Positions 1 to 60,134 of a stretch of 60,134 nucleotides of DNA are shown here, piece by piece (position 1 is the first letter of the stretch; each line of letters starts with the position of its first letter). The translations under genes were made by a program, and so were the position numbers. The notes under the pieces were generated by a model that saw only the letters and a program-made list of their open reading frames with translations, ran no database searches and was not told the origin of the DNA. Source of the stretch: Verrucomicrobiota bacterium (GTDB lineage: Bacteria > Verrucomicrobiota > Verrucomicrobiia > Verrucomicrobiales > Verrucomicrobiaceae); assembly GCA_963204975.1 (NCBI GenBank), contig CAUJJC010000040.1, positions 1 to 60,134 of the forward strand, in the 5' to 3' direction.

Positions 1-3000
1 CCATCAAAGACTTGTCCCACGCCGGGCTTCGCCGTGAGGGTGTAGGGGAAGTTCACCTTGTAAGTGGCTGCCGCGATCGGCAGAGGCACGGTGCCCGTGC
101 CGTCGATCACAACCGTGAGTGGACGCAGGACGTGGTAGTAAAAGGTGCGAGTGACGATGAGGCTCTCGTTGTTGCGCGTGTCGATGCTCTTGGCGGTGAT
201 CGTGTTGAGCCCAGGCACAGGAGTGATCGGCGCAGTGAAGGTGGCGGTCGCACCCGTGGCTGAGAGGGTGGTGGTCGCGTCGGCGAAACTCCCACCATTG
301 AGCGCAACCTGCACTTTGAGCACGCCTTTGTTGTCCGAGGCCGAGCCAGTGACATTGACCACCGGACTTTCCGCCACGCCAGCACCCGACGCAGGCGTGC
401 TGATGACGACCGCAGGCTTGGTGGTGTCGATGGTATCCACGATGCGGACCGTCGTTGTCGCAGGGGTGCTCAAAGCGATGCCGCCCTGGGGATCGCTGAG
501 CGTGAGGGTGAAGGCTTCGTTGGCCTCCGCAAGCGCGTCCAAGGTGATGGGCACCGAGACGTTCTTCGAACCCTCGCCATCCGCGAACTCCACCAGGAGA
601 TTGGAGACCGCACCGAAGTCCGCCGCCGACGCGGTGCCGATGGTCGATTTGACACGCACGCTCACTGCGCCCGAAGTGTCGCCTGTGCGAATGATCGGCA
701 CGTTGATCGAACCAGCTTCTTCATTCACCAGCGCCAGGCTGTTCTGAAACGCGACGCCTGGAGTGCCCGTGCCAGTGAGTTGAATGGTGAAGGGGTTGTT
801 GTGGGGATCATTGCTCGTGATCACGAGTGACGCTATGCGTGTGCCAGTGAGTGAGGGTTTGAATGTGATTGTGAGTGTTGTGGTCTTGCCAACGGCGACC
901 GATGTGGCGGCGAGGCTCGTCACGGCATAATCGGAGGCCGCGCTGCCCGCTATACTGACGGCCACATTCGAGAGGGTGGTGAGGCCGTTGTTTCGCAAGG
1001 TGAAAACCAGTGCCTTGCTCGATTGAGCCGGGGCTGATCCGAAATTTATCGTGCTCGTCATGTTGGTTAGTTGGGTGCTGGCAGGTTGTTCGACGATCAG
1101 GCGGGGAACCAATTGAATGCCTGAGGCAATGCGATTGTTGCTAGTGTCCGCCACATAGAGGTTACCGGCAGGTGAGGCAGCGATCCCCGAGGGAAGCGCG
1201 AAGATCGCGGCTGAGCCCGTGCCATCCTGGTGGCTCGCTACGCCTGGACTGCCTCCGATCGTGGTGACTTCGCCAGCAAGTGTCACCTTTCGGATGGTGT
1301 GGTTGTTGCTGTCGGTGACGAAAAGATTGCCGTCGGCATCCAGGGTCAGAGCTGTGGGGCGATTGAAGCGAGCAGAACTGCCGATGCCATCGGTGCTTCC
1401 GGTGGAGCCTGCACTACCAGCGAGCGTAGTGACACTGCCGTCGCTCGCGATCTGCCGGATCGTGTGGTTTCCCGTGTCAGCAACGAAGATCACTCCGGTC
1501 ACTTTGTTCACGACGATGCCACGAGGGCTTCGGAAGGTGGCGGCGGTCCCGATTCCATCCGCTGAACCACTTGTGGATTCTGTTCCTGCAAAGGTGGAAG
1601 CCGTGCCGTCAGATGTGATTTTGCGGATCAAATGATTGCCCTCGTCGGCGACGAACAAGGAATCATCGGCGGCGAGTGCCAAGGCTGACGGATTGGTGAA
1701 TCGTGCGCTGGCACCTGAAGCATTTGTGGTGCCTGAGCTGCCAGCCGTGCCAGCGAAAGTGCTCACGGTGCCCGCCGCATTGATCATGCGGATGGCGTGG
1801 TTGGCGCGGTCCGCGACGAAGATTACGCCCGAGTCGTTGATGGCAAGTCCTGTGGGGCTTCTGAATCGTGCCGTTGCGGCGGCTCCATCAGTGGAGCCCA
1901 GGCTGCCTGCGACACCTGCGATGGTGGTAGCCACGCCCGTCGCTGTGACCTTGCGAATGGTGTGACTGGCGGTGTCAGCGACGAACACATTTCCATTGGC
2001 ATCAATCGCAACACCTTCAGGTGCTGAGAATCGTGCCGCTGTCCCGGTGCCGTTGGTTGTTCCGGCATTGGACTTACTTCCGGCGTAGATGGAGATGGCA
2101 CCTGAGGGAGTAATTTTGTAAACCACAGGCCCGTCGGCCAGTGCATACACAGTGCCGCTCGATGTTGAAGCCACGACACGCGCGCCGATCCCAGCAGCCA
2201 ATGTCGTTACCGACCCGCTGCGGGAAACCTTGCGCACGCGGGAGTTGATCCCGTCGGCGACGTAAGTGTTCCCGGAGGAGTCTTGTGATACATCCCAGAT
2301 GTCATTGAAACGAACGCTGCTGCCAAAGCCATCGACCACACCCTTATTTCCAGGGCTTCCAGCCAGCGTGGACACTGATCCCGTGGAGGTTAGGCCTGGT
2401 GGCCATATTCTCCGCACACAGGCGTTATAGGTGTCGGCAACATAGAGGTAGCCCTCAGCATCAAGCGTGACCCCATGGGGAAACCAAAACCTGGATCCGA
2501 TCGACGGTCCATCCCTCCAGCCTAAAGTGCCCACCGTGCCTGCATACAAACTCACCACGCCAGCTGAGGTGACCTTGCGGATGGCCATGTTGCCTGCGTC
2601 AGCGACAAAAAGCGTGCCGGTGGCATCGACCGTCAGGCCCGCCGGGGAATTGAAACGTGCGACGCTGCCCGTGCCGTCCTGTGATCCTGCCTGCGATTGG
2701 CTCCCTGCGAGTGTGGAAACAACCCCAGACGGTGTGATTTTGCGGATGGTCTGGCTATCGGTAACATAGAGGTTTCCGAGTTTGTCCACGGCAATACGTT
2801 CGGGCGCCAAGAAACGAGTAGCGGCCCCGGTGCCATCACTGAAGCCCGACTGACCTGGGCTTCCTGCAATGGTGGACACGACCCCTGCGGCACTGATCTT
2901 GCGGATGGTGAAGTTCCCTCTATCGACCACATAAACATTCCCAGCTGCATCGACGGCGAGGCCGCTGAGGTTGCCAAAGCGGGCGATGGTTCGTGCTCCA

Positions 3001-3170
3001 TCCGTGTTGCCCTCACCTCCAGGAAGTCCGGCCAGCGTTTTCCATTGGTAGGCGATCTCGGCGGCTGCGCACAGTGTGGTCTGGAGTGTGGCGATGAGAC
3101 AAACGAGAGCGCGGAGCCGAACCGTTAAGGGATTGCGCCGTTGTGGGGACTGATGCGTGGGGAGTTCCAT
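1..3170 (-). CDS. Large secreted NHL-repeat / Calx-beta protein (C-terminus beyond window)
   Basis: The frame starts at ATG 3170 and stays open to base 1, giving about 1056 residues without a stop. A basic N-terminus and hydrophobic stretch (residues 15-35) look like a signal peptide. Residues 45-690 hold about ten repeats of roughly 55 residues with the NHL pattern A-x-F...GLAVD..GN-(V/L)-Y-VAD..N..IRK(I/V)..G.VSTIAG, which should form one or two beta-propellers. Residues 700-800 resemble an Ig-like choice-of-anchor domain, 800-910 a Calx-beta domain (VNEEAGSINVPIIRTGD), and 915-1010 a further Ig-like module. Such proteins are common in the Verrucomicrobiota/Planctomycetes exterior, where they probably mediate adhesion or carbohydrate binding. 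The actual ligand cannot be told. The gene lies 109 bases downstream of the unknown gene ending at 3280 on the same strand. Confidence 0.88.
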   Translation of the reverse strand, partial: MELPTHQSPQRRNPLTVRLRALVCLIATLQTTLCAAAEIAYQWKTLAGLPGGEGNTDGARTIARFGNLSGLAVDAAGNVYVVDRGNFTIRKISAAGVVSTIAGSPGQSGFSDGTGAATRFLAPERIAVDKLGNLYVTDSQTIRKITPSGVVSTLAGSQSQAGSQDGTGSVARFNSPAGLTVDATGTLFVADAGNMAIRKVTSAGVVSLYAGTVGTLGWRDGPSIGSRFWFPHGVTLDAEGYLYVADTYNACVRRIWPPGLTSTGSVSTLAGSPGNKGVVDGFGSSVRFNDIWDVSQDSSGNTYVADGINSRVRKVSRSGSVTTLAAGIGARVVASTSSGTVYALADGPVVYKITPSGAISIYAGSKSNAGTTNGTGTAARFSAPEGVAIDANGNVFVADTASHTIRKVTATGVATTIAGVAGSLGSTDGAAATARFRSPTGLAINDSGVIFVADRANHAIRMINAAGTVSTFAGTAGSSGTTNASGASARFTNPSALALAADDSLFVADEGNHLIRKITSDGTASTFAGTESTSGSADGIGTAATFRSPRGIVVNKVTGVIFVADTGNHTIRQIASDGSVTTLAGSAGSTGSTDGIGSSARFNRPTALTLDADGNLFVTDSNNHTIRKVTLAGEVTTIGGSPGVASHQDGTGSAAIFALPSGIAASPAGNLYVADTSNNRIASGIQLVPRLIVEQPASTQLTNMTSTINFGSAPAQSSKALVFTLRNNGLTTLSNVAVSIAGSAASDYAVTSLAATSVAVGKTTTLTITFKPSLTGTRIASLVITSNDPHNNPFTIQLTGTGTPGVAFQNSLALVNEEAGSINVPIIRTGDTSGAVSVRVKSTIGTASAADFGAVSNLLVEFADGEGSKNVSVPITLDALAEANEAFTLTLSDPQGGIALSTPATTTVRIVDTIDTTKPAVVISTPASGAGVAESPVVNVTGSASDNKGVLKVQVALNGGSFADATTTLSATGATATFTAPITPVPGLNTITAKSIDTRNNESLIVTRTFYYHVLRPLTVVIDGTGTVPLPIAAATYKVNFPYTLTAKPGVGQVFD

Positions 3171-3279
3171 GGTGGGAGAAAAGGGGCTGGCAGATGACTC
3201 TTCGGAAACGCGTGAGCAGGGTTGCAAAGTATTTCATTGGTGGCCGTGCCGATTCGTCTCCAGAGAAACCGTGGTGTAA

Positions 3280-4035
3280 TCACACCACAGCGCGGGCTTT
3301 GACGAGCCAGTCTGTGTTGGTCAACATGCCGGAGAGCCTGCGCTTGTAGAGGTGCTGGGCTCCGAGGACGATGCCTTGCGTCTTGTCCGTGGTCATGAAC
3401 TGATTGGCAATGCCAGGGGATTCCTGCCATTCACCCGTTTTGAGCCCGGCCCCCTGGCAGTAAAGGGTGTGATCGAACTCGGCTTTCTCATGCACCTTGC
3501 CATCGTGAATGTGGAGCGTGGGGAAAAAGAGACGTTCCGGCGTGGCTGACGGGAAGCTGAAGGCCATCGGATGCACCGTGTGGTTGCCTTGGCGGAGCTT
3601 GAACACGGCAAATCCAAAGCCCTTGTAGCCTGGCAGCTTTTCCCAGGTGCCTTCGGGCAGGCGGAAGCGTTCATCCAGCCGACTGAAGTCGGCCGCAGTG
3701 GGCACGTAGCTAGCATCAAACGAACCCACGCGCTGGACTTCGAGCTTGGGGGCTGGAATCGCCCGTGCAGCAGCGAAGGGTCCTGCTGCCTTGCTTCGAT
3801 ACACGGGAAAACCTTTCTCCATGTCGTTGAAGATCGTGGGATATTTGTCGAGGGCGATGAATTGCACCGCCTTTTCACCACTGCCGGGCACCACGGGGAT
3901 CGGCAGCACCATGGCGATGTCTTCTTTAGCCGAGATGGACATGGCGTAGATGATGAACTGTCGTCCGTCGGAGTGCGAGCGGGCGAAGATGCGGGTGTTG
4001 TGGACGGATTCGATTTCGCGGGAGAAGCAGCACAT
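3280..4035 (-). CDS. Conserved-looking protein of unknown function
   Basis: This 251-residue protein has no signal peptide or membrane segment, and I do not recognise its family. The longest frame begins at 4317 but would overlap the divergent gene at 4135. ATG 4035 (MCCFSREIES) leaves a normal 99-base divergent promoter region and is preferred. The sequence is globular, rich in aromatic and basic residues, with a stretch HIHDGKVHEKAEFDHTLYCQ near residue 185. It reads like a small beta-rich cytoplasmic protein; nothing visible points to a catalytic site. Confidence 0.72.
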   Translation of the reverse strand: MCCFSREIESVHNTRIFARSHSDGRQFIIYAMSISAKEDIAMVLPIPVVPGSGEKAVQFIALDKYPTIFNDMEKGFPVYRSKAAGPFAAARAIPAPKLEVQRVGSFDASYVPTAADFSRLDERFRLPEGTWEKLPGYKGFGFAVFKLRQGNHTVHPMAFSFPSATPERLFFPTLHIHDGKVHEKAEFDHTLYCQGAGLKTGEWQESPGIANQFMTTDKTQGIVLGAQHLYKRRLSGMLTNTDWLVKARAVV

Positions 4036-4134
4036 GAGTCGGAGGCTATCATGGTGCTGGCTGGCAGGGCAAGCTCGGAGGTGGTGCAAGCAGAAGGGTT
4101 GCACGATGGCGGTCGATGAAGCATCATCGGAGCG

Positions 4135-5004
4135 ATGCTTGCTGATGTGACCGATGCTTTTCAGCGCCTCCCGACCTCGGCGTGGGTCACGGGAGGCGGT
4201 GCGGCGTTCATGGCCTTCCTGGGCGGACTGGCGTTCGCGAATGGTGTGATGAAGCAGGTCGTCAATATGCTGTGCGTGGCCGCTGGTGTGGGCGTGGCAT
4301 GGTATTGCTTCCGCCATCGTGGGGAAGTGTATGGCGCTTCGGCATCGTCGATGGGCACGGATCGTCTGGTGGGGTTCTCAGCGGTGGCGGGGCTGATCGC
4401 GTATGGGCTGTGCCGCGTGGCGCTGGGTGTGCTGTCCACCTTTGGCATCCTGAAGATTTTTGGCAGCATGTCTGGCTGGAAGGGGATGGCGTTCAGCATC
4501 ATTCCATCGGGCTTTTTGTTGTGGGTTTCGGCGATGGCGCTGCGGCTGGTGGGCAATCTCTACGGCATGGAAGGTGTGGCTTCCGTGGGGCGTGAGGGGG
4601 CGCGGATTCAGAGCACGTTTGGCTCACTGGTGAATGATGCGCGCCGCATGATGGAGAAGAGCAGCATCGGCAGCCTGATCACCAATCTTGATCCCTTTGA
4701 AATGCGGCCGACGGCGAACCTCGCACGATTGTTGATCGTGTGGCCGGACCAGCGGCTGTGGCCTGCGTTGGCTTCGAATCCGAAGACGGGCAAGGTTTAT
4801 GCCCATCCCAAGGTGGCGGAGCTGGGCTTCAATGCGGCGGTGCGTGGTGCGATCGAGAAGAAAGACTTCGCCGGGCTCATTCAGATGAGGGAAGTGGAAA
4901 CTGTCGCGGGCTATCCCGATCTCCATCCATTGCTGAGTGATGTGGCGCTGGAGGATGCGATGGACCAGATCATTTATGGCCGGGCACCGAATCCGAAGAA
5001 GTGA
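4135..5004 (+). CDS. Inner-membrane protein, CvpA-like topology
   Basis: This 289-residue protein has four likely membrane segments in its first half (about residues 18-39, 42-59, 78-103 and 117-143). A soluble C-terminal half of about 145 residues follows, ending in a lysine-rich tail. Four N-terminal helices resemble the CvpA (colicin V production) family in topology, but CvpA proteins are usually about 160-200 residues and I see no diagnostic motif, so the family is a guess. It is the first gene of a plus-strand run, 46 bases ahead of the lipoprotein gene, so co-transcription is likely. Confidence 0.75.
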   Translation: MLADVTDAFQRLPTSAWVTGGGAAFMAFLGGLAFANGVMKQVVNMLCVAAGVGVAWYCFRHRGEVYGASASSMGTDRLVGFSAVAGLIAYGLCRVALGVLSTFGILKIFGSMSGWKGMAFSIIPSGFLLWVSAMALRLVGNLYGMEGVASVGREGARIQSTFGSLVNDARRMMEKSSIGSLITNLDPFEMRPTANLARLLIVWPDQRLWPALASNPKTGKVYAHPKVAELGFNAAVRGAIEKKDFAGLIQMREVETVAGYPDLHPLLSDVALEDAMDQIIYGRAPNPKK

Positions 5005-5050
5005 TCGTGTGGGTTGACGAGATCACTGTGGGCTCCGAGGTTTCCGGCAC

Positions 5051-7222
5051 ATGTCGAATCCCCTCTCGCGATGCTTTGCCTACGGTCTCCTGCTGGTCGT
5101 GCTGACCTCCCTGCCTTCGTGCAAGAAGAAGGAGGTTGAGGCCCTCCAGGAGGCTCCGCCCGACACCTCGGGCATTCCAGCCGAAGCCATCGTGCTGCCA
5201 CCGCGAGAAGCGGCGGGCAAGCTCGGATTCCTCGCCAAGCTACCGCTGGATACGGAAGCGTATGTGGGCACGCTGAACCTGCCTGCTCACCTGGATGCGC
5301 TGAAGGGCTCCACCTGGGCGAAGGAGGTGAATGCTTTTCTGGATGACAAAACGCCTGCGCCTTCTGCCGTGCAGGGTGACGCACCTGACTTGCGAAATGC
5401 CCTCGCCCAGCTCTGGGGGCGAGACTTCTTCCTGTCTGTGGGCAAAGGTGGGGCCAAGGCGCTGAGCACCTGGCAGCAGCTCTCCACGATTCAGAGCGAG
5501 CTTTCCGGCCTAGCCTACGCCCAGGGTTACACCGGAGCAGTGGTGAAAGAAGGCGAGTCTGCGGCGGTGAACGTGGTGCAGCAGTTGCTCGGCAGCCTCG
5601 ACTTGCTTACACGCTGCGGTGATTTGGTGACTCAGGCCGAGCTGCCGCCGCTGATGCTCGGCATTCAAACCGAAAAGCCGGACGAGGTTTTGAAGCAATT
5701 GGTGCCCGATGATTTGCTGAAGCAGCTCAAGACGAAAGCGCGAGTGTCCCAGGTGACGATCGGTGGCAGCGGTCGGTTCACCTTGATCGAAGGAACGCTG
5801 GCCTCCGTGCTCACCGACGTCATGAAGAAGGAAGCTCTCGCGAAGGTGCCTGCGGACCGGAAGGAAGTGCAGGCACTGGTAGCCAAGGCGCTCGATGACT
5901 TGCAGAAGAAGACATTCGCCCTGGCCTACGGAAGCGCCGATGGCTACCTGCTCGTTGCGGTGGGTGCCACGAGGCCGAACTTCGAGTTCGTCGCTGATCC
6001 AGCGAAGTCGCTGCTTTCGCGTGCCGAGCTGTCGTTCATTCAACCGCACGTTGGCAAGAACCTCGTGGCCGTGGGTTTTGCCCAGGCTGATGTGCTGGAG
6101 GCGCTTCGTCAGGAGGAGTCCATCACCGCCGTGGCCCGGGGGGCAGTCGCCGGGCTGAAGGAGCACCCGATGTTCGGCGGCATGGCGAAGCAGATCGAGC
6201 CGAAGATTGCGGAGCTGAGCAAGCTGGAGCGCGACCTCGCGGGCAAGAAGCTCACCACCGCCACGGGCATCGCCTGGTGGGACAAGGGGCTGCACATGGA
6301 GACGAAGGGCGGTCAGAGCACCGAGGGATTGAAGCCCGACATGGCGCTGAAATTCTCATCGCTGCTCGCTGATGAGAGCACGGTCGTGGGTGTGGTTTAT
6401 CAGGGCAATCCCGAGTCCTCGGCAAAGCTGCGCAAGGTAGTGGAAGTCTGGTCGTCGGTGCTGCACGAAGGCGCTCATGAACTTGTGAAAGCGGGCCTCG
6501 GCGGCAAGGATGGTCCCGAGATCGCGAAGTGGGTGGACAGTGACATCGTGCCCAAGGCGGTGGATTTTTATACCGGTTCGAAAACGCTCTTTGAGAAAGG
6601 CACGGGCGACGAGCATGCCTGGATCATCGACCTCGGTGGCAAGGTGCCGCCTCTGCCCATCTTCCCAACCAAGCCCGATGCACCGGCACCCAAGATGTTG
6701 CGGCTAGCCGCGCTCGATGATGTCACGGATCGCAAGGTGATCGCGGCGAACTGGGACAAGATGCAGACCTCGCTCAACAGCGTGGCGGCGGCCTTCCCGC
6801 TGCTCGCCGGAGCCAAGCTGCCCGAGCCTGAGACGCGCAATCAGCCCGGCGGGCTCAGCTCCTACGCCTACACCTTCCTGCCCGGCGTGGATGATCTCGT
6901 GCCTGTGGCATCCGTGAGTGACAAGGTGCTCATGATTGGCACCAGCAGCAGCCAGCACGGCGAGCTTTCCACGCGATTGATCAAGGCCAAGCCGGACACC
7001 ACACCTAGCATCGCGCAGTGGCGGATCAATTTCGCAGCGATCCGCGAGGCCGTGAAGACCTTCTCCACGACGAACGCGACGCCGACCAATGCCGACCAAA
7101 TGAAATCCACCGTCAAGTGGCTGGCCCCGCTGGGCGCGGCGACTGGCAGGGCGTGGATCGAGGCTGGCAATGTGCGCCACTCGATCACCATCGAGGTGAA
7201 GGACGTGCTTCGTTACGATTGA
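5051..7222 (+). CDS. Large lipoprotein of unknown function
   Basis: This 723-residue protein has a type II signal peptide: hydrophobic residues 10-21 and a lipobox LPSC with the lipidated cysteine at 24, followed by KKKE. The body is Ala/Leu/Lys-rich, with no membrane segment and no motif I recognise. Phrases such as GTLNLPAHLDALKGSTWAKE suggest a repetitive alpha/beta fold, loosely like the DUF3352-type lipoproteins of this phylum. It is probably anchored to a membrane facing the periplasm. The FG-GAP gene starts 43 bases downstream. Confidence 0.85.
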   Translation: MSNPLSRCFAYGLLLVVLTSLPSCKKKEVEALQEAPPDTSGIPAEAIVLPPREAAGKLGFLAKLPLDTEAYVGTLNLPAHLDALKGSTWAKEVNAFLDDKTPAPSAVQGDAPDLRNALAQLWGRDFFLSVGKGGAKALSTWQQLSTIQSELSGLAYAQGYTGAVVKEGESAAVNVVQQLLGSLDLLTRCGDLVTQAELPPLMLGIQTEKPDEVLKQLVPDDLLKQLKTKARVSQVTIGGSGRFTLIEGTLASVLTDVMKKEALAKVPADRKEVQALVAKALDDLQKKTFALAYGSADGYLLVAVGATRPNFEFVADPAKSLLSRAELSFIQPHVGKNLVAVGFAQADVLEALRQEESITAVARGAVAGLKEHPMFGGMAKQIEPKIAELSKLERDLAGKKLTTATGIAWWDKGLHMETKGGQSTEGLKPDMALKFSSLLADESTVVGVVYQGNPESSAKLRKVVEVWSSVLHEGAHELVKAGLGGKDGPEIAKWVDSDIVPKAVDFYTGSKTLFEKGTGDEHAWIIDLGGKVPPLPIFPTKPDAPAPKMLRLAALDDVTDRKVIAANWDKMQTSLNSVAAAFPLLAGAKLPEPETRNQPGGLSSYAYTFLPGVDDLVPVASVSDKVLMIGTSSSQHGELSTRLIKAKPDTTPSIAQWRINFAAIREAVKTFSTTNATPTNADQMKSTVKWLAPLGAATGRAWIEAGNVRHSITIEVKDVLRYD

Positions 7223-7265
7223 TGCGGCGCAAGAGCACGAAGCGAGGTCTCGTTAGACCTCCTCC

Positions 7266-8576
7266 ATGCTCACGTTTTCATCGCTCCGTCTGTCCCTTGC
7301 CGCACTGATTTGTGCCAGCTCTGCCGCGTTTGCCGCCGAGCCGACATTCAAGAAGATCACCCTCACTCGCGACTTCTGGTGCGAGGGGGCTCACTTTGCT
7401 GACTTCGATCACGATGGCAGCAATGACATCGTCGCCGGTCCCTTCATCTGGTGGGGTCCCGAATTCAAGGACAAGGCCGCCTACAGCTCGCCCAAGCCTG
7501 ATCGCGCCAAACCAGTCACGGACGCCGATTACATTCCTGTGTATGAAGCATTCGTTGCCAAGAGCGCTGAAGAGCAGAGCAAGACTTATGACCCAGCGAA
7601 GGGCTACTCGGATTACTTCCTGAGCTACACGTATGACTTCAACAGCGATGGCTGGTCAGACATCATCGTCTTCTCCTGGCCCGGAGACATCACCGCCTGG
7701 TATGAGAATCCTCGCGGTCGCACGGGCAAGGCCTGGGTTCGCCATGTGATCTTTGACGTGACCGACAACGAGTCGCCCCAGCTCGGTGACATGAATGGCG
7801 ATGGCAAACCTGAACTCATCGCCCACAGCGGTGGTCGTCTGGGCTATGCCTCGCTTGACTGGTCCGATCCGACCAAGCCCGCGAGCTACCTCGCCATCAG
7901 CAAGCCGGACATAAAAAAGTATTTCCGTTACACCCATGGCTATGGCTTTGGCGACATCAACGGCGATGGCCGCGCTGACATTCTCGACAAGGACGGCTGG
8001 CGTGAGCAACCGAAGGATGTGACCACCGAGTGGGCCTTCCACGCTGCTCCGTTCGCTCCTGATTTTGCCGGAGCTGATGGTGTGAAGAAGCCCGCCCGCG
8101 GCGGCTCTCAGATGCAGGTCTATGACGTCAATGGTGATGGGCTCAATGATGTGATCGCCAGCTGGGATGCGCATGGTTACGGCTTGGCCTGGAACGAGCA
8201 GAAGAAGGACGGCAGCTTTGTTTCTCACCAGCTCATGGGCAGCAAGCCCGAGGAGAGCCCACATGGTGTGAAATTCTCCCAGATGCACGCCACCGACATG
8301 GCGGACATTGACGGTGATGGCGTGAAGGATCTCATCACGGGCAAGCGTCGCTGGGCCCATGGTCCTGCGAAAGACGACGAGCCGATGGCGGCTCCAGTGC
8401 TCTACTGGTTCCAGATCAAGCGCGATGGCAAAGGCGGTGCCGACTTCATCCCGCATCAGATCGACGACGACTCTGGCGTGGGCACGCAGGTGACGGCTGG
8501 CGACGTGAACAAGGACGGCAAGCAGGACATCGTGGTAGGCAACAAGAGCGGTGTCTTCGTCTTCCTCCAGCAGTAG
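7266..8576 (+). CDS. Secreted FG-GAP/VCBS-repeat protein
   Basis: A clear Sec signal peptide (about residues 1-24, ending AAFAAEP) precedes a 436-residue protein with at least seven calcium-loop motifs of the D-x-D-x-D-G type: DFDHDGSND, DFNSDGWSD, DMNGDGKPE, DINGDGRAD, DVNGDGLND, DIDGDGVKD and DVNKDGKQD. This is the FG-GAP/VCBS (integrin-like beta-propeller) family, expected to form one seven-bladed calcium-binding propeller outside the cytoplasm. It is probably a binding or structural protein rather than an enzyme. It lies in the same plus-strand run as the two upstream membrane and lipoprotein genes. Confidence 0.9.
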   Translation: MLTFSSLRLSLAALICASSAAFAAEPTFKKITLTRDFWCEGAHFADFDHDGSNDIVAGPFIWWGPEFKDKAAYSSPKPDRAKPVTDADYIPVYEAFVAKSAEEQSKTYDPAKGYSDYFLSYTYDFNSDGWSDIIVFSWPGDITAWYENPRGRTGKAWVRHVIFDVTDNESPQLGDMNGDGKPELIAHSGGRLGYASLDWSDPTKPASYLAISKPDIKKYFRYTHGYGFGDINGDGRADILDKDGWREQPKDVTTEWAFHAAPFAPDFAGADGVKKPARGGSQMQVYDVNGDGLNDVIASWDAHGYGLAWNEQKKDGSFVSHQLMGSKPEESPHGVKFSQMHATDMADIDGDGVKDLITGKRRWAHGPAKDDEPMAAPVLYWFQIKRDGKGGADFIPHQIDDDSGVGTQVTAGDVNKDGKQDIVVGNKSGVFVFLQQ

Positions 8577-8591
8577 TCCGCTGTGAGGTTT

Positions 8592-8657
8592 CGCTTCTCT
8601 CCTCGCATTTTGGGGAGGGAAGCGCGGGCGGAGGATGGTGATTGCATTGCCCTCCGC
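8592..8657 (+). promoter_or_regulatory. Two tandem hairpins between FG-GAP gene and helicase
   Basis: Arms 8592-8602 (CGCTTCTCTCC) and 8614-8624 (GGAGGGAAGCG) pair except for one G-U. Arms 8628-8634 (GCGGAGG) and 8651-8657 (CCTCCGC) pair perfectly around a 16-base loop. Neither is followed by a T-tract, so they are not a typical intrinsic terminator. They lie 26 bases ahead of the chosen helicase ATG and could be a structured leader. This is inference. Confidence 0.4.
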
Positions 8658-8682
8658 TCTGCGGCATGTAGGCCGATCACGC

Positions 8683-10332
8683 ATGTCAAAACAAGAATCG
8701 AGCAAAGACCACCATGAGCATCACGTCGCCAAGCTCGTGGCCAAAAAGAAGCCCTCTCTGCTAGGTCGGCTAAAAGAGAAGCTCAAATCCGGCATCACAA
8801 AGCTCACCGGCATCGGCAAAAAGAAGGCAGAGGTCGCTGAAAAGCCACAGGCCCGGGCGGACAGAGGTCCTCGAGCCCCTCGCGAGCACAGCCCAGAAAA
8901 GCGTCACGACAAGCCGCGCCCTGAGCGAAGCGAACGTCCAGCCGAGCGCACAGGTGACCGTCCAGGTGGTCGCGAACGTGAGCGCAGTGGTGGCCGCAAT
9001 GGACGAGGTGGTAAAGGCCGTGATGGTGGCCGTAATCGCATGGCCGACGAGGAAAGAGAGGAGCGTCCGAAGACAAAGTTTGCTCCTGAGCCGCCGCCGC
9101 CCGCCCCTCCCGTGCCAGAGGGTCCATTCCCAGAGGCTTTTGAAGCTCTCGGCTTCTCTCCTGCCGTGCTCGCGGGCATTCGCGATCTTGGTTATGCCAC
9201 GCCCACGGAGATTCAGACTCGCGCGGCCCCTGTCGTGCTCGAAGGCAAGGACGTGATCGGAGCCTCACAAACGGGCACCGGCAAAACGGCAGCTTTTGGA
9301 TTGCCTGCGCTTACAAAACTGGGCGCGCCTGGAAAGCTGCGCTGCCTGATCCTGGAACCCACGCGCGAGCTGGCCGCCCAGGTGGTGGAAGCTTTCGAGC
9401 GCCTGAGCGCTCACACTGGTCTCCGCACCCTGCTCGTTCATGGCGGCGTCGGCTACGGCAAGCAACGCGAAGGCCTGGAGAAGGGCGTCGATATCGTGGT
9501 GGCCACGCCAGGACGCTTGCTGGACTTCCTCCAGGAAGGCACGGTGTCGCTCGATACGATCGACATCCTCATCCTTGATGAAGTTGATCGGATGTTGGAC
9601 ATGGGCTTCCTGCCCGATGTCCGCCGGATCGTGGAAAGGACGCCGAAGTCGCGCCAGACCCTGTTCTTCAGTGCGACGATGCCGCCGCAGATCAAGTCGC
9701 TGGCCGACTGGGCACTCCGGGAACCCGTGAGCATCGAAGTAGGCCTGCGCTTCTCGCCTGCAGAAACCGTCAGCCACTACCTGTATCCCGTCGCCGGCGA
9801 GCAGCGTGAGGAATTGCTCCTCGCCATCCTGAAGCAGACGCACTTCCATAGCGTGATGATCTTCACCCGCATGAAAGTGCAGGCGGACAAGCTCTTCGCC
9901 AATCTCAAGGCGATGGGCGAATACAAGTGCGCCGTGATGCATGGCGATATCGCCCAGCGTGATCGCGAGAAGGCGCTCAAGGACTTCCGCGAAGGCACCT
10001 GCGAGGTGATCGTGGCGACTGACCTCGCAGCTCGCGGGCTCGACATCAGCGGCGTCACGCACGTCATCAATTTCAATGTGCCAGACAATCCCGAGGACTA
10101 CGTCCATCGCATCGGACGCACCGGTCGTGCGCAGAAAGAAGGCGATGCGTTCACGCTGTTCGCCGCAGATGAAATGAAGCAGGTGGAAGCCATCGAGAAT
10201 CTCATCAAGCGCAAGATCGAGCGCCGCAAGCTGGAGAGCTTCAACTACAAATACACCTCCATTCTGGATGATGAGAGCCATGCCCGCAGCGTAATGCGCA
10301 CAGGGCGCGGCACGGTGCGTCGGCGGAAGTAG
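8683..10332 (+). CDS. DEAD-box-family ATP-dependent RNA helicase with basic N-terminal extension
   Basis: This 549-residue protein remodels RNA using ATP. Start ATG 8683 (MSKQESSKDHH) is preferred over the in-frame ATG at 8635, which lies in a predicted hairpin loop. Residues 1-140 are a low-complexity extension very rich in Arg, Lys, Glu and Gly, plausibly an RNA-binding arm. The core follows in order: Q motif (ATPTEIQ), motif I ASQTGTGKT (residue 194), PTRELA, TPGR, motif II DEVD (residues 299-302), SAT, ATDLAARGLD and HRIGRTGR. Motif II normally reads DEAD; Ala to Val at the third position is conservative and the metal-binding acidic residues are kept, so activity is expected. It resembles the RhlE group, but I do not assign a gene name. 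Confidence 0.95.
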   Translation: MSKQESSKDHHEHHVAKLVAKKKPSLLGRLKEKLKSGITKLTGIGKKKAEVAEKPQARADRGPRAPREHSPEKRHDKPRPERSERPAERTGDRPGGRERERSGGRNGRGGKGRDGGRNRMADEEREERPKTKFAPEPPPPAPPVPEGPFPEAFEALGFSPAVLAGIRDLGYATPTEIQTRAAPVVLEGKDVIGASQTGTGKTAAFGLPALTKLGAPGKLRCLILEPTRELAAQVVEAFERLSAHTGLRTLLVHGGVGYGKQREGLEKGVDIVVATPGRLLDFLQEGTVSLDTIDILILDEVDRMLDMGFLPDVRRIVERTPKSRQTLFFSATMPPQIKSLADWALREPVSIEVGLRFSPAETVSHYLYPVAGEQREELLLAILKQTHFHSVMIFTRMKVQADKLFANLKAMGEYKCAVMHGDIAQRDREKALKDFREGTCEVIVATDLAARGLDISGVTHVINFNVPDNPEDYVHRIGRTGRAQKEGDAFTLFAADEMKQVEAIENLIKRKIERRKLESFNYKYTSILDDESHARSVMRTGRGTVRRRK

Positions 10333-10413
10333 GTTGTGTTCAGGAACTGCGGTGTGAAAAATCACCGCAAACCTTCTCGCATTCAGCGGGCGAGTGGCTA
10401 ACTGCCTTTACCC

Positions 10414-11052
10414 ATGAAAACGCTGCGTGTTCTGCTTCCCGCCCTTGTTGTTGGTCTCGCCTCCTGTCAGGTCGCTTACTACGCGGCGATGGAGCAGTTC
10501 GGCATCGAGAAGCGTGACTTGCTGAAAAAGGCCGTCGCCGCCGTGCGGCAAGATCAAAAAGAAGCGGGCAAGGAATTCCAGGATGCGCTCACGCAGTTGA
10601 AGGCGCTCTACGGCTTCAACGGTGGCAACCTCGAAGCCGGCTACAACAAGTTCAAAGCGGAATACGAGGACTGCGATGCGCAGGCGAAACAGGTCAGCAG
10701 TCGCATCAAGGAGATGGACCGTGTGGCGCGTGATCTCTTCCGTGAATGGGAGAAGGAGATTGCCGAAATCAGCACGCCAGCGCTGGCAGCGGACAGCCGG
10801 ATGAAGCTCAGCACCACACGCCAGCGATTCGAGGTGCTCTCGGCCAATCTACATTCGTCCGAGGCGAGCATGGCACCCGTGTTGCGCCAGTTCCGTGATC
10901 AGGTGCTTTATCTGAAGCACAATCTCAACGCTGCCGCGATTGGCTCGCTGCGCACCACGGCGGATGGCATTCAGGCAGACATTCAGTTGCTCCTTGGTCG
11001 GCTGGACCAGTCGGTGCGCGAGGCTGATGCGTTCATCGGTTCACTGCGCTGA
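10414..11052 (+). CDS. DUF2959-family lipoprotein
   Basis: This 212-residue protein has a short signal peptide with a lipobox (GLASC, Cys19). The body matches my recollection of the DUF2959 family: FGIEKRDLLKKAVAAVRQDQ, a glycine-containing NGGNLEAGYNKF segment and DLFREWEKEI, in a long, strongly alpha-helical, coiled-coil-like chain. These proteins are common in marine and PVC bacteria and have no known function. The gene sits between the helicase and the CorA-like transporter on the same strand with gaps of 81 and 105 bases, so an operon is possible but not shown. Confidence 0.87.
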   Translation: MKTLRVLLPALVVGLASCQVAYYAAMEQFGIEKRDLLKKAVAAVRQDQKEAGKEFQDALTQLKALYGFNGGNLEAGYNKFKAEYEDCDAQAKQVSSRIKEMDRVARDLFREWEKEIAEISTPALAADSRMKLSTTRQRFEVLSANLHSSEASMAPVLRQFRDQVLYLKHNLNAAAIGSLRTTADGIQADIQLLLGRLDQSVREADAFIGSLR

Positions 11053-11157
11053 TTCACGGCCTGAAGACGAATCCCGATCTGACCAGATAAGAACAATTCA
11101 AGATGGCATTGCGCGGGTCAGTGGTTAGCTTTCCCGCCCGTCTGAAAAAAAGCCCCC

Positions 11158-12135
11158 ATGGTCCGTCTCATCACCCAGCAAGGTCAGTTGATTGACTGGA
11201 ACGACGAGAAGTTGCATCCCTTCCCGGACAACCTCGTCTTCCTGGATCTCTTCAATCCCTCGCGCCCGGAAGAGCTGGAGTCGGAGAAGTGGCTGGAATA
11301 CTCACTCCCGACGCGGGAAGAAATGCAGGAGATTGAGGAGTCCAGCCGACTCTACATGGAGAACCAGGTGCTCTACATGACGGCGTGGGTGCCTGTGGGT
11401 CTTGAATCCCAGGAGCCTGACAATACGGCCATCTCCTTCGTGCTGGGCCAGGACTGCCTCACGACCGTTCGCTACGCTGATCCTCATGCCTTCCGCACGC
11501 TCGTGGAGCATGCGAAGCGCCAATGCACCACACCGGTTTCCAGCGATGCCATGTTTCTGCTGCTTGCCGAGCTGATCGTGGCGCGCATCGCGGATGCTTT
11601 GCAAGGCGTGGAGAGTGATTTGAAGCACGTCTGCCGTGACATCTTCGCCCTCAATCCTCACAAAGCTCATGCCGGTGCGGAAGAGTTGCTCGCCGATGTG
11701 GTGAAGCTCCTCGGACGCCGCAGCGCGCTGGTAGCCAATCTGCGTGAGAGCCTCGTGAGCATGAACCGCATGCTCTCTTACTTCCTCAACAACGCGGCTA
11801 CCTGGATGCGCCCTGAACTGGCGGCTTCCTTCCGCAGCGTGGTCCGAGACATTCGCTCGCTTGATGATTACACGAATCAGCAGACCCAGGAGATGACCTT
11901 CCTGCTGGAAAGCACGCTGGGCCTGATCAACATCCAGCAGAACCAGATCATCAAAATCTTCACCGTCGCCTCCGTGCTCTTCATGCCGCCCACGCTGATC
12001 GCGAGCATTTACGGCATGAACTTTGAGCACATGCCGGAACTCAAGTGGCTGGCCGGTTATCCCATGGTGATCATGCTCATGATCATGTCGGCCATCGGAC
12101 CGATCTGGTTCTTCCGTCGGAAGGGCTTGCTGTAG
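11158..12135 (+). CDS. corA: CorA-family divalent cation transporter
   Basis: This 325-residue protein carries the family signature YGMNF at the end of the first of two C-terminal membrane helices. A short acidic loop (EHMPEL) and the last helix follow, ending in the basic tail FFRRKGLL. The N-terminal two thirds is the soluble alpha/beta funnel and long helix expected of CorA. It forms homopentameric Mg2+/Co2+ channels in the inner membrane. The substrate is inferred from family; a ZntB-like efflux role cannot be excluded. It converges on the protease gene, with 4 bases between the two stop codons. Confidence 0.93.
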   Translation: MVRLITQQGQLIDWNDEKLHPFPDNLVFLDLFNPSRPEELESEKWLEYSLPTREEMQEIEESSRLYMENQVLYMTAWVPVGLESQEPDNTAISFVLGQDCLTTVRYADPHAFRTLVEHAKRQCTTPVSSDAMFLLLAELIVARIADALQGVESDLKHVCRDIFALNPHKAHAGAEELLADVVKLLGRRSALVANLRESLVSMNRMLSYFLNNAATWMRPELAASFRSVVRDIRSLDDYTNQQTQEMTFLLESTLGLINIQQNQIIKIFTVASVLFMPPTLIASIYGMNFEHMPELKWLAGYPMVIMLMIMSAIGPIWFFRRKGLL

Positions 12136-12139
12136 CGAA

Positions 12140-13258
12140 TCAACTCGCACCCATTGCTTTCATGCGTTGCCGCAGGGCCGAGCGCACGAGCAGAGCTTCG
12201 CCGACGTTCTCGGCGGTAAGCAGGCCCACCATTTTTTCGCTGATGGGATCAATGACCGGGATGGCCGGGCAGGCGCTCGCCTTGAGCTTCGCCATCGCTT
12301 GCACCAAGGACATGCGCGGCTCCACGGACTCGATGCAGGGCTCAATCACGAGTTGGGCCGGGTAGCCAGGGCCGTGATCGGCCAGCGCTGGAATGAGCCG
12401 CCTGCGAGTGAGCACGCCCATCATCGCTCCCTGCTCGTCCAGCACCGGGAAGTCATGCTGAGTGCCCGCCAGCAGCAGCTCCACAGCCTCACGTAGCACC
12501 GCATTGGAGGGCAGTGTGTGGAATTCCGTCTGCATCGCATCGCCCACCAGCATGTGGCCCGCAGCTTCTTCTTCCTCGACGACTGATGCCTCCTGCCCGG
12601 CGGCGAAAAAGACAAAGAACGCGATGAGCACCAGCATGGGCTGAAGTCGGCTGTTCATCACCATGTCCATCACCACCAGCACGGCAATGGTCTGGCCGAT
12701 CGTCGCCGCCCATCGGGTGGCCTTGGCATAATCAGACACCACCATCGCCAGCAGCGCCCGGAGGACGCGACCTCCATCCATCGGGAAGGCGGGGATCAGG
12801 TTGAAGGCGACCATCAGGAGGTTCCAGTTCATGAGCACCTGCCAGAACCCAAGAGAATCGGACAGCATCACTTCGGGAGTGAACGACTTTGGCCAGCCAA
12901 CAAAGATCCCGATCACGATGGCGATGACCACATTGACCAGAGGCCCGCAAATGGCCACGACCAGTTCGTGAACCGGATGACGCGGCATGCGCTCCAGCCT
13001 GGCCACCCCGCCGATGGGCAGCAGCGTGATGTCCGGCGTGCGAATGCCGTAACGCCTGGCCGCCGTGACGTGCCCGAACTCATGCAGCAGCACGCAGGAA
13101 AACATCGCACAAACGAGTGCCATGGCCTCCAGCATCCCCGGCACTCCCGCACCTTGACCCAGAGCCTGCCAGCCAACGAAGGCCAGCAGAAGGAGAAACG
13201 TGGCGTGAATCCGCACCTCGGTTCCCGCGACAGTGAAGATGTGAAAGGACCAGCGCAT
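12140..13258 (-). CDS. Site-2-type (M50) membrane metalloprotease with CBS pair
   Basis: This 372-residue intramembrane zinc protease has H-E-F-G-H at residues 59-63 (zinc ligands and catalytic Glu) in a hydrophobic helix. A second motif, NLIPAFPMDGGR, supplies Asp161 as third zinc ligand. Five to six membrane segments occupy residues 15-225. Residues about 245-365 form two CBS domains (DFPVLDEQGAMMGVLTRR; ACPAIPVIDPISEKMVGLLT), typical of the M50B subfamily with adenosine-nucleotide sensing. The substrate is unknown; such enzymes often cleave membrane-bound anti-sigma factors. It is transcribed away from accB across a 170-base region that contains an inverted repeat. Confidence 0.94.
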   Translation of the reverse strand: MRWSFHIFTVAGTEVRIHATFLLLLAFVGWQALGQGAGVPGMLEAMALVCAMFSCVLLHEFGHVTAARRYGIRTPDITLLPIGGVARLERMPRHPVHELVVAICGPLVNVVIAIVIGIFVGWPKSFTPEVMLSDSLGFWQVLMNWNLLMVAFNLIPAFPMDGGRVLRALLAMVVSDYAKATRWAATIGQTIAVLVVMDMVMNSRLQPMLVLIAFFVFFAAGQEASVVEEEEAAGHMLVGDAMQTEFHTLPSNAVLREAVELLLAGTQHDFPVLDEQGAMMGVLTRRRLIPALADHGPGYPAQLVIEPCIESVEPRMSLVQAMAKLKASACPAIPVIDPISEKMVGLLTAENVGEALLVRSALRQRMKAMGAS

Positions 13259-13303
13259 GTGGTTCCCACGCTAAGCCTTGAAAAACAAAATGCCAGCATC
13301 CTC

Positions 13304-13370
13304 GCAGAACAGGTTTCATCGTTCGTCCTGCCATTCTCCGATAAGGCATTTCGCCTTGGGGCTGTTCTGC
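13304..13370. promoter_or_regulatory. Nested inverted repeat upstream of accB
   Basis: Outer arms 13304-13312 (GCAGAACAG) and 13362-13370 (CTGTTCTGC) are perfectly complementary over 9 bases. An inner perfect hairpin AAGGC-ATTTC-GCCTT lies at 13343-13357. The structure ends 58 bases before the accB start and lies in the divergent region shared with the protease gene, so it could be an operator or a structured leader. No T-tract follows, which argues against a terminator. Confidence 0.5.
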
Positions 13371-13428
13371 GTCCCTGCCCCGCCTTTGCCCTTGCCTTTG
13401 TTTCGATCTCGTTTCAGGATCACGCGTC

Positions 13429-13968
13429 ATGGCTGACAAGAAATCCACTCCCTCCCCTCAGACCGCCGCAGCGAATCTGGACCTCACCGAGATCACCCAG
13501 ATCGTTGATTTGATGGCGAAGAACGACATCACCTTCTTCCAGCTTGAGCGCGCGGATGCCAGCATCCAGCTCCGTCGTGGTCACGACATGGATGCTCTCA
13601 AGGATCTGCTTTCCAAGCTCCCGGCCTCCCAGCCTCAGGTGGTTTATGGTGGCGGCGTTCCCGCAGCAGCCCCTGCACCCGCTGCCGCTGCTCCGGCACC
13701 TGTCGCGGCCAAGGCGGAATCCTCTACGGTAATGGGTCCCACCATCAACTCACCCATGGTCGGCACCTTCTATCGCTCCTCGGCACCTGGCGAAAAGTCC
13801 TTCGTGAACGTTGGCGATCAAGTCGATGCCAACACCACCGTCTGCATCATTGAGGCGATGAAGGTCATGAATGAAATCAAGGCCGAGACCAGCGGCGTGA
13901 TCGCCCGCATTCTCACCGAAGACGGCAAGCCTGTGCAATACGGCCAGCCGCTGTTTGAACTGAAGTAG
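13429..13968 (+). CDS. accB: Biotin carboxyl carrier protein of acetyl-CoA carboxylase
   Basis: This 179-residue carrier swings a biotin between the carboxylase and carboxyltransferase sites in malonyl-CoA synthesis. Residues about 17-65 are the N-terminal domain (DLTEITQIVDLMAKNDI). An Ala/Pro-rich hinge covers 75-98. Residues 105-179 are the biotinyl domain, with EAMKVMNEI and the biotin-accepting Lys145. Length and order fit the family. It is followed by accC after 113 bases, the usual accBC pairing, here with an inverted repeat in the spacer. Confidence 0.97.
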   Translation: MADKKSTPSPQTAAANLDLTEITQIVDLMAKNDITFFQLERADASIQLRRGHDMDALKDLLSKLPASQPQVVYGGGVPAAAPAPAAAAPAPVAAKAESSTVMGPTINSPMVGTFYRSSAPGEKSFVNVGDQVDANTTVCIIEAMKVMNEIKAETSGVIARILTEDGKPVQYGQPLFELK

Positions 13969-13992
13969 CGCTCCGCACAGGGACAAGGAACT

Positions 13993-14061
13993 AGGGGAAA
14001 AGGGATAAGGCTCTGAATGCCGAGCCCGGCTCCGACAGAAAGTCCTTTTCCCTTTTCCCTT
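13993..14061. repeat. Imperfect purine/pyrimidine inverted repeat between accB and accC
   Basis: The left arm 13993-14010 (AGGGGAAAAGGGATAAGG) and right arm 14044-14061 (CCTTTTCCCTTTTCCCTT) are complementary at 16 of 18 positions. The loop is 33 bases and GC-rich, and contains GAGCC-C-GGCTC at its centre. The arms are homopurine/homopyrimidine, and a second similar pyrimidine run continues to 14077. It may be an mRNA stem inside the accBC transcript or a dispersed intergenic repeat; one copy cannot decide. Confidence 0.6.
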
Positions 14062-14081
14062 ACCTCTTATCCCTCCTCGAG

Positions 14082-15443
14082 ATGTTCAAAAAAGTCCTCG
14101 TAGCCAATCGTGGCGAGATCGCCCTCCGCATCATCCGTGCCTGCAAAGAACTGGATGTCAAAACGGTCGCCGTTTACTCCGAAGCGGATGTCGATTCGAT
14201 GCACGTTCAGCTCGCTGATGAAGCCATCTGCATCGGACCCGGCCCCAGCACGGAAAGCTACCTCAAGATCCCCCGCATCATCGCGGCAGCCGAGATCGCG
14301 AACGTTGATGCCATTCACCCCGGCTACGGCTTCCTGAGCGAGCGCGCCAATTTCGCGGAGATCTGCCGCGAGTGTAAGATCAAGTTCATCGGCCCCTCGC
14401 CTGAAGTCATCAGCATGATGGGCGATAAGAACACCGCCCGTGCCATGGCGCTGAAGTCCGGCGTGCCGATCACGCCCGGCTCCGATGGTATTCTTCAGAG
14501 CGAGGAAGAAGCCTTCGAGGTCGCCCGCAAACTTGGCTACCCCGTGATGATCAAGGCCACGGCTGGTGGCGGCGGACGCGGGATGCGCCCTGTTTTGAAC
14601 GAGGCCACGCTGCGCAGCATGTATCAGCAGGCCAGCCAGGAAGCACTCAAGTGCTTCGGTGACGGCTCGCTCTACATGGAAAAGCTGGTCGAGAAGCCGC
14701 ATCACATCGAGTTCCAGATGGTCGCCGATAGCAAAGGCAACGTGGTTCACCTGGGCGAGCGCGATTGCTCGATGCAGCGTCGCAACCAGAAGATCATCGA
14801 GGAGTGCCCCTCGCCCAAGGTCAGTGATGACCTACGCAAGCGCATGGGCGAAGCCAGCATCAAGCTGTGCAAAGAGATCGGCTACGAGAACTGCGGCACC
14901 ATCGAGTATCTAGTCGATAACGACGGCAAGAACTTCTACTTCATGGAGATGAACACCCGTATTCAGGTGGAACATCCGATCACCGAGGAAGTTTATGGCT
15001 GCGACCTGATCAAAGAACAGATCCAGATCGCCGCTGGTTGGGAACTCAGCCACCATGTGCGCAACGCCACCGTGCGCGGCCACGCCATCGAGTGCCGTAT
15101 CAACGCTGAGGACCCGTTCCGCAACTTCGCCCCCAGCCCTGGCCGCATCAATCTCTGGTATGCCTCCGGTGGTCGTGGCGTGCGCGTGGATACTCACGTC
15201 TATGCCGGCTACGAAGTGCCTCCACACTACGATTCGATGATCGCCAAGCTGATTGTCACCGGTGCCACTCGCGACATCGCCATCAAGCGCATGAGACGCG
15301 CGCTCGGCGAGTTCATGATCGACGGCATCAAGACCACGATCCCGCTGCAAAGCAAGATCATCACCACCAGCGACTTCAAGAGCGGCAACTACGACATCAC
15401 CTGGGTGGAGAGCTTCCTTCGTGAGGAAGGCCTGAAGGTCTAG
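14082..15443 (+). CDS. accC: Biotin carboxylase subunit of acetyl-CoA carboxylase
   Basis: This 453-residue enzyme carboxylates the biotin of AccB using ATP and bicarbonate. The biotin carboxylase N-domain begins [20 protein letters not shown]. The ATP-grasp domain contains the glycine-rich loop [11 protein letters not shown], followed by EKPHHIEFQ and the metal-binding [16 protein letters not shown]. The C-domain carries ECRINAEDP and the terminal [10 protein letters not shown]. Length is standard. It is coupled with accB; the accA/accD subunits are not in the window. Confidence 0.98.
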
Positions 15444-15455
15444 AGCACATTTTCT

Positions 15456-17387
15456 TTATGGGTTGGCTCCGGCTGTCACTCGTGACAGCCGATCTCGCAG
15501 CACGAGAGCTTCGTGAGGTTTGGGATTGAGAGCCAGCGCTTTGCGCACATGAGACGCTGCGAGATCCTTCGCTCCCGTTGCTTCAAAGATGGAACTCAAG
15601 GCCATGTGAGGTCCTGGTTGGTCAGGCATGGCATCGGCGCTTCGCTTCAGCACGCGGACGCCATCGTCAATACGGCCCAGCCCGACGTAGGCGGCTGCCA
15701 GCGTGCCTTGGATCATGATGGTGCCATTGGCCGAGGGTTTGCGTGCGAGGAACTCCTCGCAGACCCGCACCGCCTGGCGGTGGGACTTCATCTGATTCAG
15801 TGTGCTGGCGAGGTAGATGTGGCCGAGTTCGAAGTCAGGCTTCACCTCCAGCAGACGGTGGTAAGTCTCGACCGCCTTCACATACTGACCAGCGAGATGA
15901 TACTGGTAGGCTAGGTTGGCGAGCGGACGGAAGCTGTCCGGGCTCTTGGCCACCGTATCCTCCCAGAGTTTCACGCTGCTGCTCCAGACTTGATTTCGCT
16001 GGCAGGTCAGTGTTGCAAGGATCGCGGCCAGACCTGCTGCCATCATAACGGCATGGCGCTGTCGTTCGGGGCTGGTGGTCCATCGCTCTCGAACCCAATC
16101 CATCAGACAGCCGAAGGCGATGAAGATGCCGATCGAAGGCAAATACGCCCGGTGCTCGGCCATCAAGTCCGGCAAAGGGACCAAGCCCGAGGAGATCGAA
16201 ATCGTGGCAAAGAACCAAACCACACAAGCCGCGATGCATGCCATGCGCGCGTCGTCCTTGAATCGCCGCCATCCCCAGACCGACAAGCCTAACATCCCAG
16301 CAAACACCAAAATCGACCTCAGCACCGGCCACTCAAATATGGAAGTGCTCAGAGGCCACGCCGGATCAAGGTTGAGTCCTGTAGGCACGAACAGCCGCCG
16401 CAGGTAGCTGGCGACTACAGAGCACTGGCTCAGCACGTAATGCCAGTGGGACATGGGCTCTTCCTTGGAGTTAGCCAGATAGATGGCATCGCGCAGGGAC
16501 CAATCACCGCTGTGCTGTGCCCAGGTGGTCAGCAGCACAAGCCCAGGCACCACCGGCAGACAGAGCAGCAAGGGAAGCCCGCGTCTGACAGCAGCCTTCC
16601 AAGGTGTCTGGCGCACAACCATGTCGAGAAAGACCGCCATCACAGGGGCCGTCACGGTGCATTCCTTGGTCATCATGCCCAGCAGCATGGCCGTTACCGC
16701 ACCGCCGATCAGCCACTTCCGACGACGACGGGAAGCCTCATCGTTCGATTCAAAGTGAAGCCACAGAGCCGTGAGATAGAACAAGGTCGCGAGCGAGGTG
16801 AAGCGCTGAGCAATGTAGGTCACGGATTCGATAGCCATCGGGTGAACGGCGAAGAGCACAGCGGCGGCCAGAGCGATGAACTGTCTGCTCTCACGGCTTG
16901 ATCGCTGGCGCAGCAACTGGCCCACGATGGCGAAGATGAGGGTCGCGTTGCCAATGTGAATGGCCACGTTAATGAGCCGGTAGCTTTCAGGCGCGAAGCC
17001 ACTGAGTTCATAGTTCAGGCGAAACGATGCATACGCCACGGGGCGCAGGATGAGATTGGTCGCCAGATCAGCATTGAGTCCCCAGGCTTCGCCTTGCTTC
17101 ACCAGCCCTGGCAAGTCGGTGAACCAACTGAACAGCTTCGGATCGGTGAAGAGCGGGTTGTTCCGAAGATACACATCGTCATCGAAAACCATCGGAAAGC
17201 CCAGCGTCCAGCCGTAGAGACAGGAGCAGATCAGGGCGAGGAAAATCGCCACCTGCCAGACGCTTAGCTCTGCCCACCATGCCGCCGCGACCTCGGGCAG
17301 CTTGGCCGGTTCAGCGGGCGGGCTTGACTGGGCTGGCGCACGGCGTTTGCGAAGTGTTCGTGAGGATCGGGACAAGGGAGGGGGCAT
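15456..17387 (-). CDS. Polytopic membrane protein with C-terminal TPRs (GT-C/TMTC-like)
   Basis: This 643-residue protein has a Pro/Arg-rich cytoplasmic N-tail and the first membrane helix at about residues 45-65. An acidic loop FPMVFDDDVYLRNNP follows, a position typical of the metal/donor-binding DD motif of GT-C glycosyltransferases such as the PMT and TMTC families. Roughly ten further membrane segments reach residue 460. The remaining 180 residues are TPR repeats (PLANLAYQYHLAGQYVKAVE and similar). It may transfer a lipid-linked sugar to exported proteins; the activity is inferred from topology only. Its 3' end converges on accC with 12 bases between stop codons. Confidence 0.87.
   Translation of the reverse strand: MPPPLSRSSRTLRKRRAPAQSSPPAEPAKLPEVAAAWWAELSVWQVAIFLALICSCLYGWTLGFPMVFDDDVYLRNNPLFTDPKLFSWFTDLPGLVKQGEAWGLNADLATNLILRPVAYASFRLNYELSGFAPESYRLINVAIHIGNATLIFAIVGQLLRQRSSRESRQFIALAAAVLFAVHPMAIESVTYIAQRFTSLATLFYLTALWLHFESNDEASRRRRKWLIGGAVTAMLLGMMTKECTVTAPVMAVFLDMVVRQTPWKAAVRRGLPLLLCLPVVPGLVLLTTWAQHSGDWSLRDAIYLANSKEEPMSHWHYVLSQCSVVASYLRRLFVPTGLNLDPAWPLSTSIFEWPVLRSILVFAGMLGLSVWGWRRFKDDARMACIAACVVWFFATISISSGLVPLPDLMAEHRAYLPSIGIFIAFGCLMDWVRERWTTSPERQRHAVMMAAGLAAILATLTCQRNQVWSSSVKLWEDTVAKSPDSFRPLANLAYQYHLAGQYVKAVETYHRLLEVKPDFELGHIYLASTLNQMKSHRQAVRVCEEFLARKPSANGTIMIQGTLAAAYVGLGRIDDGVRVLKRSADAMPDQPGPHMALSSIFEATGAKDLAASHVRKALALNPKPHEALVLRDRLSRVTAGANP
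15470..15491. terminator. Perfect hairpin at convergent ends of accC and TPR gene
   Basis: CGGCTGTCAC-TC-GTGACAGCCG is a perfect palindromic hairpin of at least 9 base pairs. It starts 27 bases after the accC stop and lies within the last codons of the convergent TPR gene. No T-run follows on the plus strand; a TTTCTTTA stretch is on the other side. It may act as a weak two-way terminator or protect mRNA 3' ends. Confidence 0.45.
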
Positions 17388-17531
17388 GGAAGCAATGCAA
17401 TAATCCGCCCTTCACCCGCTCAAAACATCTGGCTTCCATTGTGGCGGTGAGATGGACAATAGCGAAGACCAGCATCTGATGCATGGATGCGCGATTGCCT
17501 CTCGTTCATCTCGCGCCAACATCTTCTCACC

Positions 17532-18914
17532 ATGCCCAAGCCTACTGACATCCGCGTCCTCGAATCGCACGTCTATTTCCTGCCCAGCAACATGCGCGTG
17601 CCGCTCAAGTTCGGCCCCGAGACCGTGCATGATGCGACGTGTGTCCGCGTGCGGGTGAAGGTGGAAGCGCGGAATGGTCGCGTCGCGGAAGGCTGGGGCG
17701 AGACACCGCTCGCAGCTTCGTGGGTGTGGCCCAGCACGCTGACGATCGCGGAGCGCACCGAGCGCATGAAAGCCTTTGCCTTGCGGGCGTCGAAGCTGCT
17801 CGCAGCCTTTGGTCAGCAAGGCCATCCGATGGAGCTGGCGCACGACTTTCAACACCAGCATCTGCTGCCCGCGCTCGACGCCTTGAATGCAGAACTCGGC
17901 GGTCATGCGATGCCGTATCTGGGCGCGTTGGTCGTGTTCAGCGCGTTCGACATCGCGGTGCATGATGCCTTTGGCCGTGCGCATGAGTGCTACACGTATG
18001 CGACTTACAACGCCGACTTCATGAACCGCGACCTCAGCGCGTTCATCAACGCGGAAGCCGTGTCCTTCGCGGGCAAGTATCCGCAGGACTACCTCGTCAT
18101 GGATGCGCCGAAGACCCTGCCTGTGTGGCATCTCGTGGGCGGCGTGGATGCGCTGGAACAGCAGGACCTCAACGGCAGCGAACCGAACGACGGCTATCCC
18201 GTGCTGCTCGCCGACTGGATTCAACGCGACGGACTGAAGTGCCTCAAGGTGAAGCTGCGCGGCACCGATGCGGCGTGGGACTTCGAGCGTATGCAGCGCA
18301 TCGGTCGCATCGGATTCGCTAACGGCGCGCGCTGGCTGAGTGCGGACTTCAACTGCACGGTGAAAGAGCCCGCCTATGTGAACGAGATCATGGACAAGCT
18401 CCTGCGCGACGAGCCGGAGATCTATGCCCGCACACTCTACGTCGAGCAGCCCTTCCCGTATGATCTGGAAGCGAATCAAATCGACGTCCGCAGCGTGTCC
18501 GCGCGCAAGCCGCTCTTCCTGGACGAGAGCGCGCACGACTGGGAGTTCGTGCGTCTCGGTCGTCAGCTGGGCTGGAGCGGTGTCGCCTTGAAGACGTGCA
18601 AGACGCAGACCGGCGCGCTGCTCAGCCTGTGCTGGGCCAAAGCGCACGGCATGCCGCTCATGGTGCAGGACTTGACGAACCCGATGCTCGCGATGATCCC
18701 GCACGTTCGACTTGCCGCCCACGCGGGCACCATTCAGGGCGTGGAGTGCAATGCCATGCAGTTCTACCCCGAGGCCTCGAAACCCGAGCAAGCTGTGCAT
18801 CCTGGTCTCTACCAGCGTCGCGATGGTGTCGTCGATCTCAGCACGCTGCGTGGTCACGGCTTCGGCTACCGCGAGGGTGAGATCCAGCGCGAGCTGCCTG
18901 CGGAAGTCGTTTGA
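17532..18914 (+). CDS. Enolase-superfamily (mandelate racemase/muconate lactonizing type) enzyme
   Basis: This 460-residue protein has the arrangement of the MLE/MR subgroup. It has a general-base KxK motif at Lys239 and Lys241 (LKVKLRG), likely Mg2+ ligands Asp272 (SADFN), Glu305 (VEQP) and Asp331/Glu332 (LDES), and a further Lys354 (LKTCKTQTG) on the opposite barrel face. These support proton abstraction next to a carboxylate: racemisation, epimerisation or dehydration of a sugar acid or dipeptide. The substrate is not deducible. Start ATG 17532 is chosen over an in-frame codon at 17487 because the family N-terminus begins near IRVLESHVYF. It lies 21 bases ahead of dgkA. Confidence 0.92.
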   Translation: MPKPTDIRVLESHVYFLPSNMRVPLKFGPETVHDATCVRVRVKVEARNGRVAEGWGETPLAASWVWPSTLTIAERTERMKAFALRASKLLAAFGQQGHPMELAHDFQHQHLLPALDALNAELGGHAMPYLGALVVFSAFDIAVHDAFGRAHECYTYATYNADFMNRDLSAFINAEAVSFAGKYPQDYLVMDAPKTLPVWHLVGGVDALEQQDLNGSEPNDGYPVLLADWIQRDGLKCLKVKLRGTDAAWDFERMQRIGRIGFANGARWLSADFNCTVKEPAYVNEIMDKLLRDEPEIYARTLYVEQPFPYDLEANQIDVRSVSARKPLFLDESAHDWEFVRLGRQLGWSGVALKTCKTQTGALLSLCWAKAHGMPLMVQDLTNPMLAMIPHVRLAAHAGTIQGVECNAMQFYPEASKPEQAVHPGLYQRRDGVVDLSTLRGHGFGYREGEIQRELPAEVV

Positions 18915-18935
18915 TCATCCATCTACTTTTCGGCC

Positions 18936-19292
18936 ATGCGAATCGCTTCCTTCATCGCGGCAGTGCGTGGCTTGATGGTTATGTTCAAGACGCAGCGCCA
19001 TGCTCAGGTTCATGGGCTGGCGATGACTGGCGTCATGGTCCTGGCAGCATGGCTTCGCGTCGAGCTGCGAGATTGGTGCTGGCTCGTCGTTGCGATCATG
19101 GCGGTGATCTCTGCTGAGGCTTTCAATACAGCGGTCGAGAAGCTGGCGGATCGTATCACCATGGAGCGTGACAGTCTCATTCGAGATGCCAAGGACCTAG
19201 CGGCAGGAGCCGTGCTCTGGGCGGCCCTGGGAGCTGCGATCATTGGGCTGATCGTGCTCGGGCCACCGCTGTGGAAGCGAGTTTTGGGCTGA
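18936..19292 (+). CDS. dgkA: Diacylglycerol/undecaprenol kinase (DgkA family)
   Basis: This 118-residue membrane protein has three to four helices and the family signature AEAFNTAVEKLADRI, followed by AKDLAAGAVL. These residues bind Mg-ATP and the lipid at the membrane surface. The N-terminal amphipathic segment (RGLMVMFKTQRHAQVH) is also typical. It phosphorylates diacylglycerol or undecaprenol; members outside proteobacteria often prefer undecaprenol, and the sequence alone does not decide. It is probably co-transcribed with the enolase-superfamily gene 21 bases upstream. Confidence 0.94.
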   Translation: MRIASFIAAVRGLMVMFKTQRHAQVHGLAMTGVMVLAAWLRVELRDWCWLVVAIMAVISAEAFNTAVEKLADRITMERDSLIRDAKDLAAGAVLWAALGAAIIGLIVLGPPLWKRVLG

Positions 19293-19318
19293 TGAAGGTC
19301 AGGTCTGGAAGGGCGTGA

Positions 19319-20374
19319 TCACGCCACCTTCTTCATTAGCGTCACGCGACCCACGGGCACCCACTCAGTCACGAGGATGTCGCCGTTGGCGAGGATCATG
19401 GCGTCGTGCGGCGTGATGAACTTGCCGTCGATGAACTTCTCGCGTGGCTCCATGCGTAACGGCCAGGACTTCTTGTGGTTGGGTTCCTTGCCGTCGCCGA
19501 GGCTGGTGATGAGGTTGTAGTCCTTGTCGAAGAGATGCACGACGCTGTAGAGATCGGGGCACACCATGAGATCGCCGCGAACGTGGAAGTGACAGGGCAG
19601 ACGGAGCTTGCCGGGCACCTTGATGGTGCGCTCATGCTGGCCGTCGAGGCTGAGGATTTGCATGCGGCCATTGCCACGATCCGCGACGACGAGCTTGGCC
19701 GGTGAATGGCGTGTATCGACCCAGAGGCCGTGCGTGTTTTTGAACTGGCCATCAGCACTGCCTGGGCTGCCGATGATGCCTTTGAAATTCGCGTCCTTGT
19801 CGTAGCGCAGGATGTAGGCGGAGCCGTAGCCATCCGCGACGTAGAAGTCGCCATCTGGATGGAAGGCGATGTTAGTGCAGTTCCACTTGATCGGCTCCTT
19901 GCCCGCATACGGCGGCGCTTCTTTCGGGTAGCCTTTCTGCCACAGCACCTTGCCGTCGAGCGTGGTCTTGGTGAAGGTCTGATGCGCGTTGTCGCAGAGG
20001 TAGATGAACTCGGTGCCGCCTTCGTCGCGAATGTCGAGCCCATGCGCGCCGCCGACGGTGCCACCTGCGAACTGCTCGCCCCACGAGGTGATGAACTTGC
20101 CTTCCTGATCATAGACCACGATCGCGTCCTTCTTCACGCTCGCCGGATTCACCGTGTGCCCGATGTAGATGCGGCCCTGCGCGTCTTGAGCCACGCCGTG
20201 TGTGTCGCCCCACATGAGACCCTGCGGTGGCGTGAGCCAGTCGTGATGGACTTCGTAGCGATGGCCGTCGATGCCGAGCACGGGGCGCTTGCTGCCGGCC
20301 TTGTCTTGAGCGTGCAGGATGTTGAAGGCACCGAAGGCGGCCGTGGTCTGGAGGAAGTGGCGGCGGGTGGACAT
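19319..20374 (-). CDS. Exported NHL-type six-bladed beta-propeller protein
   Basis: This 351-residue protein starts at ATG 20374 (MSTRRHFLQTTAAFGAF). The paired arginines in S-T-R-R-H-F-L suggest Tat export, common for such proteins in this phylum. The body is a series of beta-propeller blades with NHL-like phrases (THGVAQDAQGRIYIG, HGLDIRDEGG, FYVADGYGSAYILRYD, LVVADRGNGRMQILSLDGQ). It is probably a periplasmic or surface lyase-like or binding propeller; a catalytic role cannot be read. The gene follows the sulfatase by 56 bases on the same strand, with a dispersed-type repeat between them, and ends the lysA run. Confidence 0.88.
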   Translation of the reverse strand: MSTRRHFLQTTAAFGAFNILHAQDKAGSKRPVLGIDGHRYEVHHDWLTPPQGLMWGDTHGVAQDAQGRIYIGHTVNPASVKKDAIVVYDQEGKFITSWGEQFAGGTVGGAHGLDIRDEGGTEFIYLCDNAHQTFTKTTLDGKVLWQKGYPKEAPPYAGKEPIKWNCTNIAFHPDGDFYVADGYGSAYILRYDKDANFKGIIGSPGSADGQFKNTHGLWVDTRHSPAKLVVADRGNGRMQILSLDGQHERTIKVPGKLRLPCHFHVRGDLMVCPDLYSVVHLFDKDYNLITSLGDGKEPNHKKSWPLRMEPREKFIDGKFITPHDAMILANGDILVTEWVPVGRVTLMKKVA

Positions 20375-20395
20375 GGCGAGGCAGTGGGGCTGAGA

Positions 20396-20433
20396 TTTAA
20401 CCACGGAGGGCACGGAGAGGCACAGAGGTTTTA
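20396..20433. repeat. Short intergenic CACGGAG/CACAGAG repeat
   Basis: This stretch repeats a GGCACGGAG-like unit about three times (CCACGGAGG, GCACGGAGAG, GCACAGAGG) between TTTAA and TTTTAA borders. Similar accacggagg-type sequences are, from my general knowledge, dispersed intergenic repeats in many environmental bacteria and give spurious NHGGHGE-like translations. It fills the gap between the sulfatase stop and the NHL gene start. A genome-wide copy count would confirm it. Confidence 0.6.
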
Positions 20434-21975
20434 AGGTTTGAAGCCTTCGCGGATGGTGCCGTCGCGACTAATGAGAGGCTTCGGATTTTCCACGCGACCG
20501 AGTTCGCGAACACCAGGGCCTTTGTCGTTGATACCGAGGTCGGACTTCGCTTGCTCGACGAGCGTTTGCAGCTTCGCGACGATCTCCGGGTGATCGACTG
20601 CGACGTTCTTCGATTCACCGATGTCGTCGGCGAGGTTGTAGAGCTGCGGCTTTCCATCGTTCGCGGCTTGCTGCTTGGCTTTAGCGGCCTTGCCCTTGGC
20701 GGGAGCGCGCTTGTCGGCGGCGCTGATGTGCAGCTTCCAGGCTCCACTGCGGACGGCTTGCAACGTGAGGCCGCTGTAGAAGTAGAAGAGGTCGGTGTGG
20801 GGCGACTTCGCGCCTGCCTTGCCGAGGAGGATGGGCGACACGTCGCCACCGTCGATTTTTCTCGTCGGCAGCTTTGCACCTGCGAGCGCGGCGAAGGTGG
20901 GCAGCACATCCATCATGCTGGTGATTTCATCGGTCGCTGTGTTGGCAGGCACGTTGCCTGGCCACCAGGCGACGGTGGGCACGCGCATTCCGCCTTCCCA
21001 GGTGGTGCCCTTGGTGCCGCGCAGCGGAGCGTTCACGGAGCGACCGGTGCCGCCGTTGTCGGAGGTGAAGATGACGAGCGTTTTGCTGTCGAGTTTGAGT
21101 TCGCGCAGCACATCGAGCACCTGGCCCACGCTCCAATCGACTTCCTCGACCCAATCGCCAAAGAGGCCGTTCTTCGACTTCGTGTGGAAGGCCTTGCCGG
21201 GATACAACGGGAAGTGAACGGCGGTGTGCGGCAGGTAGAGGAAGAACGACTTGTCCTTGCTGCTGCGGATGAACTTCACTGCCTCGGTCGTGTAGCGCTC
21301 GACGATGCTCTGCTGACCGTCGGGGCCGACGCGTTCGATCACTTTGTTATCGCGAAGCAGGGGCAGCGGTGGCTGCGCGGCACCTTTCAGTCCGGTCTCG
21401 TCAGTGCCGAAGATCTTGGGATCGACTCCCTTGGACGCGACGTCTTTGATGGCGGGCAAAGGCTGGCCGAGATCGCTCTTCGCGCCCTCCGAGGCCATGC
21501 CCATGTCGTTGGAATACGGCAGCCCGTAGTAATGATCGAAGCCCTGGCTGGTGGGCAGGAACTCGGGCTGATCGCCGAGGTGCCACTTGCCCACGCACAT
21601 GGTGGAGTAGCCCGCGCCTTTGAGCACTTCGGCCACGGTTTGTTCATCGGGGTGAAGTCCGGCCGCTGCACCTGGGAAGAGCACGCTGGGGATCGGCAGC
21701 ACGCGCTTCGGATAGCAGCCAGTCATCAGTGCAGAACGCGAAGGCGAGCACACGGGCGCGGCGTAGTGGCACTTCAGCTTCATGCCTTCCGCGGCCATCC
21801 GATCAAGGTTCGGCGTGCGATTCAGCGTGGAGCCAAACGGTCCGATGTCCGCATAGCCGAGATCGTCGATGTTGATGACGATGAAGTTCGGCTTCGGTGC
21901 TTCCGCAAGTAGCAGCGATGAGGCAAAGATGAGTGCGGTGAGGAGTCGTTGAACGAGCATCGTCGCTGAACGCAT
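20431..21975 (-). CDS. Secreted sulfatase (type I, formylglycine-dependent)
   Basis: This 514-residue enzyme hydrolyses a sulfate ester, most likely on a polysaccharide. The N-terminus is a signal peptide ending near residue 26 (LLLAEAPKPN). Metal-binding Asp37-Asp38 sit in NIDDLGYADIG. The C-S-P-S-R signature at Cys76 (CSPSRSALMTGCYPKR) marks the cysteine that is converted to formylglycine. VGKWHLG and FTSDNGG, with further metal ligands, follow. ATG 21975 and ATG 21960 are both possible starts. Its place in a run with an NHL protein fits polysaccharide desulfation outside the cell. The maturase needed for formylglycine is not in the window. Confidence 0.95.
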   Translation of the reverse strand: MRSATMLVQRLLTALIFASSLLLAEAPKPNFIVINIDDLGYADIGPFGSTLNRTPNLDRMAAEGMKLKCHYAAPVCSPSRSALMTGCYPKRVLPIPSVLFPGAAAGLHPDEQTVAEVLKGAGYSTMCVGKWHLGDQPEFLPTSQGFDHYYGLPYSNDMGMASEGAKSDLGQPLPAIKDVASKGVDPKIFGTDETGLKGAAQPPLPLLRDNKVIERVGPDGQQSIVERYTTEAVKFIRSSKDKSFFLYLPHTAVHFPLYPGKAFHTKSKNGLFGDWVEEVDWSVGQVLDVLRELKLDSKTLVIFTSDNGGTGRSVNAPLRGTKGTTWEGGMRVPTVAWWPGNVPANTATDEITSMMDVLPTFAALAGAKLPTRKIDGGDVSPILLGKAGAKSPHTDLFYFYSGLTLQAVRSGAWKLHISAADKRAPAKGKAAKAKQQAANDGKPQLYNLADDIGESKNVAVDHPEIVAKLQTLVEQAKSDLGINDKGPGVRELGRVENPKPLISRDGTIREGFKP

Positions 21976-21989
21976 CGAGCACGCGCTGC

Positions 21990-22715
21990 TTATCCTTTCC
22001 TTTTCCAGTGGCTGCCCGAGGACAGGCCCACACGGTTGTCACGCAGGTGCAGATCGGTGTAGTCCGTCTTGCCGTAGGCACCTACCAACCAGACGCCAGT
22101 GGCCTTTTTCCATGCATCGCTCATCGCTTCGGCGGTGTGGCAGCCCCAGCTCTGGCAGTAGGCATTCGGCGCGAAGGCGCTGGACCGGATGCGTTTCAAG
22201 TCGGCCTGATGGAGCCAGGCAGTGGAGACCGCATAGATGTCCGAGCTGTAGTCGAACATGAAGCAATACTTGTTGCTGTGCCCGAAGAACTCGAAGCCAG
22301 CGATCTTCACTCTCGAGCGGCTCTGCCCACTGTTGATGTAGTTGATGAGTTCATCGCCGGAGGAGAAGTTCACGATCTTGATGCCATACTTCGCCTGCTT
22401 CTCCTGAATCCACACGTTGTAAGGCTTGCCATCCTCGGCGGTGCGGCGCGTGTAGGCATCGCGATACACCAGCCAGGTGATAGGCATGGTGGGCTGGGCT
22501 TTTCGGATCTCTTTCACGCGGGCCATCGCCGTGGCGATGAAATTGCCCCACCAGCGATCATGCTGCTCACCTGCGAGGCGCAGGTTCTCCCACTTTCTCA
22601 AGGCGGGTCCGCCACTCACGATGAGGTATTCAAAGGATTGCGCGTGAGCGCTCTGCACGATGAAGGCAGCGAGCAGGACGAGGAGCCAGCGAGGCAGGCG
22701 GGATGAGGCGTTCAT
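21990..22715 (-). CDS. Secreted protein with caspase/CHAT-like His and Cys motifs (unknown)
   Basis: ATG 22715 gives a clear Sec signal peptide (LLVLLAAFIVQSAHAQ) and a 241-residue product; the longer frame from 22916 overlaps lysA and is rejected. I do not recognise the family directly. Two motifs stand out. FEFFGHSNK (His146) follows a hydrophobic strand, and CQSWGCHTAE (Cys187 and Cys192) comes about 40 residues later, before an amphipathic helix and the strand VWLVGAYG. This order (strand-His-G-like loop, then strand-Cys-x-T) is that of caspase-fold peptidases (C14/C25/CHAT), so a secreted cysteine peptidase is possible. This is inference only. It sits between lysA and the sulfatase, 14 bases ahead of the latter. 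Confidence 0.75.
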   Translation of the reverse strand: MNASSRLPRWLLVLLAAFIVQSAHAQSFEYLIVSGGPALRKWENLRLAGEQHDRWWGNFIATAMARVKEIRKAQPTMPITWLVYRDAYTRRTAEDGKPYNVWIQEKQAKYGIKIVNFSSGDELINYINSGQSRSRVKIAGFEFFGHSNKYCFMFDYSSDIYAVSTAWLHQADLKRIRSSAFAPNAYCQSWGCHTAEAMSDAWKKATGVWLVGAYGKTDYTDLHLRDNRVGLSSGSHWKRKG

Positions 22716-22755
22716 ACGATTTGGCGGATTGTGGCTCAAAAGACGAGCCTGTGCA

Positions 22756-24069
22756 TCAGGCGGTTTCCTTATCGTCAGGCAGCACATGCTCGCCACGCAG
22801 GATGTCATCGAGGCTCTGGCGTTCGCGCACGAGGTGCGCCTTGCTGCCATCCACCATGATCTCGGCGGCGAGAGGACGCGTGTTGTAGTTCGAGGCCATG
22901 CTGAAGCCATAGGCACCTGCGCTGAGCACTGCGAGCAGATCGCCAGCCTTCACAGGCGCAAGGTCGCGATCCTGGGCGAGGTAGTCGCCAGTCTCGCAAA
23001 TCGGTCCCACGACGTCGGCCTTCTCCGTCACATCGGACGCAGGAGCGGTGGTCGGCACGATTTGGTGCCAGCCTTCGTAGAGCGTGGGGCGGATGAGGTC
23101 GTTCATGCCGGCATCGACGATCTTGAAGACCTTGGCGCTGCCTCTCTTCTCATAGAGCACGCGCGTGAGCATCACGCCTGCATTGCCGACCATGAAACGT
23201 CCTGGCTCAAGCAGGATGCGCAGACCGAGCTGCTCAAGGTGGGGCACGACGGCGTCGGCGTAAGTCTTCACGCTCAGCGGAGCGGCTTCGCCTTGCTCCT
23301 GCCACCATGAGGTATCGCCGCTGTCGAGGCTCTGGCGATACACGATGCCGATGCCACCACCGATGCTGAAGAACTTCAGGCCAAAGCGAGCCTTCACCTC
23401 CTGCACGAGCGGCACCACCTTTTGCACGGCTTCCAGGAAAGGATCGACGCTGGTGAGCTGTGAGCCGATGTGCATCTGCACGCCCTTGATCTCGAGATTT
23501 GGGCACTCCTTGGCGATCATCTCATAAGCGCCGAGCACGCGTTCGAAGTCGATGCCGAACTTATTCTCGCTCTTGCCCGTCGTGATCTTCGCATGCGTCT
23601 TGGCATCCACGTTCGGGTTCACGCGCAGAGCGATGGGTGCCTTCTTGCCCAGTTCGCCTGCGACTTGATTGATGTAGCGCACCTCGGCTTCGGACTCCGC
23701 ATTGAAGCAGTAGATGCCTTCCTTCAGCGCATACTCGATCTCCGCGCGTGTCTTGCCTACGCCTGCGAAGGTGCAGTTCGCTGCTTTGCCGCCCGCCTTC
23801 AGCACGCGATACAACTCACCACCGGACACGATGTCGAAGCCGCCACCAAGGTTCGCGATCGTGTTGAGCACGGCGAGGTTCGAGTTCGCTTTCACCGCAT
23901 AGCACACGAGATGATCCAGGCGGTTCATCGCACCGTCCAGACGCTTGAAGTGATCCTCGATGGTCGCCTTGCTATAAACATAGAGCGGCGTCCCGTGACG
24001 CTGGGCGAGGGATTCAAGATCGACGTTCTCCGCCTGGAGGCGGCCTTGGACGTAGCGGAAGTGATGCAT
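22756..24069 (-). CDS. lysA: Diaminopimelate decarboxylase
   Basis: This 437-residue PLP enzyme makes L-lysine from meso-diaminopimelate. It has YAVKAN with the PLP-binding Lys60, the HIGSQ motif, the phosphate-binding SIGGGIGI loop and EPGR. ICETGD supplies the cysteine contributed to the partner active site, and GAYGFSMASNYN is also present. Length is near that of classical LysA. It is the first gene of a minus-strand run (unknown protein 40 bases on, then sulfatase and NHL protein). No lysine riboswitch is visible in the 140-base divergent region upstream. Confidence 0.97.
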   Translation of the reverse strand: MHHFRYVQGRLQAENVDLESLAQRHGTPLYVYSKATIEDHFKRLDGAMNRLDHLVCYAVKANSNLAVLNTIANLGGGFDIVSGGELYRVLKAGGKAANCTFAGVGKTRAEIEYALKEGIYCFNAESEAEVRYINQVAGELGKKAPIALRVNPNVDAKTHAKITTGKSENKFGIDFERVLGAYEMIAKECPNLEIKGVQMHIGSQLTSVDPFLEAVQKVVPLVQEVKARFGLKFFSIGGGIGIVYRQSLDSGDTSWWQEQGEAAPLSVKTYADAVVPHLEQLGLRILLEPGRFMVGNAGVMLTRVLYEKRGSAKVFKIVDAGMNDLIRPTLYEGWHQIVPTTAPASDVTEKADVVGPICETGDYLAQDRDLAPVKAGDLLAVLSAGAYGFSMASNYNTRPLAAEIMVDGSKAHLVRERQSLDDILRGEHVLPDDKETA

Positions 24070-24209
24070 GGAGCCGCCCTTTGTAGCAATGAAGCCGCTC
24101 GGCGCAAGCGCGTGCCGAGGGCGAAACGGAGGTCGGCTGCCAGCTCAGCGAGGCAAAACTTGCTTCCGCGTGAAGGGATGTTTGCCGGTGCATCGTTCGG
24201 TTTCACCTC

Positions 24210-27200
24210 ATGAAATGGGTCTGTTGTTTTTCGCTCTTGCTAGCTTCCGTGGTTTGTGGCGCTGATGTGTCGCTCTTCGATCAGAAGAATCTCGCAGCCT
24301 GGTGCATTGTTCCTTTCGACAAGGCGAAGCGTGGTCCCGAGGAGCGTGCGGCGATGCTGGAGAAGCTGGGCTTCACGAAGTTCGTCTATGACTATCGCAA
24401 GGAGCACATCCCCACCTTTGATGCGGAACTCGAAGCCCTGAAAATGCATCATGTGGAACTGACCGGCTGGTGGTTTCCCACTCAGCTCAATGACGAAGCG
24501 AAGATGACGCTCGAGCTGTTCAAGCGCCATGGTGTGAAGCCCGTGCTCTGGATCAGCGGCGGAGGTGAACGACCGAAGACGAACGATGAAGGCGAGAGCC
24601 GGCTGGCTGCCGAGGTGGCGCGCGTCAGGCCGATTGCGGAGGCGGCACAGGCGCATGGCCTGAAGGTGGGACTCTACAACCATGGTGGCTGGTTTGGCGA
24701 ACCCGAGACTCAGGTGGAGATCATCAAGCGGCTGGCGATGCCTAACGTGGGAATGGTGTATAACCTGCACCATGGTCACGACCACGTCCGCCGCCTGCGG
24801 CAGATCCTGGAGATGATCAAGCCGCATCTCTTGTGCTTCAATCTGAACGGCATGATGGAGGATGGCGAGAAGCGGGGAATGAAGATCGTGCCTCTGGCCC
24901 AGGGCGAGCAGGACATCGAGATCATGAAGATCATCGCGGCGAGCGGTTACACAGGACCGATTGGCATTCTCAACCACACCGATGAGGACGCGGAGGCGCG
25001 CTTGAGCGACAACGTGGATGGCTTGCGCTGGCTGGTGAAAACGATCCAAGGCGAGCCCGCAGGCGACAAGCCCAAGCCCCGCTCCTGGACGAGGCCACCG
25101 GAGAAGCAGACGATGGACAAGCCGGCGAGACCGACAGGCGTGAAGTCGATCAACGACGCCTTTGGCAAAGCCTTGAGTGGCCCATTTCAAGCAGGCGAAA
25201 AGGAGGCCTATCGCACCCGACCCTTCACCATTGAATGTTGGGCGAAGATCCATGGCAAGGCGCAATACAACATCCTCGTGGCTCGCGATGCGAAGTCCTC
25301 GGCTGATCATTGGGAACTCTACACTCACGCGAAGTCCGGCGAACTGGCGCTCTATCAGCCGGGTCGTGGTGGCGATGTGAGATCGAAGACGGATGTGTGC
25401 GATGGTCAGTGGCATCACCTCGCTGCCGTGGTCGAGGAAGCACGGGTGCGTCTGTTCGTGGATGCGAAGCTGGTGCATGACGCGGTGGCGAAACCCATGC
25501 AGGGCAAGGTGCAGCCCGGTGCGCTCATGATCGGTGGATTGGTGGAAGGCGGCCTGGGCTGTGATGGTGTGATTGATGAGGTGCGATTGAGCCAGGGGGC
25601 GCGTGCGATGGGACCGTTGGCGAAGGTGCCGATGAAGAGCGACGCCCAGACGATTGAGATCTGGAACTTCGATGCGCTGGGTGAAGTCGGTGCAGCGAAG
25701 CCAGCGCCGAAGCATGCCTCGTTCTTTTATCAGTTCGATCCGCTGAAGCCCGAGCAATGGCCTCATCGCGACCATCCCATCAACCACTACCGGCTTTACG
25801 ACTTCTACACGAAGCAAGCACTCGCCTTCAAAGGGCAGTCGCTGCCGCCCTTGCTCACTGCTTATCCGGGACTTGAGGGTGGGCTCTTCGGGCACTGGGG
25901 CGTGGCGGATGATGAGTTCTGGCGCGATGATCGCTGGGCCAAGGCCGACCGCAGGCCGTTGCAGTGCGGCATCTTGCACACGCCGGGGCGGAAATTCCCC
26001 AAGGCGGTGGTGATGCAGCTCGGCGATCACGAGGAGTTGACCACGGTCTTCGATCCTGAGACGCTTTCGTTTTCGATGGTCACTGGAGGGAGCTTTGTCG
26101 GCATGGGCAGCACGCGCCATGGCATGATGGATGGCTTGAAGTTCAATGCGCCGATCAGCACGCGCATGGAGCAACCGAAGCCGTCGGAGCCCTTCGTTTA
26201 TCATGGATTCTACCGGCATGAAAAACGCGTGGTCTTCAGCTACACACGCGGAGGCAAGGAGGTGCTCGACTCGGCCTGGGCAGATCAGGCGCAGTTTAAG
26301 CGCGAGACTTGTCCCAAGGGTGATGAACCCCTGACTTCCATGATCAAGGGCGGACCCGCGCAGTGGCCGGAATGGTTGGAGACGGTCGGTAGCCTGGGCA
26401 CGGCCAAGCCATACGCCCTCGACACCCTGACGCTGCCAAAGCATCCCACCGGGCTGCCTTGGTTTGTCACTGGCTGCGACTTCTTCAGCGATGGCACCGG
26501 TGCGATCTGCACGATGACAGGCGATGTGTGGCTCGTGCGTGGCATTGATGAAGGTCTGGGAAAGCTGCGCTGGAAACGCTTTGCCGCTGGGCTCGCACAA
26601 CCACTCGGCATGCGCATCGTGCAGGACCAGATCGTGGTGCAGGGCCGCGATCAGATCACGCGACTCGTGGATCTGAATCATGACGATGAGGCTGATTTCT
26701 ATGAGTGTGTGAGCAATGCCCAGATCACTTCACCGAGCGGTCACGACTTCATCACCGGCTGCGAGTTTGATGGCACATTTTACTACTTCGCGAGTGGCAA
26801 TCAGGGCGTGTGTCGTGTCAAACCGGGTGGCGAAGTGGAAGTGCTCGCCACGGGCTTCCGCAATCCGAATGGGCTTGGGCTGGCGAGCGATGGCACGGTG
26901 ACGACCACGGTGCAGGAAGGGGATTGGACGCCGACCTCGATGATCCATCAGATCAAGCATGGTGGCTTCTACGGCGCAGGTGGTCCCAAGCCGGGCAAGG
27001 AGGTGCTGCCACCGATGTGCTATCTGCCACGCGGGCTCGACAACTCCAGCGGAGGTCAATGCTTCACCGAGACGACGAAGTGGGGACCGCTGGGTGGTCA
27101 GCTCATCCACTTTTCACCAGGATCGGCCAATCACTTCCTGATCCTCCGACAGACCATCGGTGATGTGACCCAAGGTGCGGCGGTGTGCCTGCCAGGGGAC

Positions 27201-28154
27201 TTCTTGTCCGGCGCACAGCAAGGTCGAATCAATCCGAAGGACGGGCAGCTTTACGTCACGGGCATGTATGGCTGGGGCTGCTGGGGCACGGAAGATGGAT
27301 GCTTCCAGCGGGTGCGATACACGGGTGGAGCGGCGCACTTGCCAGTGTCGTTCGCGGTTCATGACAATGGTGTGCTGATCAAGTTCAGCGACAAGCTCGG
27401 CAGTGTGGCGGGCGATGTGAAGCAGCACTTCGCGCAGTGCTGGAACTATCGCTACAGCGCGGCGTATGGTTCGCCCGAGTTGAGCGTGAGTCATCCCGAT
27501 CTGGAGGGCCATGATTCGCTGGCGATCAAGGCAGCGCATGTCCTCGACGATGGCTCATCCTTGTTCCTGGAGATCCCACTGATTTCGCCGTGTCATCAAG
27601 TGCATCTGCATGTCTCGACGGTTGATGATCGCTACCAAGACCTGTTCATCACCGCCCACAAGCTGGCGCCTGCGTTCACCGGCTTTCCAGGCTATCAGCC
27701 GACGCCGAAGCAATACATCGCAGTGGAGCAGTCGGGCGATGCCTTGAAGTCCATGCCCAATCCCTGGGCAGGCGGTGCCAAAGGCCATGTGCTCAACATC
27801 GCTGCGGCACTGGGACTGAAGTTCGCTCAGACAGAACTGCGAGCGAAGGCTGGCGAACGATTGTCACTGACCTTCTCGAATCCCGATGCCGTGCCGCATA
27901 ACTGGGTGCTCATCGCACCTGGCAAGCTGGCTGCCACCGGCGATGCCACGAACAAGATGATCACAGACCCGAATGGACTGGCCCGTCACTACGTGCCCGA
28001 AAGCCCCGACGTGCTGGCCTACACGGACATGACCAACCCCGGCGCGCAGTTCACCATTCACTTCGATGCTCCGAAGTCCCCCGGACGCTACCCTTACCTC
28101 TGCACCTTCCCAGGTCACTGGGTGGTGATGAACGGAGTGCTGGTGGTGGAGTGA
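24210..28154 (+). CDS. Exported multidomain protein: TIM barrel, LamG, propeller-like region and azurin-like copper domain
   Basis: This 1314-residue protein begins with a signal peptide (MKWVCCFSLLLASVVCGAD). Residues about 20-290 look like a xylose-isomerase-type TIM barrel (LKVGLYNHGGWFGEP, VYNLHHGHDHV). Residues 325-480 are a LamG/concanavalin-like domain (FTIECWAKIHG, LFVDAKLVHD). Residues 515-1140 form a long beta-propeller-like region of the type found next to DUF6797 and PVC haem domains. Residues 1190-1314 are a cupredoxin with ligands His1230 (PHNW), Cys1298, His1303 and Met1307 in CTFPGHWVVM, the same C-x4-H-x3-M spacing as azurin. It is probably a periplasmic oxidoreductase or sugar-processing enzyme that passes electrons through copper. 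No haem CxxCH motif is present. Confidence 0.92.
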   Translation: MKWVCCFSLLLASVVCGADVSLFDQKNLAAWCIVPFDKAKRGPEERAAMLEKLGFTKFVYDYRKEHIPTFDAELEALKMHHVELTGWWFPTQLNDEAKMTLELFKRHGVKPVLWISGGGERPKTNDEGESRLAAEVARVRPIAEAAQAHGLKVGLYNHGGWFGEPETQVEIIKRLAMPNVGMVYNLHHGHDHVRRLRQILEMIKPHLLCFNLNGMMEDGEKRGMKIVPLAQGEQDIEIMKIIAASGYTGPIGILNHTDEDAEARLSDNVDGLRWLVKTIQGEPAGDKPKPRSWTRPPEKQTMDKPARPTGVKSINDAFGKALSGPFQAGEKEAYRTRPFTIECWAKIHGKAQYNILVARDAKSSADHWELYTHAKSGELALYQPGRGGDVRSKTDVCDGQWHHLAAVVEEARVRLFVDAKLVHDAVAKPMQGKVQPGALMIGGLVEGGLGCDGVIDEVRLSQGARAMGPLAKVPMKSDAQTIEIWNFDALGEVGAAKPAPKHASFFYQFDPLKPEQWPHRDHPINHYRLYDFYTKQALAFKGQSLPPLLTAYPGLEGGLFGHWGVADDEFWRDDRWAKADRRPLQCGILHTPGRKFPKAVVMQLGDHEELTTVFDPETLSFSMVTGGSFVGMGSTRHGMMDGLKFNAPISTRMEQPKPSEPFVYHGFYRHEKRVVFSYTRGGKEVLDSAWADQAQFKRETCPKGDEPLTSMIKGGPAQWPEWLETVGSLGTAKPYALDTLTLPKHPTGLPWFVTGCDFFSDGTGAICTMTGDVWLVRGIDEGLGKLRWKRFAAGLAQPLGMRIVQDQIVVQGRDQITRLVDLNHDDEADFYECVSNAQITSPSGHDFITGCEFDGTFYYFASGNQGVCRVKPGGEVEVLATGFRNPNGLGLASDGTVTTTVQEGDWTPTSMIHQIKHGGFYGAGGPKPGKEVLPPMCYLPRGLDNSSGGQCFTETTKWGPLGGQLIHFSPGSANHFLILRQTIGDVTQGAAVCLPGDFLSGAQQGRINPKDGQLYVTGMYGWGCWGTEDGCFQRVRYTGGAAHLPVSFAVHDNGVLIKFSDKLGSVAGDVKQHFAQCWNYRYSAAYGSPELSVSHPDLEGHDSLAIKAAHVLDDGSSLFLEIPLISPCHQVHLHVSTVDDRYQDLFITAHKLAPAFTGFPGYQPTPKQYIAVEQSGDALKSMPNPWAGGAKGHVLNIAAALGLKFAQTELRAKAGERLSLTFSNPDAVPHNWVLIAPGKLAATGDATNKMITDPNGLARHYVPESPDVLAYTDMTNPGAQFTIHFDAPKSPGRYPYLCTFPGHWVVMNGVLVVE

Positions 28155-28316
28155 AGTCAGCGCGGGCACGTTTGAACACTGAGGGAGTTTTTGGCTTTTG
28201 GATTGAATGGTTCGTCTGACTACGGCAGTTTTGCCGCTGTCTCTTCGCCGCCTCCATGCCTGTGATGGTTGTCGGCTCTTCCTCGACCCCGAGAAACATT
28301 TGCCAAGGTATCACGC

Positions 28317-30893
28317 ATGAGTTTGCCCCAAATCGCAGGCCACGAACTGCAAGACTTGATCGGCGGAGGGAGCGTGGGTGCTGTTTACAGGGCTACGGGA
28401 TCGGGGGGCGGGGCGCTGGCGGTGAAGGTCTTCAGCTCGATGTCGATCAATCGCAAGGGGCTGGCTGCAACTCTGCACGGGCTGCAAAAGATGCCGGTGC
28501 ATCGCGGACTGCTGCCGGTGCTGGGCTTCGATTTGGATCGCAGTCCCTATTATGTGATCACGCCGCTCATCGGGGTGGCAACCAAGGATGCACAGGGGCG
28601 CAGGTTCTGGCAGTGTCCAACGCTGGAGAGCATGTGCGGGCGGGTGCCGCCGGATACGGCTTGGCGCTACATTTACGAGATCGCGGATGCTCTGGCGGCG
28701 GCGCACAAGCATGGTGTGGCGCACGGGAATCTGAAGTGCAGCAATGTGCTGGTGACGGATGGTGAGGAATGTGCGACGCGGCTAGGGGACTTCGGTCAGG
28801 GTTACGTGGGTGGTGTGCATCACATGGAACTGCGCGATCACTTCATGTATCTCGCTCCCGAGCAGGCAGTGCAGCCCGATGGATTTTTCGCGGGCATGGG
28901 TGCGTCATGGGATGTGTATAGCTTCGGTGTGGTGGCGTATCGCTTGCTCACCGGGCAGTTCCCTCGCGGGGAGCAGGCGTGGGCTCAGGAGTCTGCCACG
29001 CGGCAGCAGAAGATGGCGCAAGGCCTGAACTACGAGATCAACAGTCTCGCCCTGCTCCGTGCGATCCAGGCGCAGCCGACGATCTCGTGGCCGAATGCTG
29101 CGGGCACGCCCTGGGACGAGAGACGCAGGCACATCATCGAGCGAGCACTGGATTTTGATCCGGCGGTGCGGTGGCGTGATGTGCGCGAGATTGCGCATGA
29201 GTTCGAAACGCTGGAGGCGGACTTCGTTCTCGCAGAGTCGCGCGCGGAGACTGAGTTTGAGAAGAAGCGGCAGGCGGGCAAGATCGCGCGCTTGCACTTG
29301 TTGTGGATGAGTCTTGCGGGAGCGCTGGGGGCGGCCGGAGTGTATGGAGTCACCACGCAATTGCGCCTTAACAACGCCCAGGCAACGATCGTCGGTAACG
29401 AGGCGGCGGCGAAGCAGGAGATCGACACTCGTGATGGCAAGATCGGCACGCTGACCAAGGACCTGAGTGATGCGCGTGCGGCGCGTGAGATCAGCGATCT
29501 GAACCTTCAGCGTGCGCAGACCATGGTGGATCAGCTTGCGACGCAACTGCTGCAATTGCCCACGGGCAACAATCTGGAAGTCGCCTTCTCGAAGCAGCAG
29601 CTCAGCGATACGGCAGGCTTTCTTCAGGCGGGTTTGCCCGATCTTGAAAAGCAGCCCTCGCTTGCTCCTGAGCGTGCGCGGGCGTATGGGAATCTGGGCA
29701 TGATCGCGCTCAAGCAGCGCAACTCGGTCGAGGCGGTCAAGTTTCTGGACAAGGCGCGCAACGAGCTGCACGCCTTGATCGCTCGTGAGCCCAACAGCAA
29801 GCATCTCAATCTTTACCAGCAGTGGCTTGGTCGGTTCAGCATGCTGCTGGCAAAGGTGCGCGCGTCGCGTGGCGATGGTGAAACGGCGCTCTCGCTGTTG
29901 AAGGAATCAACCTCCAATCTCGATCCAGGCTTGAAGTCGAACCCGCGTGATCGGAATGCTCGCTTCGAGGCTGCACAGGCTTGGTTTGATTATGGTTCAC
30001 GATGCCGTGCGGAAGGCGATGTGGCTGAGAGTGATGCCGCCCTGCAGAAGGTGACAGCCGCGCTGGATGAGCAGGTGATCGGTGCGCCCTTGCTGCCTGA
30101 GGAGCAGTTCCTTCTCGCTCGTGGCGACCTGGAGCGCGGACTCACTCTGAAAGACGGTGGCAAGCTGGATGAAGCGGCGGCAGCCCTGCTGAGCGGGGTG
30201 GAAAAGATGGCCACGCTGGTCGCAGGCAGCGCACCACGGAACCAAGATCAGGCAATCATTCTGGCCGAGGGCTACACGGAGCTGGCGGACATCCTGGGCA
30301 GGCACTTCAGTTCCAAGGAAGCGACCGAAGCACATTTCGAAGCGATCAAGGTGCTGCTCGAATTAGTCCGTCTGGAGCCAGATTGGAAAGAGGCCAAATA
30401 CCTCCTGGCACGCAACTATGCCGCCGTGGCCAAGCTGGATCGCAATGTGGGCAATGGTGCCGAAGCGATGCGCAAGATGAACGATGCGCTTCAGGCCGTG
30501 AACGAGGTGGTGGCTGATGACACCGAGAACCGGCAGTATCTTTTCCAGCAGGCCAAGCTGCGTGGCGAACTAGCGGAAATGCTAGGCGATGGCGGCGAGC
30601 CCAAGAAGGCGTTGCCCGTGATCTCCCAAGCGCTCGAAAACTTGCAAAACCTGCTCCAGCAACTGCCCAACGACAAGCTGACTTCCGCCCGCCGTGAGTG
30701 GGAGGTGCAGCTTGCCGTCATGCACGGCGTCAAAGGCCAGATCTGTGAGGCGGCAAAGCAGAAAGACGATGCACGGAAGAGCTTCAACCTTGCGCAGAAA
30801 CAGTGGGAGCGTCTCGTCACGCTGGGTGCGGATGGCGAGATCGTGCAGAATGGGATGACCTGGGTGAAGAACCGGCTTCAAAAGCTGAAGTAG
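28317..30893 (+). CDS. Membrane Ser/Thr kinase-like protein, probable pseudokinase, with TPR-like extracellular part
   Basis: ATG 28317 (MSLPQIAGHELQ) gives 858 residues; longer starts add non-homologous sequence. Residues 10-285 have a protein-kinase fold: glycine loop GGGSVGAVY, ATP-lysine Lys37 (ALAVKVF), LGDFGQG (Asp158) and APEQAV. The catalytic loop reads HGNLKCSN instead of HRDxKxxN, so the catalytic aspartate is Asn138 and phosphotransfer is probably lost or very weak. A membrane helix (about 326-345) and coiled coil follow. About 450 residues of TPR-like helices (RAYGNLGMIALKQRNSVEAV) then probably face the periplasm. It may be a scaffold or sensor. It converges on the secretin gene of the pilus locus. 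Confidence 0.92.
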   Translation: MSLPQIAGHELQDLIGGGSVGAVYRATGSGGGALAVKVFSSMSINRKGLAATLHGLQKMPVHRGLLPVLGFDLDRSPYYVITPLIGVATKDAQGRRFWQCPTLESMCGRVPPDTAWRYIYEIADALAAAHKHGVAHGNLKCSNVLVTDGEECATRLGDFGQGYVGGVHHMELRDHFMYLAPEQAVQPDGFFAGMGASWDVYSFGVVAYRLLTGQFPRGEQAWAQESATRQQKMAQGLNYEINSLALLRAIQAQPTISWPNAAGTPWDERRRHIIERALDFDPAVRWRDVREIAHEFETLEADFVLAESRAETEFEKKRQAGKIARLHLLWMSLAGALGAAGVYGVTTQLRLNNAQATIVGNEAAAKQEIDTRDGKIGTLTKDLSDARAAREISDLNLQRAQTMVDQLATQLLQLPTGNNLEVAFSKQQLSDTAGFLQAGLPDLEKQPSLAPERARAYGNLGMIALKQRNSVEAVKFLDKARNELHALIAREPNSKHLNLYQQWLGRFSMLLAKVRASRGDGETALSLLKESTSNLDPGLKSNPRDRNARFEAAQAWFDYGSRCRAEGDVAESDAALQKVTAALDEQVIGAPLLPEEQFLLARGDLERGLTLKDGGKLDEAAAALLSGVEKMATLVAGSAPRNQDQAIILAEGYTELADILGRHFSSKEATEAHFEAIKVLLELVRLEPDWKEAKYLLARNYAAVAKLDRNVGNGAEAMRKMNDALQAVNEVVADDTENRQYLFQQAKLRGELAEMLGDGGEPKKALPVISQALENLQNLLQQLPNDKLTSARREWEVQLAVMHGVKGQICEAAKQKDDARKSFNLAQKQWERLVTLGADGEIVQNGMTWVKNRLQKLK

Positions 30894-30950
30894 CCCGATT
30901 CCTGGCCCACGCACAGCACCCTTCCGGTGTGTGTCCATTGGGCCAAATAA

Positions 30951-30985
30951 AAATCCCGCGCTCCGACGGGCGGAGAGCGGGATTT
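30951..30985 (-). terminator. Intrinsic terminator of the secretin gene, shared with the pseudokinase gene
   Basis: Arms 30951-30965 (AAATCCCGCGCTCCG) and 30971-30985 (CGGAGAGCGGGATTT) pair at 14 of 15 positions around a 5-base loop. On the minus strand the stem is followed by TTTTTATTTGG, a good uridine tract. On the plus strand only TTT follows. It lies in the 129-base convergent gap and should terminate both transcripts, mainly the secretin one. Confidence 0.85.
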
Positions 30986-31022
30986 GGGAAGGCTGGTTGC
31001 GAATGGCCGCAGCGCGAGGGCT

Positions 31023-33044
31023 TCAGTAGTAGTCCTTCTTCAACATCTTGCGCTTCATGGAGCCGACGCGATCATGCAGTGTGGAGATGTCCATGATGGC
31101 CTTGGTCAGCATGGCAGACTTTTCAGGATGCTGCTCGCTCATGGACTCCACCTGGGCTTCCAGTTGATTGATGGCGATCTTCATTTCTGTGAGTTTCTTG
31201 GAGTCCTCATCAGTCGCACGATTCTCTTCGATGGTGCTGTTGATCACCTCGCACTGGCGCGTCAGGTAAGCGACAGATTCAGGGACGGCATCGGGGCCAC
31301 CTGCAAGGCGTCCGGTTTGATCCACATGGGGCTTCTGCGGCATGAGGTGAGCAGGGCGCTGAGGCACCACGGACTCGGGCTCGGGGGGCAGGCCGCCGCC
31401 TTTCGGATCGATCAGACGAGGTGTGATGAAGAGCATCAGGTTCTTGTGGTTCTTTTCGCGGCTCTTGCTCTTGAACGCGTAGCCGAGAATCGGGATGCGG
31501 CCGAGGAATGGCACGCCGCTGTCGGAGACCTTTTCCTTCGCTTCGTCCAGCCCGCCGATGGCTACGGTGTAGCCGTCGTTCACCTCGACTGGCGCATTAT
31601 AGACGCGCGAGGTGGCCACAGGGTAGTTGTTCCCAGAGATGAGTTGCGAGCCAATGATCGAGGACACGGTGACCTTGATGTTCAGGAGCACGCGGTCGTT
31701 TTCCATCTTCTTGGGCAGGATGTTCAAGACGGTGCCGATAGGCAGGTAGGTGATGCTCTGGGAGGTGGCTGCACCACCGCCGCTCGAGATGGCCGAGGAG
31801 CCGTCGAGCACGGGTTGATTGACCACGCTGCGGATCACCACTTCCCGGTTGTTGAGGGTGACCATGCGCGGGTAGGAGACCGTTTTGGTGTCCTGATCGT
31901 TGAGCATCGCACGGAGCTTGAAGCTGAGATCCTGCGACGTGAGCACCGCAGCGCCAGGCCAGAAGGTGCTGGCGGCGATGTCGTTCAGATTGCTCATGGT
32001 GAACAACTGAGCCACGTCACCACGGAGTCCGCCGGATTGATTGGGGATCTGGTTGTAATCGATGTTCCAGCGCTTGGTGGTTTCATCGTAGCTGGTCTTG
32101 GTGGTCTGACGGAAGGTGCCGTTCTGTCCGAGGGTGCCGCTCCAGTCGATGCCGAGTTCCTTCGATGGGTCATGGCTGGACTCGATGAACTTCACTTCGA
32201 TAGCAATGAGTGGCTGCGCTTTGTCCGCTGCGGCGAGATAGCCTTCCACCCACAGATGCTGGAGGCGGGTGGCGACGACGTAGAGCGTATTGGAATCAGA
32301 TTTCCAGATGACCTTGGGCTGGTGGGCCTGGGAGAGCTGATTGGAATTGCCCATTCCGGGAACGCCAGCGCCTTGGGCACCAGTGCCTGCCTGTGCGGCG
32401 GCGAATCCCGCTGGCGATGCACCACCAGAGCTGCCGTCTTCGGCTTCGGGTGGCAGATCGAGGATCGAACGAATGTCATTGATGAGTTCGCTGCGCTTCA
32501 CCTTGAAGGTTTCTTTGGCTCCCTGGAGATCGACCGAAGCCGACTGGATGGTGCCAGCTCCCGAGCCGCCACCGCCGCCGGTTCCTTCGGTGATGTTCTC
32601 CACACGCTCCATCGCATTGTAGCGAATGGAGTAGCTGCGGCCTTCGAGTTCACGATCATCGGCAGGGCGGATATACCACATGCCGTTGTCTTCGGGGATC
32701 AGTGAGAGGCCGTTGGCTTTGCAGAGCGTCTCCAGAACGCTGAACGGACTGGCATTGATGGAGAAGGTGATAACGCGACCTGCCTCGGGGCTGTCCTCAG
32801 GCAGGGAAATAAAGGAGAGCTTCGCGTCGGTGGCGAGGAAGCGGAGCACATCGGCCAGATTGGACTTCGAGAAGTCATACTGTTGCGCTGGGGAGTTTCG
32901 CAGTTCCTGCGCCTTGGCCTCGTAGCGAGGTGGAAGCTGTCGGATCGACTGTCCGATGGTCCCGTCGAACTGCGCGTGCAGTCCTGTCGAACTCGCGGCC
33001 ATCAGGCAGGCGAAGAGGTAAAGGGAGGTGAGTTTGATCTTCAT
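31023..33044 (-). CDS. Outer-membrane secretin of a type IV pilus/type II secretion-like system
   Basis: This 673-residue protein has a signal peptide (LFACLMAASSTGLHAQ). An N-terminal secretin/STN-like domain lies at about 55-125 (YDFSKSNLADVLRFLATDAK). A glycine-rich, repeat-like region (IQSASVDLQGAKETF) and a second N-domain (SNTLYVVATRLQHLWVEG) follow. The secretin core at about 285-560 carries VPFLGRIPILGYAF and the final NLMLFITPRLI. Secretins form the multimeric outer-membrane gate for pili or secreted proteins. An extra C-terminal part (about 590-673) is a predicted coiled coil, longer than in PilQ/GspD. The gene faces away from the pilus-assembly run and has its own promoter and terminator. 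Confidence 0.95.
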   Translation of the reverse strand: MKIKLTSLYLFACLMAASSTGLHAQFDGTIGQSIRQLPPRYEAKAQELRNSPAQQYDFSKSNLADVLRFLATDAKLSFISLPEDSPEAGRVITFSINASPFSVLETLCKANGLSLIPEDNGMWYIRPADDRELEGRSYSIRYNAMERVENITEGTGGGGGSGAGTIQSASVDLQGAKETFKVKRSELINDIRSILDLPPEAEDGSSGGASPAGFAAAQAGTGAQGAGVPGMGNSNQLSQAHQPKVIWKSDSNTLYVVATRLQHLWVEGYLAAADKAQPLIAIEVKFIESSHDPSKELGIDWSGTLGQNGTFRQTTKTSYDETTKRWNIDYNQIPNQSGGLRGDVAQLFTMSNLNDIAASTFWPGAAVLTSQDLSFKLRAMLNDQDTKTVSYPRMVTLNNREVVIRSVVNQPVLDGSSAISSGGGAATSQSITYLPIGTVLNILPKKMENDRVLLNIKVTVSSIIGSQLISGNNYPVATSRVYNAPVEVNDGYTVAIGGLDEAKEKVSDSGVPFLGRIPILGYAFKSKSREKNHKNLMLFITPRLIDPKGGGLPPEPESVVPQRPAHLMPQKPHVDQTGRLAGGPDAVPESVAYLTRQCEVINSTIEENRATDEDSKKLTEMKIAINQLEAQVESMSEQHPEKSAMLTKAIMDISTLHDRVGSMKRKMLKKDYY

Positions 33045-33077
33045 GGGGGTGAAATGATAAGGAGCGGCAACTTCTAT

Positions 33078-33105
33078 ATTTTATGGAAAATATAATTAAC
33101 TACAA
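33078..33105 (-). promoter_or_regulatory. Predicted promoter of the secretin gene
   Basis: On the minus strand TTGTAG (33105-33100) and TAAAAT (33083-33078) are separated by 16 bases, close to the sigma-70 consensus. They lie 34 bases upstream of the secretin ATG at 33044, inside a very AT-rich gap. Confidence 0.55.
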
Positions 33106-33212
33106 CTATTTTTATCGCTTTGCTGAACTTTTTTGTCTCCGAGGTGGTCTAGGAATCAAAACAACTATCAAATTTAGCAAAATATTATGATTTCCATATT
33201 TACAATCTGGCG

Positions 33213-33242
33213 TTGTGTGAAATAATGTGCTCTTACTATAAT
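33213..33242 (+). promoter_or_regulatory. Predicted promoter of the pilus-assembly run
   Basis: TTGTGT (33213-33218) and a perfect TATAAT (33237-33242) are separated by 18 bases. Transcription would start near 33249, giving a leader of only 15-21 bases before the TTG 33264 or GTG 33270 start of the prepilin gene. It lies back to back with the secretin promoter. Confidence 0.6.
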
Positions 33243-33263
33243 TGTAACTTTAGCTGAACTCAT

Positions 33264-34856
33264 TTGGTCGTGAACACGTCCCCTGCCTTCTCCAACTCTC
33301 GCTCCCCAGGCCGCTGGCGGTCAGCTTTCACGCTGCTGGAGATCTTTGTCACGATCGCCTTGATCGGAGTGATCACGGCCGTGGCTGTGTCGCAGATGGG
33401 CTCAGGGCTGCCACAGGCTGTGGTCGATACCCGCCTCTCTTCCGATGTGGCCCATCTCAATCAAATGGTGTCCGTCTATTTAGCGGACGGAGGCTCCCTG
33501 GATGGGATTACCTCTGAACAGGGTGTGATCGATAAGTTGAAGCGGGCTCGCTCATCCGCTGAATCCAAGACCAATGTGGGGGTGACCACTGGACGGCTCG
33601 TCGATGTGCGCCTCCGTGCGACACTTTCGGCCAATGCCTCAACGACACGCGCCGTCTGGAACCCCACGACGAAACGCTTCGATATTGGCACCACGGGTGG
33701 AGTGAACAGCTTCACGCTCGATGACAGCCTCGCGGATGCCAATTTCCCCCTCGACACACGCACTGCCAGCCGAATCAAATACAATTCCTCCAATGGCTGG
33801 GTGTGGGGCACTTCTGGAGCCGATCCGAACATCGCCTACAACCCGCCGAACACCGCCAATCAGACCAATCAGGGCAACAACTTCGATCCCACCATCGATC
33901 TGCCTTCGGGAACAACGACCGGGACGGGCACCGGAACCGGGACGGGCACTGGGACAGGAACTGGCACCGGAACAGGAACCGGGACGGGCACAGGCACCGG
34001 ACCTGGAAGCACGCCGACCACTCTGCCCACGCCGATCATCAGCCCCTCCGGTGGCACCTTCAGCGCCGCCACCTTCCCCGCGAGTGTCACCATCAGCAAC
34101 AATGGTGCGCCTGGCGGTGCCGCATCCAAAATCATCTACCGCAAAAATGGCAGCGCCTGGATGGACTACAGTGGCCCGATCTCACTCCTCTCGGGTGATC
34201 GCATAGAAGCGATGAACCTGTCGCTCAGTGCTACAGCCTTTTCGGACAGCGCAGTCACGGGCCAGGAATACTACAGCCTGGTCAATGGATTCACCGGTTC
34301 AGCCGCAGGCACCTGGACCGACGTCACGGGCGGGCCGACGCTCGATTATGAGATCACGCCCGGCAGCCCAACGACATCCGTCTCTCACGGCAACACGCAG
34401 CTCGACCTTGGCAATGGCGAGTTCCTGGACGCTGGCGTGGCGAACGTGCTGTCCTACACCAAAAACGACTTCACCAACATTCAACCGAACGTCTCCTTCA
34501 AGCTCGGCAACCTGGATCTGCTCAACGGCACCACCTTCTACGATAGCGAAGCCTCCAGTGTGAAGCTGCGGATCAACCTCAATCTCACCAACCCGCCGAT
34601 GAACACGACCATGGATATCGTGTTCAACCTGATCAACACCGAGAACTCCCCAGACCGACTCGCGAGCGCTGACATCGTCGAGATCGCCACGCCCCAGCCG
34701 ACTTCCTTCACCATCGATAACGTGACCTACACGCTGCAGCTCAACTGGGTGACTCTCGATCCCGGAGCCGGCGTCGTTCAGGGCAATCAATTCCTTGTGT
34801 TCGAAGGTGCGGCCGCTCAGGCGGAACTCCGCGCGACACTCTACTCCAATCACTAA
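33264..34856 (+). CDS. Large prepilin-like protein with Thr-Gly linker and adhesin-like C-terminus
   Basis: The first gene of the pilus run encodes about 530 residues. The start is TTG 33264 or GTG 33270, as no ATG fits before the pilin helix. Residues about 24-45 read FTLLEIFVTIALIGVITAVA: a type III (prepilin) signal with Phe+1 and Glu+5, but Ala rather than Gly before the cleavage site. A pilin-like domain reaches residue 215. Fourteen Thr-Gly pairs (219-246) form a flexible linker to a chitobiase/Fn3-associated-like domain (about 255-325). A beta-rich end (330-530) resembles the choice-of-anchor K type. Normal pilins are about 150 residues, so this is probably a pilin displaying an exposed binding domain. 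Confidence 0.88.
   Translation: MVVNTSPAFSNSRSPGRWRSAFTLLEIFVTIALIGVITAVAVSQMGSGLPQAVVDTRLSSDVAHLNQMVSVYLADGGSLDGITSEQGVIDKLKRARSSAESKTNVGVTTGRLVDVRLRATLSANASTTRAVWNPTTKRFDIGTTGGVNSFTLDDSLADANFPLDTRTASRIKYNSSNGWVWGTSGADPNIAYNPPNTANQTNQGNNFDPTIDLPSGTTTGTGTGTGTGTGTGTGTGTGTGTGTGTGPGSTPTTLPTPIISPSGGTFSAATFPASVTISNNGAPGGAASKIIYRKNGSAWMDYSGPISLLSGDRIEAMNLSLSATAFSDSAVTGQEYYSLVNGFTGSAAGTWTDVTGGPTLDYEITPGSPTTSVSHGNTQLDLGNGEFLDAGVANVLSYTKNDFTNIQPNVSFKLGNLDLLNGTTFYDSEASSVKLRINLNLTNPPMNTTMDIVFNLINTENSPDRLASADIVEIATPQPTSFTIDNVTYTLQLNWVTLDPGAGVVQGNQFLVFEGAAAQAELRATLYSNH
33918..34001 (+). repeat. 84-base tandem repeat encoding 14 Thr-Gly pairs
   Basis: The unit is ACNGGN, repeated 14 times without interruption in the large prepilin gene. 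The third codon positions vary (mostly ACC/ACG/ACA with GGG/GGC/GGA), so selection seems to act on the protein linker. Loss or gain of a 6-base unit would keep the frame, allowing the linker to vary in length. Confidence 0.95.
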
Positions 34857-34876
34857 CACCCACGCTTCCCCGTCGT

Positions 34877-35941
34877 ATGGATGACATTCATGAGCGCAGC
34901 CAGCTAGGCTACCGAATCCTTCACCTCTCGAAGGATCCGGGCGTCAGCGACTTCTACATCACCCCATGGGAACAGCTCACTTACAAGCGCAACGGCAAGC
35001 TCTACTTTGACTCGTTCGTCTATCAACCAGAGCGCCCCATTGAGGTCTCGCCAGGATGTATCGACTACGCGGTCTCTCTCGGGAACCGTCGCTATCGCGT
35101 GAACCGCATGATCACTCGCGGACGTCCTCGCTGGACGATGCGTCTCCTGCCAGAGACGATTCCCGATGTGGCCAAGATCAGCGTGCCACCCGCCGCGATC
35201 AAAGCCTTCCTCGAAGCCAAGAACGGCCTCTTCCTTGTCTGCGGAGCCACGGGCTCGGGTAAATCGACCACCATTGCATCGCTCATTCTTGAGCGCGCCA
35301 AGCGTCGTCAGGAGCACGTCGTCACCTTCGAAGATCCGATCGAATTCCTTTATCCACCTGGACTGCCCTCCTTGATGTCCCAGCGTGAAATGGGCACCGA
35401 TGAGCATGAGTTCGGCACGGCATTGCGTGCAGCTCTTCGTCAGGCACCTGACGTGATTCTCGTGGGGGAAATTCGTGATGGTGAAACGGCGGAAATCGCC
35501 CTTCAGGCTGCGGAAACGGGCCACGTCGTGGTGGCCACGCTGCACACCTCGTCCGCCGCGCAGACCGTTCAGCGTTACCTCAAGCTGATCCCCAGTGACC
35601 GCCTTGAAAATGCGATGCTGTCCTTCGCCGATTCCTTCCGCGCTATTGTGTGCCAACGCCTGCTGCTGGATGAGACCAAAGGGAAACGCTTCCCGATTCA
35701 CGAAGTGCTGCTGCCCTATGATTCAGTGTGCGGCATGATCCGGCGTGGTGAGTTCAAGAACCTGGAGCACGAGCTGGAAGCCGGCTTCACCCGAGGAATG
35801 CAGAGTTTCGAGCGCTGTCTCAACATGCGCATGGCGGACGGCTGGAAACCCGCCCGCGCCAAGGCCACCGGCTTCACCGAGCACGAGGTCTATGACTACC
35901 TTTCCAAAGAACAACTAACTGCCGTTTACGATGTGGGATGA
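34877..35941 (+). CDS. PilT-family twitching/secretion ATPase
   Basis: This 354-residue hexameric motor ATPase has Walker A GATGSGKST (residues 123-131, Lys129), the Asp box EDPIEF, Walker B VILVGEIRD and the His box VVATLHTSSA. The N-terminal PAS-like domain is short and the C-terminal region (VCGMIRRGEFKNLEHELEAG) resembles the AIRNLIRE region of PilT, so the retraction-type PilT/PilU branch is most likely. It lacks the long N-terminal domain of PilB/GspE. The downstream gene overlaps its 3' end by 11 bases, so translation is coupled. Confidence 0.94.
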   Translation: MDDIHERSQLGYRILHLSKDPGVSDFYITPWEQLTYKRNGKLYFDSFVYQPERPIEVSPGCIDYAVSLGNRRYRVNRMITRGRPRWTMRLLPETIPDVAKISVPPAAIKAFLEAKNGLFLVCGATGSGKSTTIASLILERAKRRQEHVVTFEDPIEFLYPPGLPSLMSQREMGTDEHEFGTALRAALRQAPDVILVGEIRDGETAEIALQAAETGHVVVATLHTSSAAQTVQRYLKLIPSDRLENAMLSFADSFRAIVCQRLLLDETKGKRFPIHEVLLPYDSVCGMIRRGEFKNLEHELEAGFTRGMQSFERCLNMRMADGWKPARAKATGFTEHEVYDYLSKEQLTAVYDVG

Positions 35942-36797
35942 TATAAAAAGTGTGCTGACGTTCGCCGCCTTCCGCCCGGATGCCGACGATCCTGAACTTG
36001 CATGGCTGAAGCGTTCGGAAGGACGCAAGAGCCTGTTGCTCAACATCAGCCGCTCGCAGGTGAGCTGGCGCTCCTTCAACAGGCGCGGCAAGCTCGATCA
36101 GGCGGGCATGCATGATGGTGATCTCGCCGATGTGGCCTCCCAGCGAGGTGAAGAATGGCGTAGTCTGACGGAAGGCGGGTGGTGCGTGGTATCGCTCAAC
36201 AACCGCTTCATCATCAGCCTTGAAAACGGCCTGATGCGCGCTGACAACCTTAACCACCTGCTGCGCACCAACCCGCGCTCCGTGCTGGGCCCGAAGTATG
36301 ACCGCGGCAAGCGCTATGCCTTGTATCACCACACGGATACCACGGCCAGCATGCTGCTCGCCTGTGAAGATTCCATGGTGAAGGTTACCGAGGATGTCCT
36401 CCGCGGCATCGGCTTGAAACCTGGACGCATTTGCTGCGGCCTCTTCGCGATGATGGAGTATTCCATTCGCAGCATCGCAGAGAGCAGCCGTGGGCAGGCA
36501 CCGGGGAGCTACCTCCTGATCGCTGCGTGTGAAGGCTCGATTGCCGCTCTCGCCCAGCAGGATGGGCAATGGCGCGATCTTCGATGCCGCAGCGGCCTGG
36601 GTGCTGAAGGGGTTGAGACGGCGCTCCAGATCGTGAGCCCGCTGGTGGCCAAGGCCCCCCCTGGAACGCCCGTGTTTTTCGTCAGTGATGGTCAGGACGC
36701 TTCTTTCCGCACCACCTTGATGGAGCAGCTTGAGCGCGTCGGCGCACGCGATCTCACCCAGGAAGACCTCCTGTGGAAGGTCATTGGCGAGCATTGA
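35931..36797 (+). CDS. Pilus-assembly protein in PilM/GspL position
   Basis: This 288-residue soluble protein starts at an ATG inside the end of the ATPase gene (11-base overlap). It has no signal peptide or membrane helix. Weak features of an actin/ASKHA fold are visible (SLLLNISRSQVSW; YLLIAACEGSIAALAQ), as in PilM or the cytoplasmic domain of GspL. The assignment rests mainly on gene order, directly before PilN- and PilO-like genes. It probably links the ATPase to the inner-membrane ring. Confidence 0.82.
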   Translation: MWDDIKSVLTFAAFRPDADDPELAWLKRSEGRKSLLLNISRSQVSWRSFNRRGKLDQAGMHDGDLADVASQRGEEWRSLTEGGWCVVSLNNRFIISLENGLMRADNLNHLLRTNPRSVLGPKYDRGKRYALYHHTDTTASMLLACEDSMVKVTEDVLRGIGLKPGRICCGLFAMMEYSIRSIAESSRGQAPGSYLLIAACEGSIAALAQQDGQWRDLRCRSGLGAEGVETALQIVSPLVAKAPPGTPVFFVSDGQDASFRTTLMEQLERVGARDLTQEDLLWKVIGEH

Positions 36798-36834
36798 TCC
36801 GCCTTCTCTTTTCAACCCATTTTCAATTCAGTTT

Positions 36835-37386
36835 ATGAGCCAGTTTCTCTGCCACGATTTTAAGACTCCTCGCACCGATACCTCTCGGCGTCTGCCGGGC
36901 TCGATGCGTCTGGTGCCCGTCATGTTTTATGTGGTCTGCCTCGCCACCGGGTTCTTCATTTTCAAAGACATGAAAGGCATGAAAGAGGCAGAAAAGCAGC
37001 GCCTTGAAGCCGTGAAGGAAAAAGAGGAGATCGCGGGTGAACTCACCAAGCTGGATGAGGAAAAACTGAAGATCGAAAACGAACTCTACCGTGCCCAGTC
37101 TGTGGCCAAGTGGATGGAAGGCAGCCGCGTCATGCAGCCCATCACCGTAGCCATCGCGCGGACCATGCCGCTGGAGACAAACATTACTGAACTCAGCCTG
37201 GAGCGCAGCCCCGAGCTGCCTTCGCAGATCTCCCTCCTGGTCCGAATGATCAACGCCACCGTCGCCGAAGTGCCCAAGATCGAGAGCGCGGTCAACCGCC
37301 TCCACTACCGCACGCACTCAGGCCAACAGGCCAAGCAAGGCGATCAGGTGGAGTATCGCTCAATGCTCGTCTGGCAGGACCAGTAG
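36835..37386 (+). CDS. PilN-like inner-membrane assembly protein
   Basis: ATG 36835 (MSQFLCHDF) gives 183 residues. A short cytoplasmic N-tail is followed by one membrane helix (LVPVMFYVVCLATGFFIF, about 23-40), then a charged coiled coil (KEAEKQRLEAVKEKEEIAGE) and a small periplasmic ferredoxin-like domain. This is the architecture of PilN. The conserved PilN N-terminal motif that binds PilM (INLLP) is not evident; TPRTDTSRRLPGS is in its place. It is followed by the PilO-like gene after 42 bases. Confidence 0.82.
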   Translation: MSQFLCHDFKTPRTDTSRRLPGSMRLVPVMFYVVCLATGFFIFKDMKGMKEAEKQRLEAVKEKEEIAGELTKLDEEKLKIENELYRAQSVAKWMEGSRVMQPITVAIARTMPLETNITELSLERSPELPSQISLLVRMINATVAEVPKIESAVNRLHYRTHSGQQAKQGDQVEYRSMLVWQDQ

Positions 37387-37428
37387 GTCTCTTGTTTCTC
37401 ACCTAACACTTTCCCACACACCCATTCC

Positions 37429-38004
37429 ATGAACGGCAAAAAAATCGCCTGTGTCGTCTTGCTCATGATCATCGGCATCGCCGCCTACTCCGGCCAGATC
37501 GTGCATCAGAAAGCCGAGGCCAAACGCGCGGAAGCTACGGCAGCGATGGACGAGGCCACGGCTGAGCGCGGCAAGCTGGAAACTTCCAAGATCCAGACGG
37601 AAAAAATCCGGATCGAATCGGACGAATTGCTTCGCTTCCTGCGCGCCTGGGAGCCCTACGCTGACCGCATCCAGACGCAGTCTGAGGTGGAGGAATCCGT
37701 TCTCGCCAGCCTTCGTTCTGCCAATTTGCTCATCCTGTCCCAGCGATTTGAAAGCAGGCAGATTCAAGTGGTGGCAGGATCTCCTGGTGCCGCCATCACC
37801 AAGCTCGTCCGCGCTTCCCTGGTCCTCGAAGACGACTACGCTAAGACCATGAACTGGATTGGCGAACTCGAGCGCCGTCTGCCCATGGCCCGCATGATGA
37901 ACTGCCGCATCACAGGTGGCGACAATGGACGCCAGGTGCGTGCCGAGATCGCCATCGAAGTCCCCCTCGTGGACCTGAAATACAATGCCATCGCGAAGAA
38001 GTAG
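37429..38004 (+). CDS. PilO-like inner-membrane assembly protein
   Basis: This 191-residue bitopic protein has an N-terminal membrane helix (IACVVLLMIIGIAAYSG). A coiled coil (about 30-75) and a small alpha/beta periplasmic domain (residues 95-185) follow. This is the PilO/GspM pattern, and the position after a PilN-like gene supports it. It should dimerise with the PilN-like protein to form the alignment complex between platform and secretin. Confidence 0.82.
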   Translation: MNGKKIACVVLLMIIGIAAYSGQIVHQKAEAKRAEATAAMDEATAERGKLETSKIQTEKIRIESDELLRFLRAWEPYADRIQTQSEVEESVLASLRSANLLILSQRFESRQIQVVAGSPGAAITKLVRASLVLEDDYAKTMNWIGELERRLPMARMMNCRITGGDNGRQVRAEIAIEVPLVDLKYNAIAKK

Positions 38005-38059
38005 CCGGGCCTCCTGCCATATCGACATGTTTTCATTTCTCCTCACACCCGCGCATCTT

Positions 38060-38845
38060 ATGAATCGATTTCATCCTGCATTGATGGCGCTGATCCTCTC
38101 TGGAACCCTGGTCCATGCACAGACCGAGGAACCCGGTGACTCCGAGAAGATCCGCTACCAGCTCATTCTCCCCGATGAGAAGACACCCGAGATGGTGAAG
38201 CCTACCGAGACCAATCCCTTCAACAAGTTTGATGGCGGTCTGATCAAGACGGAGGAAGCCAGCAGCGCGGAGAACCGGGTGAAGGATGCCTTGATGGCGA
38301 TGCGAGTGTCTGGAGCGGCTTTCAATAGCGATGGCTCCGTGCGCGCCGTGATGCTGGGACCGATCAAACTGGAGCGGGGCAATGTAGTGCCCCAGGTGAT
38401 ACCCGATCAAGAAGTCAGCCTGCGTGTGAACTCGCTCTCGGAGAGCACCATCGAGCTGTTTTGGGTCGAGAAGAAGCGGAACGTCGCGCTGCCTCCTCGC
38501 CCTGTCATCATTCCGGTCAATCTGAAGCCCTTCGTTCGTTATGTGCTGCCGAGCGCTGATCCATCACTCGCGAATGATCCCGTTTCAGCACCGGCAGGTG
38601 GTCCCGCGAGATCCATCGGATACCAGACAGCCCCAGGCTTTCACGCTCCGCCTACCACGCAGCCTGAGACACGCCGTGCCTCCGTGGCGGATGAATCACC
38701 TGCACCCGCCTCCGTTTCATCGCAACAGCAGCAGCCACCCGCTCCCACTGTCGATGACAAGCATCCGGGCAACATGCTGATGAAGCTGCTTCTCGACAAA
38801 GCCGTGCACACTCAGCAGCCCCAGGGCAATACACCTGCCAAATGA
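38060..38845 (+). CDS. Periplasmic protein in PilP position
   Basis: ATG 38060 gives a signal peptide (LMALILSGTLVHAQTEE) and 261 residues. A segment at about 95-150 (RVSGAAFNSDGSVRAVMLGP, then IPDQEVSLRVNSLSESTIELFW) resembles the small beta domain of PilP/GspC, which contacts the secretin. The last 90 residues are Pro/Gln-rich and disordered. No lipobox is present, unlike classical PilP. Homology is inferred from order and this single domain. Its stop overlaps the next start (ATGA at 38842). Confidence 0.78.
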   Translation: MNRFHPALMALILSGTLVHAQTEEPGDSEKIRYQLILPDEKTPEMVKPTETNPFNKFDGGLIKTEEASSAENRVKDALMAMRVSGAAFNSDGSVRAVMLGPIKLERGNVVPQVIPDQEVSLRVNSLSESTIELFWVEKKRNVALPPRPVIIPVNLKPFVRYVLPSADPSLANDPVSAPAGGPARSIGYQTAPGFHAPPTTQPETRRASVADESPAPASVSSQQQQPPAPTVDDKHPGNMLMKLLLDKAVHTQQPQGNTPAK

Positions 38846-39798
38846 TCTCCCGAAGAACATATTCCTGCGGATTCACAGCCGCCGAATTGCTCTTCGCAAT
38901 GGCGCTGGGTGCGGCCGTTATCGGTGCCGCAGCTATTGGCTATGCAACGATCGCAAAGAATCGGCCCACCACCTCGGCGACGGCGACTATCCCGCTCTCC
39001 AGCGCGAAGCTGACGAACTATTACAACCTGGCGCAGACCTCGATCATCACTGCGGTGGCACCGAACTATGGATCGGCAGCCAAAGCGGAGGATCTGCGCG
39101 AGCGATTTATGGCAGACATTCACACGGCTACAGCGGTGTTCCCATTGGCTCGCACAGGAGTAAACACCGTTCGTCCCGCTACCATCCCGTTCAATCCGAT
39201 TACGGACAACATCGTCGATCAACCCCAACGCTTTCGCGAACTTCTCATCAGCAAGGGATTGGCGACAGCCGCGACATTTGTGGACCGTCGCAACTACGAC
39301 GAAACCTCGCCGAATTGCAGCATCTTCGTGATCGGTTACAGCGCCGATCCCGCTTCGATGACGGTGACTGCGGTTTATGACATAGATGTGGACAAAATCA
39401 CGACGCCCAAAGGCTTCTACGCCTCGGTCAAACGATACGTGGCCACTCCCACCAGTGCAGCCACACTCACCGCCTACTACGACATCTTTTACCCCGCCTA
39501 CGATGGCTCACTTTGGCCAACAACGACGGACAAGTTTTCGCCCTTGTGGGTCAGTTTTGAGCGTCAAAGCCGCCAGTATATCAGCCCTGCGGAGTCCGCA
39601 GATATCAACCGGTTCAAGGTGGCCCGCGAGCAGCCATTTTATCTGATGTGGTGGCCTGATCCGGCGGCACCGACACTCGGTATGTATCGGGCCTCGAATA
39701 CCTCCTACCCGTCTAGCGACCCCCGCAAGGTCTATAACCACATGGCAGGACGCACGAGTTACATGTTCACCGTGCCTGCCTTCCCTTCCTTCTTTTAG
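38842..39798 (+). CDS. Prepilin-like minor pilin
   Basis: This 318-residue protein has a prepilin signal: a short basic leader, Cys-Gly, then FTAAELLFAMALGAAVIGAA, with cleavage after Gly and Glu at +5. The rest is a mixed alpha/beta domain with many aromatic residues and no recognised motif. It is large for a minor pilin. Its start overlaps the stop of the previous gene by four bases, so it belongs to the pilus operon. It is probably a pseudopilin or tip pilin. Confidence 0.85.
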   Translation: MISRRTYSCGFTAAELLFAMALGAAVIGAAAIGYATIAKNRPTTSATATIPLSSAKLTNYYNLAQTSIITAVAPNYGSAAKAEDLRERFMADIHTATAVFPLARTGVNTVRPATIPFNPITDNIVDQPQRFRELLISKGLATAATFVDRRNYDETSPNCSIFVIGYSADPASMTVTAVYDIDVDKITTPKGFYASVKRYVATPTSAATLTAYYDIFYPAYDGSLWPTTTDKFSPLWVSFERQSRQYISPAESADINRFKVAREQPFYLMWWPDPAAPTLGMYRASNTSYPSSDPRKVYNHMAGRTSYMFTVPAFPSFF

Positions 39799-39813
39799 CC
39801 CGCTTTTACCTGC

Positions 39814-41517
39814 ATGAGAATTCCCCAACAGTCCCGCATCTCCGCCCGTGGCGGCCTGCTGGTCGTGGCCCTGATGATGACCATGCTTGCCGGCATCTTT
39901 CTCGCCGGGTGGGTGGCCTTGTCGAATGCTCGTGCGATGCAGGCCCGCAATTCCGAGTATGCCATGAAGCGTCGGCTGGCACTTGAGAACTCGCGCGCCT
40001 ACATCCGTCAGGTAGCCCAGGAACATGCCTTTACCGGCAACAGCACATTGGCTCCTTTGACCACTGGGGACGTGGGGCCTGGCTACGGCGGGCTCTACAC
40101 TGACACGGGCTGGACCGACCTCGAACTCTACGGACTGCCTCCTGATGCTGTGAGCTACCCGGCGACTGGTTACTACACGAAGCTCTTCCCGTTCAACGCC
40201 TTCGGCTTGCGCCCGAATGCGTGTTTCGCATCCACTCAGAAGTTCACGCGCCCTTCGGCCTACACGGGGGTGACTTACGACTCGATTGATCCCTTCAATG
40301 GCTATGTCTTCCTCAAGGGCATTTTCCCCTCGTTCGCGGGTGACGCTTTTGTGGTCTATCGCAAGCCCGTCGGGGCACCGGGTGAGATCAACATCTACAA
40401 CTTCCAGGTGGGCAATACCTTGGCCACTGCACCAGGGAGATTCGTCGTGCGCGATCCTGCCTCGTTCTATGACTCGGCGACGGTGGACCTTGGCGTAAAA
40501 AAGGTCTTCGATGTGAGGGCCAAGAAATTTTACATCCAGAAGTATGATCCGCTCAATCCGATGATGGCGAGGAGCATTTCGACGGGTGGAGAGATGTATT
40601 CGGCGAATATTCCTGCGGCCCCGTCCACCTTCGGTCCATCCAGTGGTGCCACCACGACGACCGAACTGTTCCGTGGCGACCTTAACATCATCAAGAACAC
40701 CTACGTTCCACCTGGACTGCCGGCGACTGTGACGCACCATCCGAACTGCCTGTGGGAGATTCAGAATCGCGAGGCGCTCAAGGCGGTTTCACCCGTGCCT
40801 GTCCAGACGATCAGCGTGGGCACACCCGTGGGCACATCGAGCGATCCTTATTGGATTGCCGACGAAGTAGCTGATCCAACGATTGCTCCTCCCGGGTTTC
40901 CTCGCGGATACGAAACCTCATTTAAAGTGCTTCACATCCAACTAAACCATTCCGACCTGCCAAACCTCCGTGTTTATCCGGTTGTAAACCAAGTCATTTT
41001 TCATGGTCAAACTACAAATGCTCAGTTTACCGCAGCGAGGGATATGACACCCCGCATTGTATTATTTGTTCCGGACCCTAGTGTGTTCGGGACGTTTAAG
41101 GACGTAAGATTCGTTGGCGAGAATAGCCGTCCTTTCGTTCTTGGAACAAAAGCCCAATTGGTCGGGGAAGCCATAGAATTCTATTGGATGCCACCTAACG
41201 CCAATGGGACGCCGTTGACCCTGGATTGGCGAATGATCTATATCAACGAAGGTCGGCAGGTCTCCTGCTTCCGTCCGCCAGGGACAGGCGGCACTCCTGA
41301 CTCCGTCATCGTCACTGGTGGATTCTTCACGAACTGGTCCATCCAGCGAACGCTCGTCGGTGCCACTGAGGGGGCCCAAGACACTGCTGTGGCCAACAAG
41401 TTCATCCTCCTGCCTGAGGTGCTCCCGATGCCTGCAACGGCTGCCAGCTACTACTTCGCATCAATCCTTCCGCGCGAAGCCTGGCTTGAAACCTTTTTCC
41501 AACACGCCTCACCATGA
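39814..41517 (+). CDS. PilX/GspK-like minor pilin or pilus protein
   Basis: This 567-residue protein has an N-terminal segment GGLLVVALMMTMLAGIFLAG after an Arg-rich leader. The place and hydrophobicity are those of a prepilin helix but without Glu+5, as is usual for GspK and some PilX proteins. A helix (NSEYAMKRRLALENSRAYIR) and a long beta-rich region follow. Bases about 40921-41160, encoding residues 370-450, have much lower GC than the rest (see separate entry), while the frame stays intact. It probably caps the pseudopilus with the two neighbouring prepilins. It overlaps the next gene by 4 bases. Confidence 0.85.
   Translation: MRIPQQSRISARGGLLVVALMMTMLAGIFLAGWVALSNARAMQARNSEYAMKRRLALENSRAYIRQVAQEHAFTGNSTLAPLTTGDVGPGYGGLYTDTGWTDLELYGLPPDAVSYPATGYYTKLFPFNAFGLRPNACFASTQKFTRPSAYTGVTYDSIDPFNGYVFLKGIFPSFAGDAFVVYRKPVGAPGEINIYNFQVGNTLATAPGRFVVRDPASFYDSATVDLGVKKVFDVRAKKFYIQKYDPLNPMMARSISTGGEMYSANIPAAPSTFGPSSGATTTTELFRGDLNIIKNTYVPPGLPATVTHHPNCLWEIQNREALKAVSPVPVQTISVGTPVGTSSDPYWIADEVADPTIAPPGFPRGYETSFKVLHIQLNHSDLPNLRVYPVVNQVIFHGQTTNAQFTAARDMTPRIVLFVPDPSVFGTFKDVRFVGENSRPFVLGTKAQLVGEAIEFYWMPPNANGTPLTLDWRMIYINEGRQVSCFRPPGTGGTPDSVIVTGGFFTNWSIQRTLVGATEGAQDTAVANKFILLPEVLPMPATAASYYFASILPREAWLETFFQHASP
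40921..41160 (+). other. Low-GC patch inside PilX/GspK-like gene
   Basis: By hand count 108 of 240 bases are G or C (45%), against 60-62% in the 60-base lines starting 40741, 40801 and 41281 of the same gene. AT-ending codons (TTA, GTA, ATT, ACA) are frequent here and rare nearby. It may mark recombination with a foreign or paralogous allele. Confidence 0.7.
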
Positions 41518-41963
41518 AGCGCCTTCGTCGTTCGGGATATACTCTTATCGAAGTGCTCACTGCTGCAATCATCGTCGGCGTGGGCATGACGGCTGCGGTG
41601 TCCATGAGTTCCACCATGATGTTGCAGGAGGAGCTTAGCTGGCGGGTTGCCGTAGCGATGAATTATCAGGAGAACAGTTGCCGCCTCTGGCAGTTGGGTC
41701 TCAGCCCGAATGAAGTCAGAGCGGTGATGCCGGGCGTCGCAGGGCATCCCTTCCTCAACGAGATTCTAGATGACTCGGGTGCTCCTGACGAACACCTCGT
41801 GGTCATGAACAACCTCGGCTACGCCGACCACAGCACCATCGGTGTGATGCAAGGGCTCACTAACACTGTCCAGGTAGCCAACTTTGCGGATGCCGATGAG
41901 GGCTCCAACACGGAAGCCAGAATTTACAGACCTCAGACCACAGGCACTGCCTACGAACCTTAG
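41514..41963 (+). CDS. PilV/GspI-like prepilin
   Basis: This 149-residue protein has a textbook prepilin N-terminus: a basic leader MKRLRRSG, then YTLIEVLTAAIIVGVGM, with cleavage after Gly, aromatic +1 and Glu at +5. The short globular part has two cysteine-free subregions and ends TTGTAYEP. Size and pattern fit PilV/GspI. It overlaps the previous stop (ATGA) and precedes the platform gene by 18 bases. Confidence 0.87.
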   Translation: MKRLRRSGYTLIEVLTAAIIVGVGMTAAVSMSSTMMLQEELSWRVAVAMNYQENSCRLWQLGLSPNEVRAVMPGVAGHPFLNEILDDSGAPDEHLVVMNNLGYADHSTIGVMQGLTNTVQVANFADADEGSNTEARIYRPQTTGTAYEP

Positions 41964-41981
41964 CCTTCGCCTTTCCCTGCC

Positions 41982-43211
41982 ATGCTCAAAAAAGTCACCA
42001 TCACCAATGTCAGCTCCGGCAAGTCGGAAGTCACGCTCGTGGATACCGATACGCAGGAGAAAGCCCTGATCGGAAGCGGTGTAGCCTCCAACGAAACCGC
42101 CACGGTGGAAGACATCGTGGGTTTGGACGAAACCATCCACCGGCTCAGTTCCACCAAAGCCAGCGTCGATGACTCGGCGAACTTCTTCAGTGGTCTGGCG
42201 CGATGCCTGGATCGCAACATCGGCATTACCAAGGGCCTGCAGCTTCAGAGCAACCGTGTGAGATCTGCCCGCTACAAGGGTGTGATCGGTGATTTGGTCA
42301 CCTCGATCGCTGCGGGTGAAAAGCTATCTGAGGCGATGGCCAAGCATTCGGATGTCTTCCCTGATCAGATCCTGTCGCTCATCATCGCTGGTGAGGAGGC
42401 CGGTCAGTTGGCGCGTGTTTGCCGACGTATTGGTATGTCGTCCCGAAAGTCTTCGAAGATTATCAGCAAGCTCAAGAATGGTCTCATTTACCCGGCGGTG
42501 GTTATCGTGCTGGCGGTGATCGTGGTGATCGTGATGAGCTTCACACTGGTGCCTGCGATGGCAAAGTTGTTCGAGTCTTTTAAAGCGCCTCTGCCGCTCG
42601 GAACCAAGGCGCTGATTGCCTTGTCCGATCTCTTCATGCATCAGCCTTACATGGCGGCACTGCCGTTTGTGGCGCTCTACTTCTTCTTCAAGAACTGGGG
42701 CCGCATCTCGGAGCAGCACTGGGTGCAGGATCTCGCGCTGAAGATTCCGAAGGTCCGCGACATCGTGCGCAAGTCCGCCTCGGCGATGAGTTTCCGAACG
42801 CTGGCGATGCTAGTGGATGCCAATGTGCGTCTCTCCAGCGCGCTCGAGATCACGGCGAAGGCGACGTGGCACTACCACTACAAGACCTTTTTCAACAAGC
42901 TCTGCGAACACATCGCTGTGGGCCGCACGATGCATGAGGGATTCATTATGGAAGGGCACTGGCTTGGGCCTGACTCGCGTATGATTTGCGGTCTGATCGA
43001 ACTCGCGGCCGAAACCGGCACGGGCACCGAAATGCTCAACGAAATCGCTGATGACTATGAGGAGGAACTCGATGGCCTCGCTGGCCAGATCGACAAGCTG
43101 ATGGAGCCGCTCACAATCATGTTCCTGGGCACGATCGTTGGCTTCCTGATCTATGCGATCTATGGCCCCATCTTCAGCCTCGGTGATGTGATCCTGCCGA
43201 AGAAGAGGTAA
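41982..43211 (+). CDS. pilC: PilC/GspF-family inner-membrane platform protein
   Basis: This 409-residue protein has the two repeated GspF domains. The first (FFSGLARCLDRNIGITKGLQ, with IIAGEEAGQLARVCRRIG) is followed by a membrane helix (YPAVVIVLAVIVVIVMSF). The second (FRTLAMLVDANVRLSSALE, then GLIELAAETGTGTEMLNEIA) is followed by the final helix (TIMFLGTIVGFLIYAIYGPI). It is the inner-membrane rotor on which the ATPase acts to add or remove pilins. The first 60 residues are an extra acidic N-terminal arm. It is the last gene of the pilus run. Confidence 0.94.
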   Translation: MLKKVTITNVSSGKSEVTLVDTDTQEKALIGSGVASNETATVEDIVGLDETIHRLSSTKASVDDSANFFSGLARCLDRNIGITKGLQLQSNRVRSARYKGVIGDLVTSIAAGEKLSEAMAKHSDVFPDQILSLIIAGEEAGQLARVCRRIGMSSRKSSKIISKLKNGLIYPAVVIVLAVIVVIVMSFTLVPAMAKLFESFKAPLPLGTKALIALSDLFMHQPYMAALPFVALYFFFKNWGRISEQHWVQDLALKIPKVRDIVRKSASAMSFRTLAMLVDANVRLSSALEITAKATWHYHYKTFFNKLCEHIAVGRTMHEGFIMEGHWLGPDSRMICGLIELAAETGTGTEMLNEIADDYEEELDGLAGQIDKLMEPLTIMFLGTIVGFLIYAIYGPIFSLGDVILPKKR

Positions 43212-43225
43212 CACGCCAGTGCGCG

Positions 43226-44428
43226 CTATTCGCTCTTGGCCGTCGGCACTTCGGTGTGTCGGCGGCCAAACAAGCGCACCAGCACTCCGCTGGCAGCGAT
43301 GAGGACGGAGGGAATGGCTGGCGGGCACCATACTTGCAGCGCCTGGAAGGCGAGGTAGCTCGCTGTGAGAGCAAGGAAGAGGAAGAGCACGGCGCGCGTG
43401 AGTGCTTTGTGCTTTGGCCAGAGGAGCAGCAGAAGACCAAGGCCTCCAGCGATGCCCCAGGCGATGAATTGTCCAGTCTGTGAGAGCACACTTACTCGTG
43501 GCAATGCTAGTGCGGTGGCTACCGTGGTAGCGCATTGAGAAGCTTTCGATGCTGAGCCTGCGATGTCACGATCCATGCCGAGGATGATCGTTTTGCCCTT
43601 GCCCAATGCCTTGGTCAGGTCTGCATCGGAGCCCGTGACCTCTGGCACCATGAGGTCCAGGGCATTGACTTTGGGCACCTCGATCTCAGCAGCAGTCCAG
43701 CTTCCATTAGCTGGAGTGGGCACGAACCATGAATCACTGAAATGGACGCCCGCACCTGGGCCGGTCGTGATACGGATTTTCTCAAAAGGAACGCGTCCAG
43801 AATTCGAGAGAGCCTGGAGTTCTAGTGAAGGCACCAGACCATGGTTTGTGCGGACAGCGACTGCCGTTGAGCCTGGCATGACGAGGCCGATGTCGGCTTG
43901 TCTGGAGAGGGCGGTCTCAGGCATGGCTAACACACGTTTGGCCTCGGGCAGTGAACGGGCCTTGTCGCTACTGCGGCTGATGATGGGCAGGCGCTCCCGG
44001 AGGATTGTGAGGCTCGCTTCATCCCTGTCGCCATCGCTGCTGACTGAGGCCGCCATCACGATACGTGGGATGGGCACGAGGGATCGGGCCAGGGAGTCGA
44101 TGAACTCGGGTTTCGGCTCCGGCCAGTGCAGGGGATCAGCGATCACGAGGACGGAAGGCTCGTAAGCGGCGAGGTTCTTCACGATCATCTGGTAGTCGAT
44201 GGGCAAGGGTGGCCAGGCGGCATACTCGTCCTTGTCCTCCTCACGCAGTCGGACCAGGACGACGTCGTTTATCTTGGCTGGATCGGGTTTCATTTCCTGC
44301 CTGGCATTGCCCAGCAAAAAGTCGAGAAAGCTCTCGTCTAGCTCGCGGAAACGCCCGCGATCCTGCTCCCCATGAAGCCACCACGCCAGACCCGAGAGCA
44401 CACTGAGCAAAAAAATCGCACGCACCAT
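43226..44428 (-). CDS. CHASE2-like membrane sensor protein without an output domain
   Basis: ATG 44428 (MVRAIFLLSVLS) gives 400 residues; the longest frame starts from TTG 44464. An N-terminal helix is followed by a large extracytoplasmic domain with CHASE2-like features (DESFLDFLLG, VVLVRLREEDK, WPPLPIDYQMIV, KTIILGMD). Three C-terminal membrane helices come next (about 320-390). CHASE2 is a periplasmic sensory domain usually joined to a kinase or cyclase; here the protein stops after the helices, so signalling would need a partner. It converges on the pilC gene with a 14-base gap. Confidence 0.85.
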   Translation of the reverse strand: MVRAIFLLSVLSGLAWWLHGEQDRGRFRELDESFLDFLLGNARQEMKPDPAKINDVVLVRLREEDKDEYAAWPPLPIDYQMIVKNLAAYEPSVLVIADPLHWPEPKPEFIDSLARSLVPIPRIVMAASVSSDGDRDEASLTILRERLPIISRSSDKARSLPEAKRVLAMPETALSRQADIGLVMPGSTAVAVRTNHGLVPSLELQALSNSGRVPFEKIRITTGPGAGVHFSDSWFVPTPANGSWTAAEIEVPKVNALDLMVPEVTGSDADLTKALGKGKTIILGMDRDIAGSASKASQCATTVATALALPRVSVLSQTGQFIAWGIAGGLGLLLLLWPKHKALTRAVLFLFLALTASYLAFQALQVWCPPAIPSVLIAASGVLVRLFGRRHTEVPTAKSE

Positions 44429-44591
44429 GGATGGTTGATAACCCGGATTCGGCGTCGGGTGCAAGCTGGACCTGCCTTATGCCGCATGGCGAACTCGTCA
44501 GAGTCCCAGCTTGAGGCAGTCAGCTTCACTCTGCGCTGGCACCTTGCGATCCAGCATCTAGCATCCAGAGATCCCAATCTCAGCCACCCAC

Positions 44592-45377
44592 ATGGCCGCG
44601 CCGAAATACCGCTTCATCCTCTGCTTCGACTTCGATGGCACGCTAGTGCAGCCTGAAGGCGAGTTTCGATTTCATCCCGCCATGGGCGATGCACTGCGCA
44701 TGCTTCGCCAGCAAGGTGCCGCCTGGGTGATTAACACGGGGCGCAGCCTGAGCCAGACGCTGCAAGGCCTCGGCCAGCATGGCATTTTCCAGGAGCCTGA
44801 TTTCATCATCGCTCAGGAGTGCGAGATCTATAAACCGGGCTTCTTCAGCAGATGGACCGACTACGGCGCATGGAACAAGCAGGCGCGCAAAGCTCACGAC
44901 CACTTCGTGCGTGATCACAAGCCCTTCCTTGACCGGATCAAGCACATCGTGGAGACCCAGACGAAGGGCGAGTTTCTTGAGGGGGATTTTGGCCAGCTCG
45001 GCATCGTGGCCCACAGCGATGAGGAGCTGGATCAGATTTGTGCGCTGATCGAGGACCATCGTCTGCGCGAGCCCGATGTGGGCTACCACCGCAATGGCAT
45101 CTACCTCCGCTTCTCGCATTCGGGCTATAGCAAGGGCAGCGCTCTTGGAGAGCTGGCACGGCTGCTCAATCTCACAGCCAATGAGTGTTTCGCGGCTGGA
45201 GATAATCACAACGATGTATCCATGCTCGATACCCGTGTGGCGCGCATGATTGCCTGCCCAGGAAATGCCTTGCCACCGATCAAGGTGCATGTGCAGCAAC
45301 AAGGGGGATTCGTTGCCAATGGCGTCGCAAGCAGCGGCATGTTGGAAGCGCTCGCGCATTACTTCGGCGGCAGATAA
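44592..45377 (+). CDS. HAD-superfamily phosphatase (Cof/sucrose-phosphatase-like)
   Basis: This 261-residue hydrolase has motif I DFDGT (nucleophile Asp13, Asp15), motif II INTGR, motif III Lys in GYSKGSAL and motif IV GDNHNDVSML. The mid-protein cap (about 85-185) is of the C2 type, as in Cof, sucrose-phosphate and trehalose phosphatases. It probably removes phosphate from a sugar or other small metabolite; the substrate cannot be read. It stands alone, divergent from the CHASE2 gene. Confidence 0.93.
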   Translation: MAAPKYRFILCFDFDGTLVQPEGEFRFHPAMGDALRMLRQQGAAWVINTGRSLSQTLQGLGQHGIFQEPDFIIAQECEIYKPGFFSRWTDYGAWNKQARKAHDHFVRDHKPFLDRIKHIVETQTKGEFLEGDFGQLGIVAHSDEELDQICALIEDHRLREPDVGYHRNGIYLRFSHSGYSKGSALGELARLLNLTANECFAAGDNHNDVSMLDTRVARMIACPGNALPPIKVHVQQQGGFVANGVASSGMLEALAHYFGGR

Positions 45378-45556
45378 GCCAGGGCTGCCACCAGCCGATA
45401 GGTCGGGGAGCTTGTGATGATGCTCTCTTGAAATCGCCGTGTTTGATTGCGTGGCAACCAAGGTAAGGACGGTGCCTTTGGCAGGGGTGTGAGGCTTCAA
45501 AAAGTGAGGCCGAGGCGTCGTAGATTTAGAAAATCAACAAAAGCTAAACTTTTCTC

Positions 45557-45584
45557 TTGGCAAAATATCAATAATTAATATAAT
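45557..45584 (+). promoter_or_regulatory. Strong predicted sigma-70-type promoter of the P-loop gene
   Basis: TTGGCA (45557-45562) and a perfect TATAAT (45579-45584) are separated by 16 bases in an AT-rich stretch. The start at 45616 would follow a leader of about 25 bases with no Shine-Dalgarno motif. The 238-base gap upstream (45378-45615) holds nothing else that I can identify. Confidence 0.75.
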
Positions 45585-45615
45585 AACCACGAATTCGATA
45601 ACAACTCGCCACATC

Positions 45616-46365
45616 ATGAAGAAGCTCATCCTCATCCAAAACGACTTCTCCGGGGCCGGCAAAAGCACGGTCATTCGCCTCCTTCGTCGCTACCTCCATC
45701 AGCACCATGTGGACCATCAGTTCCTCGTGTTGGATGAGGAAGAATCCAGCATCGAAAATGATGCCCGTTACTTGAACCCCTTCCAGGGTGGCTCGAAGGC
45801 CCTCGTAGCTGCTCTTGATGATGCCGACATCACCCTCGTCGAAGTCGCCAGTGGTGCCGGTGAAATGTGGATGAAAGCCTACGAGCAGCATGAGTTCTTC
45901 CACCTGCTTTCCGAGATGGGCGTGGAAGTGACCATCGCATTGCCGGTGACCAATGATCCCGAGAGCTTCGATGCCATTACCGAGGCGGCCGAAGTCTATT
46001 CGGACAACGTTCAATACCTGATCGTCCACAGCACCACGAGTGCTTATGATGAAGACGACAAGGGCTGGGACACCAGCTATGCGGCACGCGTGATGGACAT
46101 GTTTGAAGCTGTCGAATTGCGCATTCCAGCCGCAGGCATCGAAATGGAGAATAACTTCCGTCTCCAGCACACGGACCTGGCTTCCGCCTTGCTCGAAACG
46201 GGCGGTGAAGATCGCTACGGCAAAGAGTTTGGCCGCTGGATGAAGCGCTCCATGGGGCAGATCGAAACTGCTCGTCAGTATGTCTTCGGCGACGCTTTCC
46301 GCTCCCTGGCGGACAACTCGAGAGATCCGGTCAAGCGCACCCGCAAGGCCAAAGCGGTCGCCTAA
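45616..46365 (+). CDS. Single-gene P-loop NTPase of unknown role
   Basis: This 249-residue cytoplasmic protein begins MKKLILIQND-FSGAGKST, a Walker A motif (Lys16, followed by Ser-Thr) directly after the first beta strand. A hydrophobic strand ending in Asp, then VEVASGAGE, resembles the switch regions of the SIMIBI/ParA-like class, but without the extra signature lysine of ParA (KGGxxKT). The C-terminal 60 residues are basic and helical. I do not recognise the family; it could be a small kinase or a mobilisation-type ATPase. It has its own promoter and terminator, so it is monocistronic. Confidence 0.85.
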   Translation: MKKLILIQNDFSGAGKSTVIRLLRRYLHQHHVDHQFLVLDEEESSIENDARYLNPFQGGSKALVAALDDADITLVEVASGAGEMWMKAYEQHEFFHLLSEMGVEVTIALPVTNDPESFDAITEAAEVYSDNVQYLIVHSTTSAYDEDDKGWDTSYAARVMDMFEAVELRIPAAGIEMENNFRLQHTDLASALLETGGEDRYGKEFGRWMKRSMGQIETARQYVFGDAFRSLADNSRDPVKRTRKAKAVA

Positions 46366-46386
46366 ATTTCCTCCCCAAAACCGAGA

Positions 46387-46427
46387 AGCGGTCATGCGAG
46401 TGAGTGCGCATGGCCGCTCTTTTTTTG
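46387..46427 (+). terminator. Intrinsic terminator of the P-loop gene
   Basis: Arms 46387-46398 (AGCGGTCATGCG) and 46407-46418 (CGCATGGCCGCT) form a 12-pair stem with one G-U and an 8-base loop, followed by CTTTTTTT. It ends 3 bases before the end of the convergent purK gene. On the minus strand a weaker TTTT appears further out. Confidence 0.9.
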
Positions 46428-46429
46428 AA

Positions 46430-47590
46430 TCAGGCAGAGCGAGTGCCGAGGCTGGCTTGAATGCGGCGGGCGTCGGTGAGGGCTTCGTCCACGGTGCTGC
46501 CGAGCACGGTGAAGTGGCCCATCTTGCGCCGCCATTTGGCGAGTTCCTTGCCGTAGAGGTGGAGTTTCGTGCGGGGATGATTGAGCACAGGTGACCAATC
46601 AGGGTGCTGAGTTTCCGAGGGCCAGACGTCGCCGAGCAGGTTGATCATCACGGAGGGGCTATGGGCGCTCGCGTCCCCCAGCGGAAGGCCGCACACGGCT
46701 CGCATTTGCTGGCCGAACTGGCTCGTTCGGCAGGCGTCGATGGTGTAGTGGCCGCTGTTGTGCGGGCGCGGTGCGATCTCATTGACGAGCACTTTCTCTT
46801 CGGCGGTGACGAACATTTCCACGGCCATGGTGCCCACATAATTGAGCCCCGTGGCAACGGCTTTCCAGAGGTCGAGCGCTTGCTGGATCACGGCTGACGA
46901 AACACGCGCTGGGGCGATGGTCACATCCAGGATGTGGTGCTCATGGATGTTTTCCACGCAGCCATGCACGGCGGTGCTGCCGTCGATGCTGCGGGCACCA
47001 ACGACGGAGACTTCGCAAACGAAGGGCACCCATTGCTCGACGACGGCGTGATGCCCTTCGAAGGGTTGCCACGCCTGGGCGAGATCCGTATCCGCATGCA
47101 CCTTGCACTGGCCTTTGCCATCGTAGCCGAAGGCGGCGGTCTTGATGACACAAGGACGACCCAGCTCCACGACAGCGCACTCCAGTCCGGCGAGGTCCTC
47201 CACGATTCGGAATTCCGCACAGGCGATGCCTTGATCGCGAAGGAACAGCTTCTCCCGTTCGCGATGCTGCGTGGTGTAGATCGCATCACGGCTGGGGCGA
47301 AGTGGGCGCTTTTGCTCGACGGCCAGGAGGCAGGCATCGGGAATGTTTTCGAACTCGGCTGTCACCACGTCCACTTGGTCGAGAAACTTTTGCAGCGCCT
47401 CGGCGTCGGCGTAGTCCGCATTGATTTCCACGTCAGCCACCTGGCCTGCGGGACAGCCTGGGGCTTCATTGGTGAAGATGACCACGCGGTAGCCGCTGCG
47501 CCGGGCTTCTAGCGCAAGCATCCGTCCGAGCTGGCCACCTCCGAGCACTCCGATGGTGGCGGGGGGGAGAAAAGGGGAGGGCATCGCCAT
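46430..47590 (-). CDS. purK: N5-carboxyaminoimidazole ribonucleotide synthase
   Basis: This 386-residue ATP-grasp enzyme makes N5-CAIR from AIR, ATP and bicarbonate in purine synthesis. It starts with the dinucleotide-like loop IGVLGGGQLGRMLALEA. It contains VIKTAAFGYDGKGQ (ATP lid) and VNEIAPRPHNSGHYTID, the PurK signature. It follows purE by 8 bases on the same strand, the usual purEK pair. An in-frame ATG at 47584 is an alternative start. Confidence 0.97.
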   Translation of the reverse strand: MAMPSPFLPPATIGVLGGGQLGRMLALEARRSGYRVVIFTNEAPGCPAGQVADVEINADYADAEALQKFLDQVDVVTAEFENIPDACLLAVEQKRPLRPSRDAIYTTQHREREKLFLRDQGIACAEFRIVEDLAGLECAVVELGRPCVIKTAAFGYDGKGQCKVHADTDLAQAWQPFEGHHAVVEQWVPFVCEVSVVGARSIDGSTAVHGCVENIHEHHILDVTIAPARVSSAVIQQALDLWKAVATGLNYVGTMAVEMFVTAEEKVLVNEIAPRPHNSGHYTIDACRTSQFGQQMRAVCGLPLGDASAHSPSVMINLLGDVWPSETQHPDWSPVLNHPRTKLHLYGKELAKWRRKMGHFTVLGSTVDEALTDARRIQASLGTRSA

Positions 47591-47598
47591 GGGCTCGA

Positions 47599-48105
47599 TT
47601 ACTTCAGCTCCTCCTGGCTGGCCAGCACCTTGGCTGTCTGCTTGGCACGGAAGGCTTGCAGCTTTTCAGCGAGGGAGGCGTCATGGTTGGCCAGCATGGA
47701 GACGGCGAAAAGGCCGGCATTGGTCGCACCAGCGTTGCCAATGGCAAAGGTCGCCACGGGCACGCCGCCGGGCATTTGCACGATGGAGTAAAGGGAATCG
47801 ACCCCGCTGAGGGCCTTGCTTTGCACCGGGACGCCGAGCACCGGGATGGTGGTCATGCTGGCTGTCATGCCCGGCAGATGTGCAGCTCCGCCAGCCCCTG
47901 CAATGATGCAGTGCAGGCCCCGTCCTGAGGCCGATGTGGCATAGTCGTAGAGCAATCCGGGCGTGCGATGAGCGCTGACCACCTTCTTCTCATACGGAAC
48001 GCCGAAGTCTTCCAGCACCTGGGCGGCGTGTTGCATGGTGGGCCAGTCGGAACTGGAGCCCATGATGATGCCGACCAGCGGCGAGGGGGAGACGGATTCG
48101 CTCAT
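47599..48105 (-). CDS. purE: N5-carboxyaminoimidazole ribonucleotide mutase
   Basis: This 168-residue class I PurE converts N5-CAIR to CAIR. It has [32 protein letters not shown] (catalytic His), [14 protein letters not shown] and the conserved [15 protein letters not shown] 48105 is chosen because longer starts extend into the pyrF promoter region. It is the first gene of the purE-purK pair, divergent from pyrF. Confidence 0.97.
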
Positions 48106-48276
48106 GAAGTGCAGAGTTGCGCCGCTGCTGCGGGCCGTCAACGGGAGCCGTGAAAGGAAGGCCTGAAAGGCCCGGAGATCAAGATTCTCAAAAAATTCTC
48201 CGCGAACTGCGTCACAAAAGCCATGCGATTGGGTAAACACAGTGTCATGATCCGCTCCCGCTCGAAAAATCTCCCC

Positions 48277-49026
48277 ATGAATTTCCGTGAGAAACTTGAA
48301 ACTCGCATTGAGGCCACTGGCTCACGCCTTTGCGTGGGGCTGGATATCCGAGCCGAAGCGGCCGATGAAAAAACCAAGCGGCTCATTCTGCGGGTGATCG
48401 AAGAAACCGCCGCCTATGCGGCTGCCTTCAAGCCCAACTCAGCCTACTTCGAGGCTCTCGGCTGGCGTGGCGTGCGAATGCTGGAGCAGATTCTCAAAGA
48501 GATTCCTGGCGAGATTCCGATCATCCTCGACGTGAAGCGCGGGGACATCGGCGAGACACAGGCCTATTACGCCAAAGCGTGTTTCGATGAGCTGGGCGTG
48601 GACGCCGTGACGCTCAACCCCTACATGGGCCGCGATACGCTGGAGCCCTTCCTCAAGTATTCGGACAAGGGGCTCTACCTGCTCGGCGTCACGTCGAACC
48701 CAGGGGCGGCGGACATCGAGTTGCAGAAAGCGGGTCGCAAGCAGGTCTTCCAAATCGTGGCCGATATGACCCAGTCCAGCCCGCAGACCGGTCTGGTAGT
48801 CGGTTTGACGAACGCATCTGCAGACGTGCTCAAGCGCATCCCTGACGTGCCGCTGCTCATCCCTGGGCTGGGAGCACAAGGCGGTGATCTGGCAGCGCTG
48901 AAAGGCAGCAAGCGCAAGGCACCGATCGTCGTCAATGTCTCCCGCGGGATTCTTTACGCCGAGGAAGACAAGCCTTATGCGAGCAAGGCGAAGGCGTGGG
49001 CTGACAAGATCGCCGAAGCTTTTTGA
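48277..49026 (+). CDS. pyrF: Orotidine 5'-phosphate decarboxylase
   Basis: This 249-residue enzyme converts OMP to UMP. It contains CVGLDIR, the catalytic [11 protein letters not shown] (Lys and Asp), the phosphate-binding region and [10 protein letters not shown]. The size and RGDIG pattern are of the PyrF group II type. ATG 48277 ([10 protein letters not shown]) is preferred over an upstream in-frame ATG because the family N-terminus starts here. It is transcribed away from purE across 171 bases, an arrangement that could allow joint control of purine and pyrimidine synthesis. Confidence 0.96.
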
Positions 49027-49033
49027 GCGGGCC

Positions 49034-50092
49034 TCACTCCTGTTCGAGCAGGGCCAGGAGCAGCGGAGTCGTTTCGAAGTAGCGTGTGGTGCCGCCTAGT
49101 CGGCTGAGCTGCTCCCCGATCATGTCCACCTCGGTGTTTGCGGGCACCGGATGCACGGTCTCCTGGTGGATGGATGGGTGGTCGATCATCGTGTGGCTGA
49201 GGCCGGAAACCGGATCACGGCGGATGCGGATCGAGATGCCTGGACCGCTCAATTCCAGGCCCTGAATCGCGCAGCTACCGTTGGCCTCGTGAAGCTCGAC
49301 GGCGATGTCCTCACCGGCCTCGCGAACCAATCGAATGCCCTGCCCTTGGCCCACTTGGCAGTGAAGTTGAGTGCCCATCCAGGCGGCAATCATCAGCCCG
49401 CCGAGACGATGCCCCTTGGCATGATGGACGACAACACGGTTCAGCTTGGGCAGGTCCGCGAGCAATGGGGCGCTCTGAAACGCTGCAGCAAGGGTGAGGC
49501 GCAGGCAGCGCGTGCGCATCCAGGTCAGATCACTCAGTGAAAACCGCGAGGTGCGCCCCGCCCGCGCTTCCATCATCTGTCGCAGCGATTGGGCGGGGCG
49601 GGACCACTGGCTGCTGTCGATGATGAGAGCATCGATCACGCTGAGGAATCGTTCATCCAGGCGCTCCGTCAGCTCACCCTGCCACCACACGACCAGCGGG
49701 AGGTCAGAGTCGAGGTGGGCGAAGATGGTGTTTCGCACCTGATCCGCATTGCCGCCTTCGATGACGAAGGACAACTGCTCGCAGCACACCGATTTCTGGC
49801 CATTCGAGAGCTGGCAGTGCGCCGTCACCCAGGCGCGAAGATGGGGCTGTCTTTCGCCCGGAATATTGAGAATCAAGAGCGCACGGCAGGAGTGCTCTCG
49901 GGTTAGCTCGGAAAGCAGCAACGTATTGTGTTCCAAGGAGGAAGGGTCTTCACTATAGATGGCGAAGTTCATCAGCGAAGCGCGCATCTTCGCCGATTCG
50001 TCGGACCACAATTCACGCAAGGCGCTGACGACTCGAGCGACGGGGACTTCCTGGCCGAGGACAGATGTATTGAGTGCGAGGGCAGCAGACAT
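49034..50092 (-). CDS. opcA: OpcA-like glucose-6-phosphate dehydrogenase assembly protein
   Basis: This 352-residue protein starts at ATG 50092; the longer frame from 50329 runs through the tRNA and is rejected. It has phrases characteristic of OpcA: MRASLMNFAIYSED, LSELTREHSCRALLI and DLPLVVWWQGEL. A DNA/nucleotide-binding-like C-terminal half (WMGTQLHCQVGQG) follows. OpcA allosterically activates or helps assemble G6PDH (Zwf) in cyanobacteria and actinobacteria. Its zwf partner is not in the window. It converges on pyrF with 7 bases between stops. Confidence 0.88.
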   Translation of the reverse strand: MSAALALNTSVLGQEVPVARVVSALRELWSDESAKMRASLMNFAIYSEDPSSLEHNTLLLSELTREHSCRALLILNIPGERQPHLRAWVTAHCQLSNGQKSVCCEQLSFVIEGGNADQVRNTIFAHLDSDLPLVVWWQGELTERLDERFLSVIDALIIDSSQWSRPAQSLRQMMEARAGRTSRFSLSDLTWMRTRCLRLTLAAAFQSAPLLADLPKLNRVVVHHAKGHRLGGLMIAAWMGTQLHCQVGQGQGIRLVREAGEDIAVELHEANGSCAIQGLELSGPGISIRIRRDPVSGLSHTMIDHPSIHQETVHPVPANTEVDMIGEQLSRLGGTTRYFETTPLLLALLEQE

Positions 50093-50185
50093 GGCGGATT
50101 GTGGGACAGAGCGCGGGCGATTCAAGGATGAAGAACCACTTGCGCGAAGGCGCAACCTAGATACCATCACGGCCCGCTGTTTAAC

Positions 50186-50258
50186 GCCTCCGTAGCTCAG
50201 TTGGTAGAGCAGAAGACTCTTAATCTTTTTGTCGTAGGTTCGAATCCTACCGGGGGTA
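50186..50258 (+). tRNA. tRNA-Lys (anticodon CUU)
   Basis: The 73-base gene has a cloverleaf with all arms: acceptor GCCTCCG/CGGGGGT (two G-U pairs), D-arm GCTC...GAGC, anticodon stem GAAGA/TCTTT, loop CTCTTAA with anticodon CTT, and T-arm GTAGG-TTCGAAT-CCTAC, with discriminator A. The 3' CCA is not encoded, so it is added after transcription. It lies in the 333-base gap between opcA and the halogenase-like gene. Confidence 0.95.
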
Positions 50259-50259
50259 G

Positions 50260-50315
50260 CGCGTTGAGAACAACGCGATGCCCGTTCGGCAAACGCCATC
50301 ACTGATGGTGCGTTT
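50260..50315 (+). other. Two short hairpins after tRNA-Lys
   Basis: CGCGTTG-AGAA-CAACGCG (50260-50277) is a perfect 7-pair stem with a tetraloop, 2 bases after the tRNA. At 50291-50315, AAACGCCATCA pairs with TGATGG-T-GCGTTT with one bulge. No T-tract follows either, so they may be RNA-processing signals or a factor-dependent terminator. The rest of the gap to 50425 shows no other structure I can support. Confidence 0.5.
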
Positions 50316-50425
50316 CGCTGCGAATTCACTTATCACGTTCAAGCATGAGTGTGGTAACGAAATGCGATTATCGGCATCGGTGATCAGAACGTAATCGTGT
50401 GCATCAACCCTCATCTCTGATCCCC

Positions 50426-51673
50426 ATGGAATACGATGCTCTCATCATTGGCGCAGGCCCTTCTGGCAGTGCTGCTGCCGCCATTCTCGCTGAATACGGT
50501 CACCGCGTGCTCGTGCTCGAGCGTGAAAAGTTTCCTCGCTATCACATTGGCGAGTCCTTGATTCCCTTCACTTACGGGCCTCTGGAGAGGCTGGGCCTGA
50601 TCCCGAAGATGAAGCAATCGCACTTCGTGAAGAAGTTCAGCGTGGTCTTCATGCAGCCCGATGCCACGTCTTCACAGCCGTTCTATTTCTTTAATCGTTA
50701 TGATCGCGAAACGGTGGCCCAGAGCTGGCAGGTGGTGCGTTCGGAGTTCGACCAGATGATGGTCGATCATGCGCGTGAACGCGGAGCTGAGGTGAAGGAG
50801 GAAACGTCGGTCACGGAGTTGATTCGTGAAGACGGGAAGGTGGTGGGGGTGCGTGCTGCGGACAAGGCTGGCACCGTCACCGAATATCGGGCGCGCATCA
50901 CGCTCGATTGCACTGGCAAGGAGGCCTTCACCGCAGTGCGCAATGGCTGGCGCATGCGCGATCCCTACCTCAACAAGGTGGCGGTCTGGACTTACTTCAA
51001 GGGCTCCAAGCGTCAGGAAGGGATCGACGAGGGCACGACAACGGTGGCGTTCATTCCCGACAAGGGCTGGTTCTGGCACATCCCGCAGCACGACGACATG
51101 GTGAGTGTCGGCGTCGTCGCCGAAGGCAAGTATCTGAGTCGCGACGGGGTGCGTGATGCGAAAGCGATGTTCCATCGCGAGGTGGGTAACAATCTTTGGA
51201 TCAAGGATCGGCTGAGTGAGGGCGCATCAACGGGGAACTACTACATCACCAGCGAATACTCCTTCCACTCGAAGCACTGCGCCTCGCCGGGCTTGTTGCT
51301 CGTGGGTGATGCGATGGCCTTCCTGGATCCAGTGTTTAGCAGCGGCATTATGTTAGCGTTGAAGAGTGGTGTGCTTGCCGGTGAAGAAATTCATCGCGGC
51401 ATCGAGGAGGGTGATCTCTCGCCGGAGCACTTCGCAGACTATGGAGCTGCGATCCGCCAGGGACTGGAGAACATGCGCAAGCTGATCTACGCCTTCTATC
51501 ATCCAACGTTCTCGTTCAAAGACGTGATCAAGCGCTATCCAGAAGCCGCAGGGGAAATTACGGACTGCTTATCTGGCGACGTGAACAAAGATTTCTCCCA
51601 GCTCTGGGAGCGCATCAAAGAATTCGCACCGATCCCAGACGAGTTACCTTACGGCGTGCCGCTGGCGGCCTGA
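50426..51673 (+). CDS. FAD-dependent oxidoreductase, flavin-halogenase-like
   Basis: This 415-residue protein starts at ATG 50426 (MEYDALIIG). It has the dinucleotide motif GAGPSGSAAAAIL, the E-R-E at the end of strand 2, PRYHIGESL, and a second FAD motif GDAMAFLDPVFSSG. A W-x-W-x-I-P-like motif (GWFWHIP) and a lysine-rich FVKKFSVVF segment occur where flavin-dependent halogenases carry their motifs. The same fold is used by geranylgeranyl reductases, so either lipid-tail reduction or aromatic halogenation is possible. No adjacent partner reductase or biosynthetic cluster is present. Confidence 0.9.
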   Translation: MEYDALIIGAGPSGSAAAAILAEYGHRVLVLEREKFPRYHIGESLIPFTYGPLERLGLIPKMKQSHFVKKFSVVFMQPDATSSQPFYFFNRYDRETVAQSWQVVRSEFDQMMVDHARERGAEVKEETSVTELIREDGKVVGVRAADKAGTVTEYRARITLDCTGKEAFTAVRNGWRMRDPYLNKVAVWTYFKGSKRQEGIDEGTTTVAFIPDKGWFWHIPQHDDMVSVGVVAEGKYLSRDGVRDAKAMFHREVGNNLWIKDRLSEGASTGNYYITSEYSFHSKHCASPGLLLVGDAMAFLDPVFSSGIMLALKSGVLAGEEIHRGIEEGDLSPEHFADYGAAIRQGLENMRKLIYAFYHPTFSFKDVIKRYPEAAGEITDCLSGDVNKDFSQLWERIKEFAPIPDELPYGVPLAA

Positions 51674-51677
51674 GCGA

Positions 51678-52949
51678 TCAGCGCGGCACCAGTTTTTTGA
51701 GGTCGGAGGGAAGCCAGGCACGAAGCATGGGGCCGGTAGTTGCCGTGGTGAGCAGGCACATGATGATGAACATGGTGAAGAGCTTGTCATTGAGCAGCCC
51801 GAGGTCTTTCCCAACGTTGATCGCAATCAAGCCCATCAGTGCCCGGGTATTCATGAGCGCACCGATGCTAAGGCCTTCACGCCACGAGGCTCCTGCCCAT
51901 CGGGCACCGAGCGTGCAGCCCCCGAGTTTTCCAAGAATTGCAACGCCGGATACCAGTGCGCAGCCCAGCCACGCGACGGTGCTGTCGAACGACCCAATCT
52001 TGGTATTCAATCCCGTGTTGGTGAAAAAGATGGGCACCAGACAGACGATCACAAACTCGGCAAACCTCTCGCGCCATGCCTTTACCAGGGAGGGCTCTGA
52101 ATGCAGGGCAACTCCGAGTGCGAACGCGCCGAAGATCGCGAAGATACCCAGCTTGCTCGTGATGACTGAGGAAGCAAAAAGGGCGCAGAACAGGAGGGCC
52201 AGATAGCCGGAAGTGAAGGTCTCAGTCTGATTGGCCTCGCATTGTTTTCTCCACACGCGAATCAAGAATGGGCCGATGACTTTGAGCAGCAACAGAAAGT
52301 AGAGAACGATCAGGCACACCTGGCCAAGAAAGGGCAGCCAGGAGAATGAGTCGCCTTGCTTCACGATGGCAGTGGCGATGCCGAGGAAGATCCATCCGAT
52401 GGCATCGTCGATCGCGGCGGCTCCGATAGCCGTAGCGCCGAGTGCCGTGCGTTCGAGTTTCATTTCCAGGAGAATCCGGCCCATGATCGGCAGTGCGGAA
52501 ATTGCGAGCGCGATGCAGATGAAAAGCACGAACCCGAACTTCGGAAGGTCAGGCGCGAATGTGGCGTGCAGCCACGGTGCAATCGCCAGCCCACCGGCCA
52601 GTGGCGCGAGGATACCCATCGCTGACGAAGAGAGCACGACCCTCGACTTCTCCCTCAGATGCGAGAAATCAAACTCCATGCCGACCTGGAAGAGCATTAA
52701 CAACAGCCCGAGTTTGGCCAGCAAGGCCAGGGGGCCTTTGATCTCATCAGGAAAGATCGTCTCTACCACTCCAGGCATCAGGAGGCCGACGAACGATGGT
52801 CCGAGCAACAAGCCCGCAGTGATTTCGCCGACGGCGAGCGGCTGTCCAATGCGCTTGCATAGACGTCCGAACAGCCATGCGGCAGCAATGATGACGATCC
52901 ATCCAATGAGAACGGGTTTGAGGATTTCTTCGATTTTGGCGGGGTTCAT
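51678..52949 (-). CDS. Cation:proton antiporter (CPA2/KefB-like)
   Basis: This 423-residue polytopic protein has about 12 membrane helices. Typical CPA2 features are AVGEITAGLLLGPS near the start, GMEFDF and the acidic pair AAAIDDAIGWIF in a membrane helix, which should bind the cation. It exchanges Na+ or K+ for H+ across the inner membrane. No C-terminal RCK domain is present. It follows the porin gene by only 2 bases on the same strand, so the two are co-transcribed. Confidence 0.92.
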   Translation of the reverse strand: MNPAKIEEILKPVLIGWIVIIAAAWLFGRLCKRIGQPLAVGEITAGLLLGPSFVGLLMPGVVETIFPDEIKGPLALLAKLGLLLMLFQVGMEFDFSHLREKSRVVLSSSAMGILAPLAGGLAIAPWLHATFAPDLPKFGFVLFICIALAISALPIMGRILLEMKLERTALGATAIGAAAIDDAIGWIFLGIATAIVKQGDSFSWLPFLGQVCLIVLYFLLLLKVIGPFLIRVWRKQCEANQTETFTSGYLALLFCALFASSVITSKLGIFAIFGAFALGVALHSEPSLVKAWRERFAEFVIVCLVPIFFTNTGLNTKIGSFDSTVAWLGCALVSGVAILGKLGGCTLGARWAGASWREGLSIGALMNTRALMGLIAINVGKDLGLLNDKLFTMFIIMCLLTTATTGPMLRAWLPSDLKKLVPR

Positions 52950-52951
52950 GG

Positions 52952-54304
52952 TCAGTAGGTGAGAGTCATCATCACATAGGCGAAGTCAGCGTCGTCGTTG
53001 GAGCCCGAAGCCTTCAGATAATCGCACGCGAAAAAGTGGCTGTAGCCTGCTTGCACCTCGAGGTGCTTGAGCGCCTTCCAGACGAGCGTGATGTCCAGCT
53101 CAGTCCCGGCGAAGCTGCTGGCGTCGCTGGTGATGGGGCGTGCCGTGGAGATGATGTTGGACCGATACCAAGCGTCGTTGGTGTCGGCCAGCCAGAACGC
53201 GTGGTAGTCGAGGCTCGCCTTCAGATTCTTGGATGGCTGCATGCTGAAGTGCGCCGCCAGATTGTGCAGGTTCTGCCAGGCGAATAGATCCATGTATCCG
53301 TAGTAGAGGTGGTTGGTCGGGAAGAGGTTTTGGAAGGTGGAAGTCTTGCCGTCGCTGGCGTTGCTGTCGCCGCTCGCGTAGCTGTATTCGAGCCCCAGGC
53401 GAGGCTTCCAGGCCTGGTCTTTCCAAGTGTGTCCCAGGTCCCAGTGGCCGGCGAAGGCCGTCAAATCTTCGCCCTTCACCTGCCCCGTCTGGGCCACCAT
53501 TTCGACAGTGTAGTCCCAGCCTGCGAAGCGATCAGGATTGCTCGCCCATCGAGTGCCCCAGGTGACGAAGTCTGTGCCCCCCGCACCTTCTTGATGAAGC
53601 TGTAGTGCATAGACATCGGTCGTCTGGAACGCCAGTGCTCGGGTGCTGAAGTAGAGGCCGCTGAAGAACTGGTCGTCTTCGCTGGTTCCGTTGAACCAGG
53701 TTGATTGGTTGAATAGTTCGTCGCGAAGTTTCACCACGCTCGACGTGAAGGCCTCCAGCCACCAGTCATCGTGCTGATAGTGAACCTTCACCGCATCAAA
53801 GGTGCGGCTGGCATTGCCCCACTCGCCGCTGCTGATCAGTCGCTTGTCGCCATAGACGAGCGTCTGACGACCGGCGCGGAGCGAGAGGCCATTCGTTTCA
53901 CCGACCTCGATATAGCCCTGCCGAAGGTCGAAGGTGTCATCGCCCTCGGCACCCAGTTGACCGATCGTGTTGGGGCGGTCGGCGAAGAACTCGCGAGTGT
54001 CCTGTCCCTCAGCGACAATGCGCAGCCACGAGGCTGGCTGCCAGCTCACTCCCAGCCGAAGCCGCTGCTCAAGCCATGAATCGTCCGTGAGTGCGTTAAC
54101 ATCGTCGTTGAAGTCGAAACTGTTGTCGCGCCATTCACCGCGCACACGTTCTTGAAGCGTGAGTGACCAGTCATCTCCGAGAGCGATACCGACGGGTGCC
54201 GCTTTGACAGGTTCACTGGCGAGTGCCGCGCGTTCGCCACCATAAGTGCTGCTGACGATCAGCGCGAAATGGACGATGAGAGATGAAGTGAGAGTGAACC
54301 GCAC
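52952..54304 (-). CDS. Alginate-export-family outer-membrane porin
   Basis: This 450-residue protein starts at GTG 54304, as no ATG fits. An N-terminal signal segment reaches about residue 29 (LIVHFALIVSSTYGG). The body is almost all amphipathic beta strands with the features of the alginate export (AlgE-like) porin family: LTLQERVRGEWRDN, WLEQRLRLGVSW, GRQTLVYGDKRLI. It ends with an aromatic residue (VMMTLTY), as outer-membrane barrels do. It probably conducts an anionic sugar or other acidic solute. The antiporter gene follows directly, and a LysR gene diverges from it. Confidence 0.92.
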   Translation of the reverse strand: MRFTLTSSLIVHFALIVSSTYGGERAALASEPVKAAPVGIALGDDWSLTLQERVRGEWRDNSFDFNDDVNALTDDSWLEQRLRLGVSWQPASWLRIVAEGQDTREFFADRPNTIGQLGAEGDDTFDLRQGYIEVGETNGLSLRAGRQTLVYGDKRLISSGEWGNASRTFDAVKVHYQHDDWWLEAFTSSVVKLRDELFNQSTWFNGTSEDDQFFSGLYFSTRALAFQTTDVYALQLHQEGAGGTDFVTWGTRWASNPDRFAGWDYTVEMVAQTGQVKGEDLTAFAGHWDLGHTWKDQAWKPRLGLEYSYASGDSNASDGKTSTFQNLFPTNHLYYGYMDLFAWQNLHNLAAHFSMQPSKNLKASLDYHAFWLADTNDAWYRSNIISTARPITSDASSFAGTELDITLVWKALKHLEVQAGYSHFFACDYLKASGSNDDADFAYVMMTLTY

Positions 54305-54361
54305 AAGTCAGCTTTAAATTGGATCGGGTAGTAACCAAAATAGAGTTTCGCTATCAATTTC

Positions 54362-54376
54362 ATGCCCGAATGGCAT
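54362..54376. promoter_or_regulatory. LysR-type operator palindrome (T-N11-A)
   Basis: ATGCC-CGAAT-GGCAT is a perfect 5-base inverted repeat matching the LysR consensus T-N11-A. It lies in the 92-base divergent region, 21 bases from the lysR-type ATG at 54397. A minus-strand TTGATA (54358-54353) could be the porin -35 box, so the site is well placed to regulate both genes. Confidence 0.75.
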
Positions 54377-54396
54377 AAACGAATGCGCCCAGCATC

Positions 54397-55290
54397 ATGG
54401 ACCTTCGCCACCTTCGATACTACCAAGCCGTTGCCGAGGAACTGAGTTTCTCCAAGGCAGCGCGCCGTCTGCGCATTGCCCAGCCAGCGCTGAGTCGCGC
54501 GGTGCAGGAACTGGAGCGCCATGTGGGAACGGTCTTGATCAGTCGCAATCGGCGGACCGTTCAGCTCACGCCTGCGGGAGCGGTGATGCTGCATGAGATC
54601 GGGCTGCTGCTGGAGCGCATCGAGGACTCGCTGCGTCGAGTGCGCCGCACGGCCAATGGAGAGGAAGGCGAACTGCGCCTGGGCTACATTGGGCCACCGA
54701 CGCGCGATTTCCTTGGCCCCTTGCTCAAGGAATACCGAGAGACCTTTCCTCGCGTCACGGTCATCCTCGAAGAGCGCACGCCGGAACGTGTCTGGGAGAT
54801 GGTGTCGAGTGGACGATTGTCGATCGGGCTCACGCGTCCTGTGCTGGCGCACGAGGCATTGGGCCTGCGCTTCCAGGTGCTGAGGGATGAACGCTTTTGT
54901 GCCGCCGTGCCGGTCTCCCATCCGTTCGCGAAGAAGGCCACCTTGCCCTGGCAGAGTCTCGCGAATGAACCCGTCATCGTCCTAGCCAGGCGCGAAGGTG
55001 CCAGCTCGCACGATGCGATTCTCGCCGCCTGCCAGCAGGCAAAATTCACGCCGCGCCTGGCGCACACGCCCAGTCTCATCGGCACCATCTTGCAATACGT
55101 CGAAGCCGGAGCCGGGATCGGCATCGTTCCCGAAAGCACGATTCGCAGCTCGACCACGATGAAGCTCGTGCCCCTCACGCCACGCCACAGCATTCCGCTC
55201 GTGATGGTCTGGAAAGAAGGCGAACTCGATCCCGCCGCGCTTGGCTTCCGAGACCTCACGAAGCGCTGGCTGAAGGACCAGCGGCTTTGA
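54397..55290 (+). CDS. LysR-family transcriptional regulator
   Basis: This 297-residue protein has the LysR winged helix in its first 65 residues (MDLRHLRYYQAVAEELSFSK, RRLRIAQPALSRAVQELER). A linker helix follows (residues 60-90), then the two-part periplasmic-binding-protein-like effector domain. It starts with MDLRHLRYYQ, typical of the family. Its divergence from the porin-antiporter pair, with a T-N11-A site between, suggests that it controls them. The effector is unknown. Confidence 0.96.
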   Translation: MDLRHLRYYQAVAEELSFSKAARRLRIAQPALSRAVQELERHVGTVLISRNRRTVQLTPAGAVMLHEIGLLLERIEDSLRRVRRTANGEEGELRLGYIGPPTRDFLGPLLKEYRETFPRVTVILEERTPERVWEMVSSGRLSIGLTRPVLAHEALGLRFQVLRDERFCAAVPVSHPFAKKATLPWQSLANEPVIVLARREGASSHDAILAACQQAKFTPRLAHTPSLIGTILQYVEAGAGIGIVPESTIRSSTTMKLVPLTPRHSIPLVMVWKEGELDPAALGFRDLTKRWLKDQRL

Positions 55291-55322
55291 ATGTGAGAGA
55301 TATCCAGGAACGTCGTCCCGGT

Positions 55323-56048
55323 ATGATCGGAAGGACATCGCAATCAATCGCGCAAGTAGCTGCATGGCTCTGGTCTTGCGTTGGTCTTCACTGGCCAGAG
55401 AAAATCGTTGGTAGTTGTATTCTGCTTTTCTGGGTGATGGTGCCGTATTTTTGGTTTCAGCATCACCACCAAGGAGTTCGCTGCGTGGTTGAGCCTGGCT
55501 GGTTTGATCGACTTGTGCCCTTCCATCCCATGTGGGGCATTCCATACTTGTTTCTTTATCCGATGGCATTGCTGGCCACTTTGTGTCTGACGGACCACTT
55601 GGCATTGCGCCGCTGGTGGGTGGTCAATGGACTGATGCCTCTTCCCGCTTGGACCTGCTTTTACTTTGTCCAAACTGAGTATCCTCGACCGACAGGTGGA
55701 CCTTGGCCCTGGCCTTACAGTGCAATAGTGGAGGTGGATGCACCTTTGAATGTCACTCCCTGCCTTCATTCGGCTTATGCGTTGCTGGCTGCCTTTTTGT
55801 TGGCGCAGACTCTGCGGGTTTGCAGACCTGCATGGGCTGGGATGTGGGCTGTGACCCTTTTGGTGCTCGTTTCAATCGTGGGCACACGGCAGCATCGAGT
55901 GGTGGATGTGCTGCTCGGCTCGCTCTTGGCTGCCGTCGCGTGGGCATGGTTTAGATGGACTTGTGGACATGCCCGCCAATCCGCCCAGACGACAGGGCAA
56001 AATCAGGGCAGGGGACCTCCTAATTCACCCGCTCTGAAGAAAAATTGA
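55323..56048 (+). CDS. PAP2-family membrane phosphatase-like protein
   Basis: ATG 55323 gives 241 residues; TTG 55287 and GTG 55293 are longer alternatives. About six membrane helices are visible. Motif 2 reads NVTPCLHSAYA (usually PSxHS), and motif 3 GTRQHRVVDVLLGSLLA contains the catalytic His with Asp. Together they mark the PAP2/inositol-phosphotransferase (AUR1-like) group, which removes or moves a phosphate on a lipid. It lies immediately after the LysR gene and may be co-transcribed. Confidence 0.85.
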   Translation: MIGRTSQSIAQVAAWLWSCVGLHWPEKIVGSCILLFWVMVPYFWFQHHHQGVRCVVEPGWFDRLVPFHPMWGIPYLFLYPMALLATLCLTDHLALRRWWVVNGLMPLPAWTCFYFVQTEYPRPTGGPWPWPYSAIVEVDAPLNVTPCLHSAYALLAAFLLAQTLRVCRPAWAGMWAVTLLVLVSIVGTRQHRVVDVLLGSLLAAVAWAWFRWTCGHARQSAQTTGQNQGRGPPNSPALKKN

Positions 56049-56102
56049 TAACATTTCGTGCCAATCCCACTACATCTGCTATATTTTCCAGATATTTAGC
56101 AC

Positions 56103-57431
56103 ATGCAGACCGTCGTCTCTCCGCATCAGCCTCCTCCCTTGCCCCCTCCGCAGGCAACGGACGGGCGTGTGCCGAATGCGCCAGCGCCGGAACTGCTCAA
56201 CCAGATGATCCCCCAGGGACGCTACCTCGCCGATGCCATCATTGGCATGGGAGGCATGGGGGTGGTTTACCGCGGCATCCAGGTCAACCTGAATCGTCCG
56301 GTGGCGCTCAAGCTCCTGCGCAAGGGCGATGGCGCGGCCTACGCCTTCGAAGATCGTTTCCGTCGTGAAGCCATCGCCATGGGGCAGCTCACGCACCCGA
56401 ACATCGTTGCGATCTATGACTTCGATGTGATCGAGCAGGACTACTTGTTCTTCGTGATGGAGTTCGTGGACGGCACCGATCTCGCCGAGATCATGCGCAC
56501 AGGCGGCATGACGCCCCAACTCACGCTCATGCTGCTGCCGCAGATTTGTCATGCGCTCGAGTATGCGCACTCACGCGGCATCGTGCATCGCGACATCAAG
56601 CCCGCGAACATCATGGTCACGAGACGTGGCGAAGTGAAGGTGACCGATTTCGGCCTCGCTAAGAAGTTCGATCAGATGAACTCCTTCGTCACCATGACGA
56701 ACATGATCATGGGCACCCCGGAGTATGCCGCGCCTGAGCAAGTCGATGCCCATCGCGAGGTGGACCATCGTGCGGACATTTATGCGTTGGGCGTGATGAT
56801 CTATCAGATGCTCACCGGGCAGCTTCCACGCGGTTCCTGGCAGCCACCTTCGGTGAAGCCGGGAGTGGACCCGCGGCTCGATGCCATCGTGATCAAGGCG
56901 ATGATGCAGGATCGCAATCAGCGCTTCCAGTCGATCACAGAGATGCGTCACGCGATCGAAGACATCACCACGCGTCCGCTTTTGTCCTCGGGCAACACCG
57001 TTGCCCTCACCAAGCAGCCACCGCGCAACACGCGGAAGATGACACCGCGTGTGCTGCTCCTTGAAGACGATCTTTTGGTTCGTGACGTGCTTCGTCGCAA
57101 TCTGGAAGCCGCAGGCCTGGAGATTACCGAGTCGGGAGATGGTCGAGACACCATCCGCATTTATGAGGAAGCCATGCGCCAAGGCAGGCCTTTCGACATG
57201 GTCATCCTCGATCTCACGATCCCTGATGGTCTCGGCGGTGCCGACACCATGGAGCACCTCCGTCGTGTGGACCCCCACATTGTGGCCATCGTCTCCTCCG
57301 GCTACCGCGATGATCCCATCATGAATGAGCCTGCGCGCTTTGGCTTTGCAGGTTCATTGCCCAAGCCCTACCAGCGCGAGGCTTTGATGCAGTTGGTCAA
57401 TGGGGTGCTCGCGAACGCCTCGCGGCGCTAA
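56103..57431 (+). CDS. Ser/Thr protein kinase fused to a response-regulator receiver domain
   Basis: This 442-residue cytoplasmic protein has a proline-rich N-terminal 35 residues. The kinase domain is at about 35-300: glycine loop GMGGMGVVYRG, ATP Lys70 (ALKLL), an intact catalytic loop HRDIKPAN (Asp164), DFGLAKKF (Asp182) and GTPEYAAPEQ. Residues about 318-440 are a REC domain (VLLLEDDLLVRDVL), with phosphoacceptor Asp370 in VILDLTIPDG and the conserved Lys in LPKPYQRE. It would join Ser/Thr phosphorylation to a two-component phosphorelay. No membrane helix, TPR or sensor is attached. Confidence 0.95.
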   Translation: MQTVVSPHQPPPLPPPQATDGRVPNAPAPELLNQMIPQGRYLADAIIGMGGMGVVYRGIQVNLNRPVALKLLRKGDGAAYAFEDRFRREAIAMGQLTHPNIVAIYDFDVIEQDYLFFVMEFVDGTDLAEIMRTGGMTPQLTLMLLPQICHALEYAHSRGIVHRDIKPANIMVTRRGEVKVTDFGLAKKFDQMNSFVTMTNMIMGTPEYAAPEQVDAHREVDHRADIYALGVMIYQMLTGQLPRGSWQPPSVKPGVDPRLDAIVIKAMMQDRNQRFQSITEMRHAIEDITTRPLLSSGNTVALTKQPPRNTRKMTPRVLLLEDDLLVRDVLRRNLEAAGLEITESGDGRDTIRIYEEAMRQGRPFDMVILDLTIPDGLGGADTMEHLRRVDPHIVAIVSSGYRDDPIMNEPARFGFAGSLPKPYQREALMQLVNGVLANASRR

Positions 57432-57472
57432 CTCGTTGCGGCCCCAGTGGTGCGAGGTCCGTAACATCCGGC

Positions 57473-58048
57473 ATGAAGCGCGTGCTCTGGATCTTGCTCT
57501 GTCTTTTGTTGGTTGGGTGTTCTGTGTTCGCGTTCAAGAACTCGCGGGCCAGCACTGAGACCCCGGATTATCGAGTCACTCGCACCGATGGTGCTTTTGA
57601 GCTGCGTGTGTATCCTGCGCTGCGCCTCGCGAAAACCGGAATGGCCAGCGACATGGACGGCAGCTTCATGCGTCTCTTCGGCTACATCACGGGCAAGAAC
57701 GAACGCTCCGAGTCCATCGCGATGACCACGCCAGTGATCATTGATCGAAAGACGGGCGAAGGCAGCATGAGCTTCATCGTTCCGAAAGCCACGCTCGACA
57801 AAGGGGTGCCTCAGCCCAAGTCCGAGCAGGTGCGGATCGACGATCTCGCGGCTGGCACTTTCGCCGTTCATCGGTTCAAGGGCACCAGTCGCGGCAAGGA
57901 CGAAAAGGCGGCGCTTGAGGCACTGAAGGCATGGTGCCAGGCCCAGAAGATCGAGGTGCAAGGCGAGCCGCTCTTCGCCTACTATGATCCGCCTTGGACC
58001 CCGGCGTTCATGTGTCGCAACGAGGTGCTCCTGCGAGTGAAGCCGTGA
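57473..58048 (+). CDS. SOUL-family haem-binding lipoprotein
   Basis: This 191-residue protein has a signal peptide and lipobox (LLVGC, Cys16), so it is membrane-anchored outside the cytoplasm. The body fits the SOUL family (ELRVYPALRLAKTG, FMRLFGYITGKNERSESIAM, FIVPKATLDKG, FAYYDPPWTPAFMCRNEVL). These proteins bind haem or related tetrapyrroles. It is 32 bases upstream of the PmoA-type gene. Confidence 0.93.
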   Translation: MKRVLWILLCLLLVGCSVFAFKNSRASTETPDYRVTRTDGAFELRVYPALRLAKTGMASDMDGSFMRLFGYITGKNERSESIAMTTPVIIDRKTGEGSMSFIVPKATLDKGVPQPKSEQVRIDDLAAGTFAVHRFKGTSRGKDEKAALEALKAWCQAQKIEVQGEPLFAYYDPPWTPAFMCRNEVLLRVKP

Positions 58049-58079
58049 GATGTGAGTGCTCGCAAACGTAGAGGGAGCC

Positions 58080-59039
58080 ATGCGCTTCGCCCTGCTCCTC
58101 TTTGCCTTGCCAGTCCTCGCCCAGGACAATCCTTTGCCATCGGCCAAACCCGTGCCGCAGGTGCAGGTGCTGCCCTTGCCACACTCGATGTCTCGCTTTG
58201 AACTTGGTCGCGAAGAGCTGACCACCAGCCACTATGACCGGGCTGACATGCGGCCCTTCTGGTATCCGATGATGGGCAGCAAGGGAGTCAGCTTCGTGCG
58301 CATGGGGCATCCACATGATCCAGTCACGCACAGCCATCACAACGGCGTTTGGATCACGCACAACAGCGTCAATGGCATCGACTTCTGGGGCGACTACGCG
58401 AAGGAGCAGGGGCGCATCGTCACGCAGCGGGTGGATCGTTACGAGGACGCGGATGAAGCTGCCGCGATGCTGATGACCAATCACTGGGTGCGCGCCTCCG
58501 ACAACGAACTCCAGCTCATCGAACTCCGGCGCAGTGAGGTGCGACCTCTTGATGGACGGAAGAGCTGGCTGATGTTGATCGACATCGAGTTCGCCGCTCC
58601 AGCCGGCAAGACAGCCACCTTCGGCCCGACCTTCTTCGGGCTCGTCGGCGTGCGTATGGCCAAGACCATCGGCGTTCATGACGGCGGCGGCCGCATCCTC
58701 AACAGCGAAGGCCAGATCAATGAGAAGGAAGTCTTTCGCAAGCCCGCCCGCTGGTGCGACTACAGCGGACGAGTGACGAATGACGCGGATGGTTTTGGCG
58801 GCATCACCTTGTTCGATCATCCGTCCAATCCCCAGCATGGGAAGGCGTTTCATGTGCGTGACGATGGCTGGATGTGCGCCTGCACCACACCGGAGGCCGC
58901 CATCGAAGTCACGGACACGCAGAAGCTCCGCCTTCGCTATGGCCTGTGGGTCCACGATGGAGTCCCGACGCAGGCGGATTGCGAAGCGAAGTGGCAGGCC
59001 TTCACCGCCTTGCCTCCCGCCGATCCGAAGAAAAAGTAG
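58080..59039 (+). CDS. Exported PmoA-type (DUF6807-like) protein
   Basis: This 319-residue protein starts at ATG 58080 and has a signal peptide (LLLFALPVLAQDN). It has the His-rich region HPHDPVTHSHHNGVWITHN and FWGDYAKEQGRI, then EVFRKPARWCDYSG. These match the family called PmoA-like in planctomycetes and Verrucomicrobiota, which has no demonstrated oxygenase activity. The His cluster may bind a metal or sugar. The downstream panC gene is convergent. Confidence 0.9.
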   Translation: MRFALLLFALPVLAQDNPLPSAKPVPQVQVLPLPHSMSRFELGREELTTSHYDRADMRPFWYPMMGSKGVSFVRMGHPHDPVTHSHHNGVWITHNSVNGIDFWGDYAKEQGRIVTQRVDRYEDADEAAAMLMTNHWVRASDNELQLIELRRSEVRPLDGRKSWLMLIDIEFAAPAGKTATFGPTFFGLVGVRMAKTIGVHDGGGRILNSEGQINEKEVFRKPARWCDYSGRVTNDADGFGGITLFDHPSNPQHGKAFHVRDDGWMCACTTPEAAIEVTDTQKLRLRYGLWVHDGVPTQADCEAKWQAFTALPPADPKKK

Positions 59040-59076
59040 GCCCGGCAGGCGTGGTCCTGCACGATTCCAAACGCCT

Positions 59077-59925
59077 TCACAGCTCTATATTGTCGATGAG
59101 CCGAGCCTTACCGAAGAAGGCGGCGACGGCGACGACACTGGGGCGCTCGGCGAGGGACTCGACCGGTTGCAGTGTCTCGGCATCGCAGACTTCCAGGTAG
59201 TCAAGGCGTGCGATGGGTGAGTCGCGTTCGAGGATGGACAAGGCGATGGCCTTGAGCGTGGCGGAGGATCGTTCGCCGCCGAGGAAGGCTTCGCGAAGCG
59301 CGAGCAGTGCACGACGCAGGGCTGGAGCCTGTGCGCGTTCATCGGGGGACAGGTAGCGATTACGCGAACTCATCGCCAGACCATCGGCCTCGCGCACGGT
59401 GTCGATGCCATGCAGCACGATAGGGAAATTCAGATCACGAACCATGCGGCGGATGATCGCGAGCTGCTGGTAATCCTTCTTGCCGAAGACCGCATCATCG
59501 GGCTGGAAGTAGTTGAAGAGCTTCGCCACCACGGTGCAGACGCCATCGAAGTGTCCGGGTCGGCTCGCGCCGCAGAGCACGGTGCTCAGCGACTTCTCCA
59601 GGATGATGATGCTGCGATCCGCATGATACACTTCATCCACGGCGGGAGCGAAGATCACATCGCAGCCTGCGCTCTCGCACTTCGCTGCATCAGCTTCCAG
59701 TTCGCGCGGGTAGCGGGAGAAGTCCTCCTTCGGGCCGAACTGCAACGGGTTCACGAAGATGCTCACGCTCACGAGTCCATCACTGCCAGCGAGTTCGCGG
59801 GCCACGCGCACCAGATGCACATGGCCTTCGTGCAGCGCGCCCATCGTGGGCACCAGCACCACCCGGCGCGAGCCTGCGGCCTTGCGCCAGGCGCGGAGTT
59901 CGTTCTCGGTGGGAAGGATCTGCAT
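59077..59925 (-). CDS. panC: Pantothenate synthetase (pantoate-beta-alanine ligase)
   Basis: This 282-residue enzyme joins pantoate and beta-alanine using ATP, the last step of vitamin B5 synthesis. It has VPTMGALHEGHVHLV (HxGH), VNPLQFGPKEDFSRYPR, CGASRPGHFDGVCTVVAKLFN, FGKKDYQQLAIIRRM and MSSRNRYLS. Length is standard. It starts 1 base after the glutaredoxin-like stop codon, so the two are a pair. panB is not in the window. Confidence 0.97.
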   Translation of the reverse strand: MQILPTENELRAWRKAAGSRRVVLVPTMGALHEGHVHLVRVARELAGSDGLVSVSIFVNPLQFGPKEDFSRYPRELEADAAKCESAGCDVIFAPAVDEVYHADRSIIILEKSLSTVLCGASRPGHFDGVCTVVAKLFNYFQPDDAVFGKKDYQQLAIIRRMVRDLNFPIVLHGIDTVREADGLAMSSRNRYLSPDERAQAPALRRALLALREAFLGGERSSATLKAIALSILERDSPIARLDYLEVCDAETLQPVESLAERPSVVAVAAFFGKARLIDNIEL

Positions 59926-59926
59926 G

Positions 59927-60134
59927 TCAGATCACTTTGCGCGCCTTGAGGAAGGGGATCAGTTCATCCACACCGAAGTCGGCCAGCACCTCGCCGTCCC
60001 AGTCCATCGTTGGCGCCTTGCTCTGGCCGGAGAGATCGACCATCTCCTGCATGGCTTCGCGGTTGCCGCTGACGACCACTTTGCGATAGGCGATCTTGTG
60101 CTGGTCCATGTAATCGAGCACGTCGTCGGCGATC
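59927..60134 (-). CDS. Glutaredoxin-family protein (N-terminus beyond window)
   Basis: The last 68 residues are visible; the start and the expected CxxC lie beyond base 60134. The visible end (DYMDQHKIAYRKVVVSGNRE, SKAPTMDWDGEVLADFGVDE) has the glutaredoxin pattern, with the cis-Pro after a TVP-like APT motif and a final helix. Some glutaredoxin-like proteins act in redox repair; the redox cysteines cannot be checked here. It is the upstream partner of panC. Confidence 0.8.
   Translation of the reverse strand, partial: IADDVLDYMDQHKIAYRKVVVSGNREAMQEMVDLSGQSKAPTMDWDGEVLADFGVDELIPFLKARKVI

Follow-up and report, generated by a model that had tools for sequence, protein, structure and literature searches.

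MUL2 is a Verrucomicrobial type IV-like pilus with a secretin and a PilM protein, found in Akkermansia and other Verrucomicrobiales (PMC13174399). Modular pilins, such as the PilB pilin of S. sanguinis and others, carry a binding module that is grafted on the pilin and displayed on the filament (PMC8179133). We analyzed a stretch of 60,134 nucleotides from a Verrucomicrobiaceae genome (contig CAUJJC010000040.1 of GCA_963204975.1; referred to as the window), which contains a further locus of this kind. From the co-occurrence of its cassette with a long PilB-type ATPase, and from relatives that keep both in one cluster, we conclude that the window very probably carries half of a type IV pilus locus with two motors, the other half being unlinked in this lineage. 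Among the papers listed in our literature search, no title or abstract opening describes this locus; most subscription journals lay outside that search.

Gene content of the window locus

The locus comprises a secretin gene on the minus strand and ten tightly packed plus-strand genes running from a large prepilin to PilC (Table 1). All genes were confirmed at the positions given by an earlier, sequence-only reading, and its view of the run as one assembly machine was supported. As that reading had stated, neither a PilB-type ATPase nor a prepilin peptidase matched among the locus proteins scanned. The same scan (NCBIfam and Pfam profiles, with Pfam only for the PilC of the window) gave no match to a PilY1-type protein. 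An unusual composition, also claimed, was not borne out: the GC content of the locus is 0.535–0.595, compared with 0.543–0.627 for the flanks.

Table 1. Genes of the pilus locus in the window.
Gene	Product	Position	Strand	Basis of assignment
SEC	secretin, divergent, 673 aa	31023..33044	-	PF00263 125.7 bits
PRE1	large modular prepilin	33264..34856	+	NF038131 76.2 bits, prepilin motif
ATP	PilT/PilU-family ATPase	34877..35941	+	TIGR01420 269 bits, motifs, tree
M	PilM-like, predicted actin-like fold	35931..36797	+	AlphaFold2 model and Foldseek
N	PilN-position protein	36835..37386	+	position, alignment
O	PilO-position protein	37429..38004	+	position, alignment
P	PilP-position protein	38060..38845	+	position, alignment
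PRE2	minor prepilin, 318 aa, GspJ/PilW position	38842..39798	+	prepilin motif
K	large GspK-like minor pilin	39814..41517	+	pilin-like N-terminus, predicted fold
PRE3	minor prepilin, 149 aa, GspI/PilV position	41514..41963	+	TIGR02532, PF07963
C	PilC/GspF inner-membrane platform protein	41982..43211	+	PF00482 (T2SSF) 123 bits, two stretches

SEC matches the Pfam Secretin model, although it stays under the curated cut-offs of the models for GspD (152 bits), PilQ (TIGR02515, 130 of 284 bits) and Amuc_1098. The prepilin motif is present in PRE1, PRE2 and PRE3. PRE1 consists of a class III signal, a Gly/Thr-rich linker and a choice-of-anchor K domain (residues 344–520). Its C-terminal part varies; in some relatives it is a DUF5122 β-propeller and in some it matches DUF7305 below the cut-off. 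A degenerate Gly/Thr-coding repeat within PRE1 (33918–34008) was the sole compositional oddity seen in the locus. PRE2, with an identity of 34–47% outside the genus, scored below the cut-offs of PF07963 (17.9 bits) and TIGR02532 (11.6 bits), and PRE3 scored above both (25.9 and 23 bits, respectively).

M had no sequence-family match in NCBIfam or Pfam and nothing of worth in a PDB profile search. Among the best 120 of its 838 relatives, every name shown is 'hypothetical protein'. An AlphaFold2 model of M (pLDDT 87.4) gave PilM (PDB entry 5eq6, E = 1.3e-11) and EpsL (1yf5, E = 3.2e-11) as top Foldseek matches, with FtsA and BT_3980 close behind and FtsA scoring nearly as well. The model thus predicts an actin-like protein for which PilM ranks first, at a TM score of only about 0.47. 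By inspection, N has a conserved N-terminal peptide preceding a hydrophobic segment (its alignment was built from a start at 36838), O an N-terminal hydrophobic segment followed by a coiled-coil-like region, and P a signal-peptide-like start. N, O and P gave no family match or PDB sequence-profile match of worth and are putative PilN, PilO and PilP counterparts by gene position.

K has an N-terminal helix that lacks Glu5 by inspection, together with a predicted β-rich, β-solenoid-like region. None of the NCBIfam profiles matched it at E values up to 1, and a PDB sequence-profile search yielded nothing of worth. Its predicted fold resembles that of ComZ (rmsd 8.3). A DNA-uptake (competence) pilus was also considered, with K binding DNA at the tip, a receptor role that has been proposed for Thermus ComZ, and with the PilT-type motor pulling the DNA in. 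We consider such a role rather unlikely, as K and ComZ share only 8% identity and the PRE1 modules differ between lineages, which we counted against a competence pilus.

The probable second half and two motor-type ATPases

The order ATP-M-N-O-P-PRE2-K-PRE3-C on one strand, with all nine genes, was found in 25 of 33 loci of named relatives, all identified via the cassette ATPase. Seven of the remaining eight are cut by contig ends; in L076 PilC directly follows P. A secretin lies upstream in 20 of the 33 loci, divergently in 19. Seven loci in which 8.7 kb or more precedes the ATPase yielded no secretin, and in six the upstream sequence is too short to judge. The gene order is therefore conserved in relatives, as a synteny comparison proposed earlier was meant to check. 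The phylum, across which the sequence-only reading had made conservation a condition, is too wide a frame: the M gene occurs in 7 of 387 phylum genomes and in 22 of 384 class genomes. The phylum sample was too sparse to characterize the order.

In the genome of the window (G000) the second half is located on another contig (G000:C109:6078-10276). It consists of four small prepilins (137, 159, 138 and 178 residues) followed directly by a 719-residue ATPase. All four prepilins have the prepilin motif, and two of them exceed the TIGR02532 cut-off. The long ATPase is under the curated cut-offs of both GspE (402 of 630 bits) and PilB (386 of 676 bits), and its N-terminal region of roughly 330 residues has no Pfam MshEN match.

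Among the 386 genomes of the order, M was present in 106 and the N-terminus of the long ATPase in 104: 97 have both, 9 M only, 7 the ATPase only and 273 neither. Counted by genus, the only table in which kinship is handled, the numbers are 28, 1, 0 and 21 (Fisher 3e-13). Sixteen of the 386 genomes are thus discordant. The seven with the ATPase only are all at most 86% complete, and four of the nine with M only (G451, G458, G481 and G491) are 90–95% complete. In a ten-genome PF00437 comparison the long ATPase was found in 7/7 genomes with the cassette and 0/3 without it; in the PF00437 survey, 57 of 57 relatives had at least one strong PilB-type match.

Both halves share a contig in 29 of the 97 genomes, with starts 8.3–10.5 kb apart. 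They form one cluster with intact order in five of 13 genomes read more closely (G012, G056, G822, G895 and G862, from families f1, f3, f15, f15 and f120); in G862 the second half is oriented oppositely to the cassette. The halves are on different contigs in G000, G009, G020, G033, G037 and G357, and no long ATPase was seen within the sequence stretches examined of G830 and G833.

The sequence-only reading had assigned the cassette motor to the PilT type, and both scores and trees agree. The ATPase of the window reaches 269 bits for TIGR01420, under the cut-off of 319, compared with 121 for the PilB model. Its Walker A, Asp box, Walker B and His box are intact and the tetracysteine motif is absent. 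Across 34 cassette ATPases, Walker A, Asp box and His box are present in all, Walker B in 33 and the tetracysteine in none; Walker A and the tetracysteine occur in 8/8 long ATPases. In a phylogeny of the kind suggested earlier, the cassette ATPases form a separate clade in the PilT half (support 100/100) and the long ATPases one in the PilB half (100/100). The stem of the cassette clade is long (2.4–2.8 changes per column), which leaves room for an altered function.

We also considered a single motor, with the PilT-type ATPase powering extension as well as retraction. Tad pili, for which a bifunctional ATPase has been reported (PMC6668835), provide a parallel. The cassette enzyme is the only ATPase of the window locus, its motifs are nearly invariably kept, and its long stem would suit a changed role. 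We nevertheless reject this reading as highly improbable because of the co-occurrence and linkage of the long ATPase with the cassette: of the 106 genomes with M, 97 have a PilB-type ATPase of this distinct kind, and some relatives keep it in one cluster with the cassette. The earlier suggestion of a borrowed extension ATPase comes closer to the case, but the partner looks dedicated rather than borrowed.

A type II secretion system, whose pseudopilus pushes proteins through the secretin, would be in line with the slightly higher score of the long ATPase for GspE than for PilB, with the GspD score of SEC exceeding that for PilQ, and with K, PRE2 and PRE3, which parallel GspK, J and I. According to PMC6668835, type II secretion systems have often lost PilT, and the PilT-type ATPase of the cassettes counts against this assignment. 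It is found in the cassettes of 33/33 named relatives (themselves found by that ATPase) and in nine further cassette stretches. M is a free PilM-like protein and not part of a GspL fusion, and the extra small prepilins also argue against secretion, which we regard as improbable.

Other pilus genes of the genome

A search of the genome for PilB/GspE, PilD and secretin genes, as proposed with the sequence-only reading, found all of them elsewhere; a probable extension motor is present, whereas the locus by itself had suggested none. There are six PilB/GspE-type ATPases, four PilT-type ATPases besides that of the cassette, and seven secretin matches including SEC. One prepilin peptidase gene (Peptidase_A24) was found outside the locus, on contig C149. 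Separate MUL2-type pilus genes lie on C146 and a PilB-PilB-PilC arrangement on C138; Amuc_1098-family proteins score 1058 bits on C146 and 826 bits on C322. A second type IV pilus locus does therefore exist, but the cassette ATPase does not clearly join another PilT paralogue. In another tree a divergent paralogue from C322 stood beside it (83/44), a placement noted as a long-branch grouping.

Identity of the locus with MUL2 was rejected, as SEC reaches 85 of 750 bits for Amuc_1098. M and O had no detectable relation to two genes of the MUL2 locus, in a weak comparison with single sequences on one side. No genome of family f2 was among the M matches of the phylum, class and order surveys. The Verru_Chthon cassette (protein A, TIGR02600) was likewise rejected in view of the missing NCBIfam match of K. 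The TIGR02600 matches of the genome are on C250, C318, C369 and, weakly, C174. A literature search on the Verru_Chthon cassette found no papers.

Proposed machine and comparison with known systems

The two-motor reading is based on gene content, gene order, co-occurrence, linkage and the positions that both ATPases take in the tree. In the machine that we propose, the long PilB-type ATPase would extend the filament and the PilT-type cassette ATPase would retract it. M, N, O and P together with PilC would form the inner-membrane platform, and K, PRE2 and PRE3 a tip primer similar to GspK, J and I. The major pilin would be one of the four small prepilins, presumably processed by the single, shared prepilin peptidase on C149. 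K, by its ComZ-like fold, and PRE1, by its variable C-terminal module, may present binding surfaces. The most likely use would be to catch extracellular particles or polymers and to pull them towards the envelope.

An apparent pilus without an extension motor thus becomes one whose probable motor is present and unlinked, which is exposed by comparing linked with split relatives. Proteins so far annotated as 'hypothetical protein' gain candidate identities, and the phylum a second, predicted pilus machine; in the literature found here, the MUL2 pilus is the one tied to glycan uptake. More tentatively, this could be a type IV pilus subtype so far unrecognized in the Verrucomicrobiia. It would have a long-necked PilB motor and a PilT motor that both belong to it, a tip pilin with a solenoid and a modular pilin whose module can be exchanged, might fish for polymers (DNA or glycans) and reel them to the envelope, and in Verrucomicrobium would perhaps build the fimbriae seen on the prosthecae tips. 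For Verrucomicrobium spinosum, published genetic tools include a Tn5 library and deletion strains (PMC12283558).

The cassette resembles MUL2 (Amuc_1098-1102) in its secretin and PilM protein and differs from it in being a separate locus of the same genome. With type IVa pili the proposed machine shares two motor classes, PilC, a PilM-like protein, a secretin, minor pilins and one prepilin peptidase in the genome. In contrast to these, SEC and both ATPases score under the NCBIfam cut-offs, M, N, O and P match no model, the N-terminal region of the long ATPase is not an MshEN match, and a large modular prepilin and a ComZ-like K are present. In the Thermus thermophilus competence pilus, ComZ is a GspK-like tip pilin with a large β-solenoid, which K may resemble by its predicted fold at 8% identity. 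The assembly ATPase of that pilus has an extended N-terminus, as does the long ATPase, and its genes are arranged in a different order from those of the cassette. Compared with the modular pilins, PRE1 carries its modules, a choice-of-anchor K domain or a DUF5122 propeller, in one conserved operon slot.

Gene order and occurrence of the cassette

The pilus cassette of the window most likely belongs to a type IV pilus locus with two motors that occurs in Verrucomicrobiia and is split in this lineage. We gathered relatives with the cassette ATPase protein; the best 80 matches in the named genome collection gave 79 loci. Thirty-three of those listed (L066–L098) are Verrucomicrobial, with best segments 62–100% identical; the remaining 46, at ≤45% identity, represent PilT-like genes from other phyla. 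The nine genes from the ATPase to PilC are complete, in order and on one strand in 25 of the 33 Verrucomicrobial loci. Contig ends leave L067, L074, L084, L085, L087, L092 and L093 incomplete, and in L076 PilC directly follows P, without PRE2, K and PRE3 between them. Neighbouring genes mostly overlap slightly or are spaced by up to a few tens of bases, some negative values being due to overlong start choices. The secretin was detected in 20/33 loci, divergently oriented in 19 and co-directional in L090; the co-directional arrangement is also found in genomes G833 and G862. The sequence-only reading had described a divergent pilus locus of unusual composition: its genes and their order hold, and the unusual composition does not.

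A profile of M, the PilM-like protein whose predicted fold list places FtsA close to PilM, matched 106 of 386 genomes in the order sample (families f1, f3, f4), 22 of 384 in the class sample (f1, f3, f15, f21, f115, f120) and 7 of 387 in the phylum sample; no f2 genome was among the matches in these three samples. The cassette is patchily distributed inside the class and not general across the phylum, a narrower spread than the phylum-wide conservation that the sequence-only reading had raised as a condition. The two genes flanking it occur among the 33 relatives only in the same-genus locus L075.

Features in the window, elsewhere in its genome (G000) and in relatives
Location	Feature	Remark
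24210-28154	1314-aa protein	xylose-isomerase-like TIM-barrel, laminin-G-type domain, DUF6797 region, plastocyanin-type copper domain
28269-30893 and 43226-44464	TPR-repeat Ser/Thr kinase and CHASE2-like protein (under Pfam cut-off)	neighbours of the cassette on either side
G000:C109:6078-10276	small prepilins and long ATPase	second half in the window's genome
G000:C109:10302-13924 (L149)	apparent response regulator and hybrid sensor kinase	adjoins the long-ATPase module
G000:C322:4476-9304 (L151)	secretin and tandem ATPases	
G000:C80:1553-3685 (L159)	711-aa protein	
L076:9929-14950	shortened cassette	
G822 L224:2610-5703	apparent sensor kinase and LuxR-type response regulator	between PilC and small prepilins

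Two motor-type ATPases and their linkage

The whole-genome search of G000 proposed at the outset returned eleven T2SSE-family genes over the cut-off, six of PilB/GspE type and five of PilT type (cassette ATPase included). It also gave seven matches to secretins, five genes of PilC type (window PilC included) and a single prepilin peptidase gene. With eleven such genes, the cassette locus is not the genome's sole source of motors. A 719-aa gene on contig C109 stands out among the PilB-type genes. Genes of its length and score class (open frames 730–873 aa, 329–349 bits) were present in 7/7 genomes with the cassette and 0/3 without it (n = 10).

An N-terminal probe for this long ATPase (330 residues, alignment A7, eight sequences), run on the same 386 order genomes as M, matched 104. 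Both genes occurred in 97 genomes, M only in 9 (G022, G448, G451, G458, G481, G491, G520, G551, G565), the ATPase only in 7 (G015, G431, G477, G495, G499, G519, G561; completeness at most 86%) and neither in 273. Counting by genus (n = 50), which takes out much of the relatedness among genomes, gave 28 with both, one with M only (a single 62%-complete genome), none with the ATPase only and 21 with neither. Four of the M-only genomes (G451, G458, G481, G491) are 90–95% complete, which counts against a strict rule.

In a tree of 41 ATPases, the cassette ATPases (11 rows) and the long ATPases (9 rows) each form one clade (100/100), within the PilT and PilB halves respectively. A fully supported branch parts these halves, and a second tree of 45 rows gives the same split. 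The suggested phylogeny thus places the cassette motor within the PilT half, but neither clade is clearly joined to another G000 paralogue; the divergent C322 PilT-type gene lies next to the cassette clade in the 45-row tree (83/44), flagged as long branches meeting. Walker A, Asp box and His box are present in 34/34 cassette ATPases and Walker B in 33/34; of the long ATPases, 8/8 have a tetracysteine motif as well as Walker A, and 7/8 match the Walker B pattern. PilB is assigned to assembly and PilT to retraction in a section of PMC6668835. By family membership, the long ATPase would therefore drive extension and the cassette ATPase retraction.

M and the long ATPase share a contig in 29 of the 97 genomes (3/46 in f1, 26/51 outside f1), with starts 8.3–10.5 kb apart. 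Thirteen genomes, G000 among them, were inspected more closely. Five (G012, G056, G822, G895, G862) carry the cassette and then small prepilins plus the long ATPase in a single cluster. The small prepilins number three or four; two are visible in G862, where the fetched stretch starts there and the second half is oppositely oriented. About 3 kb separates the halves in G822 and G895; the regulatory pair lying there in G822, like that of L149, is named from sequence appearance. In six genomes (G000, G009, G020, G033, G037, G357) the long ATPase is accompanied by between two and four small prepilins on a separate contig from the cassette, and no long ATPase was seen within the stretches fetched for G830 and G833. 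On this co-occurrence and shared clustering, the single-motor working considered earlier is rejected. Judged from distribution rather than a species tree, the split is most simply the derived state, since linked halves occur in the distant families f15, f120 and f3 as well as within f1 (G002, G012, G013).

PRE1 and comparison with other pilus systems

PRE1, the large prepilin, keeps its operon position and varies in its C-terminal part (window and ten relatives' proteins scanned). Choice-of-anchor K was found in the window and 5/10 relatives, a DUF5122/delta-60 propeller in 2/10, a DUF7305 match below cut-off in 2/10 and none of the three in 1/10; matches of Fn3-associated or chitobiase-C-terminal type, not all of them above cut-off, occurred in 5/10. 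Variable modules on a conserved pilin recall the modular pilins for which parts of PMC8179133 describe a display role, and PRE1 would fit a display pilin. Together with the ComZ-like tip pilin and the retraction-type motor, these modules point to a machine that may catch and pull in external material (DNA, glycan or surface). Verrucomicrobium spinosum bears fimbriae at the tips of its prosthecae, according to a passage in PMC12283558; that this cluster builds them is a guess.

Elsewhere in G000, contig C138 carries a tandem PilB-PilB-PilC. L159 is an odd sensor-secretin combination, its N-terminus resembling BlaR1-type sensor models (79 bits) and its C-terminus the Amuc_1098 secretin family (201 bits), both below cut-off. 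L151 holds two very divergent PilT-type ATPases in tandem, and the genome's second secretin of the Amuc_1098 family (826 bits) is convergent with them. MUL2-type genes lie on C146, with families Amuc_1098 (1058 bits), Amuc_1100 and Amuc_1099. Comparing M or O with two C146 genes (the 604-aa gene and the Amuc_1100-family gene) by hhalign, a weak comparison with single sequences on one side, gave no relation. In the relevant part of PMC13174399, MUL2 is tied to glycan attachment in Akkermansiaceae. This role is not transferable to the cassette machine. The window secretin differs from that of MUL2, scoring 85 bits against the 750-bit cut-off for Amuc_1098.
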